Assembly (NCBI GenBank): GCA_026874595.1
Contig: CM049314.1
Coordinates: 70,322,300-70,386,299, forward strand
Direction of reading: 5' to 3'
Length of the DNA: 64,000 bases
Source: Sipunculus nudus
Taxonomy: Eukaryota; Annelida; Sipuncula; Golfingiida; Sipunculidae
The position numbers and the translations under genes were made by a program. Shown in pieces: positions 1 to 64,000 of the stretch; position 1 is the stretch's first letter, and each line of letters opens with the position of its first letter. Below the pieces are notes generated by a model. The model worked only from the letters and a program-made list of their open reading frames with translations. It was not told where the DNA came from and made no database searches.

Positions 1-1021
1 GAAGATCTTTAGAAGATCTTGTGAAGGCATTTTATTTACCATTTGATGTGATCTATAGTGTAGATTAAAATTTCAATAAAGCATAAATTATGATACGTTA
101 AATATTTTTCTCTGATATGAGGAAAGTAATGTATATATATGCTCGGGAGGTGTTGGCTATATTGATATAACGCATACAAATGTTATAGGGGATTTGTGAA
201 TGTACTCTATAAAGTGTTCTAAAAGTTACTGCTAGCCTCTGCTTTAATTAATGTCTGGACGAGGTTTTTAACTTCTTACCCATAAAATAAATCACAAACG
301 TATTGTACAATGTTTCTATAACTAGCCCTGTTTTCACATTAGAAGTGTAAAAGAGATTTTGGGTCGAGGTTATCCACGAAATGGCATATACCGAAAAAAA
401 GCTCTCAAGACAACAAAGTTTAAAGGTGAACTGTAATGATATTTGGAGATTCCTTAGGAATCACACATATCGATGAAGGATGGCTTTATTTACGATTATG
501 CAACATCCATTAAAAGATATTGGATATAAAAGCTTTGAAAATTGAGAAAATGTTCATTTTATCGAGACTCGGAGACCTAGGAATTTCCCCAATTTTCTGT
601 CGTAGACCTATTGTATATGTGTTGTGCGGTGTATGTGACTTGGCTTTACCCGTAGTAGTCGTCAGTCGCTGGCCATAAGGCCAATGCAGTACTGCCAGTA
701 GAACGAGATGGCTGTAAAATAAAAACTCTTTCTTAACATCAAGATTTTTTTTTATCTGATATAAGGTATTTTGTTCCTTAATTTTTGTGTTATAACATTT
801 ACGAGAGAATAGTTGAAAGGGGCACCCGCTTGTGGAACGGTCTATATTAAACGTCTTCGTATATGTCATTATAAAATAAAATCATTATACTCCGGATTAT
901 ATTGTATTTTTACGACTCGGTCTTTGTGTGGCAATGGAAAACGCACCTTTGAAGTTTCAGCATCATTTTGTCATCCCCATCCATGTGGACAGTCAACAAG
1001 AATTCAGTCGGTGTGGTTTAT
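1..1021. other. Intergenic DNA, no gene recognised
   Basis: AT-rich sequence. Two short open frames (510-869 minus and 813-1094 plus) have no recognisable domain, no codon-bias signal I can see, and the second runs into a repeat. I see no exon, RNA gene or complete mobile element here. Confidence 0.5.
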
Positions 1022-1140
1022 GAGCTCGAGAATTAAACGCAATGCCGGACGAGTTTCTATAACTAAGCTGAGCAAACTGCCATCTGGCCTCTAGTATGTG
1101 TACTAATACAAGGAGAGTTCATTTATAGATATTTTTATAT
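1022..1140. repeat. Left copy of a 119-bp direct repeat flanking fold-back element A
   Basis: This segment starts GAGCTCGAGAATTAAACG and recurs at 3108-3226 in the same orientation with three mismatches that I count by eye. The two copies abut the outer ends of the inverted-repeat element at 1138-3107. A target-site duplication this long is not normal for a DNA transposon, so a replication or recombination event may have duplicated the flank. Confidence 0.85.
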
Positions 1141-3107
1141 GTCAGAGACGAAATTGAAATCAAGGCGGATTTTAAATTCGCCTAGACGAGATTGCGACTG
1201 TGATCTCGTCTAGGCGAGATTGCAATTGTGATCTTGGCTAGACGGATTTCAAACTCGCCTAGACGAGATCACAATTGCAATCTCGCCTAGGCGAGATTAA
1301 AATCCATCATGGAGCAGGCCAGGATTTTAATCTGAATGGTTATGTATAGTTCACAAGTAATATATTTTTAAATATTTACAGAATATTATATTATTAATGT
1401 AATAATAAACATTAATATTGGAAATGGAATATTTTATATTATATATTATTTATTAACATGGTTATGTATAGTTCACATATAATATATATTTATTAATATT
1501 TACAGAATATTATATTATTAATGTAATAATTTATTAATTTTTTTTATAGTTTTATTAATGAACTAGGTAATAAGAAACTTACATAGGTATTGTATATAGC
1601 ATATTTAAATGATATATGATGTGGGCTGCTGCTGATTATTTACATAATAATTTTGTTGTCAATATTAATTTGAAGGGAAACTGGTATGAGGAATGTAGTA
1701 TTTATAAAGACAAAAGGAGCCATTGCTCATTTATTATTTATCAATATATAAATGATCAATATATATAAATGATCTATTAATATATGAATCTAGAAATCAT
1801 ATCATTTCTGATATGATATAATACTGTCAAAAAAAGGCAATTATCTTATAACACAGTCTACATAAATATTGAAGCTTCACAAAATCCCTAAAAAAGCATT
1901 AAAAAAGAAGATCAGAAGAATATTATATACGTTAGAAGAACAGACTAAATAAGACAAAGAAATATTCACATGCATACGTCTGTGTATCAACTTTTACCTA
2001 TTCTCATATGATGTTAAATTACCAAAAAAAAGAATGGTGTATCAAAGTCCATCATAAATACTGATACTCTGCTTATTTTGTTCCATAAGTGTACATGTTT
2101 TGGCTGTTGAGTGTTGAATACCTGGGTGAAAATAAACATTTGAACTAGATCAACCAACTAATTTGTTCTGTTTGTCCTGTAAGAATTATCAAATAGGATG
2201 ATTGTTAATGTTAATGTGTAATATACTCTTTAAATAATGAAGTAATATCTATCTAGACGAATCTATCTATCTGTCTATCTATCTATTTATGATTGATTCA
2301 ATATGCAAGTGGATGACTTTTTTCCCCATAATTTTTTCATCATAATATCTCATAAGTGTGCTTCAATATACCTTTTGTTACTCTCTAATTGCCATATATT
2401 AGATCAATTAAAAATTTTTAATTAAAAATTATTAGTGATATTTACAACCCCAAGGTTGTTAAAAAACTGGCAAAAAAATAAAGATTAATTTATGTTTAGC
2501 AAACAATTGGTATGACATGGATGCTGTAGACAACATGAAACACATCAAAGATGCAAGTAATAACCAAATATCAATTTCATAATTCTATTTCCAAAATAAA
2601 TGTTAATTATTACATGAATAATTATTACATTACTGTAAAAAAAGTTAATTATTACATTAATACAATAATATTCTGTAAATATTAATAAATATATTACCTG
2701 TTAACTATATATAACCATTCAGTGTTAAAATATTGAAAATCTGACTGAAAACATCTTTCATATGTCAATAACAATGCTCAATATATTCGGAAATTAGGTC
2801 AGATCACTATTTTAATCTCGCCGAGGCAGATTTTAAACTTGCCTAAGTAATATCAGGCAGATTTTAAACTCGCCTGGATGACACCAGACAGATTTTAAAC
2901 TCGCCTAGGCGAGATTAAAATCCTGGCCTGCTCTTTGATGGATTTTAATCTCGCCTTGGCGAGATTGCAATTGTGATCTCGTCTAGGCGAGCTTGATATC
3001 TGTGTAGCCAAGATCACAATTGCAATCTCGCCTAGACGAGATCACATTTGCAATCTCGTCTAGGCGAATTTAAAATCCGCCTGGATTTCAATCTCGTCTC
3101 TGACATA
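1138..3107. mobile_element. Fold-back / long-TIR element A, non-autonomous
   Basis: The left end reads TATGTCAGAGACG and the right end CGTCTCTGACATA. From the ends inward, both arms read as inverted copies for well over 150 bp. The arms are built from short words such as CGCCTAGACGAGAT and its complement, so each arm can also fold on itself. The centre (about 1330-2800) is AT-rich and has no open frame of useful length, so the element would depend on a transposase from elsewhere. Length is 1,970 bp, almost the same as element B (7386-9358). The superfamily is not clear. Confidence 0.8.
2262..2290. repeat. TCTA microsatellite inside element A
   Basis: Short run of TCTA/TCTG tetranucleotides in the AT-rich centre of element A. 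Confidence 0.7.
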
Positions 3108-3226
3108 GAGCTCGAGAATTAAACGCAATGCCGGACGACTTTCTATAACTAAGCTGAGCAAACTGCCATCTGGCTTCTAGTATGTGTACTAATACAAGGA
3201 GAGTTCATTTATAGATATTTGTATAT
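3108..3226. repeat. Right copy of the 119-bp direct repeat
   Basis: Same-orientation copy of 1022-1140, differing at three positions. It runs on into unique sequence after TATAT, which suggests that this is the original locus and that the left copy was made together with the insertion. Confidence 0.85.
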
Positions 3227-3516
3227 ATAGGGATTTTCAGAAATTTTAAAAGTATCTTAAATACACAGTTTTTGTTATTATCTAGAATCTCTTGTCACAG
3301 AAGTCCCCATGGGAGTGATGAAAACGAATTAAGTATTAAGTAAGACATTAAAACAAACAATAACTCCTATTGTTCACGTAACTATTAGCTACACTTAAAA
3401 GGTATAGTTTTCAAATAAAAAAAAACTTTCCTTAAGATTTCATATCTATTCCAAGATATAGTGCTTTCCCTTTAGAAAATGGACGTAAAAATAAAAATCC
3501 AGCATTATATCAAACA
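3227..3516. other. Intergenic spacer, nothing recognised
   Basis: AT-rich stretch between the direct repeat and the next mobile element. No gene or repeat boundary recognised. Confidence 0.4.
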
Positions 3517-5930
3517 AGTGGCCCATGGGCCATAACGCTCAGCTGAATTCAAGGAGCCTTGAACAATGGGCAAAAAGACTCTCAGAGTGCTCAAAATCAT
3601 GCATTTTGCCGATAGCTCTAAGATATAGGTTACAGTGACCTTAATCTAAATGCAGCTGCTACTATTTGTGTCTTCCTGCCTTAAAATCAAGTTCTTTCAC
3701 ACCGCTTGCAGAAAATGGGCCAGAATGACATTTCAGGTTTCCAAGGAGATTTTTAGGGACCTCTCTAAAGGTCATGAATGAAGATTTTAGGCCAAATAGA
3801 TACAATTTGTGCCCTATATGACTCACTTGATGCCTAAAAATCATGTTTTCTCCCCTAATTTGCAAAATATAGTTAACCCTGACCTAATGGACAACCGCTT
3901 TATATAAGTTCTCAAAAAAAGAACATTAAAATGCATAAAAAATTGAAACTGGAATGGCTTGGTTTTTGTAGTGCATAACATTAGGGGTAAAATATGCAAT
4001 ATCTCAAAACAATGAATCTAGATTTCAGCAGGTAAGACCTTGAAGGTCAAGGTCCCCACTTTTTGAACTCTGATTACATTTTGGCAGGAAGAACTGGTGT
4101 GTCAAATTTGAAGAAAAAAAACTTCAGTACTTACAAAAATATGGGGGTCACAATAAGCCTAGAATTGCATAAATTTAACCTTGAAGATCAAGGTCAAGGT
4201 CACAGGATTTCAAACACGTCCAAGATTTTGGTAGGAGTGAATTTTGGAGGAAAACATGCATCCCTTCAAAAGTTATTGCGTTCACAAGACAATAACTATA
4301 ATTCGGCTGATTTGACCTTAAAGATCCTTAGCAAGGCCAGCAGATTTTAAACTCATCTGACAACTTGGTTGTAACAATTGGTGTACCAAATTTGAGGACA
4401 AAATTGGAAAAACTGGTTCTACAAAAGTTATGGGGTTCACAAAAATGTTACATTTTGGCAGATTTTACCTTAAAGAGAAAGGTCAAGGTCACCTGGTTTT
4501 GGACTCCGATAAAATTTTAGTAGGAACAATTGGTGTACCAAATTTAAGGACAAAATATGAAATACTTCAAAAGTTATCTCGTCCACAAGACAGTAAAGGT
4601 GGTCAAGGTCACCAGGTTTCAAACTCACTGAGAGCTTGGTAGGAACATTTGGTGTATTAAATTTGAGGACAAATTGTTGAGGAATACTTCAAAAGTTATG
4701 GGTTTCACAAAAAATTTCACATTTCTGCTGATTTGACCTTGAAGATGAATGTCAAGGTCACCGGGTTTCGAACCCCTTGATTTGGTAGGAACAATTGGTG
4801 TACTGAATTTGAGGACAAAATCTGAAAAACTTCAAATGTAATGGGGTTCACAAAAATTTCACATTTCTGCTGATTTGACCTTGAAGATGATGGTCAAGGT
4901 GAGACATAAATATACAGGTGACATCACCAGTTTGCAAGAGCTAATGAAACCCCCGATGATGAATATGCATGCAAAGTATCATCGCATTCAATGCATTAGT
5001 TATTCAGATACTGGAGCTTTAATTTGTATCAAACTTCATTATTCTGGGGGGTACTTACAAGCCCCAAAGCTTGAAGGATATGGGTAACAGAGACCTAATC
5101 TCATATTCCCATGGAGATTTTTCATTGACCTCCCAGGATGTGAAGTAAGAAAATTCCAGGTGCAACGGTAACAATTTGTGCTTTATTAATGGAAGACCTT
5201 CATTTGAAGGTCTCAAACAGAGAAAAAAAAATGCGTAAAAATTAGAAGAAATATAGGTGACACCACCAGTCTGCAGGAACTCCTGGAACACTCCATGATA
5301 AATAGGCATTGGAAGAATCATGGTGATCAATGTATTGTTGTTCAGATACTGGAGCTTTTGTATCACATTTTTTATTATTTTAGGGGTACTTACGAGCCCC
5401 ATTGCTCAGAAGATATGGGTAACAGAGACCTAAATTCAGGTCTACATGAAGACCTCTTTATATGTCAAGTTAGAAGATTCAAGGTCCAGGGGTTACAATT
5501 TGTGCCCTGTTAACAGATGACACCTTCTTTGAAGATCTCAAAAATAGAGAAAAAAAAAATTCATAAAAATCAGAAAAAAATACAGGTGGCGCCAACAGTT
5601 TGCGGGCATTGATTGAGAACTCGATGATCAATATTCATGCAAAGAATCTTGGTGATTAATGCAGTAGTTATTCAGATACTTTTGCTTTTGTATCAATTTT
5701 TTTTATTATTCGGGGGGGGGGGGGGGTACATATGAGACCCATAGTTTAAAGAATATGGGTAAAAGAGACCTAATTTCAGGTGTCCAAGGAGATTTTTTTT
5801 ATTGACCTCCCAGGATGTAAAGTTTGAAGATTCCAGGACCAGCGGTTATGGTGTGTGACCTGTTATCAGTTGACAGCTTCTTTGAAGGTCTCAAAAATAG
5901 GAAAAAAAGTCATAAGCCATAAAAAAAGCC
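3517..5930 (-). mobile_element. Tandem-core element (pearl/Helentron-like architecture), truncated at its head
   Basis: Read on the minus strand, the tail lies at 3517-3546: GGCCCATGGGCC next to CAGCTGAG, matching the tail of the plus-strand element at 11880-11905. The core holds about three units of ~330-340 bp (starting near 4915, 5255 and 5582) that are the reverse complement of the 9.8-11.8 kb repeats, sharing the words for 'CTGCAGACTGGTGGCGCC' and 'ATTAGGTCTCTGTTACCCAT'. A second, shorter repeat family (about 4060-4900) carries AAGGTCAAGGTCAC and TTGGTGTACCAAATTTGAGG. The head palindrome expected near 5930 is missing. No coding capacity. Assignment to non-autonomous Helitron/Helentron-type elements is inference from architecture. 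Confidence 0.6.
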
Positions 5931-6439
5931 CGGCTCCCCGTGCCCCCCCCCCCTTTCGCCGCCTATGCTTTAGTTTCTAGTCGGAGAAGTATACAGAAGT
6001 GTTGGCAGCTCTGTAACAAATTACTGAACTTCATTTTTTGCCTGACCTTTACATACTACAGTAAACAAAAAGGATCTAGATTGTGTGTTCGTCTTGAACT
6101 AAGTCAATTTCTGGTTCATTTTATTGTATATAAATATAGCCTATGTTAAACTTTATGTACGGTAGAAATAAGTTATCTTATCTGGATCCGGAATATTAGA
6201 TTTTTTTAGATTTTTTTTCAATTTCAGTTCATACAGTCACAAAGATAAATAGAAATCTGCATACTAAGGAATACAAGCCCTAAAGAAGAAAAAACATTTA
6301 ATATAAATTATTTAAATAGTGAAAGGGCGAGAAACTTAATTTGGGTTACTGAGCCCAAGAACAATGAACAATGGTAATTAAATCACAAAGAAGACTACAA
6401 AAAAAATAAATATATAAATTGGAGATAGCAAAACGAATA
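5931..6439. other. Intergenic spacer, nothing recognised
   Basis: Holds a C-rich run near 5940 and otherwise AT-rich sequence. The open frame at 5940-6149 starts in the C run and has no recognisable domain. Confidence 0.4.
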
Positions 6440-7190
6440 AATCATCACATGCTCAGGTTGACGTTCGTAACAGAAAAACTGTCTCGGACGAAATCGTTTG
6501 CTCTCTTTGACATCGTAACACACATATCATGCTAAACGAGTCAAATATACGGCAAAATCCTAAAAAAACTAAGAGTCACCCTTGATCAGTCGTGGGAGGA
6601 CACTGGCTCAGAAAATACGATTCCCACAACAAATGGATGTACCCAGAATGTCCCTCCAGTAGGTGAAACTCAGGTTGTTGACATGATTGCAGATGGTATA
6701 AACTGCCAAGGTCTTTTAGATACAGGTTCCAAAGTCCCTACTGTCGCCGAGTGGTTTTATGAAAAACACCTCAACCCGTCAGACTTAGTCCCTTGAGGAG
6801 ATGATGGGTGTCCGGCAACTGGACGTCCAGCAGGTATAGAGTATTGTGGTATATATTGTCCCTGTTGACCTGAAGTTTACTAATAAACATTCCGATGCAC
6901 TTTCAAGATTTCCGCGAAGTTTACTAATAAACATTCCGATGCACTTTTAAGAATTCCGCGATTCTAGCAGAAAATAAACAAAACCAAAACCTTCACTGTA
7001 TTACCAATGTCGTAGTAAAAGCTGTTTGTAATTCAGTGTCCATACCATCACCTACAATATGTAGTCTTACCTATGATCAATCTAATGCAGTTCCATCAAG
7101 TGATCCTGTCGATATCCTCGGACAGACACAATAAGAAGTGGCTAAGGAACACATTCTTGATTCTACTCTGTAACCGTTCCATTAGTATAA
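6440..7190 (+). pseudogene. Decayed LTR-retrotransposon remnant with a retropepsin-like motif
   Basis: In the frame through 6710-6730 the translation contains GLLDTGSKVPTVAEWFYEKH, the flap-side start of a retroviral-type aspartic protease (catalytic DTG at 6719-6727). The frame stops at 6794-6796, and protease-end-like sequence continues in another frame up to VDLKF near 6855-6875. A DALSRFP-like peptide follows, resembling the DALSR word after the RNase H region of Ty3/gypsy polyproteins, which implies that the reverse transcriptase region was deleted. A 44-bp segment (6872-6915) is directly duplicated at 6916-6960. Several stops and frame changes show that it is dead. No LTRs were identified. 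Confidence 0.5.
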
Positions 7191-7385
7191 TGATTCATGT
7201 GTTTTCTCGTGTATCTGATACCGAGTAACATGTCCACTACTTCGGTATATAATTAAGCAATTAATTGTAATATTTTCGTTATATGAACTGTATATACCAT
7301 CTATATCATATTTATTATATGAAAATCAAGAGTGTCCATCTTGTGCTTGGCAGGAACTCCGGATTGAAGCACTCCAGGATATGTA
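7191..7385. other. Intergenic spacer, nothing recognised
   Basis: AT-rich sequence up to the left end of element B. Nothing recognised. Confidence 0.4.
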
Positions 7386-9358
7386 TATGTCGAGGCCCAG
7401 ATTAGAATCTGGCCTAATTTAAAACTGGGCCAGCCAAGATCAAAATTTTGATTTGGACCAGCCCAGATCAAAATTCTAATCTGGGCCAGACCAGTTTAAA
7501 ATTGGGCCAGCCCAGATTAAAATTTTGATCTGGGCCGGTCCAGACTAAAATCCTGTGGTGAAGCCTTCAGGATTTAAATCTGGTCTGGACTGATTTGAAA
7601 CTCGGCCAGCCCAGATTAGAATTTTGTTCTGGGCCGGTCAAGTTAACAATCCTGTGGTGGACTGATTTTAAACTGGACCAGCCCAGATCAGAATCCTAAT
7701 CTACTCCTAGGCTGGCTTCAATTACACTATATTTAACTAGCTGGCCTTTCATCAATTCAAAGAATTTGTAAAACATTGTAAGACTGTAAGTCAATTATAA
7801 TTAATATTTAATGAATTTATTTCATATTCTATGAAAATATCATTTGTTGGATCCTGTTATATTTATTTTGTAATTTTACCTCCTATGTGAAATGTCTAGA
7901 ATATAATTATAAGATAATCATGTTAAACATAGGTATTTTACAGCTATAAAAAATACAAAAATAGTTTGCAGAACATGTGCATTAATTCAACAAACTAAAA
8001 CAAAATTTAATCAATAATAATTAATATATATGTTACTTAATGTTAAGCTTGTGATCCAAGACCTGTAAATTCAAAATTTTATTTGTTATGTGAAGTTATT
8101 TATCATTTATCATAAATAAGTTGGGTTTTTTTGTCTGTGATCTCCCCTCCCCCCCCCCCCGTCACCCATGAAAAAAATTGCACTTATCGTAACATTGAAC
8201 CTAGAACTTATAACGTACTATATATTAAGGAAAGAAGGCCCTGAAACATCTATCTAGATAGAACAGTGGGGACGATATTCACCAACTCAGCATTTAACTA
8301 TTGAAGGTAGAGAATATTTGTATTGCAGCTTTGAACTATCTTCAATTTACAATAGTTATCAGTGAATAGATTAGCTTTTTTTGAGTTATTAACTCCAAAG
8401 ATAAAACTCCACCAAGTTTATCACCCTCTGATTCTGATTTAAAATTCTAAATCCAATTTTCACTTAATTTCACCTCTTTTCTTGAGACTGACAAATGACA
8501 ACAATCATATCATTTTCTCAGCTGTGGATTTTCTGCTATTGAAAATTACAGAAATGGTATCACAAACCTCTCCCTAGCCCCATGTTAGGGCACAATGTCA
8601 TGCTGCTCACCCAAATGAGCATCAAGACTGATAAATTACTTTTGTTCACTCATAAATGGTTAAAGCTGGTATTTAATTATGCATGTATATATTTAATATT
8701 ACACATGAAATTTTGATATTCAGAACAGAAAATTATCTCAGTTAAGTTGAAAATGTTGATATTAAGTCAAGTAGATGTCTCAGGACTGACACATGTTCTA
8801 AACTGTGATTAATTATGGTAGTTGGTTTAGGTGAAGTTCAAATGTGAACTTGAATGCTTGAAGAATAGATGAAACCAAAGAAACACATCACATTTGTTCA
8901 TTAGCTTTTTTCTCACTAAAATATTTTACATGATCTTGTTCATTATCTGTTTTGTTCCCTTCAAAATGGTGTATCTGGAATAAATGTTTTCTGTATTATA
9001 AATCTGGTTTAAGATAATAAAAATCAAGCTTGCCTAAGATTAGATTAGGATTCTGATCTGGCCGAGCCCAGTTTAAAATCAGTCCACCAGAGGATAATAA
9101 ACTTAACCAGCCCAGATCAAAATTCTAATCTGGGCCAGCCCAGTTTAAAATCAGTCAAGACCAGATTTAAATCCTGAAGTCTTCACCACAGGATTTTAAT
9201 CTGGACCGGCCCAGATCAAAATTTTAATCTGGGATGGCCCAGTTTTAGACTGGTCTGGCCCAGATTAGAATTTTGATCTGGGCCGGTCCAAATCAAAGTT
9301 TTGATCTGGGCTGGCCCAGTTTTAAATTAGGCCAGATTCTAATCTGGGCCTCGACATA
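7386..9358. mobile_element. Fold-back / long-TIR element B, non-autonomous
   Basis: The left end TATGTCGAGGCCCAGATT is mirrored by the right end AATCTGGGCCTCGACATA. The arms (about 7386-7720 and 9020-9358) are strings of GGGCCAGCCCAGAT-type words and their complements, so they can pair with each other or form internal hairpins. The ~1.3-kb centre is AT-rich and non-coding apart from a C run near 8150. Length is 1,973 bp. The outermost TATGTC and the size match element A, although the arm sequences differ. A possible TA target duplication is hidden in flanking TATA. Confidence 0.8.
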
Positions 9359-9671
9359 TATATATTGCTGAATAAACCGACTAGCTGAAGTCATGGCCAA
9401 TTCAAGGAAGTCACAAACGACAGGTTGTAATGACATATACCTGTCACCTTTGTTATCTTGGAGTTATTTAGATTTCTCTGTCATGATGGACAGACAGGTA
9501 AAATAACGGGTAGGTTTTCTTTTTATTTAATTACATGGATATAACGGTAGGCAGAATTTGTTGCTGCTTATCAAATGCCGTAAAGACATGCACTAGTTAC
9601 ATAAGTTAGATTATTGTTACAGCTTCATGTTGAGTGTTCCTCAGTACCAACGAGATATGATACAGTAATGT
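9359..9671. other. Intergenic spacer, nothing recognised
   Basis: About 300 bp between two mobile elements. No gene or repeat recognised. Confidence 0.4.
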
Positions 9672-11925
9672 TTTTAGCTCAGCTGACTGTAAGTCATCTG
9701 AGCTATAGCGATCACTCTTTGTCCGTCGTCCGTCCGGCCGTCCGGCCATCCGGCCGTCTGTCCGTTAACAAGGCACAAATCGTAGCCACTGGACCTGGAA
9801 TCTTCTTACTTTACATCCGGAGAGGTCCATGAAAAATCTCCTTGGAAACCTGGAATTAGGTCTCTGTTACCCATATCCTTCGAGCTATGGGGCCCCAAAG
9901 TACCCCCCAGAATATAAAAATTTCATACAAAAACTTCAATATCTCATTGACTACATCACTGATGGTCATGATGTTTGGCATACATATTGATCATGAGATG
10001 TTCCATCAGTTCCTGCAGACTGGTGGCGCCACCTGTATTTTTTTATTTTTTACGATTTTTTTTCTCTATTTTTGAGACCTTTAAAAATGTGGACATCTGT
10101 TAACAGGGTACAAATCGTAAAGACTGTACCGAGAATCTTCATTCTTGACATTCTGAGAGACCTATGAAAAGTCTCCATGAAAACCAGAAATTAGGTCTCT
10201 GTTACCCATATTCTTTGAGCTATGGGGCCCCAAAGTACCCCCCAGAATAGTGAAAAATTTCATACAAAAACTTCAATATCTCATTAACTACATCACTGAT
10301 GGTCATGATTTTTGGCATACATATTGATCATGAGATGTTTCATTAGTTTCTGCAGACTGGTGGCACCACCTTGTTTTTTCGATTTTGGACGAATTGTTTT
10401 CTCTATTTTTGAGACCTTTAAAAATGTGAACATATGTTAATTAACAGGGCACAAATCGTAAAGACTGGACCTAGAATCTTCATTCTGGACATTCTGAGAG
10501 ACCTATGAAAAGTCTCAATGGAAACCAGAAATTAGGTCTCTGTTACCCATATCCTACGAGCTATGGGGCCCAAAAGTACCACCCAGAAGAGTAAAAAATT
10601 TCATTAAAAAACTTCAATATCTCATTAATTACATCACTGATAGTCATGATTTTTGGCATACATATTGATCATGAGATGTTTCATCAATTTCTGCAGACTG
10701 ATGGCGCCACCTGTATTTTTCAAATTTTTACAATTTTTTTTTTTCTCTATTTTTGAGACCTTTAATGATGTAGTTATCTGTCAACAGGGTTCAAATTGGA
10801 CCTAGAATCTTCATTCTTGACACACAGGGAGACCTATGAAAAGTCTCCATGGAAACCTGAAATTAGGTCTCTGTTACCCATATCCTGTGAGCTATGGCAC
10901 TCCAAAGTACAGCTCAGAATAATGGAAAATTTGATACAAAAGCTGAAGTATCTGAACAACTAATGCAGAGATCACCATAATTGGTTGTATGGATATTGAT
11001 CATGGAGTGTTTCATCAGTTTCTGCAGCCTGGTGGCACCACATAGATTTGTTCGGGCTTTTTTCGAATTTTTTTCTCTATTTTTGAGACCTTTAAAGATA
11101 TTAACATCTGTTAACATGGCACAAATCATAACAACTGGACCTAGAATCTTCATTCTTGACACACAGGGAGACCCATGAAAAATCTCCATGGATACCTGGT
11201 ATTAGGTCTCTGTTACCCATATCCATGAGCTGTATGGCTCCAAAATACCCCCCAGAATAATGAAAAATTTGATACAAAACTCCAGTATCTCAATAACTAC
11301 AACATTGATGCTCATGATTTTTTGCATACATATTGATCATGACATGTTCCATCAGTTTTAGCAGACTGGGTGTGCCACCTCTATTTTTTAAAAATTTTTT
11401 AGAGTTATTTTTTCTATTTTTGAGACCTTTAAAGATGTGGTTATCTGTCAACAGGGTATAAATTGTAACAACTGGACCTAGAATCTTCATTCTTGTCATG
11501 CAAGGAGGCCCAAAAAAGGTGTCTATGGAAACCTGAAATTAGGTCTCTGTTACCCATATCCTTCAAGCTATAGGACTCCAAAGTATCCCTCAGAATAATG
11601 GAAAATTTGATACAAAAGCTGAAGTATCTGAATAACTAATCCAGAGACCACCATGCTTCTTTGCATGGATATTGACCATTAAGTGTTTTTATTAGTTTCT
11701 GTAGACTGGTGGAGCCACCTGTATTTTTTTTAAAGTTTACTCATTTTTCTCTATTTTTGAGATATATTAATACAGACACAATCTCAGCCTGTTGGTTAAT
11801 CTGTTTGATGCTTCAGTTGAACGGTTATATACTACCATTCAGATGATAAAATTTCCTTTTGCAAATCTCTTCCCAGTCAGCTGAGCGTCATGACCCATGG
11901 GTCAATTGTTAATGATGCTGCTTGG
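9672..11925 (+). mobile_element. Tandem-core element (pearl/Helentron-like), complete copy
   Basis: The head at 9676-9710 is an imperfect palindrome (AGCTCAGCTGAC ... GTCATCTGAGCT), followed by GTCCGTCGTCCGTCCGGCCG. The core is about six head-to-tail units of ~335 bp. The word GAGACC recurs at about 10074, 10411, 10755, 11085 and 11422, with a decayed sixth at 11759. The tail has CAGCTGAGCGTCA followed by the perfect palindrome TGACCCATGGGTCA (11891-11904). There are no substantial open frames. Elements with unique ends around a tandem core are known in bivalves (pearl family) and are thought to be non-autonomous Helitron/Helentron relatives; placing this copy there is inference. Confidence 0.7.
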
Positions 11926-13675
11926 GTTACCACTGAATTAGGCCTGAATGAACACATTACCAGTACAATGATAAGTCTTAAGTGTATACAATTGAAAGAA
12001 GATTGGAATATAATTTTTTTCATTGTTTTTGAATGATCTGGCACCCGGTTTTTAAGTATGTTTGAGGTATATGGTGAATCCTTGAAAGAAATTTTGCCCG
12101 GATTAATCTTAAATTGAAGGATAAACACTAATGACATTACCTTTGTTTCAACCAAAAGAAAATATGTGGTCAACTCTCACAGAATGTTAAAAAATGTAAA
12201 TAGTGTAAATGAAAAATGCAAGGTCACTGATATTACTGAAAAAAAGTAATGAGTTTAATCTTTGCTATTATATCTATCTATATGTACTTATGTACTTTTT
12301 ACATATCTGGGCCTACCTGTATATATTTTCAAACAGTTTCTTATTTGTAACCGAAAATATAATTTGTCTTAAGACTTTATGGAAAATTACATACATTGTA
12401 TGTACGCACAGGTGTCCGCAATTGGAATAGAGAACATATTAATGAAATATATAACAACATCTGTAAAATAATAATAAATTTTTAAATATGAATATAAGGG
12501 TCTTTATTTGATTGCATGTTGCAATACAATCAACCCCTTTTTCTCGAAATGTTTGAATGGATTCGTCTCGGCCGGGCCCATATAATAATGTTTGCAAGAA
12601 ACCTATATATTGAACATATAATATATGATGGACCTATTGGAGTTGACCCTATGGCATAAATTCCTCCGCAGTCCAGGGTTTGACAGGTCCATCGGGAACA
12701 ATTATTTCCATATAGTTGTACATAACAGCAGTTACACCTGCCCGCAAGTATATACACACCTTCGCAAAGCTTCACGAAGTGTTGGCATAGTTAACCAGAA
12801 AACAGGTGCACACAGACTCAATAACGGTGATTACATCATATACAAAACTTGCAATCTGTGGTAATGTGTGTGTGTTGGGGCCTGTAAACCGTCTTTTTTT
12901 CCAGATATAACAGCAAGACACAATCAGATAATTTAATTATTACAGTCTTTCTTTTTAGTATTCAATACATTAACAGGGTGGCTTATATTCCTTCCCAGCC
13001 ACGTGCATCAGTGAGTAGAGTACTGGTGGCATGCATGTACCGACTGACATGCTGCTAAAAATAACTCATCATTCTTGAAGAACAGCTGAGCAGCCGGCGT
13101 GACCAGAAATCCATGTGCTCCTGTGGTACTGGTGCATTTCTATAAAAACGGTCGGCTTTTTCGCGTGACCTCTCCGTTTCGGTTACCCAGGATATAATGA
13201 ATTCACAAATGCTCCGCTGTTTGTAATAAAAAAACAAGTGACCTTATTAAAATGTTTAATCTATTATTGTCTGTGCCGTAATTTAGCATTTAACCTGAAC
13301 AACTCTTGCAAACTTCCTCCATTCTTGATATTCATGCAGTATCCTGGTATACAGGGCTATTATCAGTTTATATTTATGACGCTGATACAATAAAATCTTC
13401 AAAAGAATTAATTAGCGGAAGGTCACTGAAGTTCTGCAGTTGTAGCCGGCTTTGATCGAAGTTTTGATCACAAAAAAACACATTTATTTCTCAGTGTGCC
13501 TAATTTGTTTTATACATCGTGACACTACCGCGATTAGATAAACTAAATACGCCTGTGACCTTAACACTCTAAACCAATTAAGATAATTAAGGCCTAATGC
13601 CAGAAATATTTACTCCTGCCATCGAAGGTGGCAAAGTATTCTATTATTTTCTAATTATATGACGGTACAGTACAG
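11926..13675. other. Intergenic DNA, no gene recognised
   Basis: AT-rich sequence with a few short open frames on both strands (for example 12530-12775 minus, 12625-12864 plus, 13055-13237 minus). They overlap each other and lack recognisable domains. I see no supported feature. Confidence 0.4.
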
Positions 13676-13880
13676 AAGCGGATCCACGGGGGGGGGGGGG
13701 GGGTCGGGACCCCCTCTACCTTTTCCCTCCCTTTTTCTTAAGGGTTTAAGACAAAATTTTGCGGCCTGAATCCACCCCCGCCCCCGCCTTTTTTGGACCC
13801 GGGGACTTTATCTTAGCTTTTAATTAGTCCTCCTGGGTTGGACCCCCCCCCATCCTTTTTCCTAAAGCCTGGATCCCGGG
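13676..13880. repeat. G/C-homopolymer-rich repeat
   Basis: Begins GCGGATCCACGGGGGG, with a run of about 16 G followed by pyrimidine-rich sequence and more C runs. A similar G-rich 'GGATC ... GGGGGG' piece lies in IPO5 intron 2 (30386-30600), so this is probably a dispersed element with unstable homopolymers. Confidence 0.5.
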
Positions 13881-16429
13881 CCCCTTGTAAAATATTTTAA
13901 ACTCTCAATAGTTTCTATGAAATTTGCGTAAGGGTGGACCGTAAAGGCAACGGAACTTTGTACGCTGCCAAAAAAATTGTGTATGATTTATTTATTAGGT
14001 CTGAGTCTAGATCTATCACAATATCACCAAACGTTACTTAATTAACCAAAAGAATGAACCACTTCTTCCTAATAATTTCGATTCACAGATTTTAATGTCG
14101 GATTATTTAGATACATTTTTATACATTGTGTGGACAAACATATAGCCTACAGATAAAAAAGTTATATATTTAGAGGCATAAGTTTCTAATTTCCAAGTTC
14201 TGCTTATGTATAAATCTTATATTGATGTAAGTTTAACTTTATGTTTGACTGACTGCATGTGTCATAAAACTGATGTCGCATTTCTTTTGATATGTTTAAG
14301 TTTTACTGGAAGTCCACGTTCATGTCTCATCATCGCTCGTGTCAAGCTTGTTCATGTTTTATTATTCTTTTTATGGTCACATTTTAGCTAATAATATGGA
14401 TGAATTATTGTAATTTATGCATGTAAATTAGCTCTTTAGTGATCGGTTGTCAAGTAAGTGTAAAGGTATAGGTCTACGTATTTGTTGAATATAAAATAGA
14501 ACAGAAAATTAGCAGGACTGTATTTTCTTTGACCGTGAATATGTATATTTGTTAAGTATGCATGATTTATGATAATGACCTACCATAAACATGCCCTAAG
14601 GTAATACTTCAAATTCCTTACATCGGACAGGGAAGAATTATTCATTCATGTTCAGCAAAGCACGACCAAAATATCATTTTGGCAATCTTACCTCTGCTCT
14701 TTATTTCTTCCAGTGTAAGCATGCTTATGGGTGATTAATAATTAAAATGCTTCTTAAATCGGCGTAAAATTGATTTAAAACGTACAATATTGCCCCTCCC
14801 CCAATGTAATTAAAATGAGTTCCTCTTCAAAGGATACATGCAATGCTCGAGTAATGATCTCGGTCCTTTGATAATGAACATCATATTAATTAAACAGGAT
14901 ATAAAGAGTGCATTTACCAGTTTTGACAACGAACCCAGCTTTGACATTTTCCCGGTGTTTGATAAGCGATTAGGGATACTTAAGCTATGTGTAACAGAAA
15001 AATGAAACCTCGGTGACAAAATAAATCATAATAAGCCGAATAATCAGCCGAAGAGAAAGACAATAACACACACACACACACACACACATATATATGGTCT
15101 GTTTGGATACATCCAGAAGGGTCTTGACAGAGGGTGTACGTATGTCTGGAACATCAAATGCCAACTCATACTATTCAGAAAAACATAATGAAAATCAAAA
15201 CTATCAAACCTTTCCGTAGAAGATTACATTGATTTCTAGAAGAACTGCAAATGTGGTTTTACATTTGAAGTAGTATCTCTCCCATCGGCGTCGGACATTC
15301 CAAAGGTTGCTGTTTTCCACCATTACCCCAACCACAGGATACGATCTTAGCGTTATATGGGCTTACCTTTGGTATATACTCTCATGTCATAGCTTACATT
15401 GCTCAGCTTGGAACAATCGGGAAAAATGCAGTTATTTTCAGCGCGCCCTCTTGATATGGCATTCATTAGAGCAACATGCATGGAATATTTAAAGGGTGTG
15501 ATAAATCATATTGGCGGTTTAAGCCCTGTGACATCTGTGTAACACTCTAGTCAGCGTTATGACTTAACGGTCGTAACAAATATCATTATAGAATATTTAG
15601 GTCCTATGTTGAACTTAGCCCACTATAAATTATTACAACAGGCTCCAGGGGCTGGTATATGGGAAGGGACACCATACGGGGTTGGCGGGGACTTAAAACG
15701 ACCTGCATATACAACTTATTGAAAACGGAACGGACACCATTGATGCTGAAACACTTTACCATGAGCTAACGACAAAACACGTCACTTTTGCTGTAGTAGG
15801 TATGTCGCAAGTCAGAATATTCAGAAAGTGGAAAAATATTTGCCGCCTCACGTAAGGGATGATAAAGTGATAATATTATGAAGAACACCAGTGTCTTGTT
15901 TGTGGGATCAAGACTTCTCAGCTGCTATTGTAAAGCAGATATAGATTTAGATTGTGGCCGTCATTCATACTAATAACTGTAAACTCTAGGTCTGAATGGT
16001 TCCACGTTGTATCTGGAGAACTCACAAGGGAGACAATTAAAAGAAGGAAAATTGTGCATGTTTGTGTATGATGGTTTTAAGTATGCCAGATTATAGTTAC
16101 AGCCGTCTTTTCATAGCTACTACAGGATTACCACAAGGTTTATTGGTAAGACCCCTGATGTTCCGTATCTATACATCAGTACATCAGTATACATTCGTGT
16201 ACTTCTTTAAAGTCTTTAATATATATATATATATATTGTGATAACATCTTCCACTAGACCATGGCAGTATCCACCAACGTATATCTCAATGCAGAACCAT
16301 GCACTCAAAAAGGAAATACTTATCAACAACTGGGACTTTCTGGACGATAGGATAAATTGAGTCGAACACACTGCCCTACAATTAAGGAGTTCACCAGATA
16401 AATTCTATTTATATGGGCATGCAGTTACA
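13881..16429. other. Intergenic DNA, no gene recognised
   Basis: Mostly AT-rich. Holds a (CA)n microsatellite at 15066-15088 followed by a short (TA)n, and a short (AT)n at about 16218-16236. Short open frames (14206-14391, 14810-15019, 15307-15492) have no recognisable domain. Confidence 0.4.
15066..15088. repeat. (CA)n microsatellite
   Basis: About 11 CA units, followed directly by a short TATATA run. Confidence 0.9.
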
Positions 16430-16860
16430 ATCGCATATACATATCAACAGTTCTACAGAACAAAGTGATCGCCTGGAAATTAACATTCGAAAAAAGAGCG
16501 ACGTTTGTCTGCACTGAAGCCTCAACAGGACAAATACAGATGTATCACTTCAAGAGTTAGAATGGTTGTCTTCTGAAAACGGGAGAATATATTAGTTTGG
16601 TTCAGTTACACAATTTTATTCACGGGGAAGCACCGCAGTATCTACAGAATCTTCTTCAACCCAGACAGGGGTCGCAAATCAGACATCCTATGGAAGAAGA
16701 AGAGAACACGATTTTACCCAAATGAGAACACACAAAAATGATATGCAACAGCTCCGATCTATCCAACACAATAAGATCCCGGAATCAACTGGATGCCGAC
16801 ATTAAGCAACTCGGATTATATATGCTTTAAAGAATCACTGTATCTATAAAGAAAAGTGTA
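16430..16860 (+). pseudogene. Decayed C-terminal part of a non-LTR reverse transcriptase (ORF2)
   Basis: The translation is broken across frames. One frame near 16536-16595 gives TDVSLQELEWLSSENGRIY followed by a stop. Another near 16600-16670 gives LHNFIHGEAPQYLQNLLQPR. These match, by my reading, the 'LGWLSL...R...L..FYKI.HG.APQYL..LL' block after the RT domain of CR1/Jockey-type non-LTR elements. Downstream NTIRSRNQLDADI resembles their 'TIRLWNSLP' tail. Frameshifts and stops show that it is non-functional. The opposite orientation to the gag-like ORF at 18246-19904 means it is not that element's ORF2. Confidence 0.5.
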
Positions 16861-16988
16861 TATTTTAGCAAAGGAAACGGGTCTCTCCGACAACTTTTAT
16901 ATTTCTCATTGAAAATCTACACAGTCAAAGTTGCATATTTGTAATTATTAAACTGATGATTTATACAGAACACTAGGTTTTTCAGTTT

Positions 16989-17222
16989 CAACAATACGCA
17001 GCATGCCAAAAGGAAGAAAATGCTCAAATATGTTATGCCTATCAGAGGAATGAACTTAACAGAAATACAAATTTAGTTAATCTTTTTCTTAAAGGACATC
17101 TATCACTTGAAGAAAACCAAAACTTATTTTCCGTAGCACAGACGTTTATCAGACATTCGCACAGATTTCATTATGCATATAAAAGTAAAGTAATACGTAT
17201 AACATGGGGTACATTTACATGA
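16989..17222 (+). pseudogene. Second retroelement-like C-terminal fragment
   Basis: An open frame without an ATG gives about 77 residues, including NLFLKGHLSLEENQNLFSVA and an FIRHSHRF end. The pattern (short leader, 'N..LF..V..FI..S.RF') resembles the extreme C-terminus of reverse-transcriptase polyproteins seen in invertebrate genomes. It ends at TGA 17220-17222. The assignment rests on pattern memory only; a family search would decide it. Confidence 0.35.
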
Positions 17223-17278
17223 TACATTTGTGGATTTGTTATATAAATTTCAATAAAGGCAAAAATTTGTCACCATTG

Positions 17279-17700
17279 TCACCATTGTCTTAAGATGGCA
17301 TGGCCCCATCTTAAGCATCTGCCACAGAAGGGGGTATCAGCTGTTTTGTAGGTTTCGGTTTTAAACCTCTTAAATCCAACTTCAATTCCAGCTTTAAGTA
17401 CTTGGTCTGCCTGAGCTTGGTCGGCAAAGATGACCTTCACCTTGTGGGTTGGTTTCTTAGTAGCAGCACTTTGTAGTCTGATCACCTTGATGATAGACTT
17501 GGTCTCTTCCAGCAATTCTTGTAATTCTTTAACGTCTGTCTCAGGGTTAACTCCCTTCATAATTACAGGAAATTCCTTGGGTTGTTATGCAGGTCTTTGT
17601 CTTGACTTTAGTTCCTTATGGGTGGTCTCAATAATACGGCCAACAGTCTTGACCAAAGTTGTTGTTCTCCACTCACGCAGGTCTTAAATCCTGACGCCTT
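17279..17700 (-). pseudogene. Broken gag-like (non-LTR ORF1) copy
   Basis: The minus-strand frame 17279-17560 encodes 93 residues (from MKGVNPETD) that align with residues about 146-235 of the intact gag-like ORF at 18246-19904: IKVIRLQSAATKKPTHKVKV against TQVIRLRSGVTGKPIHKVKL, and FCGRCLRWGHA against FCGRCSQWGHS. Homology extends upstream past the ATG as QPKEFPVI, but an in-frame TAA lies just before it, and the first zinc knuckle is lost downstream. It is a diverged paralogous copy, degraded at both ends. Confidence 0.7.
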
Positions 17701-18245
17701 GGTGTGGGTGTGCCGGATTTACATAAGGCCTATCCTGGACTTAGTGGCTTTAACGAATTTCATATCTGGGAAGTTAGCTTGTTATGTTCTGTACAGGCGC
17801 ACATGGTCCTGTAGAGGGCTCATGGGGAATCCCCTCAACGTAATAACCAGTAGGCAATACCATTTGGATAGCTGTACTAGCTGTAGTTGTGATAAACACG
17901 ACTTGTTTCAGGAAATACGTCCTTACTCCATGAACGCTCACTCACGACGTGACTAACTCGAGTCATCATCATCAAATCTAGTATAAGCTCCTCAGATACG
18001 CACGGTTGGGGGCGTGTTTGACCCCCGTCCCGGCAATCTCTTAAGCTTGGAATTTCTGGAAATCTAAAAATTAATCTAGAAATCAAATTTTCCGAAAAAG
18101 CCCGAAAATTTCGAGAAAAAAAATGTGTTTGGCTCGCAGTAACTTTTCATTTTCAACGAAAATGCCTGGTGTACTCTGTTTCGTTTTACAATCTTTCTCG
18201 GATTATTTGTTTGATCTGTTTTAAGTTCCTCTCACTTTTAGGTGC
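17701..18245. other. Spacer between the broken and intact gag-like copies
   Basis: May contain further degraded element sequence, but I recognise no endonuclease or reverse-transcriptase motif downstream of the intact gag-like frame. The stretch therefore does not supply its ORF2. Confidence 0.35.
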
Positions 18246-19904
18246 CTAGACACCTGTTTTCTGCCTCATCCTGGGATGTAGTCGAGACTTCTTAGGTGTT
18301 TTGTCGTCCGTGAGCATGTGTAGTGGGATCCTGTTGACATAAGTACTTTCGACCAGGGATACTGTTTGTATGTAGATATGATTAATAATTTTCACTGTCT
18401 GGTCCGTCTTGCTTCTTCTGGAGCCTGTCAGTTGAGCTTGTGCATAAAAAGCCACAAGATATGTATTGAAGTCTTCAGTAAAGTCCATAATTTCCTGGTT
18501 TGTGAGTTTCAGTTTGAGTATTTCTTCAAGAAATATAGATATGTTTGTCAAATAGATATCAAGTAGTGGTTTGTTGTCTTCCAAAGTATAAGTCCCAATT
18601 GCTAGCATCATGTAAGTGAATGCCTGGATGTTGCTATCAAACAACATAAATTCAAGATGATCTGTGGGTCTTGGTCCCGTTTGAACGTATGTTGATGAGG
18701 CTGATGTTTTCTTAGGCGGATCAGTTTGAGTTTTCTGAGTAGTCGTGGTTTTTAAAGTTTGAGTGATCTGGTTTCGATAGGTCTTGTTGACAGTCTCTGT
18801 TTGCACTACCTTGTTTTTCTGTTTTGGCATAGCCTGAGTTTCACTATTTGACATTTGTCGTATTTCTGTCTGTGTCTCAATGGTCCCTGTTTCCGCAATT
18901 TTTCTTTCTGTTTGTGGTTCTGTTTGCGTATCAGCAGACTGGTAATTCACTGTGTGCGACGTATCACTGGTAGTATCCATTGGTTGCACTGAACTTGGTT
19001 GTTTGTTAACAGTAAAGTCCATAGTACTGGTGGCCTGCATGAATAGTTTGCGTTTCCGTCGATAGGTGGCACAACCTTTGTACGCACTGGCATGTGGTCC
19101 CCCGCATCCCCGGCATCTGGATGAGGCAGCAGAACAGTCCCTGGTATTGTGATTGGGGTCTCCACATCGATAACAAACTCTGTCATTTCGACATTCACGT
19201 GCTGAATGCCCCCATTGTGAGCAGCGGCCACAGAATGGGATCTCTATTGTTCTGTATTCCTCGGCGCGGTACCAATTGAAAGCTAGAAAAATACCGTTCT
19301 CCAGGACACTGTTTGCTGTAATCTGGTCGGAGAAAATCAGTTTAACCTTGTGTATAGGCTTCCCTGTCACTCCGCTCCGCAGCCGGATAACTTGGGTGCA
19401 TGTTGAATATTTCTCTTTAACTTTGTCAAAAATTTCTTGGTCGTCCATACAAGGCGGTATGGTTTTTAGGATCACGGGAAACTCTTTTGGCTTGGCCCTG
19501 TTCAGTCGTTTGGGTAGTCTGTGTCTGGTAGTCTTGATAGTATGAACTTCCCGGAATTCTTGGATTTTTCTCCATTCGGCGACATCCTTTAGTCTGGATA
19601 TATGCTGCTGTTGGGTTGGGTGAACATAAAGGTCACGTCTAGTGCGCGTAGCGGTGTCCAATCCAACATCTGGGAAGGCTCTGGTAAGTAGTTTATAAAT
19701 CGTGAAACGATTTTCTAACACTGTATCTGGTACTCCAGAAACGATGAGACCAAGGTTAACCGACATGTTTAACATGAGGCAAAACTCCTGGTCAGCGCTG
19801 TGCATAACACACGGGAGAACGCTACGTCGGGTGTGATAAACCCAGCTATTTAACCCTGAACCACGTACTAATTGGCCAATGAGTGTTCTCCCATTCCTGA
19901 CCAA
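18246..19904 (-). CDS. Intact gag-like protein with CCHC zinc knuckles and a TQT-motif array (non-LTR retrotransposon ORF1 type)
   Basis: Uninterrupted 552-codon frame. Residues about 140-215 form an RRM/PRE_C2HC-like block (KEFPVILKT ... HKVKLIFSD). Three zinc knuckles follow: C225-C228-H233-C238 and C244-C247-H252-C257 are standard CX2CX4HX4C, and C264-C267-H271-C278 has atypical spacing. Such ORF1 products bind element RNA. Residues about 324-410 are low-complexity, rich in S/T/Q, with repeated TQT-type motifs (DTQTEP, ETQTEI, VVQTET, ITQTL, KTQTDP, YVQTG) that resemble dynein light chain LC8-binding sites. The C-terminal ~140 residues look helical. Translation could instead start at M44 or M47, just before the conserved-looking NLGLIVSGVPD. 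No ORF2, poly(A) tail or target duplication was found, so this may be a 3'-truncated copy or a retained gag-derived gene. I am sure of the gag-like class, less so of the clade. Confidence 0.75.
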   Translation of the reverse strand: MVRNGRTLIGQLVRGSGLNSWVYHTRRSVLPCVMHSADQEFCLMLNMSVNLGLIVSGVPDTVLENRFTIYKLLTRAFPDVGLDTATRTRRDLYVHPTQQQHISRLKDVAEWRKIQEFREVHTIKTTRHRLPKRLNRAKPKEFPVILKTIPPCMDDQEIFDKVKEKYSTCTQVIRLRSGVTGKPIHKVKLIFSDQITANSVLENGIFLAFNWYRAEEYRTIEIPFCGRCSQWGHSARECRNDRVCYRCGDPNHNTRDCSAASSRCRGCGGPHASAYKGCATYRRKRKLFMQATSTMDFTVNKQPSSVQPMDTTSDTSHTVNYQSADTQTEPQTERKIAETGTIETQTEIRQMSNSETQAMPKQKNKVVQTETVNKTYRNQITQTLKTTTTQKTQTDPPKKTSASSTYVQTGPRPTDHLEFMLFDSNIQAFTYMMLAIGTYTLEDNKPLLDIYLTNISIFLEEILKLKLTNQEIMDFTEDFNTYLVAFYAQAQLTGSRRSKTDQTVKIINHIYIQTVSLVESTYVNRIPLHMLTDDKTPKKSRLHPRMRQKTGV

Positions 19905-20361
19905 TCAACGCCTAGCATATTGATCGCGAGGCTCGTTCCGCCTGATCGGTTGCAGCTGTGATCCCCTGGCAGTCATAGGTAGCGTCCCTATCTACAGCGT
20001 GTCTTATCCTATCTAAATGGTATCGCTTGCAGTACGATACCGTAGCGACTACTGGTGGCGTCTTTGCCTACATATATAAATAAATATAAAAGATCGTATA
20101 ACAATTGTGTGAACAAATATTTTTTTTTTCAAAATCATATATTGTACTCTCCTGTAAAAATTGTTAACAGGATTTTCATTGACAATATCTTCAGAATCCA
20201 CTGGATCTATTAACAATATAAATGTATTACAAAACATCTCAATATCTTATTTTTTTCAGTACTATACACTTAGTTAATTTCATGCAATGTTTGAGTTAGT
20301 TAAAAATTGTGTATATATGTTGCAAAATAATGATGTTCTCATTGTGTGATAATAGCAGTCA

Positions 20362-20365
<4 letters not shown>
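19905..20365. other. Upstream flank of the gag-like ORF, then spacer
   Basis: The first ~140 bp are less AT-rich than the surroundings and may be the 5' UTR of the retroelement. The remainder is AT-rich and holds nothing recognised. Confidence 0.4.

Positions 20366-20443
<78 letters not shown>
20366..20443. repeat. (TA)n microsatellite, 78 bp
   Basis: Uninterrupted alternating AT tract. It makes a spurious isoleucine-tyrosine open frame on the minus strand. Confidence 0.95.
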
Positions 20444-20445
<2 letters not shown>

Positions 20446-22016
20446 CAGGTGTTTAAACGTATAACCTTGGACATTTTTGTATACTTTAGATATGAAGACC
20501 TATAGCTAGGCCTGAATTCTTTTTGGAATTCCTGAATAAAGTTGTTGCCTGTCGTCATGAATATGCATGATTTATTAAGATCCTTGCAGTTGTGAAGAGA
20601 TACAGTGTCCATGTACTCACGTATATGAAAGGTTCTTTGCCGTACACATGCATGCTTTTTTTCATCAGCCTACAGCATTGGGTATAGTTGCATACGCATC
20701 TATATAGTTAACTAAAGGAGTTGCATAATCATATGCAATGGGTTTCAGATGTAATGCATGCACGTTTTACTTTTGCAGAGAATGAGAAGTGAATGCCATT
20801 GTGACAGTATATATAAGAATATAATTTACCTGCTCTGTCATATAAAAATAACGCGGCTAATACCATGACAGCAAGAGCACATGGATACTTGCTATGATTT
20901 GATAACTCTTTTGGAGATCAGAGAAATCAGAATGTTCTAAAATCATACCGGTGCTTCTCTTATATGTTATATAAATGGTGTTTGTAGTGCGAAACAGAGA
21001 ACAGTCCAATATAAAAAAAAAGAATAAATATAAAGGCTGTGAAGTTATTTTCACAGGAAGTTACCTTTATTTAGTTTTAGAAATGACGACTATGATGGGT
21101 TACCCTTAATTTTATTTCAAAACCACAACCCTTTTTTTCAACGATCTGACGTTGTTAAATAAAAAACCCATAATAATTTAATCAATAATAATAATAATTA
21201 ATTTCGAAAATGCCTTTATATCTTAGGCCTATATCGATCTATAGCCTCATATATTTATATATCGCGAAATGCCTTAAAGTAATACTCATGTACGTAGACC
21301 TACTGCAAATAATGCCTGTATATATAAATAACGGTTTTGTATAGGCCTACATTTATATATAAGGCATTATATATACTGGCCACTTAGGCCTACTATGTTT
21401 TAAGAGATAAAATGCTCTGCTGCTATTACATTCACACACTTAACATGGTTTGTTTCTATCTTAAGGTCTCCACAACAAAATGGCATAAGAGATTTTTTTT
21501 ATGTTGTAGGCCTATACCCGATACTCACCGGGAACGGATCAGTTTCCACATGTTGACCCAAAATCGAATTTTGAAAGTGTAAAACGAAAACCAGATATCG
21601 TACACGTTCCGTATAGGCCTATATATAAACTGTGTAAAATAAGGTATGAACCAGGCTAATGACACGGTGTGTAAGGCCAAATATTGATTTAACATCTAAA
21701 ATAAATAGTTTTTAGTCCTGTTAACTGGCCTATAGCTAGCTAGTTTACAGGTATGACAATTAATGTGTAACATATCAAAATGCAATAAAATTAATGCCCC
21801 TAACACCTTCCGAAAAAAATGTTTCATATTTAAAATAATGTGTTCTTCTCTCTATATATATGACATATGCCGTGAATATGCTAATATTGTTAAGGGCGCG
21901 TTGGCGGATCAATATATATATTTATAATATATGCTAGGTCTATATATATATGTGTGTGCGTAATATAATGACAGACGATCATGTCTGGGTAGGCGAGCCT
22001 CGTGACCGGCGCGAAG
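20444..22016. other. Intergenic DNA upstream of IPO5, probably including its promoter
   Basis: AT-rich, with many TAGGCCTA and TATATA words. A locally GC-richer stretch from about 21890 (GGGCGCGTTGGCGG) to the IPO5 start probably contains the promoter and transcription start, but no TATA box or initiator is convincing. Upstream ATGs at about 21968, 21981 and 22037 are out of frame with IPO5 or short. Confidence 0.4.
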
Positions 22017-22029
22017 AGGTCAAAGGTCA
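22017..22029 (+). promoter_or_regulatory. Perfect DR1 nuclear-receptor motif just upstream of the IPO5 ATG
   Basis: AGGTCAAAGGTCA: two AGGTCA half-sites separated by one base, the consensus for RXR heterodimers, HNF4 and COUP-TF. It ends 30 bp before the start codon, so it lies in the 5' UTR or core promoter. Binding is inference. Confidence 0.45.
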
Positions 22030-22059
22030 ATACACATGCTCCGGTCTCCCTGAGACATC

Positions 22060-22140
22060 ATGGCGAACGATTTGGCGCAGTTTGAGACTTTATTACAAGG
22101 TCTACTCAACCAGGACAATGACATTAGGTCCAAAGCTGAG
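22060..22140 (+). CDS. IPO5: IPO5 coding exon 1
   Basis: Residues 1-27, [16 protein letters not shown] to KAE, first helix pair of the N-terminal HEAT repeat. ATG context is ACATCATGG. Donor GTGAGA; phase 0. Confidence 0.93.
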
Positions 22141-25100
22141 GTGAGAAAATATAAACCATTATTAAAATCCCTATTTCTTTCTATTTAACCCGATTCAAGT
22201 GTCATATTCCACCCGTGTGAAGCGAGCTTGTTGAACGCGGCACGGGACGGTCGGGTTGGTTTTTCGCGCATGCCGCAAGCGACGTCCGGAAACACAGTGG
22301 CTTCTGGCTCTGAAACATGTGTGCTGGTGGTTGTGAAATCATGGCCCCACGTGTTTATTAAACTTAACGAAGCTTCACGAAAATTTTACACACGAGCTCC
22401 AGTTGTTATATTTTGAAATCAGTGTTTTGATAAAGATGTAGTGTTCAGGAAAGCTGGTTGTGTGCCCCGCCAGCATTGACTGCAATCATTAGTGCCAAGC
22501 CCATTCATTCCTCATTTATGTGTGTGAATTCATTCACCGTGTGTCACACCTGATTCAAGTGTCACAGTGAAAGTGTTAGGGATTATGGCTCTACATATGT
22601 TGATACGCTTGTGTGTTATATATAACATGTTATTGAAATAAAATTGTAAAGAGAGATTATAGTCTCTACTATTTTTTTCCTTTGCACATCTTACTGGTAC
22701 TGCAATGTGAATATTTCTCTTATTAAATAATAGGTCATATTAAACTGGCAATTTATTCCTGTTTCTTTGACATAAATCATCTAAAAAGTAAGGAGTCCAT
22801 GTGGAGCGTCAGAGAGAAAGTTGTTTTGCGTTGTGGCAGAACTATAGAAACCGGGCTTCAGCCTACAGCTGGTACCTTATGCCCAACGGGTGTCGCATAA
22901 TAAATTGTTTCCTGAAAAAGGCTGATACATATTATTTTCCTGAGAATTCCCGTATTTAATTTTGCTCATAATTGGAGTTTATTATATTAGTGGTGGAGGG
23001 GTCCGGGAACTTGGGTTCCCTGTCTGAATGGGGTTGTGGGGGCGGAGCCCCCACCTTAAGCTTAATTTTCCTGTTCAAACAGTAAATGGTTTCCAATTTT
23101 CGCAATAGATGGCGCTTCAATTGCAGATATAAATGAACAAAACTCACTCCTGCTGGTATCTCGTCTTCACGGCTCACTTTGTAGCGTATAGGGCTCCTAT
23201 AGTCTACAGATCGTAGGTTCGATTGCCAATGCAGGCAACTTTTGATGCTTAGTAGTTGTTAATGTTAGAAGAGTTGACTGTAGGGACATCTACAGGGAAA
23301 AATAAGAGTAAAATAGGGAATGAGAGGAGACGGTTCTATTTATATTTTCCTCAACTGAAGCGAAGCCCGCGTTCTATAGTGGCTCCTGTGTTGTTTACAT
23401 CACGCTGACACCTTGGCTCAGTCATTCAGGGTCACTGACCATTGTCCCAGGCCGGCTATTCTTTTAAGTAATATATCATATTAGGCTTCCACTGTGTTCT
23501 TACTGTATTGGCCTATTATGAAATTAAGACATTTTATAAAATTTATTGTAGCCATGTATCTATTGCCAGCAAAACGGATACCAGCCCAGCTGAAGAGCCC
23601 GGCAACCCGCAAACATAAGACACAGGCTCAGAAAATAAAGCCCTGCACAGGGCCCTGTGCACACAGGTTGCCGGACTGGTTTGCTTTCTGTCAAAATGAA
23701 TGGTACCAACATTGGCCTCGTTTTGTTGGCAACGAATATCTAGCTATGTTAAAACAGCCTTAATGTCATAAAAGGTCGATGAAGTGGTGACAAAGAAGAA
23801 GCGTAATATGACCTATAATTTAGTAACTAAGAGTAGTGAAAACAAAGTAAAACAACCTACATAATAAACTTATTTCCAGCAGACCATAATGGATTGTTTG
23901 TTTGGTCATTTTATCATTATTTAGCTTAATTTCCTAATCAAACTGCAAGTTTATTAAAATATTGCAAATTTTGAATAGCTAAAGTTTGGCTACTCATTTG
24001 TTGAAGACTCGTTACCAGTAGTAATGTAAGTGTGCATTGATCACTCCTTACTACGTGGTCATTTGCGGGCAGTACCAATGTTTTCATACGTAAGAACTAT
24101 ATGATAAAATTTCTTTGCAGACCTGGTTTTGTCAATGTGTTTTATTCGCTTGTTTGAGATTTACCTTGACAGTTAAAATTTTGTTAATTTCATTAGGTAA
24201 TTGTTTTCTATATCTGTAGATGTAGTTTATTTACTTGATTGTTAGGCTTGTGAACTGTGAGGGACCGTAGAATCCAATCAATGATTGGTTCTTTACCTTT
24301 GATTCAATCCTCAATTCAATTCTTGCTTAAATGATAAATTTCAGACTTTAAAAAAATAAAAGTGATTTTAGCAAAACAAATGTTACTTAACTATATTTCA
24401 GTAAATAAAAGAAAAAGCTCTCCCTGTGTTTGTTGCAGCCATGTATTTCTATGCAAGTGGAGTCGTCCACTTGAAGTAGATTTAGGGCATATACACAGTG
24501 AAGAATATTGTCACCACAAATTGTTCTGTCAGATTTTAGAGCTCACAGAGGACTTCTGGATTGTAAATGAAAACATATAAAAATCTAATTGAATTGATTA
24601 AGAGGTTAATAATCGTTTATGATGCAACAGGGCTTTGCAATTCAGAGTATCAATATTTCGATGCATTGTTACATGGGTCTCTATTTATATTGTTAATGTT
24701 GCAAAAACCTGTGATAACCTGCCTTGGGAGTAGGATTCTGTTAATTCACCCTGGTATTTGTGTATTTACCTTGTTTATTTATTTTGTTTATTAAACTGTG
24801 TATTATGTATTTTAGGAGACATACAACAACATACCTGGGGAGGCCCGGGTCCCCCTGCTGCTCCAAGTCATGGGGAGTGGCACGGCTGTGCTCGATGTAA
24901 GTATAACATTACTCTCTCATAGTATTGGGAATAGGTTGTAATTTAATTATAGATCATCAGTAAAAATTGGTTCCCCTCTTCTGACTGATAAATGGAAATA
25001 GTTGGTTGTTTAGAAGTATGAACTTTTGTACCATATATAGACCTGTACATCATATCAACTGATATGTAGGCCTATATTCAGGCTTAAATATCATATGTCT

Positions 25101-28100
25101 GTACCCTACATTCCTACATAGTAAATCAGGAATTAAGTTTATTTAGTAAACACAGACTCTTTCCCCAGTTTGCCTGCTGAATGTATATAAAAGCACACAT
25201 TTCTTCATTACAAGCCAACGTTATGTGCAGAACTTTGCGATCAGTTGTCGCACTGCAAGATTGATCATCAAATCGTTTGCAGCAACCTGACTGATCATCA
25301 GTTATAATTGATCAACAGCCCATCACTACTGTCACACCACATCTGTATTAATACTATTATACATAATTAACAAAAGTATTGGTACTACTGGACCAGCAGA
25401 TAAAGCCACAGTAGTCCTTAAGACTGAACTTCTATGTTTTCTTCAGTCTAATCATAAATGGCCGTACATATTACTGGATGTATCCAGCAGTGTGCCTTTA
25501 GAGCCAGGTTTTCAAAAGGTTATTCTTTAGGAAGGACTGTTTTTGCTCAATTGAAATTTGTTACATTTACTGTGTGTATAATATAATTTTTGTTTCACGT
25601 GAGAATATGTAACAAAAGTTATTCATAATATCAGTTCTATTCAGTTTATAATAGAAGTTAAGTTTTATGGATTGTAAAAAAAATTTTTCATGAGGAAATT
25701 ACTGATTTAAGTTTGAGTAGCCTAAACTCAGGTGAGATTACCGTTATTCTTAATTTTATCAGAGTATGGGCTTGAGGCATAATTCAGTATTTTGTACACT
25801 CATACACTGATTCAGGATTTGGCCTGGACCAATTCCTGATTGTTCCAGACCAATCGCTGATTGCACCAGACCAAAACATGGTTTGGATTCAGAGTGGCCA
25901 TAACCTAATTAGGATTTGGACTGAACCAATCTGCAGTTGTCCAGATCAGGATCTGGGCCTTGCCATATATACATTAGACATGCTTGAATCTTAAAAGAAA
26001 TGCTTTTATACAAAAATAAGATCTATTTTGCAAAACTGATTCTTCTGTACATTGTGGAGTCATGGTTGACTGTGACCTAATAAGAAAAGAATTTCAGCAC
26101 AATAACATGACTGAAGATTACATTTTGATGGCTCATCAGTGGTTCCTACCTGGAAGTATTTTAATGACATAAATAGTCATGGATCGTTACTTCATGGACA
26201 CATGTTGTGTTGGGTCCTCAGAAATTTGTTATTACTGTCAATTGCTGTCTCACAGTTGAGCTGATGTTGCACATCTTAGGATATACATAATTGTTTATGA
26301 TCGAATATGCAAAATGCAATTTAATAAATCGGTTATGAAAGAAAATGACCAGTAATCAATTAATTCGCACACCACTCTAATTGTAATTAACCATCACCAG
26401 TCTTTTGTGAATGGATATCACCAATTTGTTTTAAGTTAGATGAATATTAGTCAATAAGATGTACAAAATAATGTTTGGTTTTGTGGCAGGGTTGGCAATT
26501 TCTTCCGAGAGGCGGTTCCTTCCATGGAAACTTCCGGCTCAGAAGAAATAGTTTCTTCCATTTCTTCCGAAAGAAACTTTCAAATTTCATGTGAGAATAT
26601 ATAAAACTAATAAATTTTCAGCTTTATTTCTGCTTAAACATAATCTGTTCTATCTTATTTGCAAATTTAAAGGTTTATTTTAATATATAGTGACTATAGT
26701 GTTATCTTAAAATGTATGACTATTAGTTTAATTTAGTAAGACAATATGCCTCATGTAGTTTTTAGTTTGTCAGTTCAGGTGACTTAATTCAAAATCAATG
26801 GACACTCACGGTTTCAGTCTAGTGGACCATTCAATGATTACCTAAAAAGTGCAGCTTCACACCATTTACCCCTGACTGCACAGAGGCAGGGTATGAGGAA
26901 GCCATGTCATAATTAACAGGGTTTCATCCACAATACAAATCAAATGGTCAAACTGCTCCTTGTTGAAACATATTATTACCAAGCAGTACAGAGAAAGGGT
27001 TTCTCCTATTTTCTAGGTATTTTCTAGTTTTGACATAATGCACAACAAGCTCAGGAATAGACTAGGTGTTTGCAGAGCTACACAATAGGTGTTTTGCTAT
27101 TGGCCTATTGCATGCTTCGTGGTAAGTTAGATGTAGATTACTGATAGGTATTTATTGTACTCCACTGTGTTTAACAAAAGAACTTGCAGGGAGAGATGCC
27201 TATATTTATATGAGTGATAATTTTAAATTCAACTGGTGATCACTGATCAATCATAGTGTAATATCACACAGGATATTGTTAAGTCATACACAAGCATGAT
27301 ATTGTGTAATATATGTAGGAAGTGCAGTTTGCATACTATTTAGATTCTACATAAGTTACTGTGTTAGTATGCAGCACTGCATAAACCTTGGCAGCTATGT
27401 ACTTCCCCTTAGAGATACAAGATAAGAAAATTGTAGTACATCAATCTGTAATTCTCTATCATACAAAAGTAATAAAGCTGAGTGACACAAATTAGGTAAG
27501 AACTAGTTACTAAAACAGAAAACTTCCTCTAACCCTCATGTGAATACAGGTAGACATTTAAACAAGAATCTTTTGTTAATTAACATGTCAACACATACTA
27601 CTCAACACTTCATACTTATACACATCCATCAGCTGCAATTTTCTCAATACTTTTAGAAAAAAATGACATAATAACATTTAAATTAATCATAGCATTCGTT
27701 CCTGTACATTGATTAAAAGTGATATTGTTTAATTTTATTCAAAAGAAATAAAAATAGTTCAAATATCTGTTTTGAATTTTTGTGTATCAGACTTTTACTC
27801 CTACTGTCCACTAAATTCCACTTTCATCCATTACTTCCGGAATAAAGTGGAGGAAACCCCATTTCCTCCACTTTCTTCCAATGTCTTGGAAGAAATACAT
27901 TTCTTCCGGAAGAAAACCAACCCTGTTTTGTGGGGCTTGGGCTAATATGTGACAGAATCAGCTCCAGCCATTAGTTTGCCGTGTCTACAAATCTTGGACA
28001 AATTGTCCAACAAAGTCAGCAATTGCATGGTATGAACAACAGAAAGACATGCTGGATAACTTTGTAACCTGGCTGTCACCTTTATTGTCTTGCGATCCAA

Positions 28101-29549
28101 CTGTATATCTGCATAAGGAGCACAATTTAAAGATAGAGAATAAAACTAAACAGATTACTATGTTTCCTTTTCTTTTACTTTTAGGCTTTAAAGCTTTAGT
28201 TAAAAAAAATTATTTGTATAAACTAAAATCTTTTTGTTGATAAAATTTTTTAATCTGCCCAGGTATACAAATGTATACAGAATGCATATCTTAATATATT
28301 ATCAGTTTGCAGTTTTCATGTAAAATGTAATCATTATTAAAAATAGCTTTTCCCTTTTACAAATTGTATTATGCCTATTAGTGCTGGTGTCCTGATACTG
28401 AGCAGTTTGTAGTTGTATACTGCTGTGTAGCTTGATGTTATTAATTAACTGGCCAGCACACCAGTTACCTGTGATATAGATAGCTCAGGTGACACATTGA
28501 AATGTTCAGCTGTCGTCCCATGGGCAGACATCAAATTAAAAAAAATTGCAGTACCTTCATGTAAGGCACAAAAAAAGTATGGTTCCCAGGCACTTCTTTT
28601 CAGATATCAGTGTGGGTGGGCAATATATCATTTTTTACTTTTTTAATGTTTTTTTAATAAAAATGTCATATGGTCAGGGAAAAGCATGAAAATACCAGAA
28701 TTTTTTTGCTTTAAAGGTAAAAGCACTACGAAACAAAGGAAATCTTATCAAATTTCTATTATTTACTTCCTGAAAGATGAAAATCAAAATAAAAATTGTT
28801 GAAGGGGGGGGGGGGGGTAATATTGATGTGGGGGTGCCTGTGAACCATACCTTTTATTTTTTTTTTGCCTAAATAATAAAAAAAGCCAACACTTCCCCAT
28901 TTGCTGTGTTCTGTCTACTCTCCAGGTTTTAAAGAGAGGAATGTAGTGTCGGGAATCTGTTAAAATTTCATGATGGATCATCAATAAAAACGGTTGACCT
29001 CTACTGACTGATCATCAGAAATAATCCTTTTTTTAAGTGTATGAAATTTTTGACTGTACATGACCTGTACATCCAGTCATCTGGTATATATACAGGCCTA
29101 CATGTTCAGTTAATTTTAGTTAAAAGTCAATCTGGCCTACTTGTGTACATATAGTATGGAGCTTAATTTAAGTGAACACAGAATTTTCTAAGGTTTTTGC
29201 ATTAACTATATGGAATCATACCTTCCCTCATAACAAAGCCTTAGTTATTTGCAAAACTGTTATTGATTATTGGAGTGATTGCATCATTTTGGACCAACCC
29301 ACAGGCAATCGATAAAAATCTATCATCAGCCTATCACTAGAAATGTGTGGGGATAAAATAATAACATTTAGACTGTAGTCCTGGAAATTTGTTATGCCCT
29401 CTGTAGGTACTTCAGAAGGTTAAGTGAGAATTTTGCTCGTAAAAATGAAATGCCCAGTTGCCGAGACTAATGTATGCCTGAAAATAGTTAATGATAAAGG
29501 CGCCCCCTCTGGATTCGCCACTGATAGCACATATCCGCCGCAGATTTAA

Positions 29550-29588
<39 letters not shown>

Positions 29589-32500
29589 ATTAGGTTAAGT
29601 GAAATTCCGATAGGATGGCGAGAACAGGATGCGACCGGGGCGTCGGGAGGGGGGGGCATGGCCCCCTGTGGCCCCACCCTGGCTACGCCCCTGCTGTGTG
29701 CCTTTGATGAATTTTCTATAGGCCTTGGTTGAGTATTGCTAATTGAGTATATATATGACCTTGAAATGGCCAAGTGGTGATTTAGCTTGAAAATGGATAA
29801 AGACTGGTTATGTTGTTTCCATTGAGATGTACCATAAAACCTGCTACAAGTAAAACCAGATAATGGCTGTACTTATTGGGTATAATTCTGACTTGTGGAT
29901 TTGACCAAGTATGCCTTAATTACACACTCTTTAAAGTAAATGCCATTATGTGTGATACCCTGTCAACACAAAAATCATTAATATATTATACTAAATCATA
30001 TTTCTGTATCACTTGCTTGAAAATAAAAATATAATACCATGCATCAGGATTTTAAAATTTATATTGACTAAACTGCCATAAAACTGCCATTGTTATTAGA
30101 TATGTGGAGATATAGTTTTATGGGCACCATATAAAAGTATATTAAGATTAATAATGATTAAGACAGTACATAATAGAATAATAATTATGAAGTTCAAATG
30201 GGACTGGTAATGAGGAGGTATTGTACTTGGTTGAATCTTCTCTAGTGAGTAAAAATATTTTAAGTTATATGTATGTCAAATTAAGTTCAAACTTCAAACT
30301 CTTCAGAAGAACACAATTTGACTTGTCAGAGATATTGATAGCTCCAAAATTTGCAATATCCTTAAGGGCCCAAAACAACCTGCAGCAGGGGTGGATCAGG
30401 GATTTATAAAGGGGGGGGGGGGGGGGGGGTCCAGCCCAGGAAGACTAATGACAAAGCCAAAAAAATCAGTTCCACAGGTCTGGAAAAGGGGGGTCCAGGC
30501 CACAAAATTTGGTCTAAAACCGTTCAAAAAAGGTTGCAGAGGCTGAAATAGGGGGGTTCAGACACCCTGGACACAATTTGCAATATCCTAAAGCCCCCCC
30601 CCCCACACACACATTATTTTTTAGTCTTTGTTTTCTTAGGTTGTGCTTGTGTTGAAAGAATAAAACTTTTTTAAAGTAGGTAGAATGATGAAACAACATT
30701 CAGTTTCCTTAAATAAGTTCTGCAGTTCATTTTCATCATTGGCCATGGAGACAGCCTTCAGTAAGAGAGCTTTGGGGTTGACAATTCTCTGTTTAGCTTA
30801 CAGTATTGATGTGACAATAAATTAAAGTTGACAGCAACAATTGTCTTTTTACTCAGTCTGTATCCATGCTGGCCTCGGCCTTCACTGATACAGTAACTGA
30901 TGAATGGATTACACAATGGAGCTCCTGTTTTTCTAACCCACTCAGCATTCAAGGCCTCAGAGTGATTTATGACTCTTTTGTATGCGTCTGTTTAAGAAAA
31001 CAGTTTGACTGGACTTTTCTTACAGCTGACGCTTATAGGGATAAACCAATAAAAAATAAAGACTGATATGATCAGATTCATGCTGAATTCTCACTTGATA
31101 ACATAATCTTAAAATATCTCCCTTAATATAATTTGTAAAAGCTTTTAGGAGTTCTTTGATGTTACTATTTATAACTGTTATTTAATATTTGTAACTCTTA
31201 GGCCATAATTGTGTTCCCTGTCATCCTTGTATTATTAAATATTTTTAGGTAAAATTTAACTCTAGAATGATTAATGATGTATCAGTACTGAGCTAGTTTA
31301 ATTAAAGAATGCATTGTACTTTTATTTTCAGGTATTAAATATAAAGCTTTAACAACCTATGATATGAAAAAATACAAAATATCATTCAGCTCAACATTGA
31401 GTATCGGTAGATTTAAAAAATTCGCAATGTTTCATTTCCACACGGCTTGTCATTTCATTAATTTGTTGGCACCATGCAGCTGACCCTAATTACCCAAAAA
31501 ATTGCCTCCAAAATGTTGTTCTCCATGTTGGTTTGGAAATACAAGGCCTACAGTTATCTGTATTCCAAAAAAACTGGACAAAAAATAAATGCACAAGTAA
31601 TAGTAAAATAAGAGAAACCATTCCATTTTGTTTCGCTGATGAATTTGCTAGTTGCTACCCCTCTTATTTATGATCTAAATTTCGTTTTTGATGATTGTAA
31701 TATAATTTTGATTATTTAATTATAATAATATGAATTTATTTTGACTTTCCTCTACAGGTGAAGATCATGGCGGCCCTGCTGATCCGCCGTTTGTTTACTG
31801 GTAACTTTGATGAGTTCTGGCCCCAGGTAGCTCCGGAGACTCAGGCAGCCGTTAAAGCCCAGCTGCTGGCGCTAGTTCAGCGGGAACCCATCCCTCCACT
31901 CAGAAAGAAGTACTGCGAAGCAACAGCAGAGGTGGCCAGGTGTATGATCGGTGAGCTTACTTTCAGATATTGACATATGAACGTACACAGATATGGTTAT
32001 TAATAATAACATGAAGTGTTTTAAGTTCTGTAAGAATGACTGGACTCGGAGGACTAAAGTACAGGAGTATTATGGTATACCCACCAACCGTCTGTCTGTC
32101 CGTCTGTTAACAATAAGTGTCCCTGCTATAACTTACCACGGTTTTGATTGATTTTTACAAAACTCACCATAACTACTTACCAATAAATTCTCTTGCCCAA
32201 GTTCGATTATGGGCAATGTCCATGCATATTTTATAAGGTCACAGGTCACTAGGCTGCTTTGTGGGGTTTCTGTGGTAACTTATGAAGAATATGAAGGATT
32301 TTGATAAAAATCATCAGAAATGTTAATCAATCAAATATCTAGTTTGAAGTTTGATTTCCAGCAAAATCCATGCATATTAAATGAGGTCAGAGGTTGCCGC
32401 ACTTTGAGCACCTTGGTGACTTACCAAAAATCCTATGGATTTTCATGAAACTCATTTTACATGTTTCTCACCTGAATTACCTTCTCATTAAAATTCATGC

Positions 32501-35500
32501 ATATTTTATGAGGTCAGAGGTCACCCTATACACAACAGCCTTTTATGCATGTTTGCTGTGCTCTTGTTGGTGATGTTGTGAAATTGTCTTAAAACATCTG
32601 TCCTAAACACATTACATTGTACAAAATTGCAGACAGGTAAATGAGAAGGCAAACAACGCTTTAGCACATGGACAGAGATCCAGTGTGTTGAAATATTTTT
32701 GAATCGACAAATTATTTCTTAAAGTAGCATGAAAATTTGAAAACGTATATAACAATTCTGACACCCCTAAAAACCATGCTAATTTTGTGTACTAAAAATG
32801 TGGCCTCCATCATCTCTAGTTCGTGTACAAGGCCAGAGTGTGAGACCCTTTACCTGGGCAAGGTTTTGGTTCATAATTTTAAAAATCAGACTTGACATGT
32901 TATTGTCATGTTCATATTTTATTTTTGTTTTTATTTTGATATTATCTTAAATGAATGCAGGACAGGATTGCCATATGTTGTGTACATGTTTAAAAGTTTT
33001 ATTTTCATACTATATTACAGATGACAATGGCAGCAACACCTGGCCTGAGGTTGTCAAGTTTCTATTTGACTGCGCCAGCTCTAATGATCCAAACCTTAAA
33101 GAGAGTTCACTTATTATATTTGGGTAAGCAGATGTGTCAGGTATAACATCATGCTTATTTCTCATTAATTTTTTATAGCCAGCACAGGATATAACAGGCA
33201 GATATTATAAGTAAAAAGTCCACTGCAAATTATGAAATGTCTTGTTGATTATTTCATTTCAAAAGTTGCACATTTAAACAATTATCATAGCTGATGTTTG
33301 TGATTTCTTCAATTATCCTTTTTAAACAGCACTTGTCTGTCAGCAGGTATTAGACAGTCACTGAATATTTGGGGTAATAATTATGAAATTTTTAAGCAGT
33401 TTGTCACTACCTGAACAGGAATATATTGCAGTAGTCAGAATTGATTAAAAATGCCAAACCTGCACTTAAGTAAAAACTTCCTGGTAATTTTTACAGGGCT
33501 GTACCTGGTATCTTTGGTAACCAGCAAAACCAGTACCTGGAGCACATACGACAGATGCTACAGCAGTCACTGATGTCACAGTCCCAGGCAAATGTAAGTG
33601 ATGCTCAGTACAAAATTGGGACTAAAACACAAGTAGTTGCAATTATCAACTCCAAAAATCAGAGCAAAAGTCATAGAGTCTGATTGGAGAATTTCCAGTA
33701 TTGATAAGATTCAAATTTGGAGGTACTGTAAAATCTCCACTAAAACCGCGGTTTAATCAAGAAATTAAAAATCTTGAAATCAGGTTGATTTCCTGAAAGC
33801 ACTGTGCGGTTTATACTGGAAGGGTTTCCTGAATATCTTCCTGACAGACATCGTTTTTGGGCCGGCGAGTGGGCGATAATATTGCAACTTTAGAAGCAGC
33901 AGTCTCGCATGTTTGGCAGCCCTGTGTAAATGTATTATTTATGATTATTTGTTATTTATAAATTAAATGTTGCTGATTAGTTTTCGTGTGATATATAACT
34001 TGTTATAAAATCTTGGTAATTGTCACCAAATAATACGTTTACAACAACACTGCTGTAACACACAGCGGCTCAATTCGTTGGGCATGGTCAAGCAAAATTG
34101 AAATAAAAGCCTACTTTAAACCCATTTGCGGCATTATTTAGCAATGATTATTTGTTTAAAACGTCAAATGAATAAAAAGCTGACATCGTAAAGAGTCACA
34201 CAATGGCAGACGATCGTTTTAAAATCAAGTTTGAGTGCCGCCATGTGCTGAAACGCCCCGGTATTCTGCTAAGAATATTTTGAACGGCTGTATGCGGTGG
34301 GTGGTAAACAGAACAGCCACCTATTTCGTCCCAGCGTGCCTTGCGCGAAAACTGCCATGACAAAATGGCTCCCCACACGGAAATTTTCTTCAGGAAAAAA
34401 ACTTGCTTACCCCGACTGGCCACTTTAATTTTACCTTAAAATCACTCGTTTTCAAGCGTCATGTTTCCTATACGTGCGTATCTCACCAAGGTAACTTCAG
34501 TTACTTTTATATTTAGTTTAGTTGACCAGCGATGTTTTCAAACACACCAGCAAATTGTGACTTGGAGCGATGTCAACGTACGATGTGACGATGATAATAC
34601 CGAAGTAACCGGTATGAAAATGATTTGAATCTTCCGAGTAATTCCAGAAAATGAAATTTTCTTATCAAAAATTAAGATTTTAAAATATTCCTTTTAGAAT
34701 TAAAATATACAGTGACTTGAAATGGATAAGCAGAATATTTTTTCCAAAATATAATGACAAATCAGTAGCAAACAAGAATACGGCATGGAATATAAAATCT
34801 GTATAAACAGGCAGAGGTTCACCGGCCCTTACGTCTTCCCAAACATCATGCTTGAGTGACCCTGCAAAAAAAGATTTATGATGTATTTAAATAAAATGCC
34901 CAAGGAATTTTAAAGTGGACAGGAATGGCCGAGTCGCAACCTACGCGAGTTCATTTCTAGATGATAGCTTGATTGTGTTTTTTGTCAAATCATTCCGTAG
35001 CGAAAGTTGGTGCTGTTTTAAAGGGGGGTTCTTGAGCCTCTCGCAGTGTCTCACCTGGAATTTCGGCGAAGTCTGGGTGCGGTTTAAATCTGAAGTGCGG
35101 TTTTAAGTGGAGATTTTACGGTAGTACTGTAAATATTGGGATGGGGCAATTACATCTTTTGTGCACCCTCCTCCATTTCTCACTAACATCATATGTGTTG
35201 TTTCTTAAGCCCAAAACAGACTAATGTGCGCGTTACGCATCATGCCTGCGCCACACAAGCAGCTTGCAACAAATTCAAAACACACTAACACGCACGACAC
35301 GCATCAGATTGGACGAAATTAACCAAGCACCTATTGTATTTTTTGTTTATCTTTTTAAAAAAAAGTAATTTTGATAATAAGCATTGGTTTAATTGTTTAC
35401 AAATATGTATCTTTTTGTGACTAAACCTGTTCTAAATATGACAGAACTCAGTCACTATTCTTAACGATATTTATATATTTGTGTTGCTTTGTTGCACATT

Positions 35501-38500
35501 TTCTATCCAGATATAAATCAATAATTATAGTTCATTGAATTATAACAAATGTTTTACCCACAGTTAAATATAGAATGCCAGTGCTGGGGAGGGAAACCCT
35601 CTCTTTAGTCATGTAATTATCATGAATCCGCACGTGGCAAATGGCTTCACGTGTCAAAAATAGCTGACGCTTGATGGATGCGCGTCACGCGTTAGTCTGT
35701 TTTGTCATTGATAAATAGAGTGGACAACATTTTCCAGATTTGACGCTTGACCCGCACGTGACAAGCGCGTTAGTGTGTTTTAGGCTGTAGGGCCAAGCAG
35801 GTGTTTTACTTGTTATGAAGGGTTTAGACATTGATCCATATTTCACAATCCAAAAATAATGTCTTTCATGTATCTTACAGTTCTTAAATTTTAAATGACA
35901 TCTGTCATCAATACAATTTGCCAAATCCACAGTCATTGTATTTTGAGATCTGATTAGGGCAATAAGGCTAGGGTAGTTGTATTGATGGGTTTTCCAGTAG
36001 TTTAACATTTAAGATTTTATATTTTAGTCAAAAAGCATAAAGTAAATGCACTATACCATGCCTAAAGATATAAAAATGGACTAAAGTTTATATGGATTAA
36101 CTGCAGGATATTTGTCCTAGTGTCTCATATAATGAAGAATAAGATGAAATTTTCTTCAAGCTGACTAAGTGTTCATTAGTAAAATAACTTTTAAGTGACC
36201 AAACATTTTGTGTTGTTACAGGTACAAAGTGCTGCTGCCAAAGCCACATTGACATTTATCCTTGCTAACGAGAAAGACACCGCCATCCACGTGCATTTTA
36301 AAGATCTACTGCTGGGGGTGCTACAGGTGAGATGAACACTGTTTGTTTTATATTTCATTTTTAGCCACAGCCTTTGAGGCTGAAGGGCTGTTGTCGTCAC
36401 CCAAGCTGTTGGTCCGTCCGTCTGTCTGGCGTGTATACATTAACCTTGGGAGCAGGATATCTCCAATGGATTTACCATAGGAAATTTATTTCTTGAGGCA
36501 GATGTGTATAAACAAAATCTTGGTCAAGTTTGAAGATGGGTGGCTTGACTTATTTTTCAATGTTTTACACCGAATTATAGAAAAAAAATTCAGAAGCTTA
36601 TTTCTCTGGAATCACTTGGTGGATTGTTATAAAACATGCTATGATTATTGGCACTGATGGTCTGTAACTGCTGCACAGGGTTGGGGGGCCACCTCCAATT
36701 TCTGATTTTAAAAGAATTTTTATCAGATTTTTCAATTTTGGCCTTGTGAGCAGGATATCTCCAAAAGTACTAACACAGGGATTTCAATTATTCAGTTCTT
36801 ATACATATCAACAAAATCTCAGTCAAGTTCTAATGGTTGACCTTGACCTACTTCTTAAGGTCACAGGGTTTATAATAGAAAAAACTTTGAAACATGGAAT
36901 GGTCATTGGCCTTGATCATTTAAGTGCCGCATGACTTACAAAGGCTAGGTGCCAGACTTACAAAGTTACTACATACCTCTCTAGTTCCAATTTTCATATA
37001 GAACAAGAGACATATGTACAGATATACATCCATGTGAGAACAAATATTACATGAATACTTGTTACTGTTACCACCCATAAATACTGCTCTTTTGGCTGAG
37101 GGCTTTTGTCAGCTTTTGCTGATTTTCTAGTTACAGTAGAACCTACCAATTTCTGTTTCTTGTCCTGCACAAGAGAGAACCAGCACAGTGAACTTTATAG
37201 AATGCTCTGTTCAGTTGAGCACTGTTTAAATACGCCCATCTGAGACAGGATGTGATTTGGTATGCTTAGTCCAGCCACTCATTAACTTTAACTGATGCCA
37301 TGATAAGTTACTGGGGCTTTAATGGATTTTCATGATATTCACCATAAGTACCTATCCACGCATATTTAATGAGGTCAGAGGTCACCAGGCTTCTTTTTGT
37401 GTTGCCACTAGGACATCATGAATAAGATAAATTTTCATGAAAAACAATAGTGTATTAACCCCTATAATATCTCACCAAAGTTCCATCCCATGCAAAATCC
37501 ACACATACTAAATGAGGTGAGAGGTCACCAGACTTTGATGGTGCATGATGCCTTCCTAAAACCAGATGAATTTTTCATGAATCTATAACATATAATATGT
37601 AAATATCATAAATATTTACCAGTAGATTTTCTCACCTGAATTAAATTCTCTCCATACATATTCATTGAGGTCCGAGGTCACAATACGTATGACTGGCTTA
37701 CTATGCTGCATTTGCTTCCTCTGGGATTTATGGTAATTATCATTTATTAAAGGTGAAGGTCACCAAGTGGGACAGATTTTAGGAATTACTCAAAGTATGA
37801 CCAGTGTGTCAGTGGTAAATACCACATGGACCACGTGACGAATGCCATTTTCTTCTAGTCAACTCGTATTTACCATCAATTCCAAAGGTAGTGAAGGCAG
37901 CATTAAGCATTCTTGTAGTTGTTTTCTGTTTCTTTGTTTCTAGTAATAAATGATTCTATTTAAGCTAAGTATGATTTTGTCCCTGCAAAAAGAGTAGCAT
38001 TACAGCAATAAAGAAAAGGCAAGATGTAAGTTTTCAATAATAATATATTCTGTTTTGGTGTAGTCACAACTTAAAAAGGTGTTTTTGTCATTTTTTGCAG
38101 GTGTTAAATACAAGCATCGAGGCCCAGGATGATGACACAATATTGAAGACTTTGGTGGAGGTTGCTGAGTCCGCTCCGAAATTCTTACGATCACAGATGG
38201 AGAACCTGATGACCCTTTGTCTAAAGGTTTGTGTTACAATACATTTACAGCAAACGTAATACAGCCTAGCATATTATCCGGTCTTCTCAGGGACAGGTCT
38301 TCTTAACTTTGGCCAGGTTTGTGTGGATCTGGTTTTTAATGGGCCAAATTGATATGGTCAAGGTTCACTGGCATAGTTCCTGATAGATGGTGCTGCAATA
38401 GACCCTTCTAGAAATAATGTCAGATTCCTCAGGATATATGGGAACATTGGAAAATGAACCCCCCCCCCCCCCACTTGGCAACATTCCTGGCATTTAAGAT

Positions 38501-41500
38501 CAAAGCCAGACATTTCTTAGGTAAACCCACTGAGGAGTTAAATTTCAGTGGTTTGAGGCCACCAATGTTAGTTGTATTATAGGTATATAACTGATTTAAC
38601 TTAGCAGCGGAGAATGTATTTTAGGAATAAAATGTACATTTGAGTTTGATTTCCTGATATATTCTTTTAGGTTTTTTTTAAGTGAGATGGGATATACATA
38701 TCTTAATTTAGAATTTTGATAAAACTAATATTCAGGTATAAAATAGGTCAGTGTTGATCATTGTATCCGTAGTCATTAAATGTACCTTTCATGAAAATCC
38801 AAAGTCTACAAACTGTTCAATCAGCAGTTAAACTTTTTAGGGTTTGACATTTCTCTGTTGTCTTCAGATGTATCATTCAATTTAATTATTTATAATTAAT
38901 ATTTTTCCTTCAGACAACAAGTAACAGTGAGCTACAGGACTCGTGGAGACAGCTTTCTCTGGAGGTGATTGTCACGCTGGCGGAAACAGCCCCAGCCATG
39001 GTCCGCAAACACTCCAAATTCATCCCACTGCTGGGTGAGTGTGTATAAAGTATGGCCAGAGGGTTTGTTCTGTCTACTGGCAATAATATAGACATACAAA
39101 AATAGTAGTAAAAGTTTTAATATTAGGCCAAAAAAATGTATGGTTCTCAGGCACTTCAGAAATTAGTGTGGTCAGGCGATATTTTATTTTTTACCTTTTT
39201 TTGTGTGTTTCCATAAAAATATATGATCAGGGAAAAGTATGAAAATAACAGAATTTATTGCTATACAGGTAAAAGCACTACATAACAAAGGAAATCTTAT
39301 CAAAATTGTTGTATTTTATCTTCTTGAAAGATGAAAATCAAAAAAAAATTTTTGGTTCAGGGGGTTAAAATTGAAGCGGGCGGTTTTGAGAACCATACCT
39401 TTTATTTTTTTTTGCCTTAATATTTTATTTTTGCGGTTGACACTCTTGGTTAGGTACTGACAGTATCATTCATTTATAACATCACTTTAATTATTTAAGT
39501 ATAAGATAATAATTTAAATGGTGTCTGCTTGTATGTCTTATTTACTGTAAAACCAAACAGATTTCCCCGGTGTTCATGCGTACATCATATTAAGACCTCA
39601 TGCTTACTTTTTTAGGGGTTTTAAGGGCATTATCCTTTTTTCTATTAACATGAATGATATAATTTTTTGCATTACATAACTGAAGTGATAACATAGAATT
39701 GTAATGGGAGAATGATCTATAAACTATGAATTCCAAACCTTGTTAGTGTAATATTGAAAAGTGAATAAAATCTCAGGGGGACATACACTTGCTGAATAAA
39801 ATTTAATTATTGAGGCAGGAAGAAATATTGTATACAATGTTCAAAGAACTATGAATACGTTTTCACGTTTGTTTTGTTGTACAGTTCCTCAGGTGTTGGC
39901 GATGATGGTGGAACTGGAAGAGGATGAGGAATGGTCAACATCAGATGATGTTGATGATGAAGATCAAGATAGGTAAGTAGTCAACAGCCTCCAGACCCCA
40001 GAAAATAATAACTGATCTGTTACATTTGCATGTATCATAGTTACATTATTGTGAAAATTTTGAATAACTTACTTTAACATTATTGTAACTTTTTGTAACA
40101 TTATTGTAACTGACCTATACTAAGATAATAGAAAGACTCTGTCCCTTAATAAGGGGTAGAGCTTTTGATCTCTTAATAGGCTTACCAGCCCCCTTCTCAT
40201 GTCATGAAATCGTACTGTAAGTTAGGACTTGGGTCTGGTCAGAACAGAAGTGTTATTTCACTCTAAACTCAGAGTTTCTCAAAACTAGTTATGGGGCTGC
40301 TATTTTGCATACACACTAAACCCTTGATGTTGAAAGATGCATGTCAATATTAATGGGTATGACGCCAGCTATTTGAAAGGGGTATTAGAGCAATTATAGT
40401 ATAAAATATGATGAATTAATTTGCAGCAATGCCATCGCAGCAGAGAGTGCTTTAGACAGGATGGCCTGTGGACTGGGAGGAAAGACCATGCTCCCCCATA
40501 TAGTGAACAACATTCCTCAAATGCTGCAAAACAGTAAGTGTTACCACTTGCTAGGTAATTATTTGAAATTCAGCATCACTTAATTAGTTCTCTCTGTGAC
40601 CTTAAGACTCAGGTAAAGGCACTGTGGCAGGTGTCCAAAATCAGCCCTCTGTTACCAGATATCTCCAGAATTACTGTAGCTAACCACATCAAATTTTGTA
40701 TACATATTTATCTCTTAAAATATAAGTTAATAACTTATGTTGACCTGTGTTCTTGCATTAAAATCATATTTTCATTATCTTATTGCATTGATACAAGCTG
40801 TCATGGACTCTGCAGCACAGAGTGTAAAAAGGACTTCTGGGTCTCCTGCTTGTAACATTGTGTAATATTTATTTGATATACTCTATCCTGAAACAGACTG
40901 TCAAATTAGAACAAAGTGATAAGAAAAAAATTCTTAAATTGAAATATGGTAAAGAATGAATATGACAGGCATGATATCAGGAGAAATATTTCCATGAATT
41001 GAAGTAGGTTCAGTGAATAAGGTTGAGTGACTACTTTATGCTGATGTTAGTATATATAAATTTGTGTATATCATCTGAGAAAATGTATCCAGTATGAAAC
41101 AAAATAAAAAAATAAGTTACAAAAGTTTTAAGCCAAGCCTTTCTCTGCTAATATTAATATGATATGGTTACAGGTGACTGGCGGTACAGACATGCAGCAC
41201 TGATGGCAATATCAGCGTGTGGGGAAGGCTGTCACAAACAGATGGAACAGATGCTGCAAGAGATAGTTCATGCTGTACTACCTTACCTAGCTGACCCTGT
41301 AAGTACTGTCCAAGTTATGTAGGACTTCAGTCCGACTCAGTCCATTTTTAAGAGACTCAGACTTGGACTTGGACTCAAGGGTTCTAGACTCTTGGCTTTT
41401 ACACGAACTCAGAAGTAAAGACTTGAGAAATTGTGCTGAATCCATATCAAGTCAAGTAGAACAAGCAAATTCAAGGAATTTATGTCCTCCACTTCCGCCT

Positions 41501-42098
41501 TCAAGTCTGGTATGATTTTAAAGTCTGTGGTGACTAAGTGCAAATAGTTTTAACCATACTCAACAGGTGGCAGCACATGGCAGTTACTGCAAAAATTCAA
41601 GTAATTTATGTCACCCGCTAGCAACATCTGTTGGTGATTAGAGACACTAAATATGCTGATTCATCAAATCAATAATAAAAGATGCTATTGTAATATTATC
41701 TTATCAGAAAGACACACCGAAACCAATCCCGTCCAGGGTATGCATAAGAGCAACCACTGACCCATATTTGATGCCTTAGGGTAAAGTTAATAGTTTATTA
41801 TCAATTTTCATTTATTCCAGCACCCCCGTGTCCGGTATGCATGCTGTAACGCGCTTGGCCAGATGTCCACAGATTTTGGCCCTGTGTTCCAAAAGAAATT
41901 CCATGAGAAGGTATTTTGAACCTATTTATTCTAGCATTTTATTTGAAAAAATTATGAAGGATAATCATAGAGAATGTGGAAATATTTGAATATTTAATAA
42001 TATTCTGTAAAATATAATCACACTCTGATGGCCAATTTTTATCTCTGAACTTTTTATTATAGTAATAATTTTAATATTGACCCTAACTTTTAAACTTC

Positions 42099-42178
<80 letters not shown>

Positions 42179-45100
42179 TAAATATATAAGAAAGAACTTT
42201 AAAAAACAGAAAATAGTTTTAATGTGATGAATTTTAAATGCCTGAAGAATTTCATGAAAGATATCTCTAACTTTTTGAAGCATTCTATCCAATTTTGAAG
42301 TATGATGCCAAAAATTATTATTTTTGTTTGTTTAATTGTTGATTAACATTGAAATTCACTGAAATAAAGATTACTTGAACATCATTTGTATTTAATATGT
42401 TAGCTGTTTGACTTGGTACCACAGAGTACTATTCTTATATATTTTATATAATGATATATTTACAGGTGGTACCAGGTCTCCTGAGTCTAATGGATGACAG
42501 CGCCAATCCACGTGTCCAGGCTCACTCCGGCGCTGCCCTTGTCAACTTCAGTGAAGACTGTCCTAAAGGCATCTTAACACCATACCTCGACACCATCATG
42601 TCCAAACTAGAACAAGTCCTTACTGCCAAATTTAAGGAGGTAGGAATCAGTCTATATCTTATCTACATACGTCGATACCATCATGTCCAAACTAGAACAA
42701 GTCCTCACTGCCAAATTTAAGGAGGTAGGAGTCAGTCTATATCTTATCTACATACCTCGATACCATCATGTCAAAACTAGAACAAGTCCTCACTGCCAAA
42801 TTTAAGGAGGTAGGAGTCAGTCTATATCTTATCTACATACCTTGATACCATCATGTCCAAACTAGAACAAGTCCTCACTGCCAAATTTAAGGAGGTAGGA
42901 ATCAGTCTATATCTTATCGACATACCTCGATACCATCATGTCCAAACTAGAACAAGTCCTCACTGCCAAATTTAAGGAGGTAGGAATCAGTCTATATCTT
43001 ATCTTCATACCTCGATACCATCATTCCAGAATTAGAACAAGTCCTAACTGCTAAATATATTGAGGTAAGAGCTGATTTCACCAGTTCAGAAATTGGTTCT
43101 GGTTCAGCAGAGATTCTTTTGAGTAATACTGCTGAAGGGGGGGGGGGGGGGTTTACTCTTGATTATTTTATCATTTGTGGATGAATTTTCACACTGCTCT
43201 GTTTTTGCTGCTACGATTTAAATTCTGACAACCTAATAAATATGTTGCCACCTTTTGTGACACAGTAGTGTTTTTACACATTTATGTATGAATTATGATT
43301 GAACAGCACTTTACTGCATCGCTGTGCTAGGGGGCACTTGAGGTTTTAAAAACATGGATGTATATAGGTGCAGTTATTGAGTTTTCTTGAGTTTTACTGT
43401 CAAAGTACCGACTGATCTCCGACTTTGCATTATATACATTACTTGCTCTGTTTTGAATCATAACCATATGATTTATTACCATAACACTATAAATAAATGT
43501 TTCATGTAATTCATGTAATTAAACAATTAATTTGCAAAAAATCATGTTTTGGTTTTTTATGTTTATGACAGACATTAATATTTTCTTTAATTTTTTTTCA
43601 AATATAAAATGATGAACATATTCTTTGAAAATACTTATCTTATGCCCGTGATATTATTTCGGACATTATTTTCCAGTCAGGTGAGAAGGGAACCAAGCTG
43701 GTGCTAGAACAAGTGGTGACGACCCTCGCGTCTGTGGCCGACACAGCAGAAGAGAAGTTCATACAGTTTTATGACAGGTACAAGTCCTAAGCTTAAAAAT
43801 ATTACTGTCAGGTCTTGTGATGGGCCAGTGATCTTTTATAATTGATGATCAGTCAGCTGATGCTTTATGATCTGATCATCATTCTTGCAGTGCCTTTCGT
43901 GGAAGCCAAGAGAAAGCATATGCTTTCATGTAATTCATATGAGCAAACTTTTGAAAGGTCTGTGCATATTAATGACTTCAAACCTAATGTTATGACATGC
44001 ACTTAAAGACTAGAATTATGACATATGGTATATAAGCAAATGTTTGGGCGTATATGTCAGTTGAGGCAATGTGCAGGTCTGTATACAGTCCAAATTTACA
44101 GTCTCCTAAACAACCAATTAATTCTGAGTATCGTTAGGTAATGGTCTACTGATTTTCACTGATGATAGATCATGTTATTACAACAGATTCCCAATAGTAG
44201 TTATGCCTAGCCTTCTTGTGAGTCATGTTTTATTTATGAGATGAACCAACCTCTTCTGAATCTCAAGGCTGATAGGTTTCACAGTTTTGCATTAAAATTA
44301 AGTTTAACAATATAAAAAGTCAGATAAATTGACTTAATTCATAAAATGAGATTAATATGTTTACATTTTGCCATCAATATTACAAAATTGATTGAGTACA
44401 AAAATGTATGAAATCATATTGTCTAACAAGAAGTCTTTTTATCTTTATTGAGAGACTTTGGCATAATTTATCTGTCATTACAAAAAAAAAATAACAGGAC
44501 TTTTTTGTAATCAACGAAGGCCCACACAAGAGATATTTTGTGTAAAGATGTTATTAAATGTGTTTAACAGCATTCTTTTAGGCTTCAACACAGCACCTCT
44601 TAGCCACCTCCTCAGTCATATCCTAATGTTTGTGTTAATGGATTATCCCCCATTGAATGATTTTTGTTTTCTCAACTGTTTATCAACATAATTTTATATC
44701 TCAGTTTAGTAATAAAGCTAATACAGCATAAGATAAGCAGTTCAACTGAAACATCTCACGTTAATCTTTTAACCTTGTTCTGTTTTTGACCCAGTGTTTT
44801 TGTTATGTTTTCAGGTTTATGCCCTGTCTGAAATACATCATGGAAAATGCAAATGGTCCTGACCTTAGATTACTCAAGGGCAAAACCATCGAATGTATCA
44901 GTCTAATTGGTCTGGCTGTTGGCAAGGACAAGGTGAGATAATGTATTTTTACTTGAGGAATATAAATCTTATGGTTGAAAATAGTGACAGAACATTGTGT
45001 GGATATGATTTCAGTAGAGAGAGGTGACAATTTTATATGTGGATAGGATGACTTGAACACAGGGATGAGAAACATTAATTTGGCGTTGGAAAAATGATTA

Positions 45101-48100
45101 CATAATGTGGTTGGCAATTTGTTTGCGAAGGTTTCAAATTTGTGATAACTGCAACTCAGGAACTGATGCTAAAAATGAAACCATCATAAATATATACAAT
45201 GCCTCATCCATACAGGGTAATGGTCATTTATAAGCAAATCTCATGGACACTTTATATCTATTATATCAATGTGACCACATCTTTAGGTTTAGAAGTTTCA
45301 AGGCGGAAGATTGATATTAAAAATTATAATATATTTTATCTTGCCTACAATTCAAAGATTTATATTATAAATATCATCAGGTCTTTCATATAATCTGTCT
45401 GAATCTTTGAATCCCTCCTTCCTTCCTTCAAAATATTATTTCCTTCAGCTTACAATTTATTCTGGTAAAGGTACACATTACTTGAGAAACAAACATAAGC
45501 TTGTTTCTAACTTCCTCCTAAAATTTGCATACTTATGAATATTTATAACACTTTACCATCTGTATGAAACCAGCCTCAGTATGCAGTGGATTCTGTCTGT
45601 AAGAACACCTGCCTTATAAAAAGACCTCTCTATCAAGACCACATTCTGGTGAACCAAAAGCATTCATATTGGTCTTAACTGATCTATCTACTGGTAATAA
45701 GACATCCTGTGCATTAAGAGCACTTTTGGCCAGTCCCAAGGGGTGATCTCATATCACAGGTTTTACTGTACAATCAACTCACCTTTGCACTGTTCACAAA
45801 GGCATTAATCTTTCCACTGCTGTAGGGATCAAATGTGTGGTAATTTAGAGTTGGGTATATAGAATGAGGAACTCTTACAAAATCCAGTGGTTGAGAATTT
45901 AATTAACTGGGTCAATCAGGACATTTCTAACAGAACAAGAAGGAATTGTTTGTGCTCAGCTCTTTATAAAAAAAAACTTTGTTATTGGTTCATGTTACAA
46001 AAGATTCATGCTTTATTTTTCATTTCAGTTTTCTCAAGATTGTAAAGATGTGATGCAGCTGTTACTACGGACACAAACAGAACAGAGTGATCTTGCTGAT
46101 GATGATCCTCAGGTAAGATGACCACCAGGGGGCAGTATACAACCTTTTGGTTAAGACTTTGGCCATAGGACCTTAAAGTATAGAATACAAAGCAAGCAGC
46201 TTTTACATACAGATATATTCTCTGAGCCAGATAAACATATTGACTGGTTGTATGAAATTTGGTTGCTCTTCATATCAACATGTTATTCAAATGTAAAGAT
46301 TTTTAGCTCAGCTGACTATAAGTCATCTGAGCTATAGTCGTGGTCCAGTGTCCGTCGTCCGTCCGTCTTTCTGTCCGTCCGTCCGTCCGTCTGGATGTCC
46401 GTCCGTAAGACTGGCACGTTTCCACACCGTTGGACCTACAAATCTAAAATTCGGCATACAGTTAGATGTCCCCAAAATCTCCTACCATGCTGAAAATTGG
46501 GTCAATAGGACTTCATTCCTTCGAGATATTAAGGAAAAACCTCAATTTTTTATTAGAAATCTATTTTCACACTTCAGGACTGCCTAATATCAAAACCACT
46601 CATCTGGTTTTCTTCATATTTACCATAATTATTCCTCTATATAGTTCCTATACACATGCCAGATATTAAGTCAGTATTATATAATTTAAAAAAGTTATGG
46701 GCCCAAACATAATGGACTTTGTAAAAAAATCAGGAAGATATTTGGTCACTTAAGACCAAAAGTGTTAAAGGTGGGGACTTTTTTCCAGTAATACAACTTT
46801 AAAAAATCAAAATTTATTGTATACCAAAAATTAGATCAAAATCTGTTAAATTTTTTTAAATATTGGCAAAAATATAAAATTGGTACCTTAAATTTTGCCC
46901 AACTTTGGCCACGGCACGTTTTTTTCCTGTAAGTACTGTGGATTTAATTTTCACAGCATGTATACATAAGGATTTAATCTGTTAAAATCTGAAATTTGAA
47001 AATAAAAGCTGCAAAATTAGGCTAGTTATTGAATTTTTTTGGAGGCTCTTGTTGTATTCCCTTACATTGTCAAGCAGTCCACTTTGATGACTGTAGGTCA
47101 TTCAGTGCACATCTCTGCTCCCCAGGCTGTTGGCATAATTTTAGATGTCCCCAAAATCTCCTACCATACCGAAAATTGGGTCATTAGGACTTTGTTCCTT
47201 TGAGATATTAAGGAAAAAAACTCTGTTTTCCATAAAAAAAAGCTATTGTTACACTTCAAGGCTGCCTGTTTTTGATGGTATTTAGTATTCACATTCTTTC
47301 ATACATTTTCTATGAACATACCAAAAATTAGGTCAGTATTGGGTATTATTTTGAAGTTATGGGCCAATACATAATGCAATTTTTTTTAAAAATTAGGAAA
47401 TATATTTACTCACCTAACATGAGAATTGCTGAACTTAGAGACTTTTTTTTTTCAGGAATATAACTTTATTTAATCAAGATTCAATTGTTTACCCAAAATT
47501 AGATTTGAATTTTGCAAATATTTCAAGTTATTAGCATAAATAAAAAATCACTACCTTAAATTTTGTCCAACTTTGGCACTGTTGATTTAATTTTCACAGC
47601 ATATATACATAAGGATTAAATCTTTTAAAATCTGAAATTTCAAAGAAATTGATTGGAAAGAATAGCTTTTATTCATGTTTTCATACACCATGTCAAGTGT
47701 TATTTACATCTAGCCCATGTAGTAGTACAGCCTTCACTTGCATTATGTAACCCACCCCAGGCAGCTTGCCTTGGGTCAGCCTGGCCACTACCAGCAGGCT
47801 TCCCCTCTGCCCTGCACTCCCCCCCCCCCCCCCGATGGTGCATAAACTAGATGAATGTTATTATTTTCTGTATTTGATTCATTCTTATTCTAGGCTATGC
47901 TACATTTAAGATTTTGTATTGTACCACCAGGGTTACAATGATTAAAGTGTACATTTAATTGTGTCCACAAAGTGGTATATTGCTATGAAAGTGTGGATGT
48001 TCATCAGATAAGTAATTCCTTACTTCAGAAGAGTAAAAACTTCACCAGGTGTGAAATTGACTATTAATTCCAGTAATAAATTAAAACTGGGATAGTAATT

Positions 48101-51100
48101 AGCACAATGATATTGTTTGGCCCTCATTCAATCAACAGTGTGTATACTTTATTTGAAAAGATGTTTTATTTTATCAAATTTACTTTTATTTTATTTTGGT
48201 GGACAAAATTAAGCATGTACTGAAAACTCCAATGTGCAAAACTTTTTGATAGTGATTCAAGGAATATTCTTGTAGATGCCATGTTGTGGCATTATTTTCT
48301 TTTAAATTCAATTAAACATTTATGATTTAAAAATAATAAAATATATGTGTATGCATAATATGACCAAATATGAGCTACACTCTGGATTTATGATGATTGC
48401 AACTTTTGCAACAATTCTAATATTTTAACTTATAGTTTCAGTTTTTTACTCTGTATATTTAATGATTGCAGCTTTTGCAACAATTCTAATATTTTAACTT
48501 ATATTTTCAGGTTTTTTTATTAAAAATTTATAAAACCTGTAAATAAAAAAATGATTCAGATAAAAACTTCTTAATGGAAAAAGTGGATATGCTTAAAAAA
48601 ATAGGAATATATAAACTTAAATGCATTATTCCCTTGAAAGTGAAATAAAGGTATTAGTCCATTCTGTCCACTTGCCTGTCCATCTGTAAATTTTCATATG
48701 CATCACAGTATCTCAAAATTTTACTGTTTTTCTTCATGACAGTCTTGTCAGAGTATTAGTTTGCAATCATATATTTAGAACTTTACTATAACCAAGTAGG
48801 AGGGCCCCTTTCCTCTTAGCTTTTCATATTCTTATATAAATGAAAAACATTACAATAGAATATTTCTACATCCACCTTTGTGCTGCCCTCACTTTTCCCT
48901 TCTCCAAACCCCATCCCAAAGTCAGCCTCAGTAAGCAAGAACAAGATGAATCAGATATATTCGTACTTTAATATTTTGTATAACTATTCGTCCATAGGTA
49001 CCTATGTACATGCCAGAAATTATGTCAATATTGTGTAATATGTAGACACAGTGGGCATCACAATAATGTACCTTATCAAGACTAAAGAGATATTGTGTCA
49101 TACAGTCACAAATTCATAAATCACTTCATCAGCATAGTTAATCATAACATCATATCTGTCAAATTGAAAGCTTGCAGACTACCATACACTTTAGATCCTT
49201 CAACAAATAGCCTTATCATCGTTCTACTACTGCTTATTACTGCTGTCATTGCATTCATATTTGCTCAGAAATACCGTATTTATTCTAATTTGGCGACCAC
49301 TTAAAAATAATTAATTTTCTCAGAGGTCGAGACAATAGAGGATATTTGAAAATTATCTTCCTGCAGAATTTGTGGTGGTCGAGATTTTAGAGGCACGCGG
49401 TTTAATAACCTTCCCTAGAGCCGCAGAGCCGCTCTGACACTCGAGCGGTCATATGAATTGAGTGATAATTTGGTCGTTTATAAGTTTGTTTTGTTAGCTA
49501 AACAGTATTTCCTACAAACGGGCTTTCAACCGTCACATGAATTACATGGTGTCCACAAATGATTAATGAAACTGAGCTCAATCACTTTACAAAATGATCA
49601 CTACTTCGCGTATGTACGATGACATAGACGGCAACGGGGCTTCCCCGTACTTGGTAAATATTATTGCTAATTATCCCACGTGAATCGCACACGAGACACG
49701 TGCGTACCAGGAATGGTACACAAGTTTGCTTCGTCACGGACACCCATTTGGAACTTGAACGCTTTATCATGTTTATATATTATGAAAAACGCATCTTTGT
49801 ATCTTCAAAAATTTTATTGCAAACAAGTTTGATGTGGATGCTCAGTGTAATAAGAATCTTGTCAGATACAAACTGCGGTGCCCGTGAGAGACGGAGGCAT
49901 TACACCTTAACATCGTCGACAGAAAACATTGTGGGCAGTCGCGAAATTAGAGTCATTTTAGAAATTATGCTTTCAAAATATTTTTTGGGGTCGAGAAATA
50001 AGAGGGATCGCCAAATTGGAATAAATACGGTATCACAATTTTCAACCCCTTCTAAATAAATAAAAAATAAACCACTATATTTGACTCTATTAATCCATCA
50101 GTCAGGTAATTTCATTTATCATTTACTCACATATTACATTACATTCCTTTATAATAGCCCAACATGTCCATGATATGCATAAGCTTTATCTACTCGATAT
50201 AGTATCACAGTGGGGAAACATTTATAGTCCAATCACGATCAGCTGAGCACCGTGACTCATGGGTCCCTTGTTAATGATTATTTTCCAGTTGTTATGAAAT
50301 AAAAAACTTGTCCTTTAGCCAACAGACCTTGCTCTTTATTGGTGTGTTCTGAATCATTCTTTTTATCTCCAGGTCAGATAAAGGATAATTAATGTTCCTC
50401 CCTAATATGCAAGAGCCTTAATATGCCTTATTAATTATACATATATATTTCAATTCATGTTTTTGTACTGGGAAGTTCTTTACTTAAATGTAGAAACTTT
50501 TTTTAAACATACCAAATTGTAATCTTTTGCGATTGATATACCAATGCATAAATTTTATGACATATGTAAGACATCTAAAATATCTTATTAATTCAGTGAT
50601 ATTACTAAGTGACTATCACTGTGCAAATCTGACTATTATAACTCTGTGTAAATTCAGATATCCTACTTGATATCAGCATTGGTCCACATGTGTGATATCC
50701 TGAATAAAATACATGTTTCACTGTATAATAACCTGTGTGATGATATCTAACAATATCTATCTGTGACTGACAGATATCCTACATGATATCAGTTTGGGCT
50801 CAGATGTGTAAGATATTAATTAAGTACAAAGTTTACTGTGTGATTATTTCTGACAATATTTCTCTCTCTAGATATCCTACATGATATCAGCATGGGCAAG
50901 GGTGTGTAAGATCTTATTTGAGTACAGAGTACACTGTGTGATTATATCTGACAATATCTCTCTCTCCAGATATCGTACATGATATCAGTGTGGGCCCGGA
51001 TGTGTAAGATATTATTTAAGTACAGAGTACACTGTGTGATTATATCTGACAATATCTCTCTCCAGATATCGTACATGATATCAGCGTGGGCCCGGATGTG

Positions 51101-54100
51101 TAAGATATTATTTAATAACAGAGTACACTGTGTGATTATATCTGACAATATCTCTCTCCAGATATCGTACATGATATCAGCGTGGGCCCGGATGTGTAAG
51201 ATATTATTTAAGTACAGAGTACACTGTGTGATTATATCTGACAATATCTCTCTCCAGATATCGTACATGATATCAGCGTGGGCCCGGATGTGTAAGATAT
51301 TATTTAAGTACAGAGTACACTGTGTGATTATATCTGACAATATCTCTCTCCAGATATCCTACATGATATCAGCGTGGGCCCGGATGTGTAAGATATTATT
51401 TAAGTACAGAGTACACTGTGTGATTATATCTGACAATATCTCTCTCCAGATATCGTACATGATATCAGCGTGGGCCCGGATGTGTAAGACATTATTTGAG
51501 TACAGAGTACACTGTGTGATTATATCTGACAATATCTCTCTCCAGATATCGTACATGATATCAGCGTGGGCCCGGATGTGTAAGATATTACTTAAGTACA
51601 GAGTACACTGTGTGATTATATCTGACAATATCTCTCTCCAGATATCGTACATGATATCAGCGTGGGCCCGGATGTGTAAGATATTACTTAAGTACAGAGT
51701 ACACTGTGTGATTATATCTGACAATATCTCTCTCCAGATATCGTACATGATATCAGCGTGGGCCCGGATGTGTAAGACATTATTTGAGTACAGACTACAC
51801 TGTGTGATTATATCTGACAATATCTCTCTCCAGATATCGTACATGATATCAGCGTGGGCAAGGATGTGTAAGACATTATTTAAGTACAGAGTACACTGTG
51901 TGATTATATCTGACAATATCTCTCTCCAGATATCGTACATGATATCAGCATGGGCCCGGATGTGTAAGACATTATTTGAGTACAGAGTACACTGTGTGAT
52001 TATATCTGACAATATCTCTCTCCAGATATCGTACATGATATCAGCATGGGCCCGGATGTGTAAGATCTTATTTGAGTACAGAGTACACTGTGTGATTATA
52101 TCTGACAATATCTCTCTCCAGATATCGTACATGATATCAGCGTGGGCCCGGATGTGTAAGATCTTGGGTACAGAGTTTCAGGAGTACCTACCGCTTGTGA
52201 TGGGACCCGTCCTCAAAGCTGCCTCCCTCAAACCAGAGGTGGCGCTAGTTGACTGTGAGTAGCTTTGTAGTGTTCCTTATCATATCTCAGCGTGGACTGG
52301 TGCCCTGAGCTGCTTTTGGTTAACTTCAAAGTTTACAAACTTAAGCCACAGATTAATAAATTAATAAAAGGGGAAAGGTTCCAAGTCAAAAATGTTTTTA
52401 GAAGGATCAGTGTTTAACTGACTTTTAGAGTATGAGTATATTGTAATAGCTCAAGACTTCTACAAATGTTAGTCAAATATTATTCAGTAAAACACCAAGT
52501 AGAAATGCCATAGGTGGCTTTTACCTTGGCTTTACAATATATTCCTGTGTGTAGAAGTTTATGTTAGGCTGAAGCTTGAGAAAGGAATCAAGTAAGTGAA
52601 AAATAACTGACTTAGTATTTCTTGACTAAAATTTATGACTACTATTCCTGACTTGAATTCCAACTATTGTGTATTTCAGCGGATGACATGGCATCCATGG
52701 AAGATGACACAGACTGGCAGTTTGTTACTATTGGTGACCAGGTAAAAATACACTTATAGTGATACCTTAAATCATGATGAGTGCATTTTGTCAAATTATC
52801 AGTACTTCTGTTTTCATGCTTCTGTGGAAACCGTGTAAAAATTTAACTTAAGAGTGAATTACTTTAGACAATATTGCAAAATTTTTTTTTTTTTTAATTT
52901 TCACTTTTGTTCAAGGTCCACAGGTGTAATGTTTGTATTGAAGACCTGAAAAGAGTAACATTACAGACATTTAACTGCAACATTTTTTTCACAGCACCAA
53001 AACTACTGCATAACATTGTTATAAGTATAGAGCCTCCCGTAGGTTTAATAATTTATACCCTAAAATGATGTAACAAGAACTTTCCAGAGTAATCCACTCA
53101 TGATAAGACAATGGCCGTTTTCTGATAACAGAAAAAAATCAGTGTTTACACAGCTAGTAGCCATTTTCCAAGCACACCTGTCAATTTCTTTGGGACCTTT
53201 CTAAAAAATAGCTATATAGAAAGAATTGACCAAAAAGTATATAACTGATAAATAAACCAAAAACTTAAATTTGTAATATCATATTTGGGAAGGTATGAAA
53301 TGTTCAAATTTTGATTTGGGCTATTTACACTGCAGCAAAGCTTTGGTATCCGCACTGCTGGACTGGAAGAGAAAGCGACAGCCTGTCAGATGTTGGTGTG
53401 TTATGCTCGTGAGCTGAAGGAGGCCTTTGCTCCCTATGTTGAAGAAGTTGTCAAACTGATGGTTCCACTGCTAAAATTCTACTTTCACGATAGTGAGTGA
53501 TTGTTCCTGAAGCCAGTATGTGGGAACTTAATGTCCACTGAGTGTCAAATTGTTCCTTTGAAAATCCTGTTTATTATATGAAACAGGAATCTTAAAACCC
53601 AGATCATTTTTTGTATGGTCTAAAAATAAAAATACACCAGACCACATGTTTTAATGTCAGAATACTTTGAGCCCTGAAATAGATCTAAATTCCGATCATA
53701 CTGCCTTTGGACCACATACAGTAAACTTCAAAATTACAACCACTAGTTGGACTGCTTTTTTGAGGTGGTCATCTGAGTGAGATCTTACATAAAGAGCAAA
53801 AATGAATCGGGACTGTGATCAAGTGGTCATAATTTTGAGATGGTCGTTAAACAGAGTTGGTCGTTAAGTGAAGTTTTACTGTAATATATTTAAGTCTCAC
53901 TTTAGCTTCTTATATCAACTTAGTTTAAGTTTAACACTGAAACTTTGCTTGAAATACAAATATTTGTCTGTGCATCATCCTTTTTAGGCAGTGCCACCTG
54001 CTGGCCAGTATCCTACACTATTGTTTTATTTTACAGGTGTCAGAACAGCGGCAGCAGAGTCCATGCCATTCCTTCTGGAGTGTGCTAAGTGTCGAGAACC

Positions 54101-57100
54101 GGGGTATTTACAACAAATGTGGGCATTTATCTCCCCGGAGCTGCTAAAGGCCATTGACACTGAACCAGAAACAGATATCAGAACAGAACACATGCATTCT
54201 CTGGCACAGGTGAGGCAGAAGGGCTCTCTTTAATATTAAATCTCCTGTGTGGGGAAGAAAATAAAAATGGGGGACAGTTCCAGTTCATCCACATCTTAAC
54301 TTGATATTTATTTGAATTTTGTTAAATAAATAGGATCATGTCTGTTGGTGCTACATCGTTACTGGTCTAAACAAAGTCTGAAATTTGGAAAGAACTGTAG
54401 TTTTAAGTGAGCATTACATCATGAAAGGTTCATAGTTTTACTGTTGTAATAATTCATTTTTGAAAATTAAAAAGTTAAAAAAAAAAATTTAATTAATATA
54501 TAATAATGAAAAAGACATTAATTGGTAACAGTTATGATGCAGTCAGTATGATAGTTATATTAAGCATTATTAAAAAAAAATGTAAATTTGCCTTTTGTGA
54601 ATTTTTATTTTGATGATTTTATATATTTTTCTTTATGATGTCAGTGTATAGAAAAGATGGGCAAAGGCTGCTTGAACGATGAACAAATGTCAGAGCTGGT
54701 CCGTATTCTCGATAAAATTTTGGTGGAACACTTCGACAGGCAAGCCAAAAGACAAGGTAACATTGATTAAATGCTGTATCTCTTTTAAAGCCATCTTTGA
54801 TTGATGGAGGAAAAGCATGAGATATTACGTTTCCTTTCTGATGTAAAAAGAGTGTACCCTTCTGGCAGAAAGTGTGGAATCAGAATTTTTAAGTGTAAAA
54901 TCTGAACCAGTTGTGTGGTTCATAAAATCATTAATCAGTGTATGGACAAGATTTAAACACTTCTGGATTATATTCACCAAAATTCTTGCATTTTATATTG
55001 AATTGTCAGTATGCCCTCAAGATATATATTTCATTTTCAAATATTTTGTTTGTATCATAAATTTGCTAGAAACAAATGTATATTGATATTATTTCTCTGA
55101 GAATAGTGTTATCTTTTCTGGGAGCAAATTGTACAAAAATCCAAAATTGTACAAAAACTTTTGTTACTTCTGGGGGCATTTGCTTGAAAGATGTTTTACA
55201 TATGTAATATCATGTGACCTGGACATCATGTGACCTGTCATGTGACCTTTTTTGTTCTAGAACAAAGGAAAGATGAAGACTATGATGAGGTTGTAGAAGA
55301 AACACTCCTTGACGAGGTAAGACGTTTGTTTCTAATAAAAAAAAAAATTATCTCTCATGAATACATATCCATGTTGATTTTTTATGAAAGTTGATTTATT
55401 TTCCTAACATTATGTAGATAATATTGTCTTCTCTGAAACTTTTTTTCTTAGTGAGTCTGTTTCCTAATCTTTGGCATAATTCTGTATCATGAAAATGTCT
55501 GAAATATGTAAAAGTAATTTTATTCATAAAAGCTAAACTGCAGTTTTCGGAAGATAAAATTTGTACTGGTCATAAAGATAATTATTGTATGCCTGTCCTA
55601 TAGGAGACTTAGTATGGTATGCTCACCGTCCATCTGTTAACTTTTCACAAAACTCACTCTAACTACCAAGATTATCTTGCCCAAATTTGATTCTGGGCAA
55701 AATTATTGAGGTCAAATGTCAGTAGGCCTCTATTGTGTCACTGCTGTATCTTTTCCAGGAATATTATAGATTTTAGTGAAATTAAAAGGAAAATTAAATA
55801 TTTTATCTCACAAATGATCAATTCATGGCAAAATCCTTTCATATATTTAATGAGGTCAGAGGTCACCAAAATTTGGTGACACCATGATAACTTGCTACAA
55901 ATCTGGATTTTCATGAAACTTAAATTTACCAATATATTTTCTCACCTGAATTAAATTCTGGACCAAAATCCTCGCAAATTTAATGAGGTCAGAGGTCGGA
56001 TTGTCTTTAACGTTTTGTGTTTCAGGATGATGAGGATGTATATACTCTAAGCAAGTTGTCAGACATGATGCATGCATTGTTTGGGACACACCAAGAAAGT
56101 TTCTTACCTGTGTTTGATAGACTGTTGCCACATTTTGCTAAACTATTGGTGAGTGTAACTTTAACAAAAATGTTTATTCCTCTGTTGATTGTATTTCAAG
56201 ACTTGTAAAGCATAAAATTTTAATATGATAGACGATATTCATGGGTTCATTTAATTCTTAATTTTATATATTTAACTTGAATACGGTGCTTACTCTTGGG
56301 TTAAATTTTAAAAATGGTAAAACTAAAAAACAGAAACAGTATGGAAACAAAGAATTGTATATGAATATTTGTTGTATTTGGGTCAGTTTTACAGTTGGGA
56401 GGATTCAGTCAGATTCATATAGAGTGTTAAATAATAAAAGAAAGTTGAAGTGATACAGAAATCTACACTGCTTAAAATAATTTTCAAAGATTGACAAAGA
56501 TTACTTTCCTTATCCAAAAAAAAATGTTCTTTTTACAAGAAATCTTTAAGGTATTTTTCTTGATTTAAAGGCAGCATGCTTAAAGTCAAGAAAATATATC
56601 TAGATTTTCTTAAAAAGTCCCGTGACTTTTGATCTGTTTCAGGGTGCTGATAGACCTTGGCCTGACAGACAGTGGGGACTTTGCATATTTGATGACCTAT
56701 TAGAACATACAGGCCCAGTAAGTATATGTTATGCCAGCAAAACATGAAGATAATCATTTGTTTTAACAAGTATTTATCTGTGTATTTTCTTAAGATTTCT
56801 CCACAGCTCTGCCCACCTGTTTTCTCCCTGATTACATTTTTATAAGGCAACTGAGCTCAAGAGGAATAGTTCATAGCTTAGTGGTTGAGACATTGGACTC
56901 AGGACTGAAGGTTGTGGGCTTAAACCCCTGGGGTTCCTGGCAGGCAAAAATTATGAAATCCCTTTATTGAACCTCCAAGAGTTCCTCAGGCTTAACAATA
57001 GGTTATGGCTAATGGATTATTCCTAGTATAATACATGTAAAACCTGCAATCAAGAAAGCTTTAAAAACATTATACCATTCTTATCATATTGTTGCCTTTA

Positions 57101-60100
57101 TCTTTATGCAGTAGGAAGCGCCACCTAGTAGCCAAGGACTTGTGCTTCAAAGAAAAATAAAGAAAAAGTATTGTCTGCAGAGTTATACATAGTAATTTCC
57201 TTGCAGGAGATGAATTAAGTATATCTTATATTATAACATTTCTTTGCAGCACTCCTTGAATTACCGGCAGTACTTTCTGGAGCCAATGTTGCGTTTCACC
57301 TGTGATAGCCAACCAGAGGTCAGACAGGCAGCTGCATATGGTGCAGGAGTTATGGCCCAGTTTGGGACTGAAGCATACGCACAAGCCTGTGCAGGTAAGC
57401 TGTTCTTTTCTGATTTTATCAGACAAGCCAGTTTACAATATTTTTTTCAGGATATCTACATTAGAACTTTGAACTGTTTTGGGAAAAAGGATTTTGTTTA
57501 AAATCAGTGTATACAATTCAATTTAAAATGAATATAACTCTTAAAAGAATTCTCAAAACCTTTTCATAAGTATGAATCTGAAAAATGTTAAATGTTTTGC
57601 ATTATAAAATGATATTGTTTTAAAGCATTTTGTGTTAAGCCTTATATTTCTGTATATTTTGTTGTTTTCAAATTTCCTTATTTAGTTTTATTGTACTTGT
57701 GGGATATTGTGTGCAGTATTTCCATACATCAAGGCAGCCAGTCAGTAACTACATTGGAGATTTCTTAAACTGCAAATGTGATGAATCTTTAGCTCATTGG
57801 AAATCTTACATTACAACTAGAAATCTGCACTCTAATGTTCGCAAGCCTCCACCATTTTGGGATTCCCCAACCTGTGTTTGCATTAACTTATTCAGCCCAT
57901 ATTCCCAGGTTCATTCGTACATAAATGACTCTACATGTATGAATATTGAGAGTTATGTTGAGAACAAACAAACAAACACACACACACACAAATGGAGATA
58001 AATGGTTAATTTAATTAATACTTTTGTGCTGGTATTGATTTGTAGAAGCCCTACCATTGTTAGTCAAAGTAATACAGGATCCTGAGTCACGGCAACCTGA
58101 GAATACTCCCCCGACAGAAAATGCAATATCAGCTGTGACCAAGATTTGTAAATACAATGCCAGCCAGGTCAACATCGCAGACATCCTGCCTCACTGGTTG
58201 TCATGGTTACCGGTCTGGGAAGACGAGGATGAAGCAGTGCATATATATGGATACTTATGTGACCTTGTCGAAAGGTTAGCATGACTAGTTTTGTGATAGA
58301 TCTTAGTAATTAAGATCTGTTGATGGTAACAAAGACATACTGTAATGCTTACTCAGGTAATAATGTTTGTGCAGCTGTCTGTCACAAAGAGACCACAGTA
58401 ATTGGAAGGTTTTCACAGTCATAATAAGATGCTTTAAAACCTGATATATAGTTGTTTTTCAAATATACAGAATTTTACTCAAGCACTGGTCTATGACAGT
58501 GTACCAGTTTTGTTGAATGTTTAATTTATGGCAGAAATTTGACTTATGGTTTCAAAAAGGCTATTTAAAGATGATTTTAATATACGTGCCATGCAAAAAT
58601 GTTGAAAATCCATTGACTTTGCTGTCTTCAGGACTTGTTGCCATGACCCCATTTTAACTATAGTGACATAATGATATTTTCATGGGTTACTGTGCAGAGT
58701 CCCTGTCTTAAGCCTTGAATTAATTACTTCTACTGCTCCCAGATGACATATTTAAGTATTACAATAATAGGAAAAAATACTTTTAAAGGTGTGAATTCTT
58801 TTTATGTATATCTTTATTTTGTTATTTTTTTTTAAATGGTGGATTAATACTCCTCACACATGTATTTAGAAATCTTAACCTTTGGTACATAAAATGTTTG
58901 TGTTTAATAAAAAATGTCATAATTTGTTTTGTCTAACTTTGTTGTTACCAGGTAGTAACAAATAACTGAAATGTATAAAAGTGTATTGCAGTGTAGATAT
59001 AAATCCCAAAGGTTTTGTGAACAGATATTATGTTTTAGTCAAATTAAAAGTAGACACACTGTTTGCTCTTTGGTATCACAAAGTTTAGCATATGATTGGA
59101 TCTGTGGTATAAAATCATTCTCCATTTCAGCAACTGCCTGCAGATACTTGGGGAGAATAACCAGAACCTTCCCAGGATCCTTAGCATAATTGCGGAAGCG
59201 CTACACAAAGAAGCTCTACCAACAGATAACGAGGTCATTAAGAGGCTGGTTAATATTGTTAAACAGGTCCAGGTAGGTCATGTGACTACTTGCTAATATA
59301 TTCTAATAAGACCAAAAAGGATTGGTTCAGTCTTTGTTTCCGTTTGCACATATAAGAGTGAACTGAATGAAGTGTCCGGTAGTACAACGAACACCGACCC
59401 CCCCCCCCCACAACCCCCCCCCATTAAAAAAAGGTGCTTGACTGAGATTATTTTGTCAGGAATCCCTTAATTTTTTTTCATGCACATGTGCGAGTATGCA
59501 GATTAGATGGACACATGGGTTCGTCACTGTTACAAAATCATATGAGCAATTTTTCAAGTATAAGCACATGGATGCACATGAGAGTTTTAAAATTACAATG
59601 AAACTCCCATTTATTGAAATTGTCAGGACCAGGGGATTTGTCTTTCAAATATGTGCCGGTATGGAAAAAGTTGTAAACATTTGTATGTTTAATTGGATCA
59701 TCAATGTGTTCATAATAAACAAGTGTCTAAAATAGAGATGTGTCTATAATAGAAGGGTGTCTATAATATAAGGGTAGCTGGGCTTTCCCTGAATATCCTT
59801 GATATTATTTTATATACTGGTACTTGTAACATTATTATAATAACAACCCCTGATACTTGTAATCAAACGTTGTTAGAAGCTTATGGTGCTAGTTACGAAT
59901 CGCAATGTGTGATATTTAGTTTTCATCACCAAAAAATGTCCCAGAAATGGATTTTCTGTGACTTGTAATGTCATGACTCATGAATTTTCAAGAATTGAAG
60001 AAACTTAAGAAATTCTACGATTCTAGCTGTCAATTTTCAAAATGCAAAAATACTTTTAAGAAATACAATTTTATAAATATAGTAATTTACAGAAATTTAG

Positions 60101-60329
60101 AAAAATCAGCTTGAAAATCCAGTTGCATGAAATTAAGTAATTACATTATGGCCACATGAGTCTTATTGAATACTAAATGTTTTATCATTGGGTTGGAAAT
60201 ATTGGTTCCATGGTTAATGTCAAATCATTGTTTTCTTTTATTTTACAGAGTAATGGAGAACTATTTGCTGCATGTGTGTCTCAACTGACTGAGCAGCAAC
60301 AACAGGCATTGATGGCTGCCCTGGCTTGA
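22060..60329 (+). CDS. IPO5: Importin-5 (RanBP5/karyopherin beta-3), 28 coding exons, complete
   Basis: Nuclear import receptor of the importin-beta superfamily. The family binds cargo (for example ribosomal proteins and core histones) in the cytoplasm, passes the nuclear pore and is released by RanGTP. The 28 exons listed separately join in phase to 1,093 residues, close to the ~1,100 usual for the family, and the protein aligns end to end with vertebrate IPO5 as I remember it. Landmarks: [16 protein letters not shown] start; [12 protein letters not shown] (about 159-170); acidic loop ELEEDEEW...DDEDQD (about 313-331) associated with Ran binding; [56 protein letters not shown] (599-613); HEAT repeats throughout; [17 protein letters not shown]; end [11 protein letters not shown]. 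The start was chosen for family fit and strong context (A at -3, G at +4). All introns are GT-AG. Exons 13 and 17 abut tandem arrays that duplicate their splice sites. Confidence 0.97.
23156..23235 (+). repeat. tRNA-like SINE fragment (tentative)
   Basis: Contains a good pol III B-box-like word (GGTTCGATTGCC) at about 23216-23227, preceded by an A-box-like GTAGCGTATAGGG about 30 bp upstream. No complete cloverleaf could be drawn, so a degraded tRNA-derived SINE head is more likely than a tRNA gene. Confidence 0.3.
23644..23661. repeat. 18-bp perfect palindrome
   Basis: TGCACAGGGCCCTGTGCA is identical to its reverse complement. Function unknown. Confidence 0.9.
24816..24896 (+). CDS. IPO5: IPO5 coding exon 2
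   Basis: Residues 28-54, [20 protein letters not shown] and on. Acceptor TATTTTAG, donor GTAAGT. Exactly 81 nt, phase 0 on both sides. Confidence 0.95.
25795..25971. mobile_element. Solo arm related to fold-back element B
   Basis: Repeated ACCAGACCAA/GGATTTGG words ending CAGGATCTGGGCCTTGCCATATATA. The end matches the right terminus of element B (CTGGGCCTCGACATATATA) at most positions. No opposite arm was found nearby, so it is a fragment or a collapsed copy. Confidence 0.5.
26479..27933. mobile_element. Non-autonomous hAT-type transposon with 8-bp target-site duplication
   Basis: Element body is 26487-27925 (1,439 bp). It begins CAGGGTTGG and ends CCAACCCTG, terminal inverted repeats of the CAG...CTG kind typical of hAT elements. 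It is flanked by a perfect 8-bp direct repeat TTTTGTGG at 26479-26486 and 27926-27933, the length hAT transposases generate. Subterminal arms are crowded with TTCTTCC on one side and GGAAGAA on the other. The interior is AT-rich without a transposase frame, so it is a non-autonomous derivative. Confidence 0.88.
28563..28870. mobile_element. ~300-bp MITE, copy 1
   Basis: The left end AGGCACAAAAAAAGTATGGT pairs with the right end ACCATACCTTTTATTTT...TTTGCCT. A second copy sits at 39125-39417 in the same gene, sharing long internal blocks such as GGTAAAAGCACTAC and CAAAGGAAATCTTATCAAA. This copy has a G homopolymer near 28804-28818. Confidence 0.8.
29459..29700. repeat. GC-rich dispersed repeat pieces with (TA)n insert
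   Basis: Two GC-rich blocks, GGCGCCCCCTCTGGATTCGC near 29499 and GGGGGGGCATGGCCCCC...GGCTACGCCCC near 29650, separated by a (TA)n tract at 29553-29584. They probably belong to one dispersed element interrupted by microsatellite expansion. Confidence 0.5.
29553..29584. repeat. (TA)n microsatellite
   Basis: 32 bp of alternating AT. Confidence 0.95.
30386..30600. repeat. G-run dispersed repeat
   Basis: Starts GCAGGGGTGGATCAGGGATT, then a run of ~18 G, two further GGGGGG-TCCAG/TTCAG blocks, and ends in a run of C. Resembles the piece at 13676-13880. Confidence 0.5.
31758..31950 (+). CDS. IPO5: IPO5 coding exon 3
   Basis: Residues 55-118 plus one base. [20 protein letters not shown], then the stretch ending AEVARCMI. 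Acceptor TCTACAG, donor GTGAGC; ends in phase 1. Confidence 0.96.
31951..33020 (+). other. IPO5 intron 3, with DR1-bearing repeats
   Basis: Holds a dispersed repeat at about 32060-32560, described separately. Nothing else recognised. Confidence 0.8.
32060..32560 (+). repeat. Dispersed intronic repeat with AGGTCA direct repeats
   Basis: Begins with CCGTCTGTCTGTCCGTCTGT, then about three units of 120-155 bp, each containing 'GCATATTTTATGAGGTCAGAGGTCACC' variants (near 32236, 32389 and 32511). Related units occur at 37300-37720, 55600-56000 and 60600-60900. It resembles the core of a tandem-core element without clear ends. Confidence 0.6.
33021..33123 (+). CDS. IPO5: IPO5 coding exon 4
   Basis: Residues 119-152 plus two bases: [17 protein letters not shown] to LIIF. 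Acceptor ATATTACAG, donor GTAAGC; ends in phase 2. Confidence 0.95.
33497..33593 (+). CDS. IPO5: IPO5 coding exon 5
   Basis: Residues 153-185: [20 protein letters not shown] and on to SQSQAN. The GIFGNQQ word is a strong family match. Acceptor TTTACAG, donor GTAAGT; ends in phase 0. Confidence 0.96.
33724..35123. mobile_element. TA-flanked TIR element, 1.4 kb, non-autonomous
   Basis: The left end TACTGTAAAATCTCCACT is mirrored by the right end AGTGGAGATTTTACGGTA. With the outer TA taken as target duplication, the TIR is CTGTAAAATCTCCACT. The arms continue with CGGTTTAA / TTTAAACCGCA-like pairing. No transposase frame. TA duplication suggests the Tc1/mariner/IS630 group or a relative (inference). 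Confidence 0.75.
35218..35786. mobile_element. ~570-bp TIR element
   Basis: The left end AGCCCAAAACAGACTAATGT pairs with the right end GTTAGTGTGTTTTAGGCT. Subterminal arms are rich in CGCG/ACGCG words (for example GCGCGTCACGCGTTAGTC), unlike the AT-rich surroundings. No coding capacity; no clear target duplication. Confidence 0.7.
36222..36326 (+). CDS. IPO5: IPO5 coding exon 6
   Basis: Residues 186-220: [20 protein letters not shown] and on to LLLGVLQ. Acceptor TTGTTACAG, donor GTGAGA; 105 nt, phase 0. Confidence 0.96.
36358..37135 (+). mobile_element. Small tandem-core element with palindromic head
   Basis: The head AGCCACAGCCTTTGAGGCTG (from 36363) folds on itself and is followed by GTCCGTCCGTCTGTCTGG. 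The core has two units about 298 bp apart, marked by GAGCAGGATATCTCCAA at 36450 and 36748. The tail near 37090-37130 has TGGCTGAGGGCTTTTGTCAGC. Same plan as the 9.7-kb and 46.3-kb elements but a different sequence family. Confidence 0.55.
37300..37720 (+). repeat. DR1-bearing repeat units in intron 6
   Basis: Three units ~145-150 bp apart with AATGAGGTCAGAGGTCACC variants (near 37372, 37515 and 37667), homologous to 32060-32560. Confidence 0.6.
38101..38226 (+). CDS. IPO5: IPO5 coding exon 7
   Basis: Residues 221-262: [20 protein letters not shown] and on to LMTLCLK. Acceptor TTTTTTGCAG, donor GTTTGT; 126 nt, phase 0. Confidence 0.96.
38914..39034 (+). CDS. IPO5: IPO5 coding exon 8
   Basis: Residues 263-302 plus one base: [20 protein letters not shown] and on to KFIPLL. 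Acceptor TTCCTTCAG, donor GTGAGT; ends in phase 1. Confidence 0.96.
39125..39417. mobile_element. ~300-bp MITE, copy 2 (intron 8)
   Basis: Homologous over its length to 28563-28870 in the same orientation. The ends AGGCCAAAAAAATGTATGGT and ACCATACCTTTTATTTT...GCCT are flanked by TAATATT on both sides, a possible 7-bp target duplication, although the target is AT-rich. Confidence 0.8.
39885..39972 (+). CDS. IPO5: IPO5 coding exon 9 (acidic loop)
   Basis: Residues 303-331 plus two bases: [20 protein letters not shown] followed by DVDDEDQD. The run of Asp/Glu corresponds to the acidic HEAT loop used in RanGTP contacts in this family. Acceptor TTGTACAG, donor GTAAGT; ends in phase 2. Confidence 0.95.
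40427..40533 (+). CDS. IPO5: IPO5 coding exon 10
   Basis: Residues 332-367 plus one base: [20 protein letters not shown] and on to PQMLQN. Acceptor TTTGCAG, donor GTAAGT; ends in phase 1. Confidence 0.96.
41174..41298 (+). CDS. IPO5: IPO5 coding exon 11
   Basis: Residues 368-409: [20 protein letters not shown] and on to LPYLADP. Acceptor GGTTACAG, donor GTAAGT; ends in phase 0. Confidence 0.96.
41821..41910 (+). CDS. IPO5: IPO5 coding exon 12
   Basis: Residues 410-439: [20 protein letters not shown] followed by [10 protein letters not shown]. Acceptor TTTATTCCAG, donor GTATTT; 90 nt, phase 0. Confidence 0.96.
42102..42174. repeat. (TA)n microsatellite in intron 12
   Basis: About 73 bp of alternating AT. 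Confidence 0.95.
42466..42639 (+). CDS. IPO5: IPO5 coding exon 13
   Basis: Residues 440-497: [20 protein letters not shown] and on to LTAKFKE. Acceptor ATATTTACAG, donor GTAGGA at 42640. The last ~59 nt of the exon and the first ~26 nt of the intron form the first unit of an 85-bp tandem array, so five more donor-like sites follow. Only this donor joins in phase to exon 14. Confidence 0.94.
42581..43090 (+). repeat. 85-bp x 6 tandem array spanning the exon 13 5' splice site
   Basis: Units start at 42581, 42666, 42751, 42836, 42921 and 43006. Each holds the end of exon 13 (ACCATCATGTCCAAACTAGA ... TTTAAGGAG) and a donor (GTAGGA at 42640, 42725, 42810, 42895 and 42980; GTAAGA at 43065). Copies 2-5 are nearly identical; copy 6 is diverged. 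In the exon 13 frame, reading past the first donor meets TAA at 42718-42720, so use of later donors would give a premature stop. Confidence 0.95.
43677..43777 (+). CDS. IPO5: IPO5 coding exon 14
   Basis: Residues 498-530 plus two bases: [20 protein letters not shown] and on to FIQFYD. Acceptor TTTTCCAG, donor GTACAA; ends in phase 2. Confidence 0.95.
44815..44932 (+). CDS. IPO5: IPO5 coding exon 15
   Basis: Residues 531-570: [20 protein letters not shown] and on to LAVGKDK; includes the invariant [16 protein letters not shown]. Acceptor TGTTTTCAG, donor GTGAGA; ends in phase 0. Confidence 0.96.
45579..45771. mobile_element. Short TA-flanked MITE in intron 15
   Basis: The left end TATGCAGTGGATTCTGTCTG is loosely mirrored by the right end ATCACAGGTTTTACTGTA. 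Internal words (GACCTCTCTATCAAGACCAC, TGGTCTTAACTG) resemble other 'GGTCTTA' MITEs. The TIRs are imperfect, so this is tentative. Confidence 0.4.
46029..46112 (+). CDS. IPO5: IPO5 coding exon 16
   Basis: Residues 571-598: [20 protein letters not shown] then DLADDDPQ. Acceptor CATTTCAG, donor GTAAGA; 84 nt, phase 0. Confidence 0.96.
46301..50278 (+). mobile_element. Tandem-core element (pearl/Helentron-like), ~4 kb, with nested insertion
   Basis: The head at 46305-46335 (AGCTCAGCTGAC ... GTCATCTGAGCT) is nearly identical to the head at 9676 and is followed by GTCCGTCCGTCCG repeats. The tail at 50240-50278 (CAGCTGAGCACCGTGACTCA, then TGGGTC and TTGTTAATGAT) matches the tail at 11881-11925. The core differs from that element: two units ~680 bp apart are marked by CCCAAAATCTCCTACCAT at about 46471 and 47150, and a further related piece lies near 48990. 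Non-coding. Confidence 0.6.
49271..50033. mobile_element. TA-flanked MITE-like element nested in intron 16
   Basis: The left end TACCGTATTTATTCTAATTT is mirrored by the right end AAATTGGAATAAATACGGTA. With TA as target duplication, the TIR is ~24 bp and extends into TGGCGA/TCGCCA. Both ends continue with GGTCGAGA-type words. The interior is GC-richer. The open frame at 49664-50059 runs out through the right TIR and has no transposase motif. Confidence 0.8.
50658..52180 (+). repeat. 96-bp tandem array of the exon 17 3' splice site, ~16 copies
   Basis: Exon-like starts lie at 50658, 50774, 50872, 50970, then every 96 bp (51066, 51162, 51258, 51354, 51450, 51546, 51642, 51738, 51834, 51930, 52026) to the true exon start at 52122. 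Each unit carries a branch-site-like CTGAC, TATCTCTCTCCAG, then ATATCGTACATGATATCAGC and the following ~35 nt of exon 17, diverging after TACAGAGT. The older copies at the left are more diverged and spaced 116 or 98 bp. From 50970 the IPO5 frame is open through every unit into exon 17, each unit encoding 32 residues beginning [15 protein letters not shown]. Confidence 0.97.
52122..52254 (+). CDS. IPO5: IPO5 coding exon 17
   Basis: Residues 599-642 plus one base: [20 protein letters not shown] and on to VALVD. Chosen as the true exon because only this copy continues into the conserved [12 protein letters not shown] sequence and has a donor (GTGAGT). Acceptor TCTCTCTCCAG, shared by the upstream array copies. 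Ends in phase 1. Confidence 0.94.
52680..52741 (+). CDS. IPO5: IPO5 coding exon 18
   Basis: Residues 643-663: [20 protein letters not shown] and Q. Acceptor TATTTCAG, donor GTAAAA; ends in phase 0. Confidence 0.94.
53336..53492 (+). CDS. IPO5: IPO5 coding exon 19
   Basis: Residues 664-715 plus one base: [20 protein letters not shown] and on to LLKFYFHD. Acceptor CACTGCAG, donor GTGAGT; ends in phase 1. Confidence 0.96.
53717..53883. mobile_element. ~165-bp TA-flanked MITE in intron 19
   Basis: TACAGTAAACTTC at the left and GAAGTTTTACTGTA at the right, giving TA plus CAGTAAACTTC termini as in Tc1/mariner-type elements. The interior has repeated GTGGTCAT / GGTCGTTAA words. Confidence 0.7.
54037..54209 (+). 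CDS. IPO5: IPO5 coding exon 20
   Basis: Residues 716-773: [20 protein letters not shown] and on to HMHSLAQ. Acceptor ATTTTACAG, donor GTGAGG; ends in phase 0. Confidence 0.96.
54645..54756 (+). CDS. IPO5: IPO5 coding exon 21
   Basis: Residues 774-810 plus one base: [20 protein letters not shown] and on to DRQAKRQ. Acceptor TGATGTCAG (weak pyrimidine tract), donor GTAACA; ends in phase 1. Confidence 0.94.
55261..55316 (+). CDS. IPO5: IPO5 coding exon 22
   Basis: Residues 811-829: [19 protein letters not shown], the acidic linker with the DEDYDE word kept in the family. Acceptor TTTGTTCTAG, donor GTAAGA; ends in phase 0. Three TCATGTGACCT-like words lie just upstream of the acceptor. Confidence 0.94.
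55600..56000 (+). repeat. DR1-bearing repeat units in intron 22
   Basis: Homologous to the units in introns 3 and 6. Words AATGAGGTCAGAGGTCACC near 55853 and AATGAGGTCAGAGGTCGG near 55985. The last unit ends only ~30 bp before the exon 23 acceptor, so the repeat helps form the end of the intron. Confidence 0.6.
56026..56148 (+). CDS. IPO5: IPO5 coding exon 23
   Basis: Residues 830-870: [20 protein letters not shown] and on to PHFAKLL. Acceptor TGTGTTTCAG, donor GTGAGT; 123 nt, phase 0. Confidence 0.95.
56643..56717 (+). CDS. IPO5: IPO5 coding exon 24
   Basis: Residues 871-895: [20 protein letters not shown] and EHTGP; the [15 protein letters not shown] word is near invariant in the family. 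Acceptor TGTTTCAG, donor GTAAGT; phase 0. Confidence 0.96.
56868..56945 (+). repeat. tRNA-derived SINE head in intron 24
   Basis: A-box-like TAGCTTAGTGGTTGAGAC and, ~40 bp on, a B-box-like GGCTTAAACCCC, preceded by CTGAAGGTTGTG as in the anticodon/T arm of tRNA-derived SINEs. The B box departs from GGTTCRANYCC and no good cloverleaf closes, so it is a SINE remnant rather than a tRNA gene. Confidence 0.55.
57250..57394 (+). CDS. IPO5: IPO5 coding exon 25
   Basis: Residues 896-943 plus one base: [20 protein letters not shown], then [18 protein letters not shown] and on to CA. Acceptor CTTTGCAG, donor GTAAGC; ends in phase 1. Confidence 0.96.
58046..58274 (+). CDS. IPO5: IPO5 coding exon 26
   Basis: Residues 944-1019 plus two bases: [54 protein letters not shown] and YLCDLVE. 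Acceptor GATTTGTAG, donor GTTAGC. The largest exon; ends in phase 2. Confidence 0.96.
59131..59272 (+). CDS. IPO5: IPO5 coding exon 27
   Basis: Residues 1020-1067: [20 protein letters not shown] and on to VNIVKQVQ. Acceptor CCATTTCAG, donor GTAGGT; ends in phase 0. Confidence 0.95.
60249..60329 (+). CDS. IPO5: IPO5 coding exon 28 (terminal)
   Basis: Residues 1068-1093 and stop: [20 protein letters not shown] then LMAALA, TGA at 60327-60329. Acceptor TTTTACAG. Confidence 0.95.
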   Translation, partial: SNGELFAACVSQLTEQQQQALMAALA

Positions 60330-61200
60330 AGACACAAAACACCAACAAAACAAATTTGATATTGACATAGGAAAAATATAAACTATTTTAGAATTGTATC
60401 TGCACTCATAAATTCCCAAGCGGCCTTTCAGTATCTCTGATTCCCATATCTCTGCCTTTAACATCTTTCATTTCATATATCTTTTTACACCATATCTCTG
60501 ATTTTTATATCTCTGATTCCTGTATCTCCTTCAAGGAAAAAATATGTCATTATGGAAATAAAAATCTTTTTAAATGGCATTTCTGCATTTCTGAATTGCA
60601 AAATCTATGCATCTTTAATGAGGTCGCAGGTCGCCAGGCTTTTTTTGAGATGATCCTGCAATAACGTACCAAGAATATATTGAAACTCAAAAGAAATATT
60701 GAACAATAAAAAATCTCACATAAGTTAGATTCTTGGCATAATTTATGCATATTTAATGAGGACAGGGGTCACCAGATTTGTGATTCCTTGATGACTTGCC
60801 AAAAATCATATGGATTTTCATGAAACTTTTGAATATTTGCCAGTAGAGTTTGTTTCTCACCTGAGTTTTAATCTTGACAAAGTCCACGCATATTAAATAA
60901 GATTAAATCTCACATACAATGAATAATTAGGCATTCTTGCAGTGCTTTTGATAAATAGATTGAAAGGCCCAAATGAAGTACTAGGATGACTCAAGGGCAG
61001 AGATACTGAAAGGTCAAGTTATTTGACATAAATATTGCACATTTAATTTAAAAGCTAACACTACAAGGCAGTCATGTAAATACAGAACAGAAACACATCT
61101 ATTGCAGTTTATTATATACCTTGTAAAATATTTTCCTTTCAGCCTGTATTTTATACACCTTGTTGGTCTAATTTCTTACCTATTGCTAGCCTGAAATAAA
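60330..61200 (+). other. IPO5: Probable IPO5 3' UTR
   Basis: AT-rich sequence after the stop with AATAAA hexamers at 60557-60562, 60705-60710 and 61195-61200. Includes a piece of the DR1-type dispersed repeat (about 60600-60900, with GAGGTCGCAGGTCGCC). Which polyadenylation site is used cannot be told from sequence. Confidence 0.5.
60557..60562 (+). terminator. First AATAAA polyadenylation signal candidate after the IPO5 stop
   Basis: AATAAA about 228 nt past the stop codon. Further candidates lie at 60705 and 61195. Confidence 0.4.
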
Positions 61201-62849
61201 TGTCTAAAATGTATATCAGATAAAAAAACTACCATTGATTTCATAAGGTATGCACTTAGAAAAGTGATGTTCACAGGGTTAATAAGTGTATATTATAACT
61301 GCATTTCCTGCCGAAAATATATTTTGACTACAAACAAAGGGTACATATATTGAATCTTACCTCAGAAATCATGCAGGGAATGTCAGGTTCAAAAACGATG
61401 TTGAAAAGACAAGTCAGCGGAAAAAATAAATCAAGTTTAAGGTTGATCACATTAGCGCAACCGAAGCTTGATAAATGAATTTGACAAATTGAATTCCCGT
61501 TTTGGTAATAATCACTGAAAGTGGCCACACTGGTGGCATCTGCTGCAAATTGGTGTTGGTTTTGTGGATTCCTCTTATGTGTATTGTCTTGTTCCCGTGG
61601 AGTTATATCCGTGATCTAAAAAATGATAGTCCGGTGTTCAAGTTGTCTCATCCTTCATGAAACTTTCATACCCTGCAAAAGAACTAACCATGCGTGGTGC
61701 TCAGTGCCTTGAGTCCTTATAGCTGTGTATTTTCCTTGCATGTTTTAGTCACACTTATTTAAAACAAAAATATTGCAAAATATTTTTAAAGATATGTTTG
61801 TTGTTATGATATTCAACATTATGTATAATTCAGGTTTGCATGCACTTTATGACAGTTTCATTACAGTTTAAGTAATTTAATGAAAGCTAAGGTTAGATTT
61901 GTACTAGTTTATATTTACTGATACTAAAGGACGCTTTGTTGGAAAATTTGAAAGTGCTTGAACTTTTTCATGTTTACCCAAATGTTAAAGCTCTTTGATC
62001 TTCTAGTTTTCTCTACTGAATAGACGAAGAGCATGATCGACATGTCTATAACATCCGGGTTTATAGCCTTTAACCGAAAGACATAGGATAATAAATTTAC
62101 AAATGTCAAATTTATGCCAAACATTGAGTATATTTGTTTAACAACTTCCAAAAACTGAATAAGTGTTTTTGTTGTGCTTTCTGTGTGCTGTGATCTAAAC
62201 TATTGAATGGCTTGTCCCTATAAGTTTAAGTAATATATTTTCAAAATTGTATGTTCCTGTTTCACAAATATAAAAAAAAATGACACGTTCCACATGTAAA
62301 TGAAGATATTGTAATGTTAACAAATCGGAGAAGTATGGAATAGTATTAAAATCCTACAACATTCGAAAAGAATCCAGTAATATTTATTCAAAAGAAATGT
62401 GTATTCTTGTTGCAACAGATTTAACGGGTACAAGTATATACATGTAGTTTATTTTGATTAAAAACTATTTTTATCCAACTGAATTTAGTGTCGGCAGTGT
62501 CGTAAATTGCCAAATATTTGAATCAACTTGAGCCAGATATTTTATTTTGCTCTTTAAGAATATATAAGTGAGTATACATATGGTGACAGAGTCGAACAGG
62601 GTTTTGACTGCTAAACTATGACTGCTAGTTGAGTGTAAATATAACGTATATGATTTTCGTTTCTGTACATTATGGAGTTTAAACATTGGAACCCTCACAT
62701 CTGCCTGTATGCTGTACAATTCGTATGCTTTAATGCCCTTTTGGCCAGTATTATTTGTTCTAAAATGCATTTATTTCAAATCTTTACCTACACATCTTTT
62801 GATTGAATTATTAATTTATTCATGTCAATTTGCTCTGAAGTGTAACAGT

Positions 62850-62912
62850 CACGTGACTTGTTATATCATGTGATATGTAAATAAATCACGTGATATGTAA
62901 ATAGATCACATG
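62850..62912. promoter_or_regulatory. Cluster of E-box palindromes in a short tandem repeat
   Basis: GTCACGTGAC at 62848-62857 and ATCACGTGAT at 62885-62894 are perfect palindromes, with related TCATGTGATATGTAAATA and TCACATGG words between and after. They fit bHLH (MITF/TFEB/USF class) sites. Regulatory function is unproven. Confidence 0.3.
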
Positions 62913-63738
62913 GCTATTGTCATTTGACCTTCATTTATCAGATATCCTTCACAGTAGTCTTTGTTGGCCATAGAAGTGTTTTGGGATAACTTCCGTGAAT
63001 ACAGTTTCGTTCTTCTCATAAAAGATGACTCGAGGTTCATTTTCAATTGTTCATTGAATTAACCTTGAAAATACAAGAAGTCGTAAGACGTTTCAAAATA
63101 TTTCTGTAAAGTAAAATGAAGATATTTATCCTGCAATTGGCCTTAAAAACATTTTCTTTCTAGAAAATGTTATTGTTCGGATCCTTTTTCTGACAAGTAG
63201 TCTGAAACATATTTTTCAGTGCTTGTTAATAATCTTGTACACATGATATAGCCAAGGTAATGAGGAGCTAGTGACGGGAATTGTATATATGTCAGTGTTG
63301 CTTATTATGTATTTTGTGCAATATATATTTTTAAAAGATACACATTTTGAAGAAATTCGCTGAGAACATAATGAAAATTGCATGACCGTCCTAGTTAGAT
63401 GTATTTATATATGGTTTAAATGACCACAAGGATTGAAGTTGGTATATTATGAAAATTCTGCAACATCAAGTTTATGGTCGAACCTGTTTGAGTGCCTAAA
63501 GGAGAAATCAGATCATCTTGCTTTTACGAAAAATTTGAGTCTCGAAACGATGGTTTCCAGTAAGTGTATAAGTTTTCACTGTAAGTGTGAAAAGCTGTAA
63601 CATAGAGATGTGCTAAGAAACTATGATGAATACATTTTTATGATCTTTCGTTTATAGATGGAATCCCTGGAAGCAAAATGACCTTGGGCATAAAATTATA
63701 TATTTTTCGAACAAAGGTGAAGAAAAAGGTTATACTCT

Positions 63739-63741
<3 letters not shown>

Positions 63742-63811
<70 letters not shown>
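63742..63811. repeat. (TA)n microsatellite, ~70 bp
   Basis: Uninterrupted alternating AT; accounts for an isoleucine-tyrosine run in a spurious minus-strand frame. Confidence 0.95.
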
Positions 63812-63813
<2 letters not shown>

Positions 63814-64000
63814 GCATTGAAACGTAGTTCAACTTACATGGGTACTCGGTAGGTGAGGTCACCAGTATGCTAATTAACAAGGTCGAGGTCTTGCATACGA
63901 ACTTCATTGTAGGGGCAAATAATAACGTGCACCAAAGCCTCAATATTTCAAACACTTCTTGTAAGATTTAATTTATCCGAATTAAAACATGAATATTTAT

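Follow-up and report, generated by a model that had tools for sequence, protein, structure and literature searches.

The IPO5 gene and the arrays at two of its exon boundaries

The window, by which we mean the whole stretch of 64,000 nucleotides that was analyzed, holds an importin-5 gene (IPO5) on the forward strand. We modelled this gene by a spliced alignment guided by the human importin-5 sequence, and this guide agreed by eye with PDB 6xte over 94 residues. The relevant features are listed below, together with two partial duplicates of the gene that lie beyond the window and for which positions are given both on the scale of the window and on the contig.

24816..59293, + strand: IPO5 gene modelled with 26 coding exons, an open frame and GT-AG introns; the model lacks the first exon, and the end of the last exon is approximate
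42466..42639, + strand: IPO5 exon 12; the donor array derives from its 3' end
42581..43067, + strand: donor array of 85-bp units, in which the final 59 nt of exon 12 are joined to the GT donor and 24 additional intron bases
46113..52121, + strand: IPO5 intron 15, which ends in the acceptor array
50658..50969, + strand: three older, degraded and frame-broken copies of the acceptor unit (starts 50658, 50774 and 50872; lengths 116, 98 and 98)
50970..52121, + strand: acceptor array of twelve 96-bp units, each comprising CTGAC, a polypyrimidine tract, CAG and a 44-nt copy of the beginning of exon 16
52122..52254, + strand: authentic IPO5 exon 16 (number in the partial model), start phase 0, donor GT at 52255
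window scale 106240-109851, contig 70428539-70432150: first partial IPO5 duplicate, from the end of intron 15 to exon 17
window scale 133901-138592, contig 70456200-70460891: second partial IPO5 duplicate, from the end of intron 15 to exon 17

In the partial model without the first exon, the array-bearing exon is number 16; the first-pass annotation had counted it as exon 17. It is 133 nt long and preceded by an intron of 6009 nt, and the other 25 modelled exons measure 56-229 nt. The best matches of the predicted protein (1040 aa used) were importin-5 proteins, with 73% to an ENA protein and 69% to Lingula. In a tree of 33 proteins, composed of the window protein and 32 of the 120 listed matches that were hand-picked for spread, it paired with the best-matching ENA protein (support 1.0) and was drawn in the lophotrochozoan part of the tree together with Lingula and Lamellibrachia and apart from the lancelet, with support values of 0.12 to 0.76 along the path within this group. 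The genome is thus not that of a lancelet.

Twelve consecutive 96-bp units precede exon 16, with starts at 50970, 51066 and so on up to 52026. Each is exactly 96 bp long, and the last abuts the exon at 52122. The coordinates that the first-pass annotation had given for this series proved exact, and TRF reported the array at 50771-52162 (period 96, 14.5 copies, 95% matches, score 2482). The CTGAC word together with TCTCTCTCCAG, which had been claimed for every unit, was present in 12/12 units, as was the CAG at the unit end. The start of exon 16 is indeed copied in each unit, with 40-43 of 44 positions matching; the earlier figure of about 55 nt was slightly generous, as the alignment needs a gap past 44 nt. 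The frame of exon 16 is open over all 384 codons of the array and continues into the exon, as had been noted, and the other two frames contain 24 and 37 stops.

The twelve units are distinguished by 12 variant types, and the mean pairwise difference among these inner units is 0.030 (units outside 90-104 bp were excluded from this mean in all three acceptor arrays described here). The two old 98-bp copies show 14 and 10 differences, so that a decayed edge adjoins a homogeneous interior, in agreement with the earlier suggestion that the near-identity of the units stems from array turnover. None of the spacings of the three oldest local copies (116, 98 and 98) is a multiple of 3, and stops are met when these copies are read from their own acceptors. 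The twelve-unit array is a real, non-chance structure, and the anatomy of array and exon agrees with the view that a splice acceptor has been amplified as a minisatellite.

Boundary-spanning tandem units were also found on the donor side, at exon 12. This array has five near-identical units, of which the first is the real end of exon 12, and a sixth unit farthest from the exon, which is decayed (25-28 positions differ). GT follows GAG in 6/6 units, and a stop is reached in the extended exon 12 from all 5 distal donors. According to the spliced alignment, exons 12 and 16 are both intact beside their arrays. When the 26 exons with 30-base flanks were compared by BLAST with the 174-kb region, no boundary copies were found nearby other than those of exons 12 and 16; with the known exon 16/17 duplicates set aside, only three short distant matches (23-34 bp) appeared, although a copy lying within a few bases of its exon could have been hidden by the filter. 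The TRF list contained no further array spanning a modelled exon boundary. Boundary-spanning units with AG or GT signals, an intact adjoining exon, and a homogenised interior with a decayed edge are the marks of so-called mirage minisatellites, and we call the two IPO5 arrays an acceptor mirage and a donor mirage within one gene.

Two other repeats were noted in passing. A stretch of intron 15 (46297-47648) recurs downstream at 64.7-66.8 kb and near both IPO5 duplicates with 68-89% identity and is probably a dispersed repeat, and TRF listed a tandem array with a 337-bp unit (5.9 copies, 80% matches) at 9764-11762 of the window.

Copies of the acceptor array in partial IPO5 duplicates

A search of the organism's own genome (1.43 Gb, 153 contigs) matched the acceptor array at at least three places, all on one contig; as only the best candidates were scored, three is a lower bound. 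The 110 kb around the window were examined, and the two additional arrays were found in the partial duplicates listed above. Both fragments correspond to IPO5 from the end of intron 15 through exon 16 and intron 16 to exon 17, and no other IPO5 exon was matched in them. The flank at 52531-52889 is 90-91% identical to the fragments, and in both of them four additional bases shift the frame of exon 16.

The fragment arrays comprise 27.6 and 38.6 units. Among their 68 spacings (28 and 40), 52 are of 98 bp and 9 of 100 bp, and only two (96 and 102) are multiples of 3, as opposed to 12/12 inner spacings at the intact gene. All three frames are closed, with 53-57 stops per frame in one fragment array and 74-77 in the other. 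The units are nevertheless similar to each other, with mean pairwise differences of 0.041 (27 units) and 0.036 (38 units). The occurrence of the arrays in frameshifted fragments shows that such arrays are maintained and enlarge even without coding potential, and these copies thus provide a neutral comparison for array evolution. Copy number differs among the three acceptor arrays of one haplotype, which speaks only indirectly for length polymorphism.

IPO5 and the second fragment have in common an unusual spacing of 116 bp at the 5' edge, indicating that the array predates the duplication that gave rise to this fragment. Judged from the unit lengths and their distribution, the 98-bp unit is likely the older state. 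Whereas the TCTCTCTCCAG form is present in 12/12 units at the intact locus, most fragment units have one or two extra CT. Most simply, the 96-bp unit is the result of one CT loss that spread.

Acceptor choice and the open frame

We compared the acceptors in the array with that of exon 16 by sequence and context. Among the 13 acceptors in the 96-bp series, the 12 from 51066 to 52122 share all of the last 13 intron bases, and the one at 50970 differs at one position; because of this shared sequence, acceptor choice could be leaky. In a crude PWM that was built from IPO5's own sites only (25 donors and 26 acceptors), only two of the 26 acceptors scored below that of exon 16 (3.5). It was outscored by nine other AGs in the interval 50300 to 52130 (4.3 to 12.2), of which eight belong to the array or its old copies. 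The failure of the PWM to single out 52122 speaks against sequence as the sole determinant of the choice and is compatible with leakage. By context, however, 52122 is unique, since no other acceptor has the entire exon behind it and a donor within the usual range (133 nt), and exon definition would be expected to pick it. One extra unit would already give an exon of 229 nt, as long as the longest of the 26 modelled exons, and twelve would give 1285 nt. In the duplicated-site experiments of Reed and Maniatis in 1986, full exon sequence and proximity are said to decide splice choice. As a separate observation, the acceptor-like site with the PWM score of 12.2 (50353-50375, with the AG just before 50373) lies in intron 15 upstream of the array.

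The first-pass annotation had further raised the possibility that the array could lengthen importin-5 with its frame preserved. Neither a purpose behind the open frame nor a likely lengthening of the protein was supported. The first 15 codons of each unit are open by descent from exon 16. For the remaining 51 nt, the probability of being open ranged from 0.31 in shuffles to 0.35 in 51-nt stretches of four IPO5 introns, which, multiplied by 1/3 for the period, gives a chance of about 0.1 for a unit that is both in frame and open. As the units are near copies through homogenisation, all twelve count about once. A unit length divisible by 3 is not kept across the array copies, as the same array is out of frame in the two pseudogene fragments (2/68) and in the oldest local copies (0/3). 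The donor array of exon 12, too, is out of frame or runs into stops. No relative of IPO5 had more than one copy of the repeated block among the 120 listed matches of 2202 that passed, and a second search, for which part of the array plus the exon served as the query, likewise found none with more than one copy among the 120 listed of 149 that passed. The intron-derived part of the unit was present in none of the 120 listed matches of this second search. The in-frame property of the array is most likely a coincidence.

Several other leads were considered and set aside. The 12 variant types are confined to positions 1-58 of the unit, with none in positions 59-96 (binomial p 0.005), which could hint at an invariant acceptor tail and thus at selection on every acceptor, and positions 59-96 do vary in the paralog arrays (26 of 27 and 36 of 39 units compared). 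However, 7 of the 12 variants also occur in the two old 98-bp copies and are thus old, and for the 5 remaining variants the probability is (58/96)^5, about 0.08, so that selection on the tail is unproven. An apparent synonymous bias (5/12 variants as compared to 58/288 possible changes) rests on too few variants and is explained by exon ancestry; none of the 12 variants makes a stop, and only 17/288 possible changes would make one. Pfam matches of the translated array belonged to unrelated families with no single stretch passing and were taken as chance repeat matches. DNA folding of one unit per array gave no unusual structure (z 0.16 and 1.28).

Most probably, the acceptor array is an acceptor-side mirage that is normally spliced out with intron 15. 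A tandem duplication of the exon 16 acceptor region would have given birth to the minisatellite, which unequal exchange or slippage may then have enlarged and homogenised. The older 98-bp unit would have lost one CT in its pyrimidine tract before the resulting 96-bp unit spread, with the in-frame length as a by-product. In normal splicing, the spliceosome would join exon 15 to 52122 through exon definition, and the array would be removed along with the intron; the upstream acceptors would be disfavoured, as they would define exons of 229 to 1285 nt. A default to the shortest exon would also hold at the exon 12 donor array if full-length importin-5 is made, and there the proximal donor must be the default because the distal donors would truncate the protein. 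The mirage array is probably without harm.

A different reading, which we regard as unlikely, is that the upstream acceptors are used in some transcripts with retention of units, so that importin-5 gains 32n residues in its HEAT solenoid and the 96-bp length is favoured because leaks are then harmless to the frame. The near-identical acceptor sequences make leakage plausible, and the contrast between 12/12 open 96-bp units inside the intact gene and oldest copies of 116 and 98 bp, or pseudogene arrays of mostly 98-100 bp, is also what frame selection would produce. This contrast, however, amounts to about one event after homogenisation, at a chance of about 0.1, and the stops behind the distal donors of the same gene, the lack of the intron-derived part in the listed proteins, and the length of an exon with even one extra unit all point the other way. 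Quite improbable as well is the more specific version that the 96-bp unit swept the intact gene alone, after a frame-breaking 98-bp origin, because leaky acceptors then give in-frame isoforms. If it were true, selection through splicing noise would have shaped the length of a minisatellite unit, and the range of possible isoforms would depend on the repeat number.

We give very little credence to the view that the array acts as a decoy, with upstream acceptors that compete or form pseudo-exons and a repeat number that tunes gene output. Each of the twelve units does contain a donor-like TGT|GTAAGA (score 5.6; the 25 true donors have a median of 7.3), and splicing from an acceptor to the internal GTAAGA could create pseudo-exons of 34 nt, but such an exon would be very short and its length would not be divisible by 3, and lancelet mirages are reported to splice normally (PMC3087553, PMC3902484). 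That the array or its copy number is an assembly artefact is extremely unlikely. Copy numbers of such arrays are easily wrong, and a supplementary legend mentions a mirage that had been misassembled in a draft genome (PMC3087553); the 12 variant types among the units, the two diverged copies of the array elsewhere, which have a unit length of their own, and a contig of 79.8 Mb argue against misassembly. The mirage that is removed with intron 15 is hence our preferred reading, and the thirteen near-identical acceptors and five near-identical donors of IPO5 constitute a natural test of how the spliceosome chooses the normal exon.

Comparison with known splice-site repeats

Human IFI6 (6-16) carries a minisatellite of a repeated splice donor. 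This case resembles IPO5 in that a minisatellite built of splice sites lies at an exon boundary, and it differs from the acceptor array of IPO5 in its position on the donor side, its very short units and its several usable donors.

Mirages have been described in lancelet globin genes. An acceptor-side mirage is reported in BflGb6, with units of 150-160 bp that number 6 and 3 on two haplotypes, a donor-side mirage in BflGb9, and an earlier case in Adh3 (PMC3087553). Length instability and a homogenised interior from which the edges are excluded are also described, and RT-PCR suggested that regular splicing is undisturbed (PMC3087553). A troponin C mirage and similar repeats in PGBD5 are further lancelet cases in a second report (PMC3902484). 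The IPO5 arrays match the lancelet anatomy on both the acceptor and the donor side, and in both systems the inner units are homogenised and the edge units are not (PMC3087553, PMC3902484). Unlike the lancelet mirages, the IPO5 arrays are found in a lophotrochozoan, as judged by the protein tree, and donor and acceptor arrays occur in one gene. Moreover, the IPO5 acceptor unit is in frame and open, and pseudogene fragments also carry the array.

A model of intron gain starts from the tandem duplication of AG/GT-bearing exon sequence, as discussed in the first of these reports (PMC3087553). As in the IPO5 arrays, the raw material in this model consists of splice signals duplicated in tandem, but IPO5 has no evident new intron, and the copies lengthen an existing one. 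By our gene model and tree, a single lophotrochozoan gene for importin-5 carries mirages at an acceptor and at a donor, a structure that is known in kind. Mirage arrays, which the literature that we found reports from lancelets, are now also seen in a lophotrochozoan housekeeping gene, with both sides represented.
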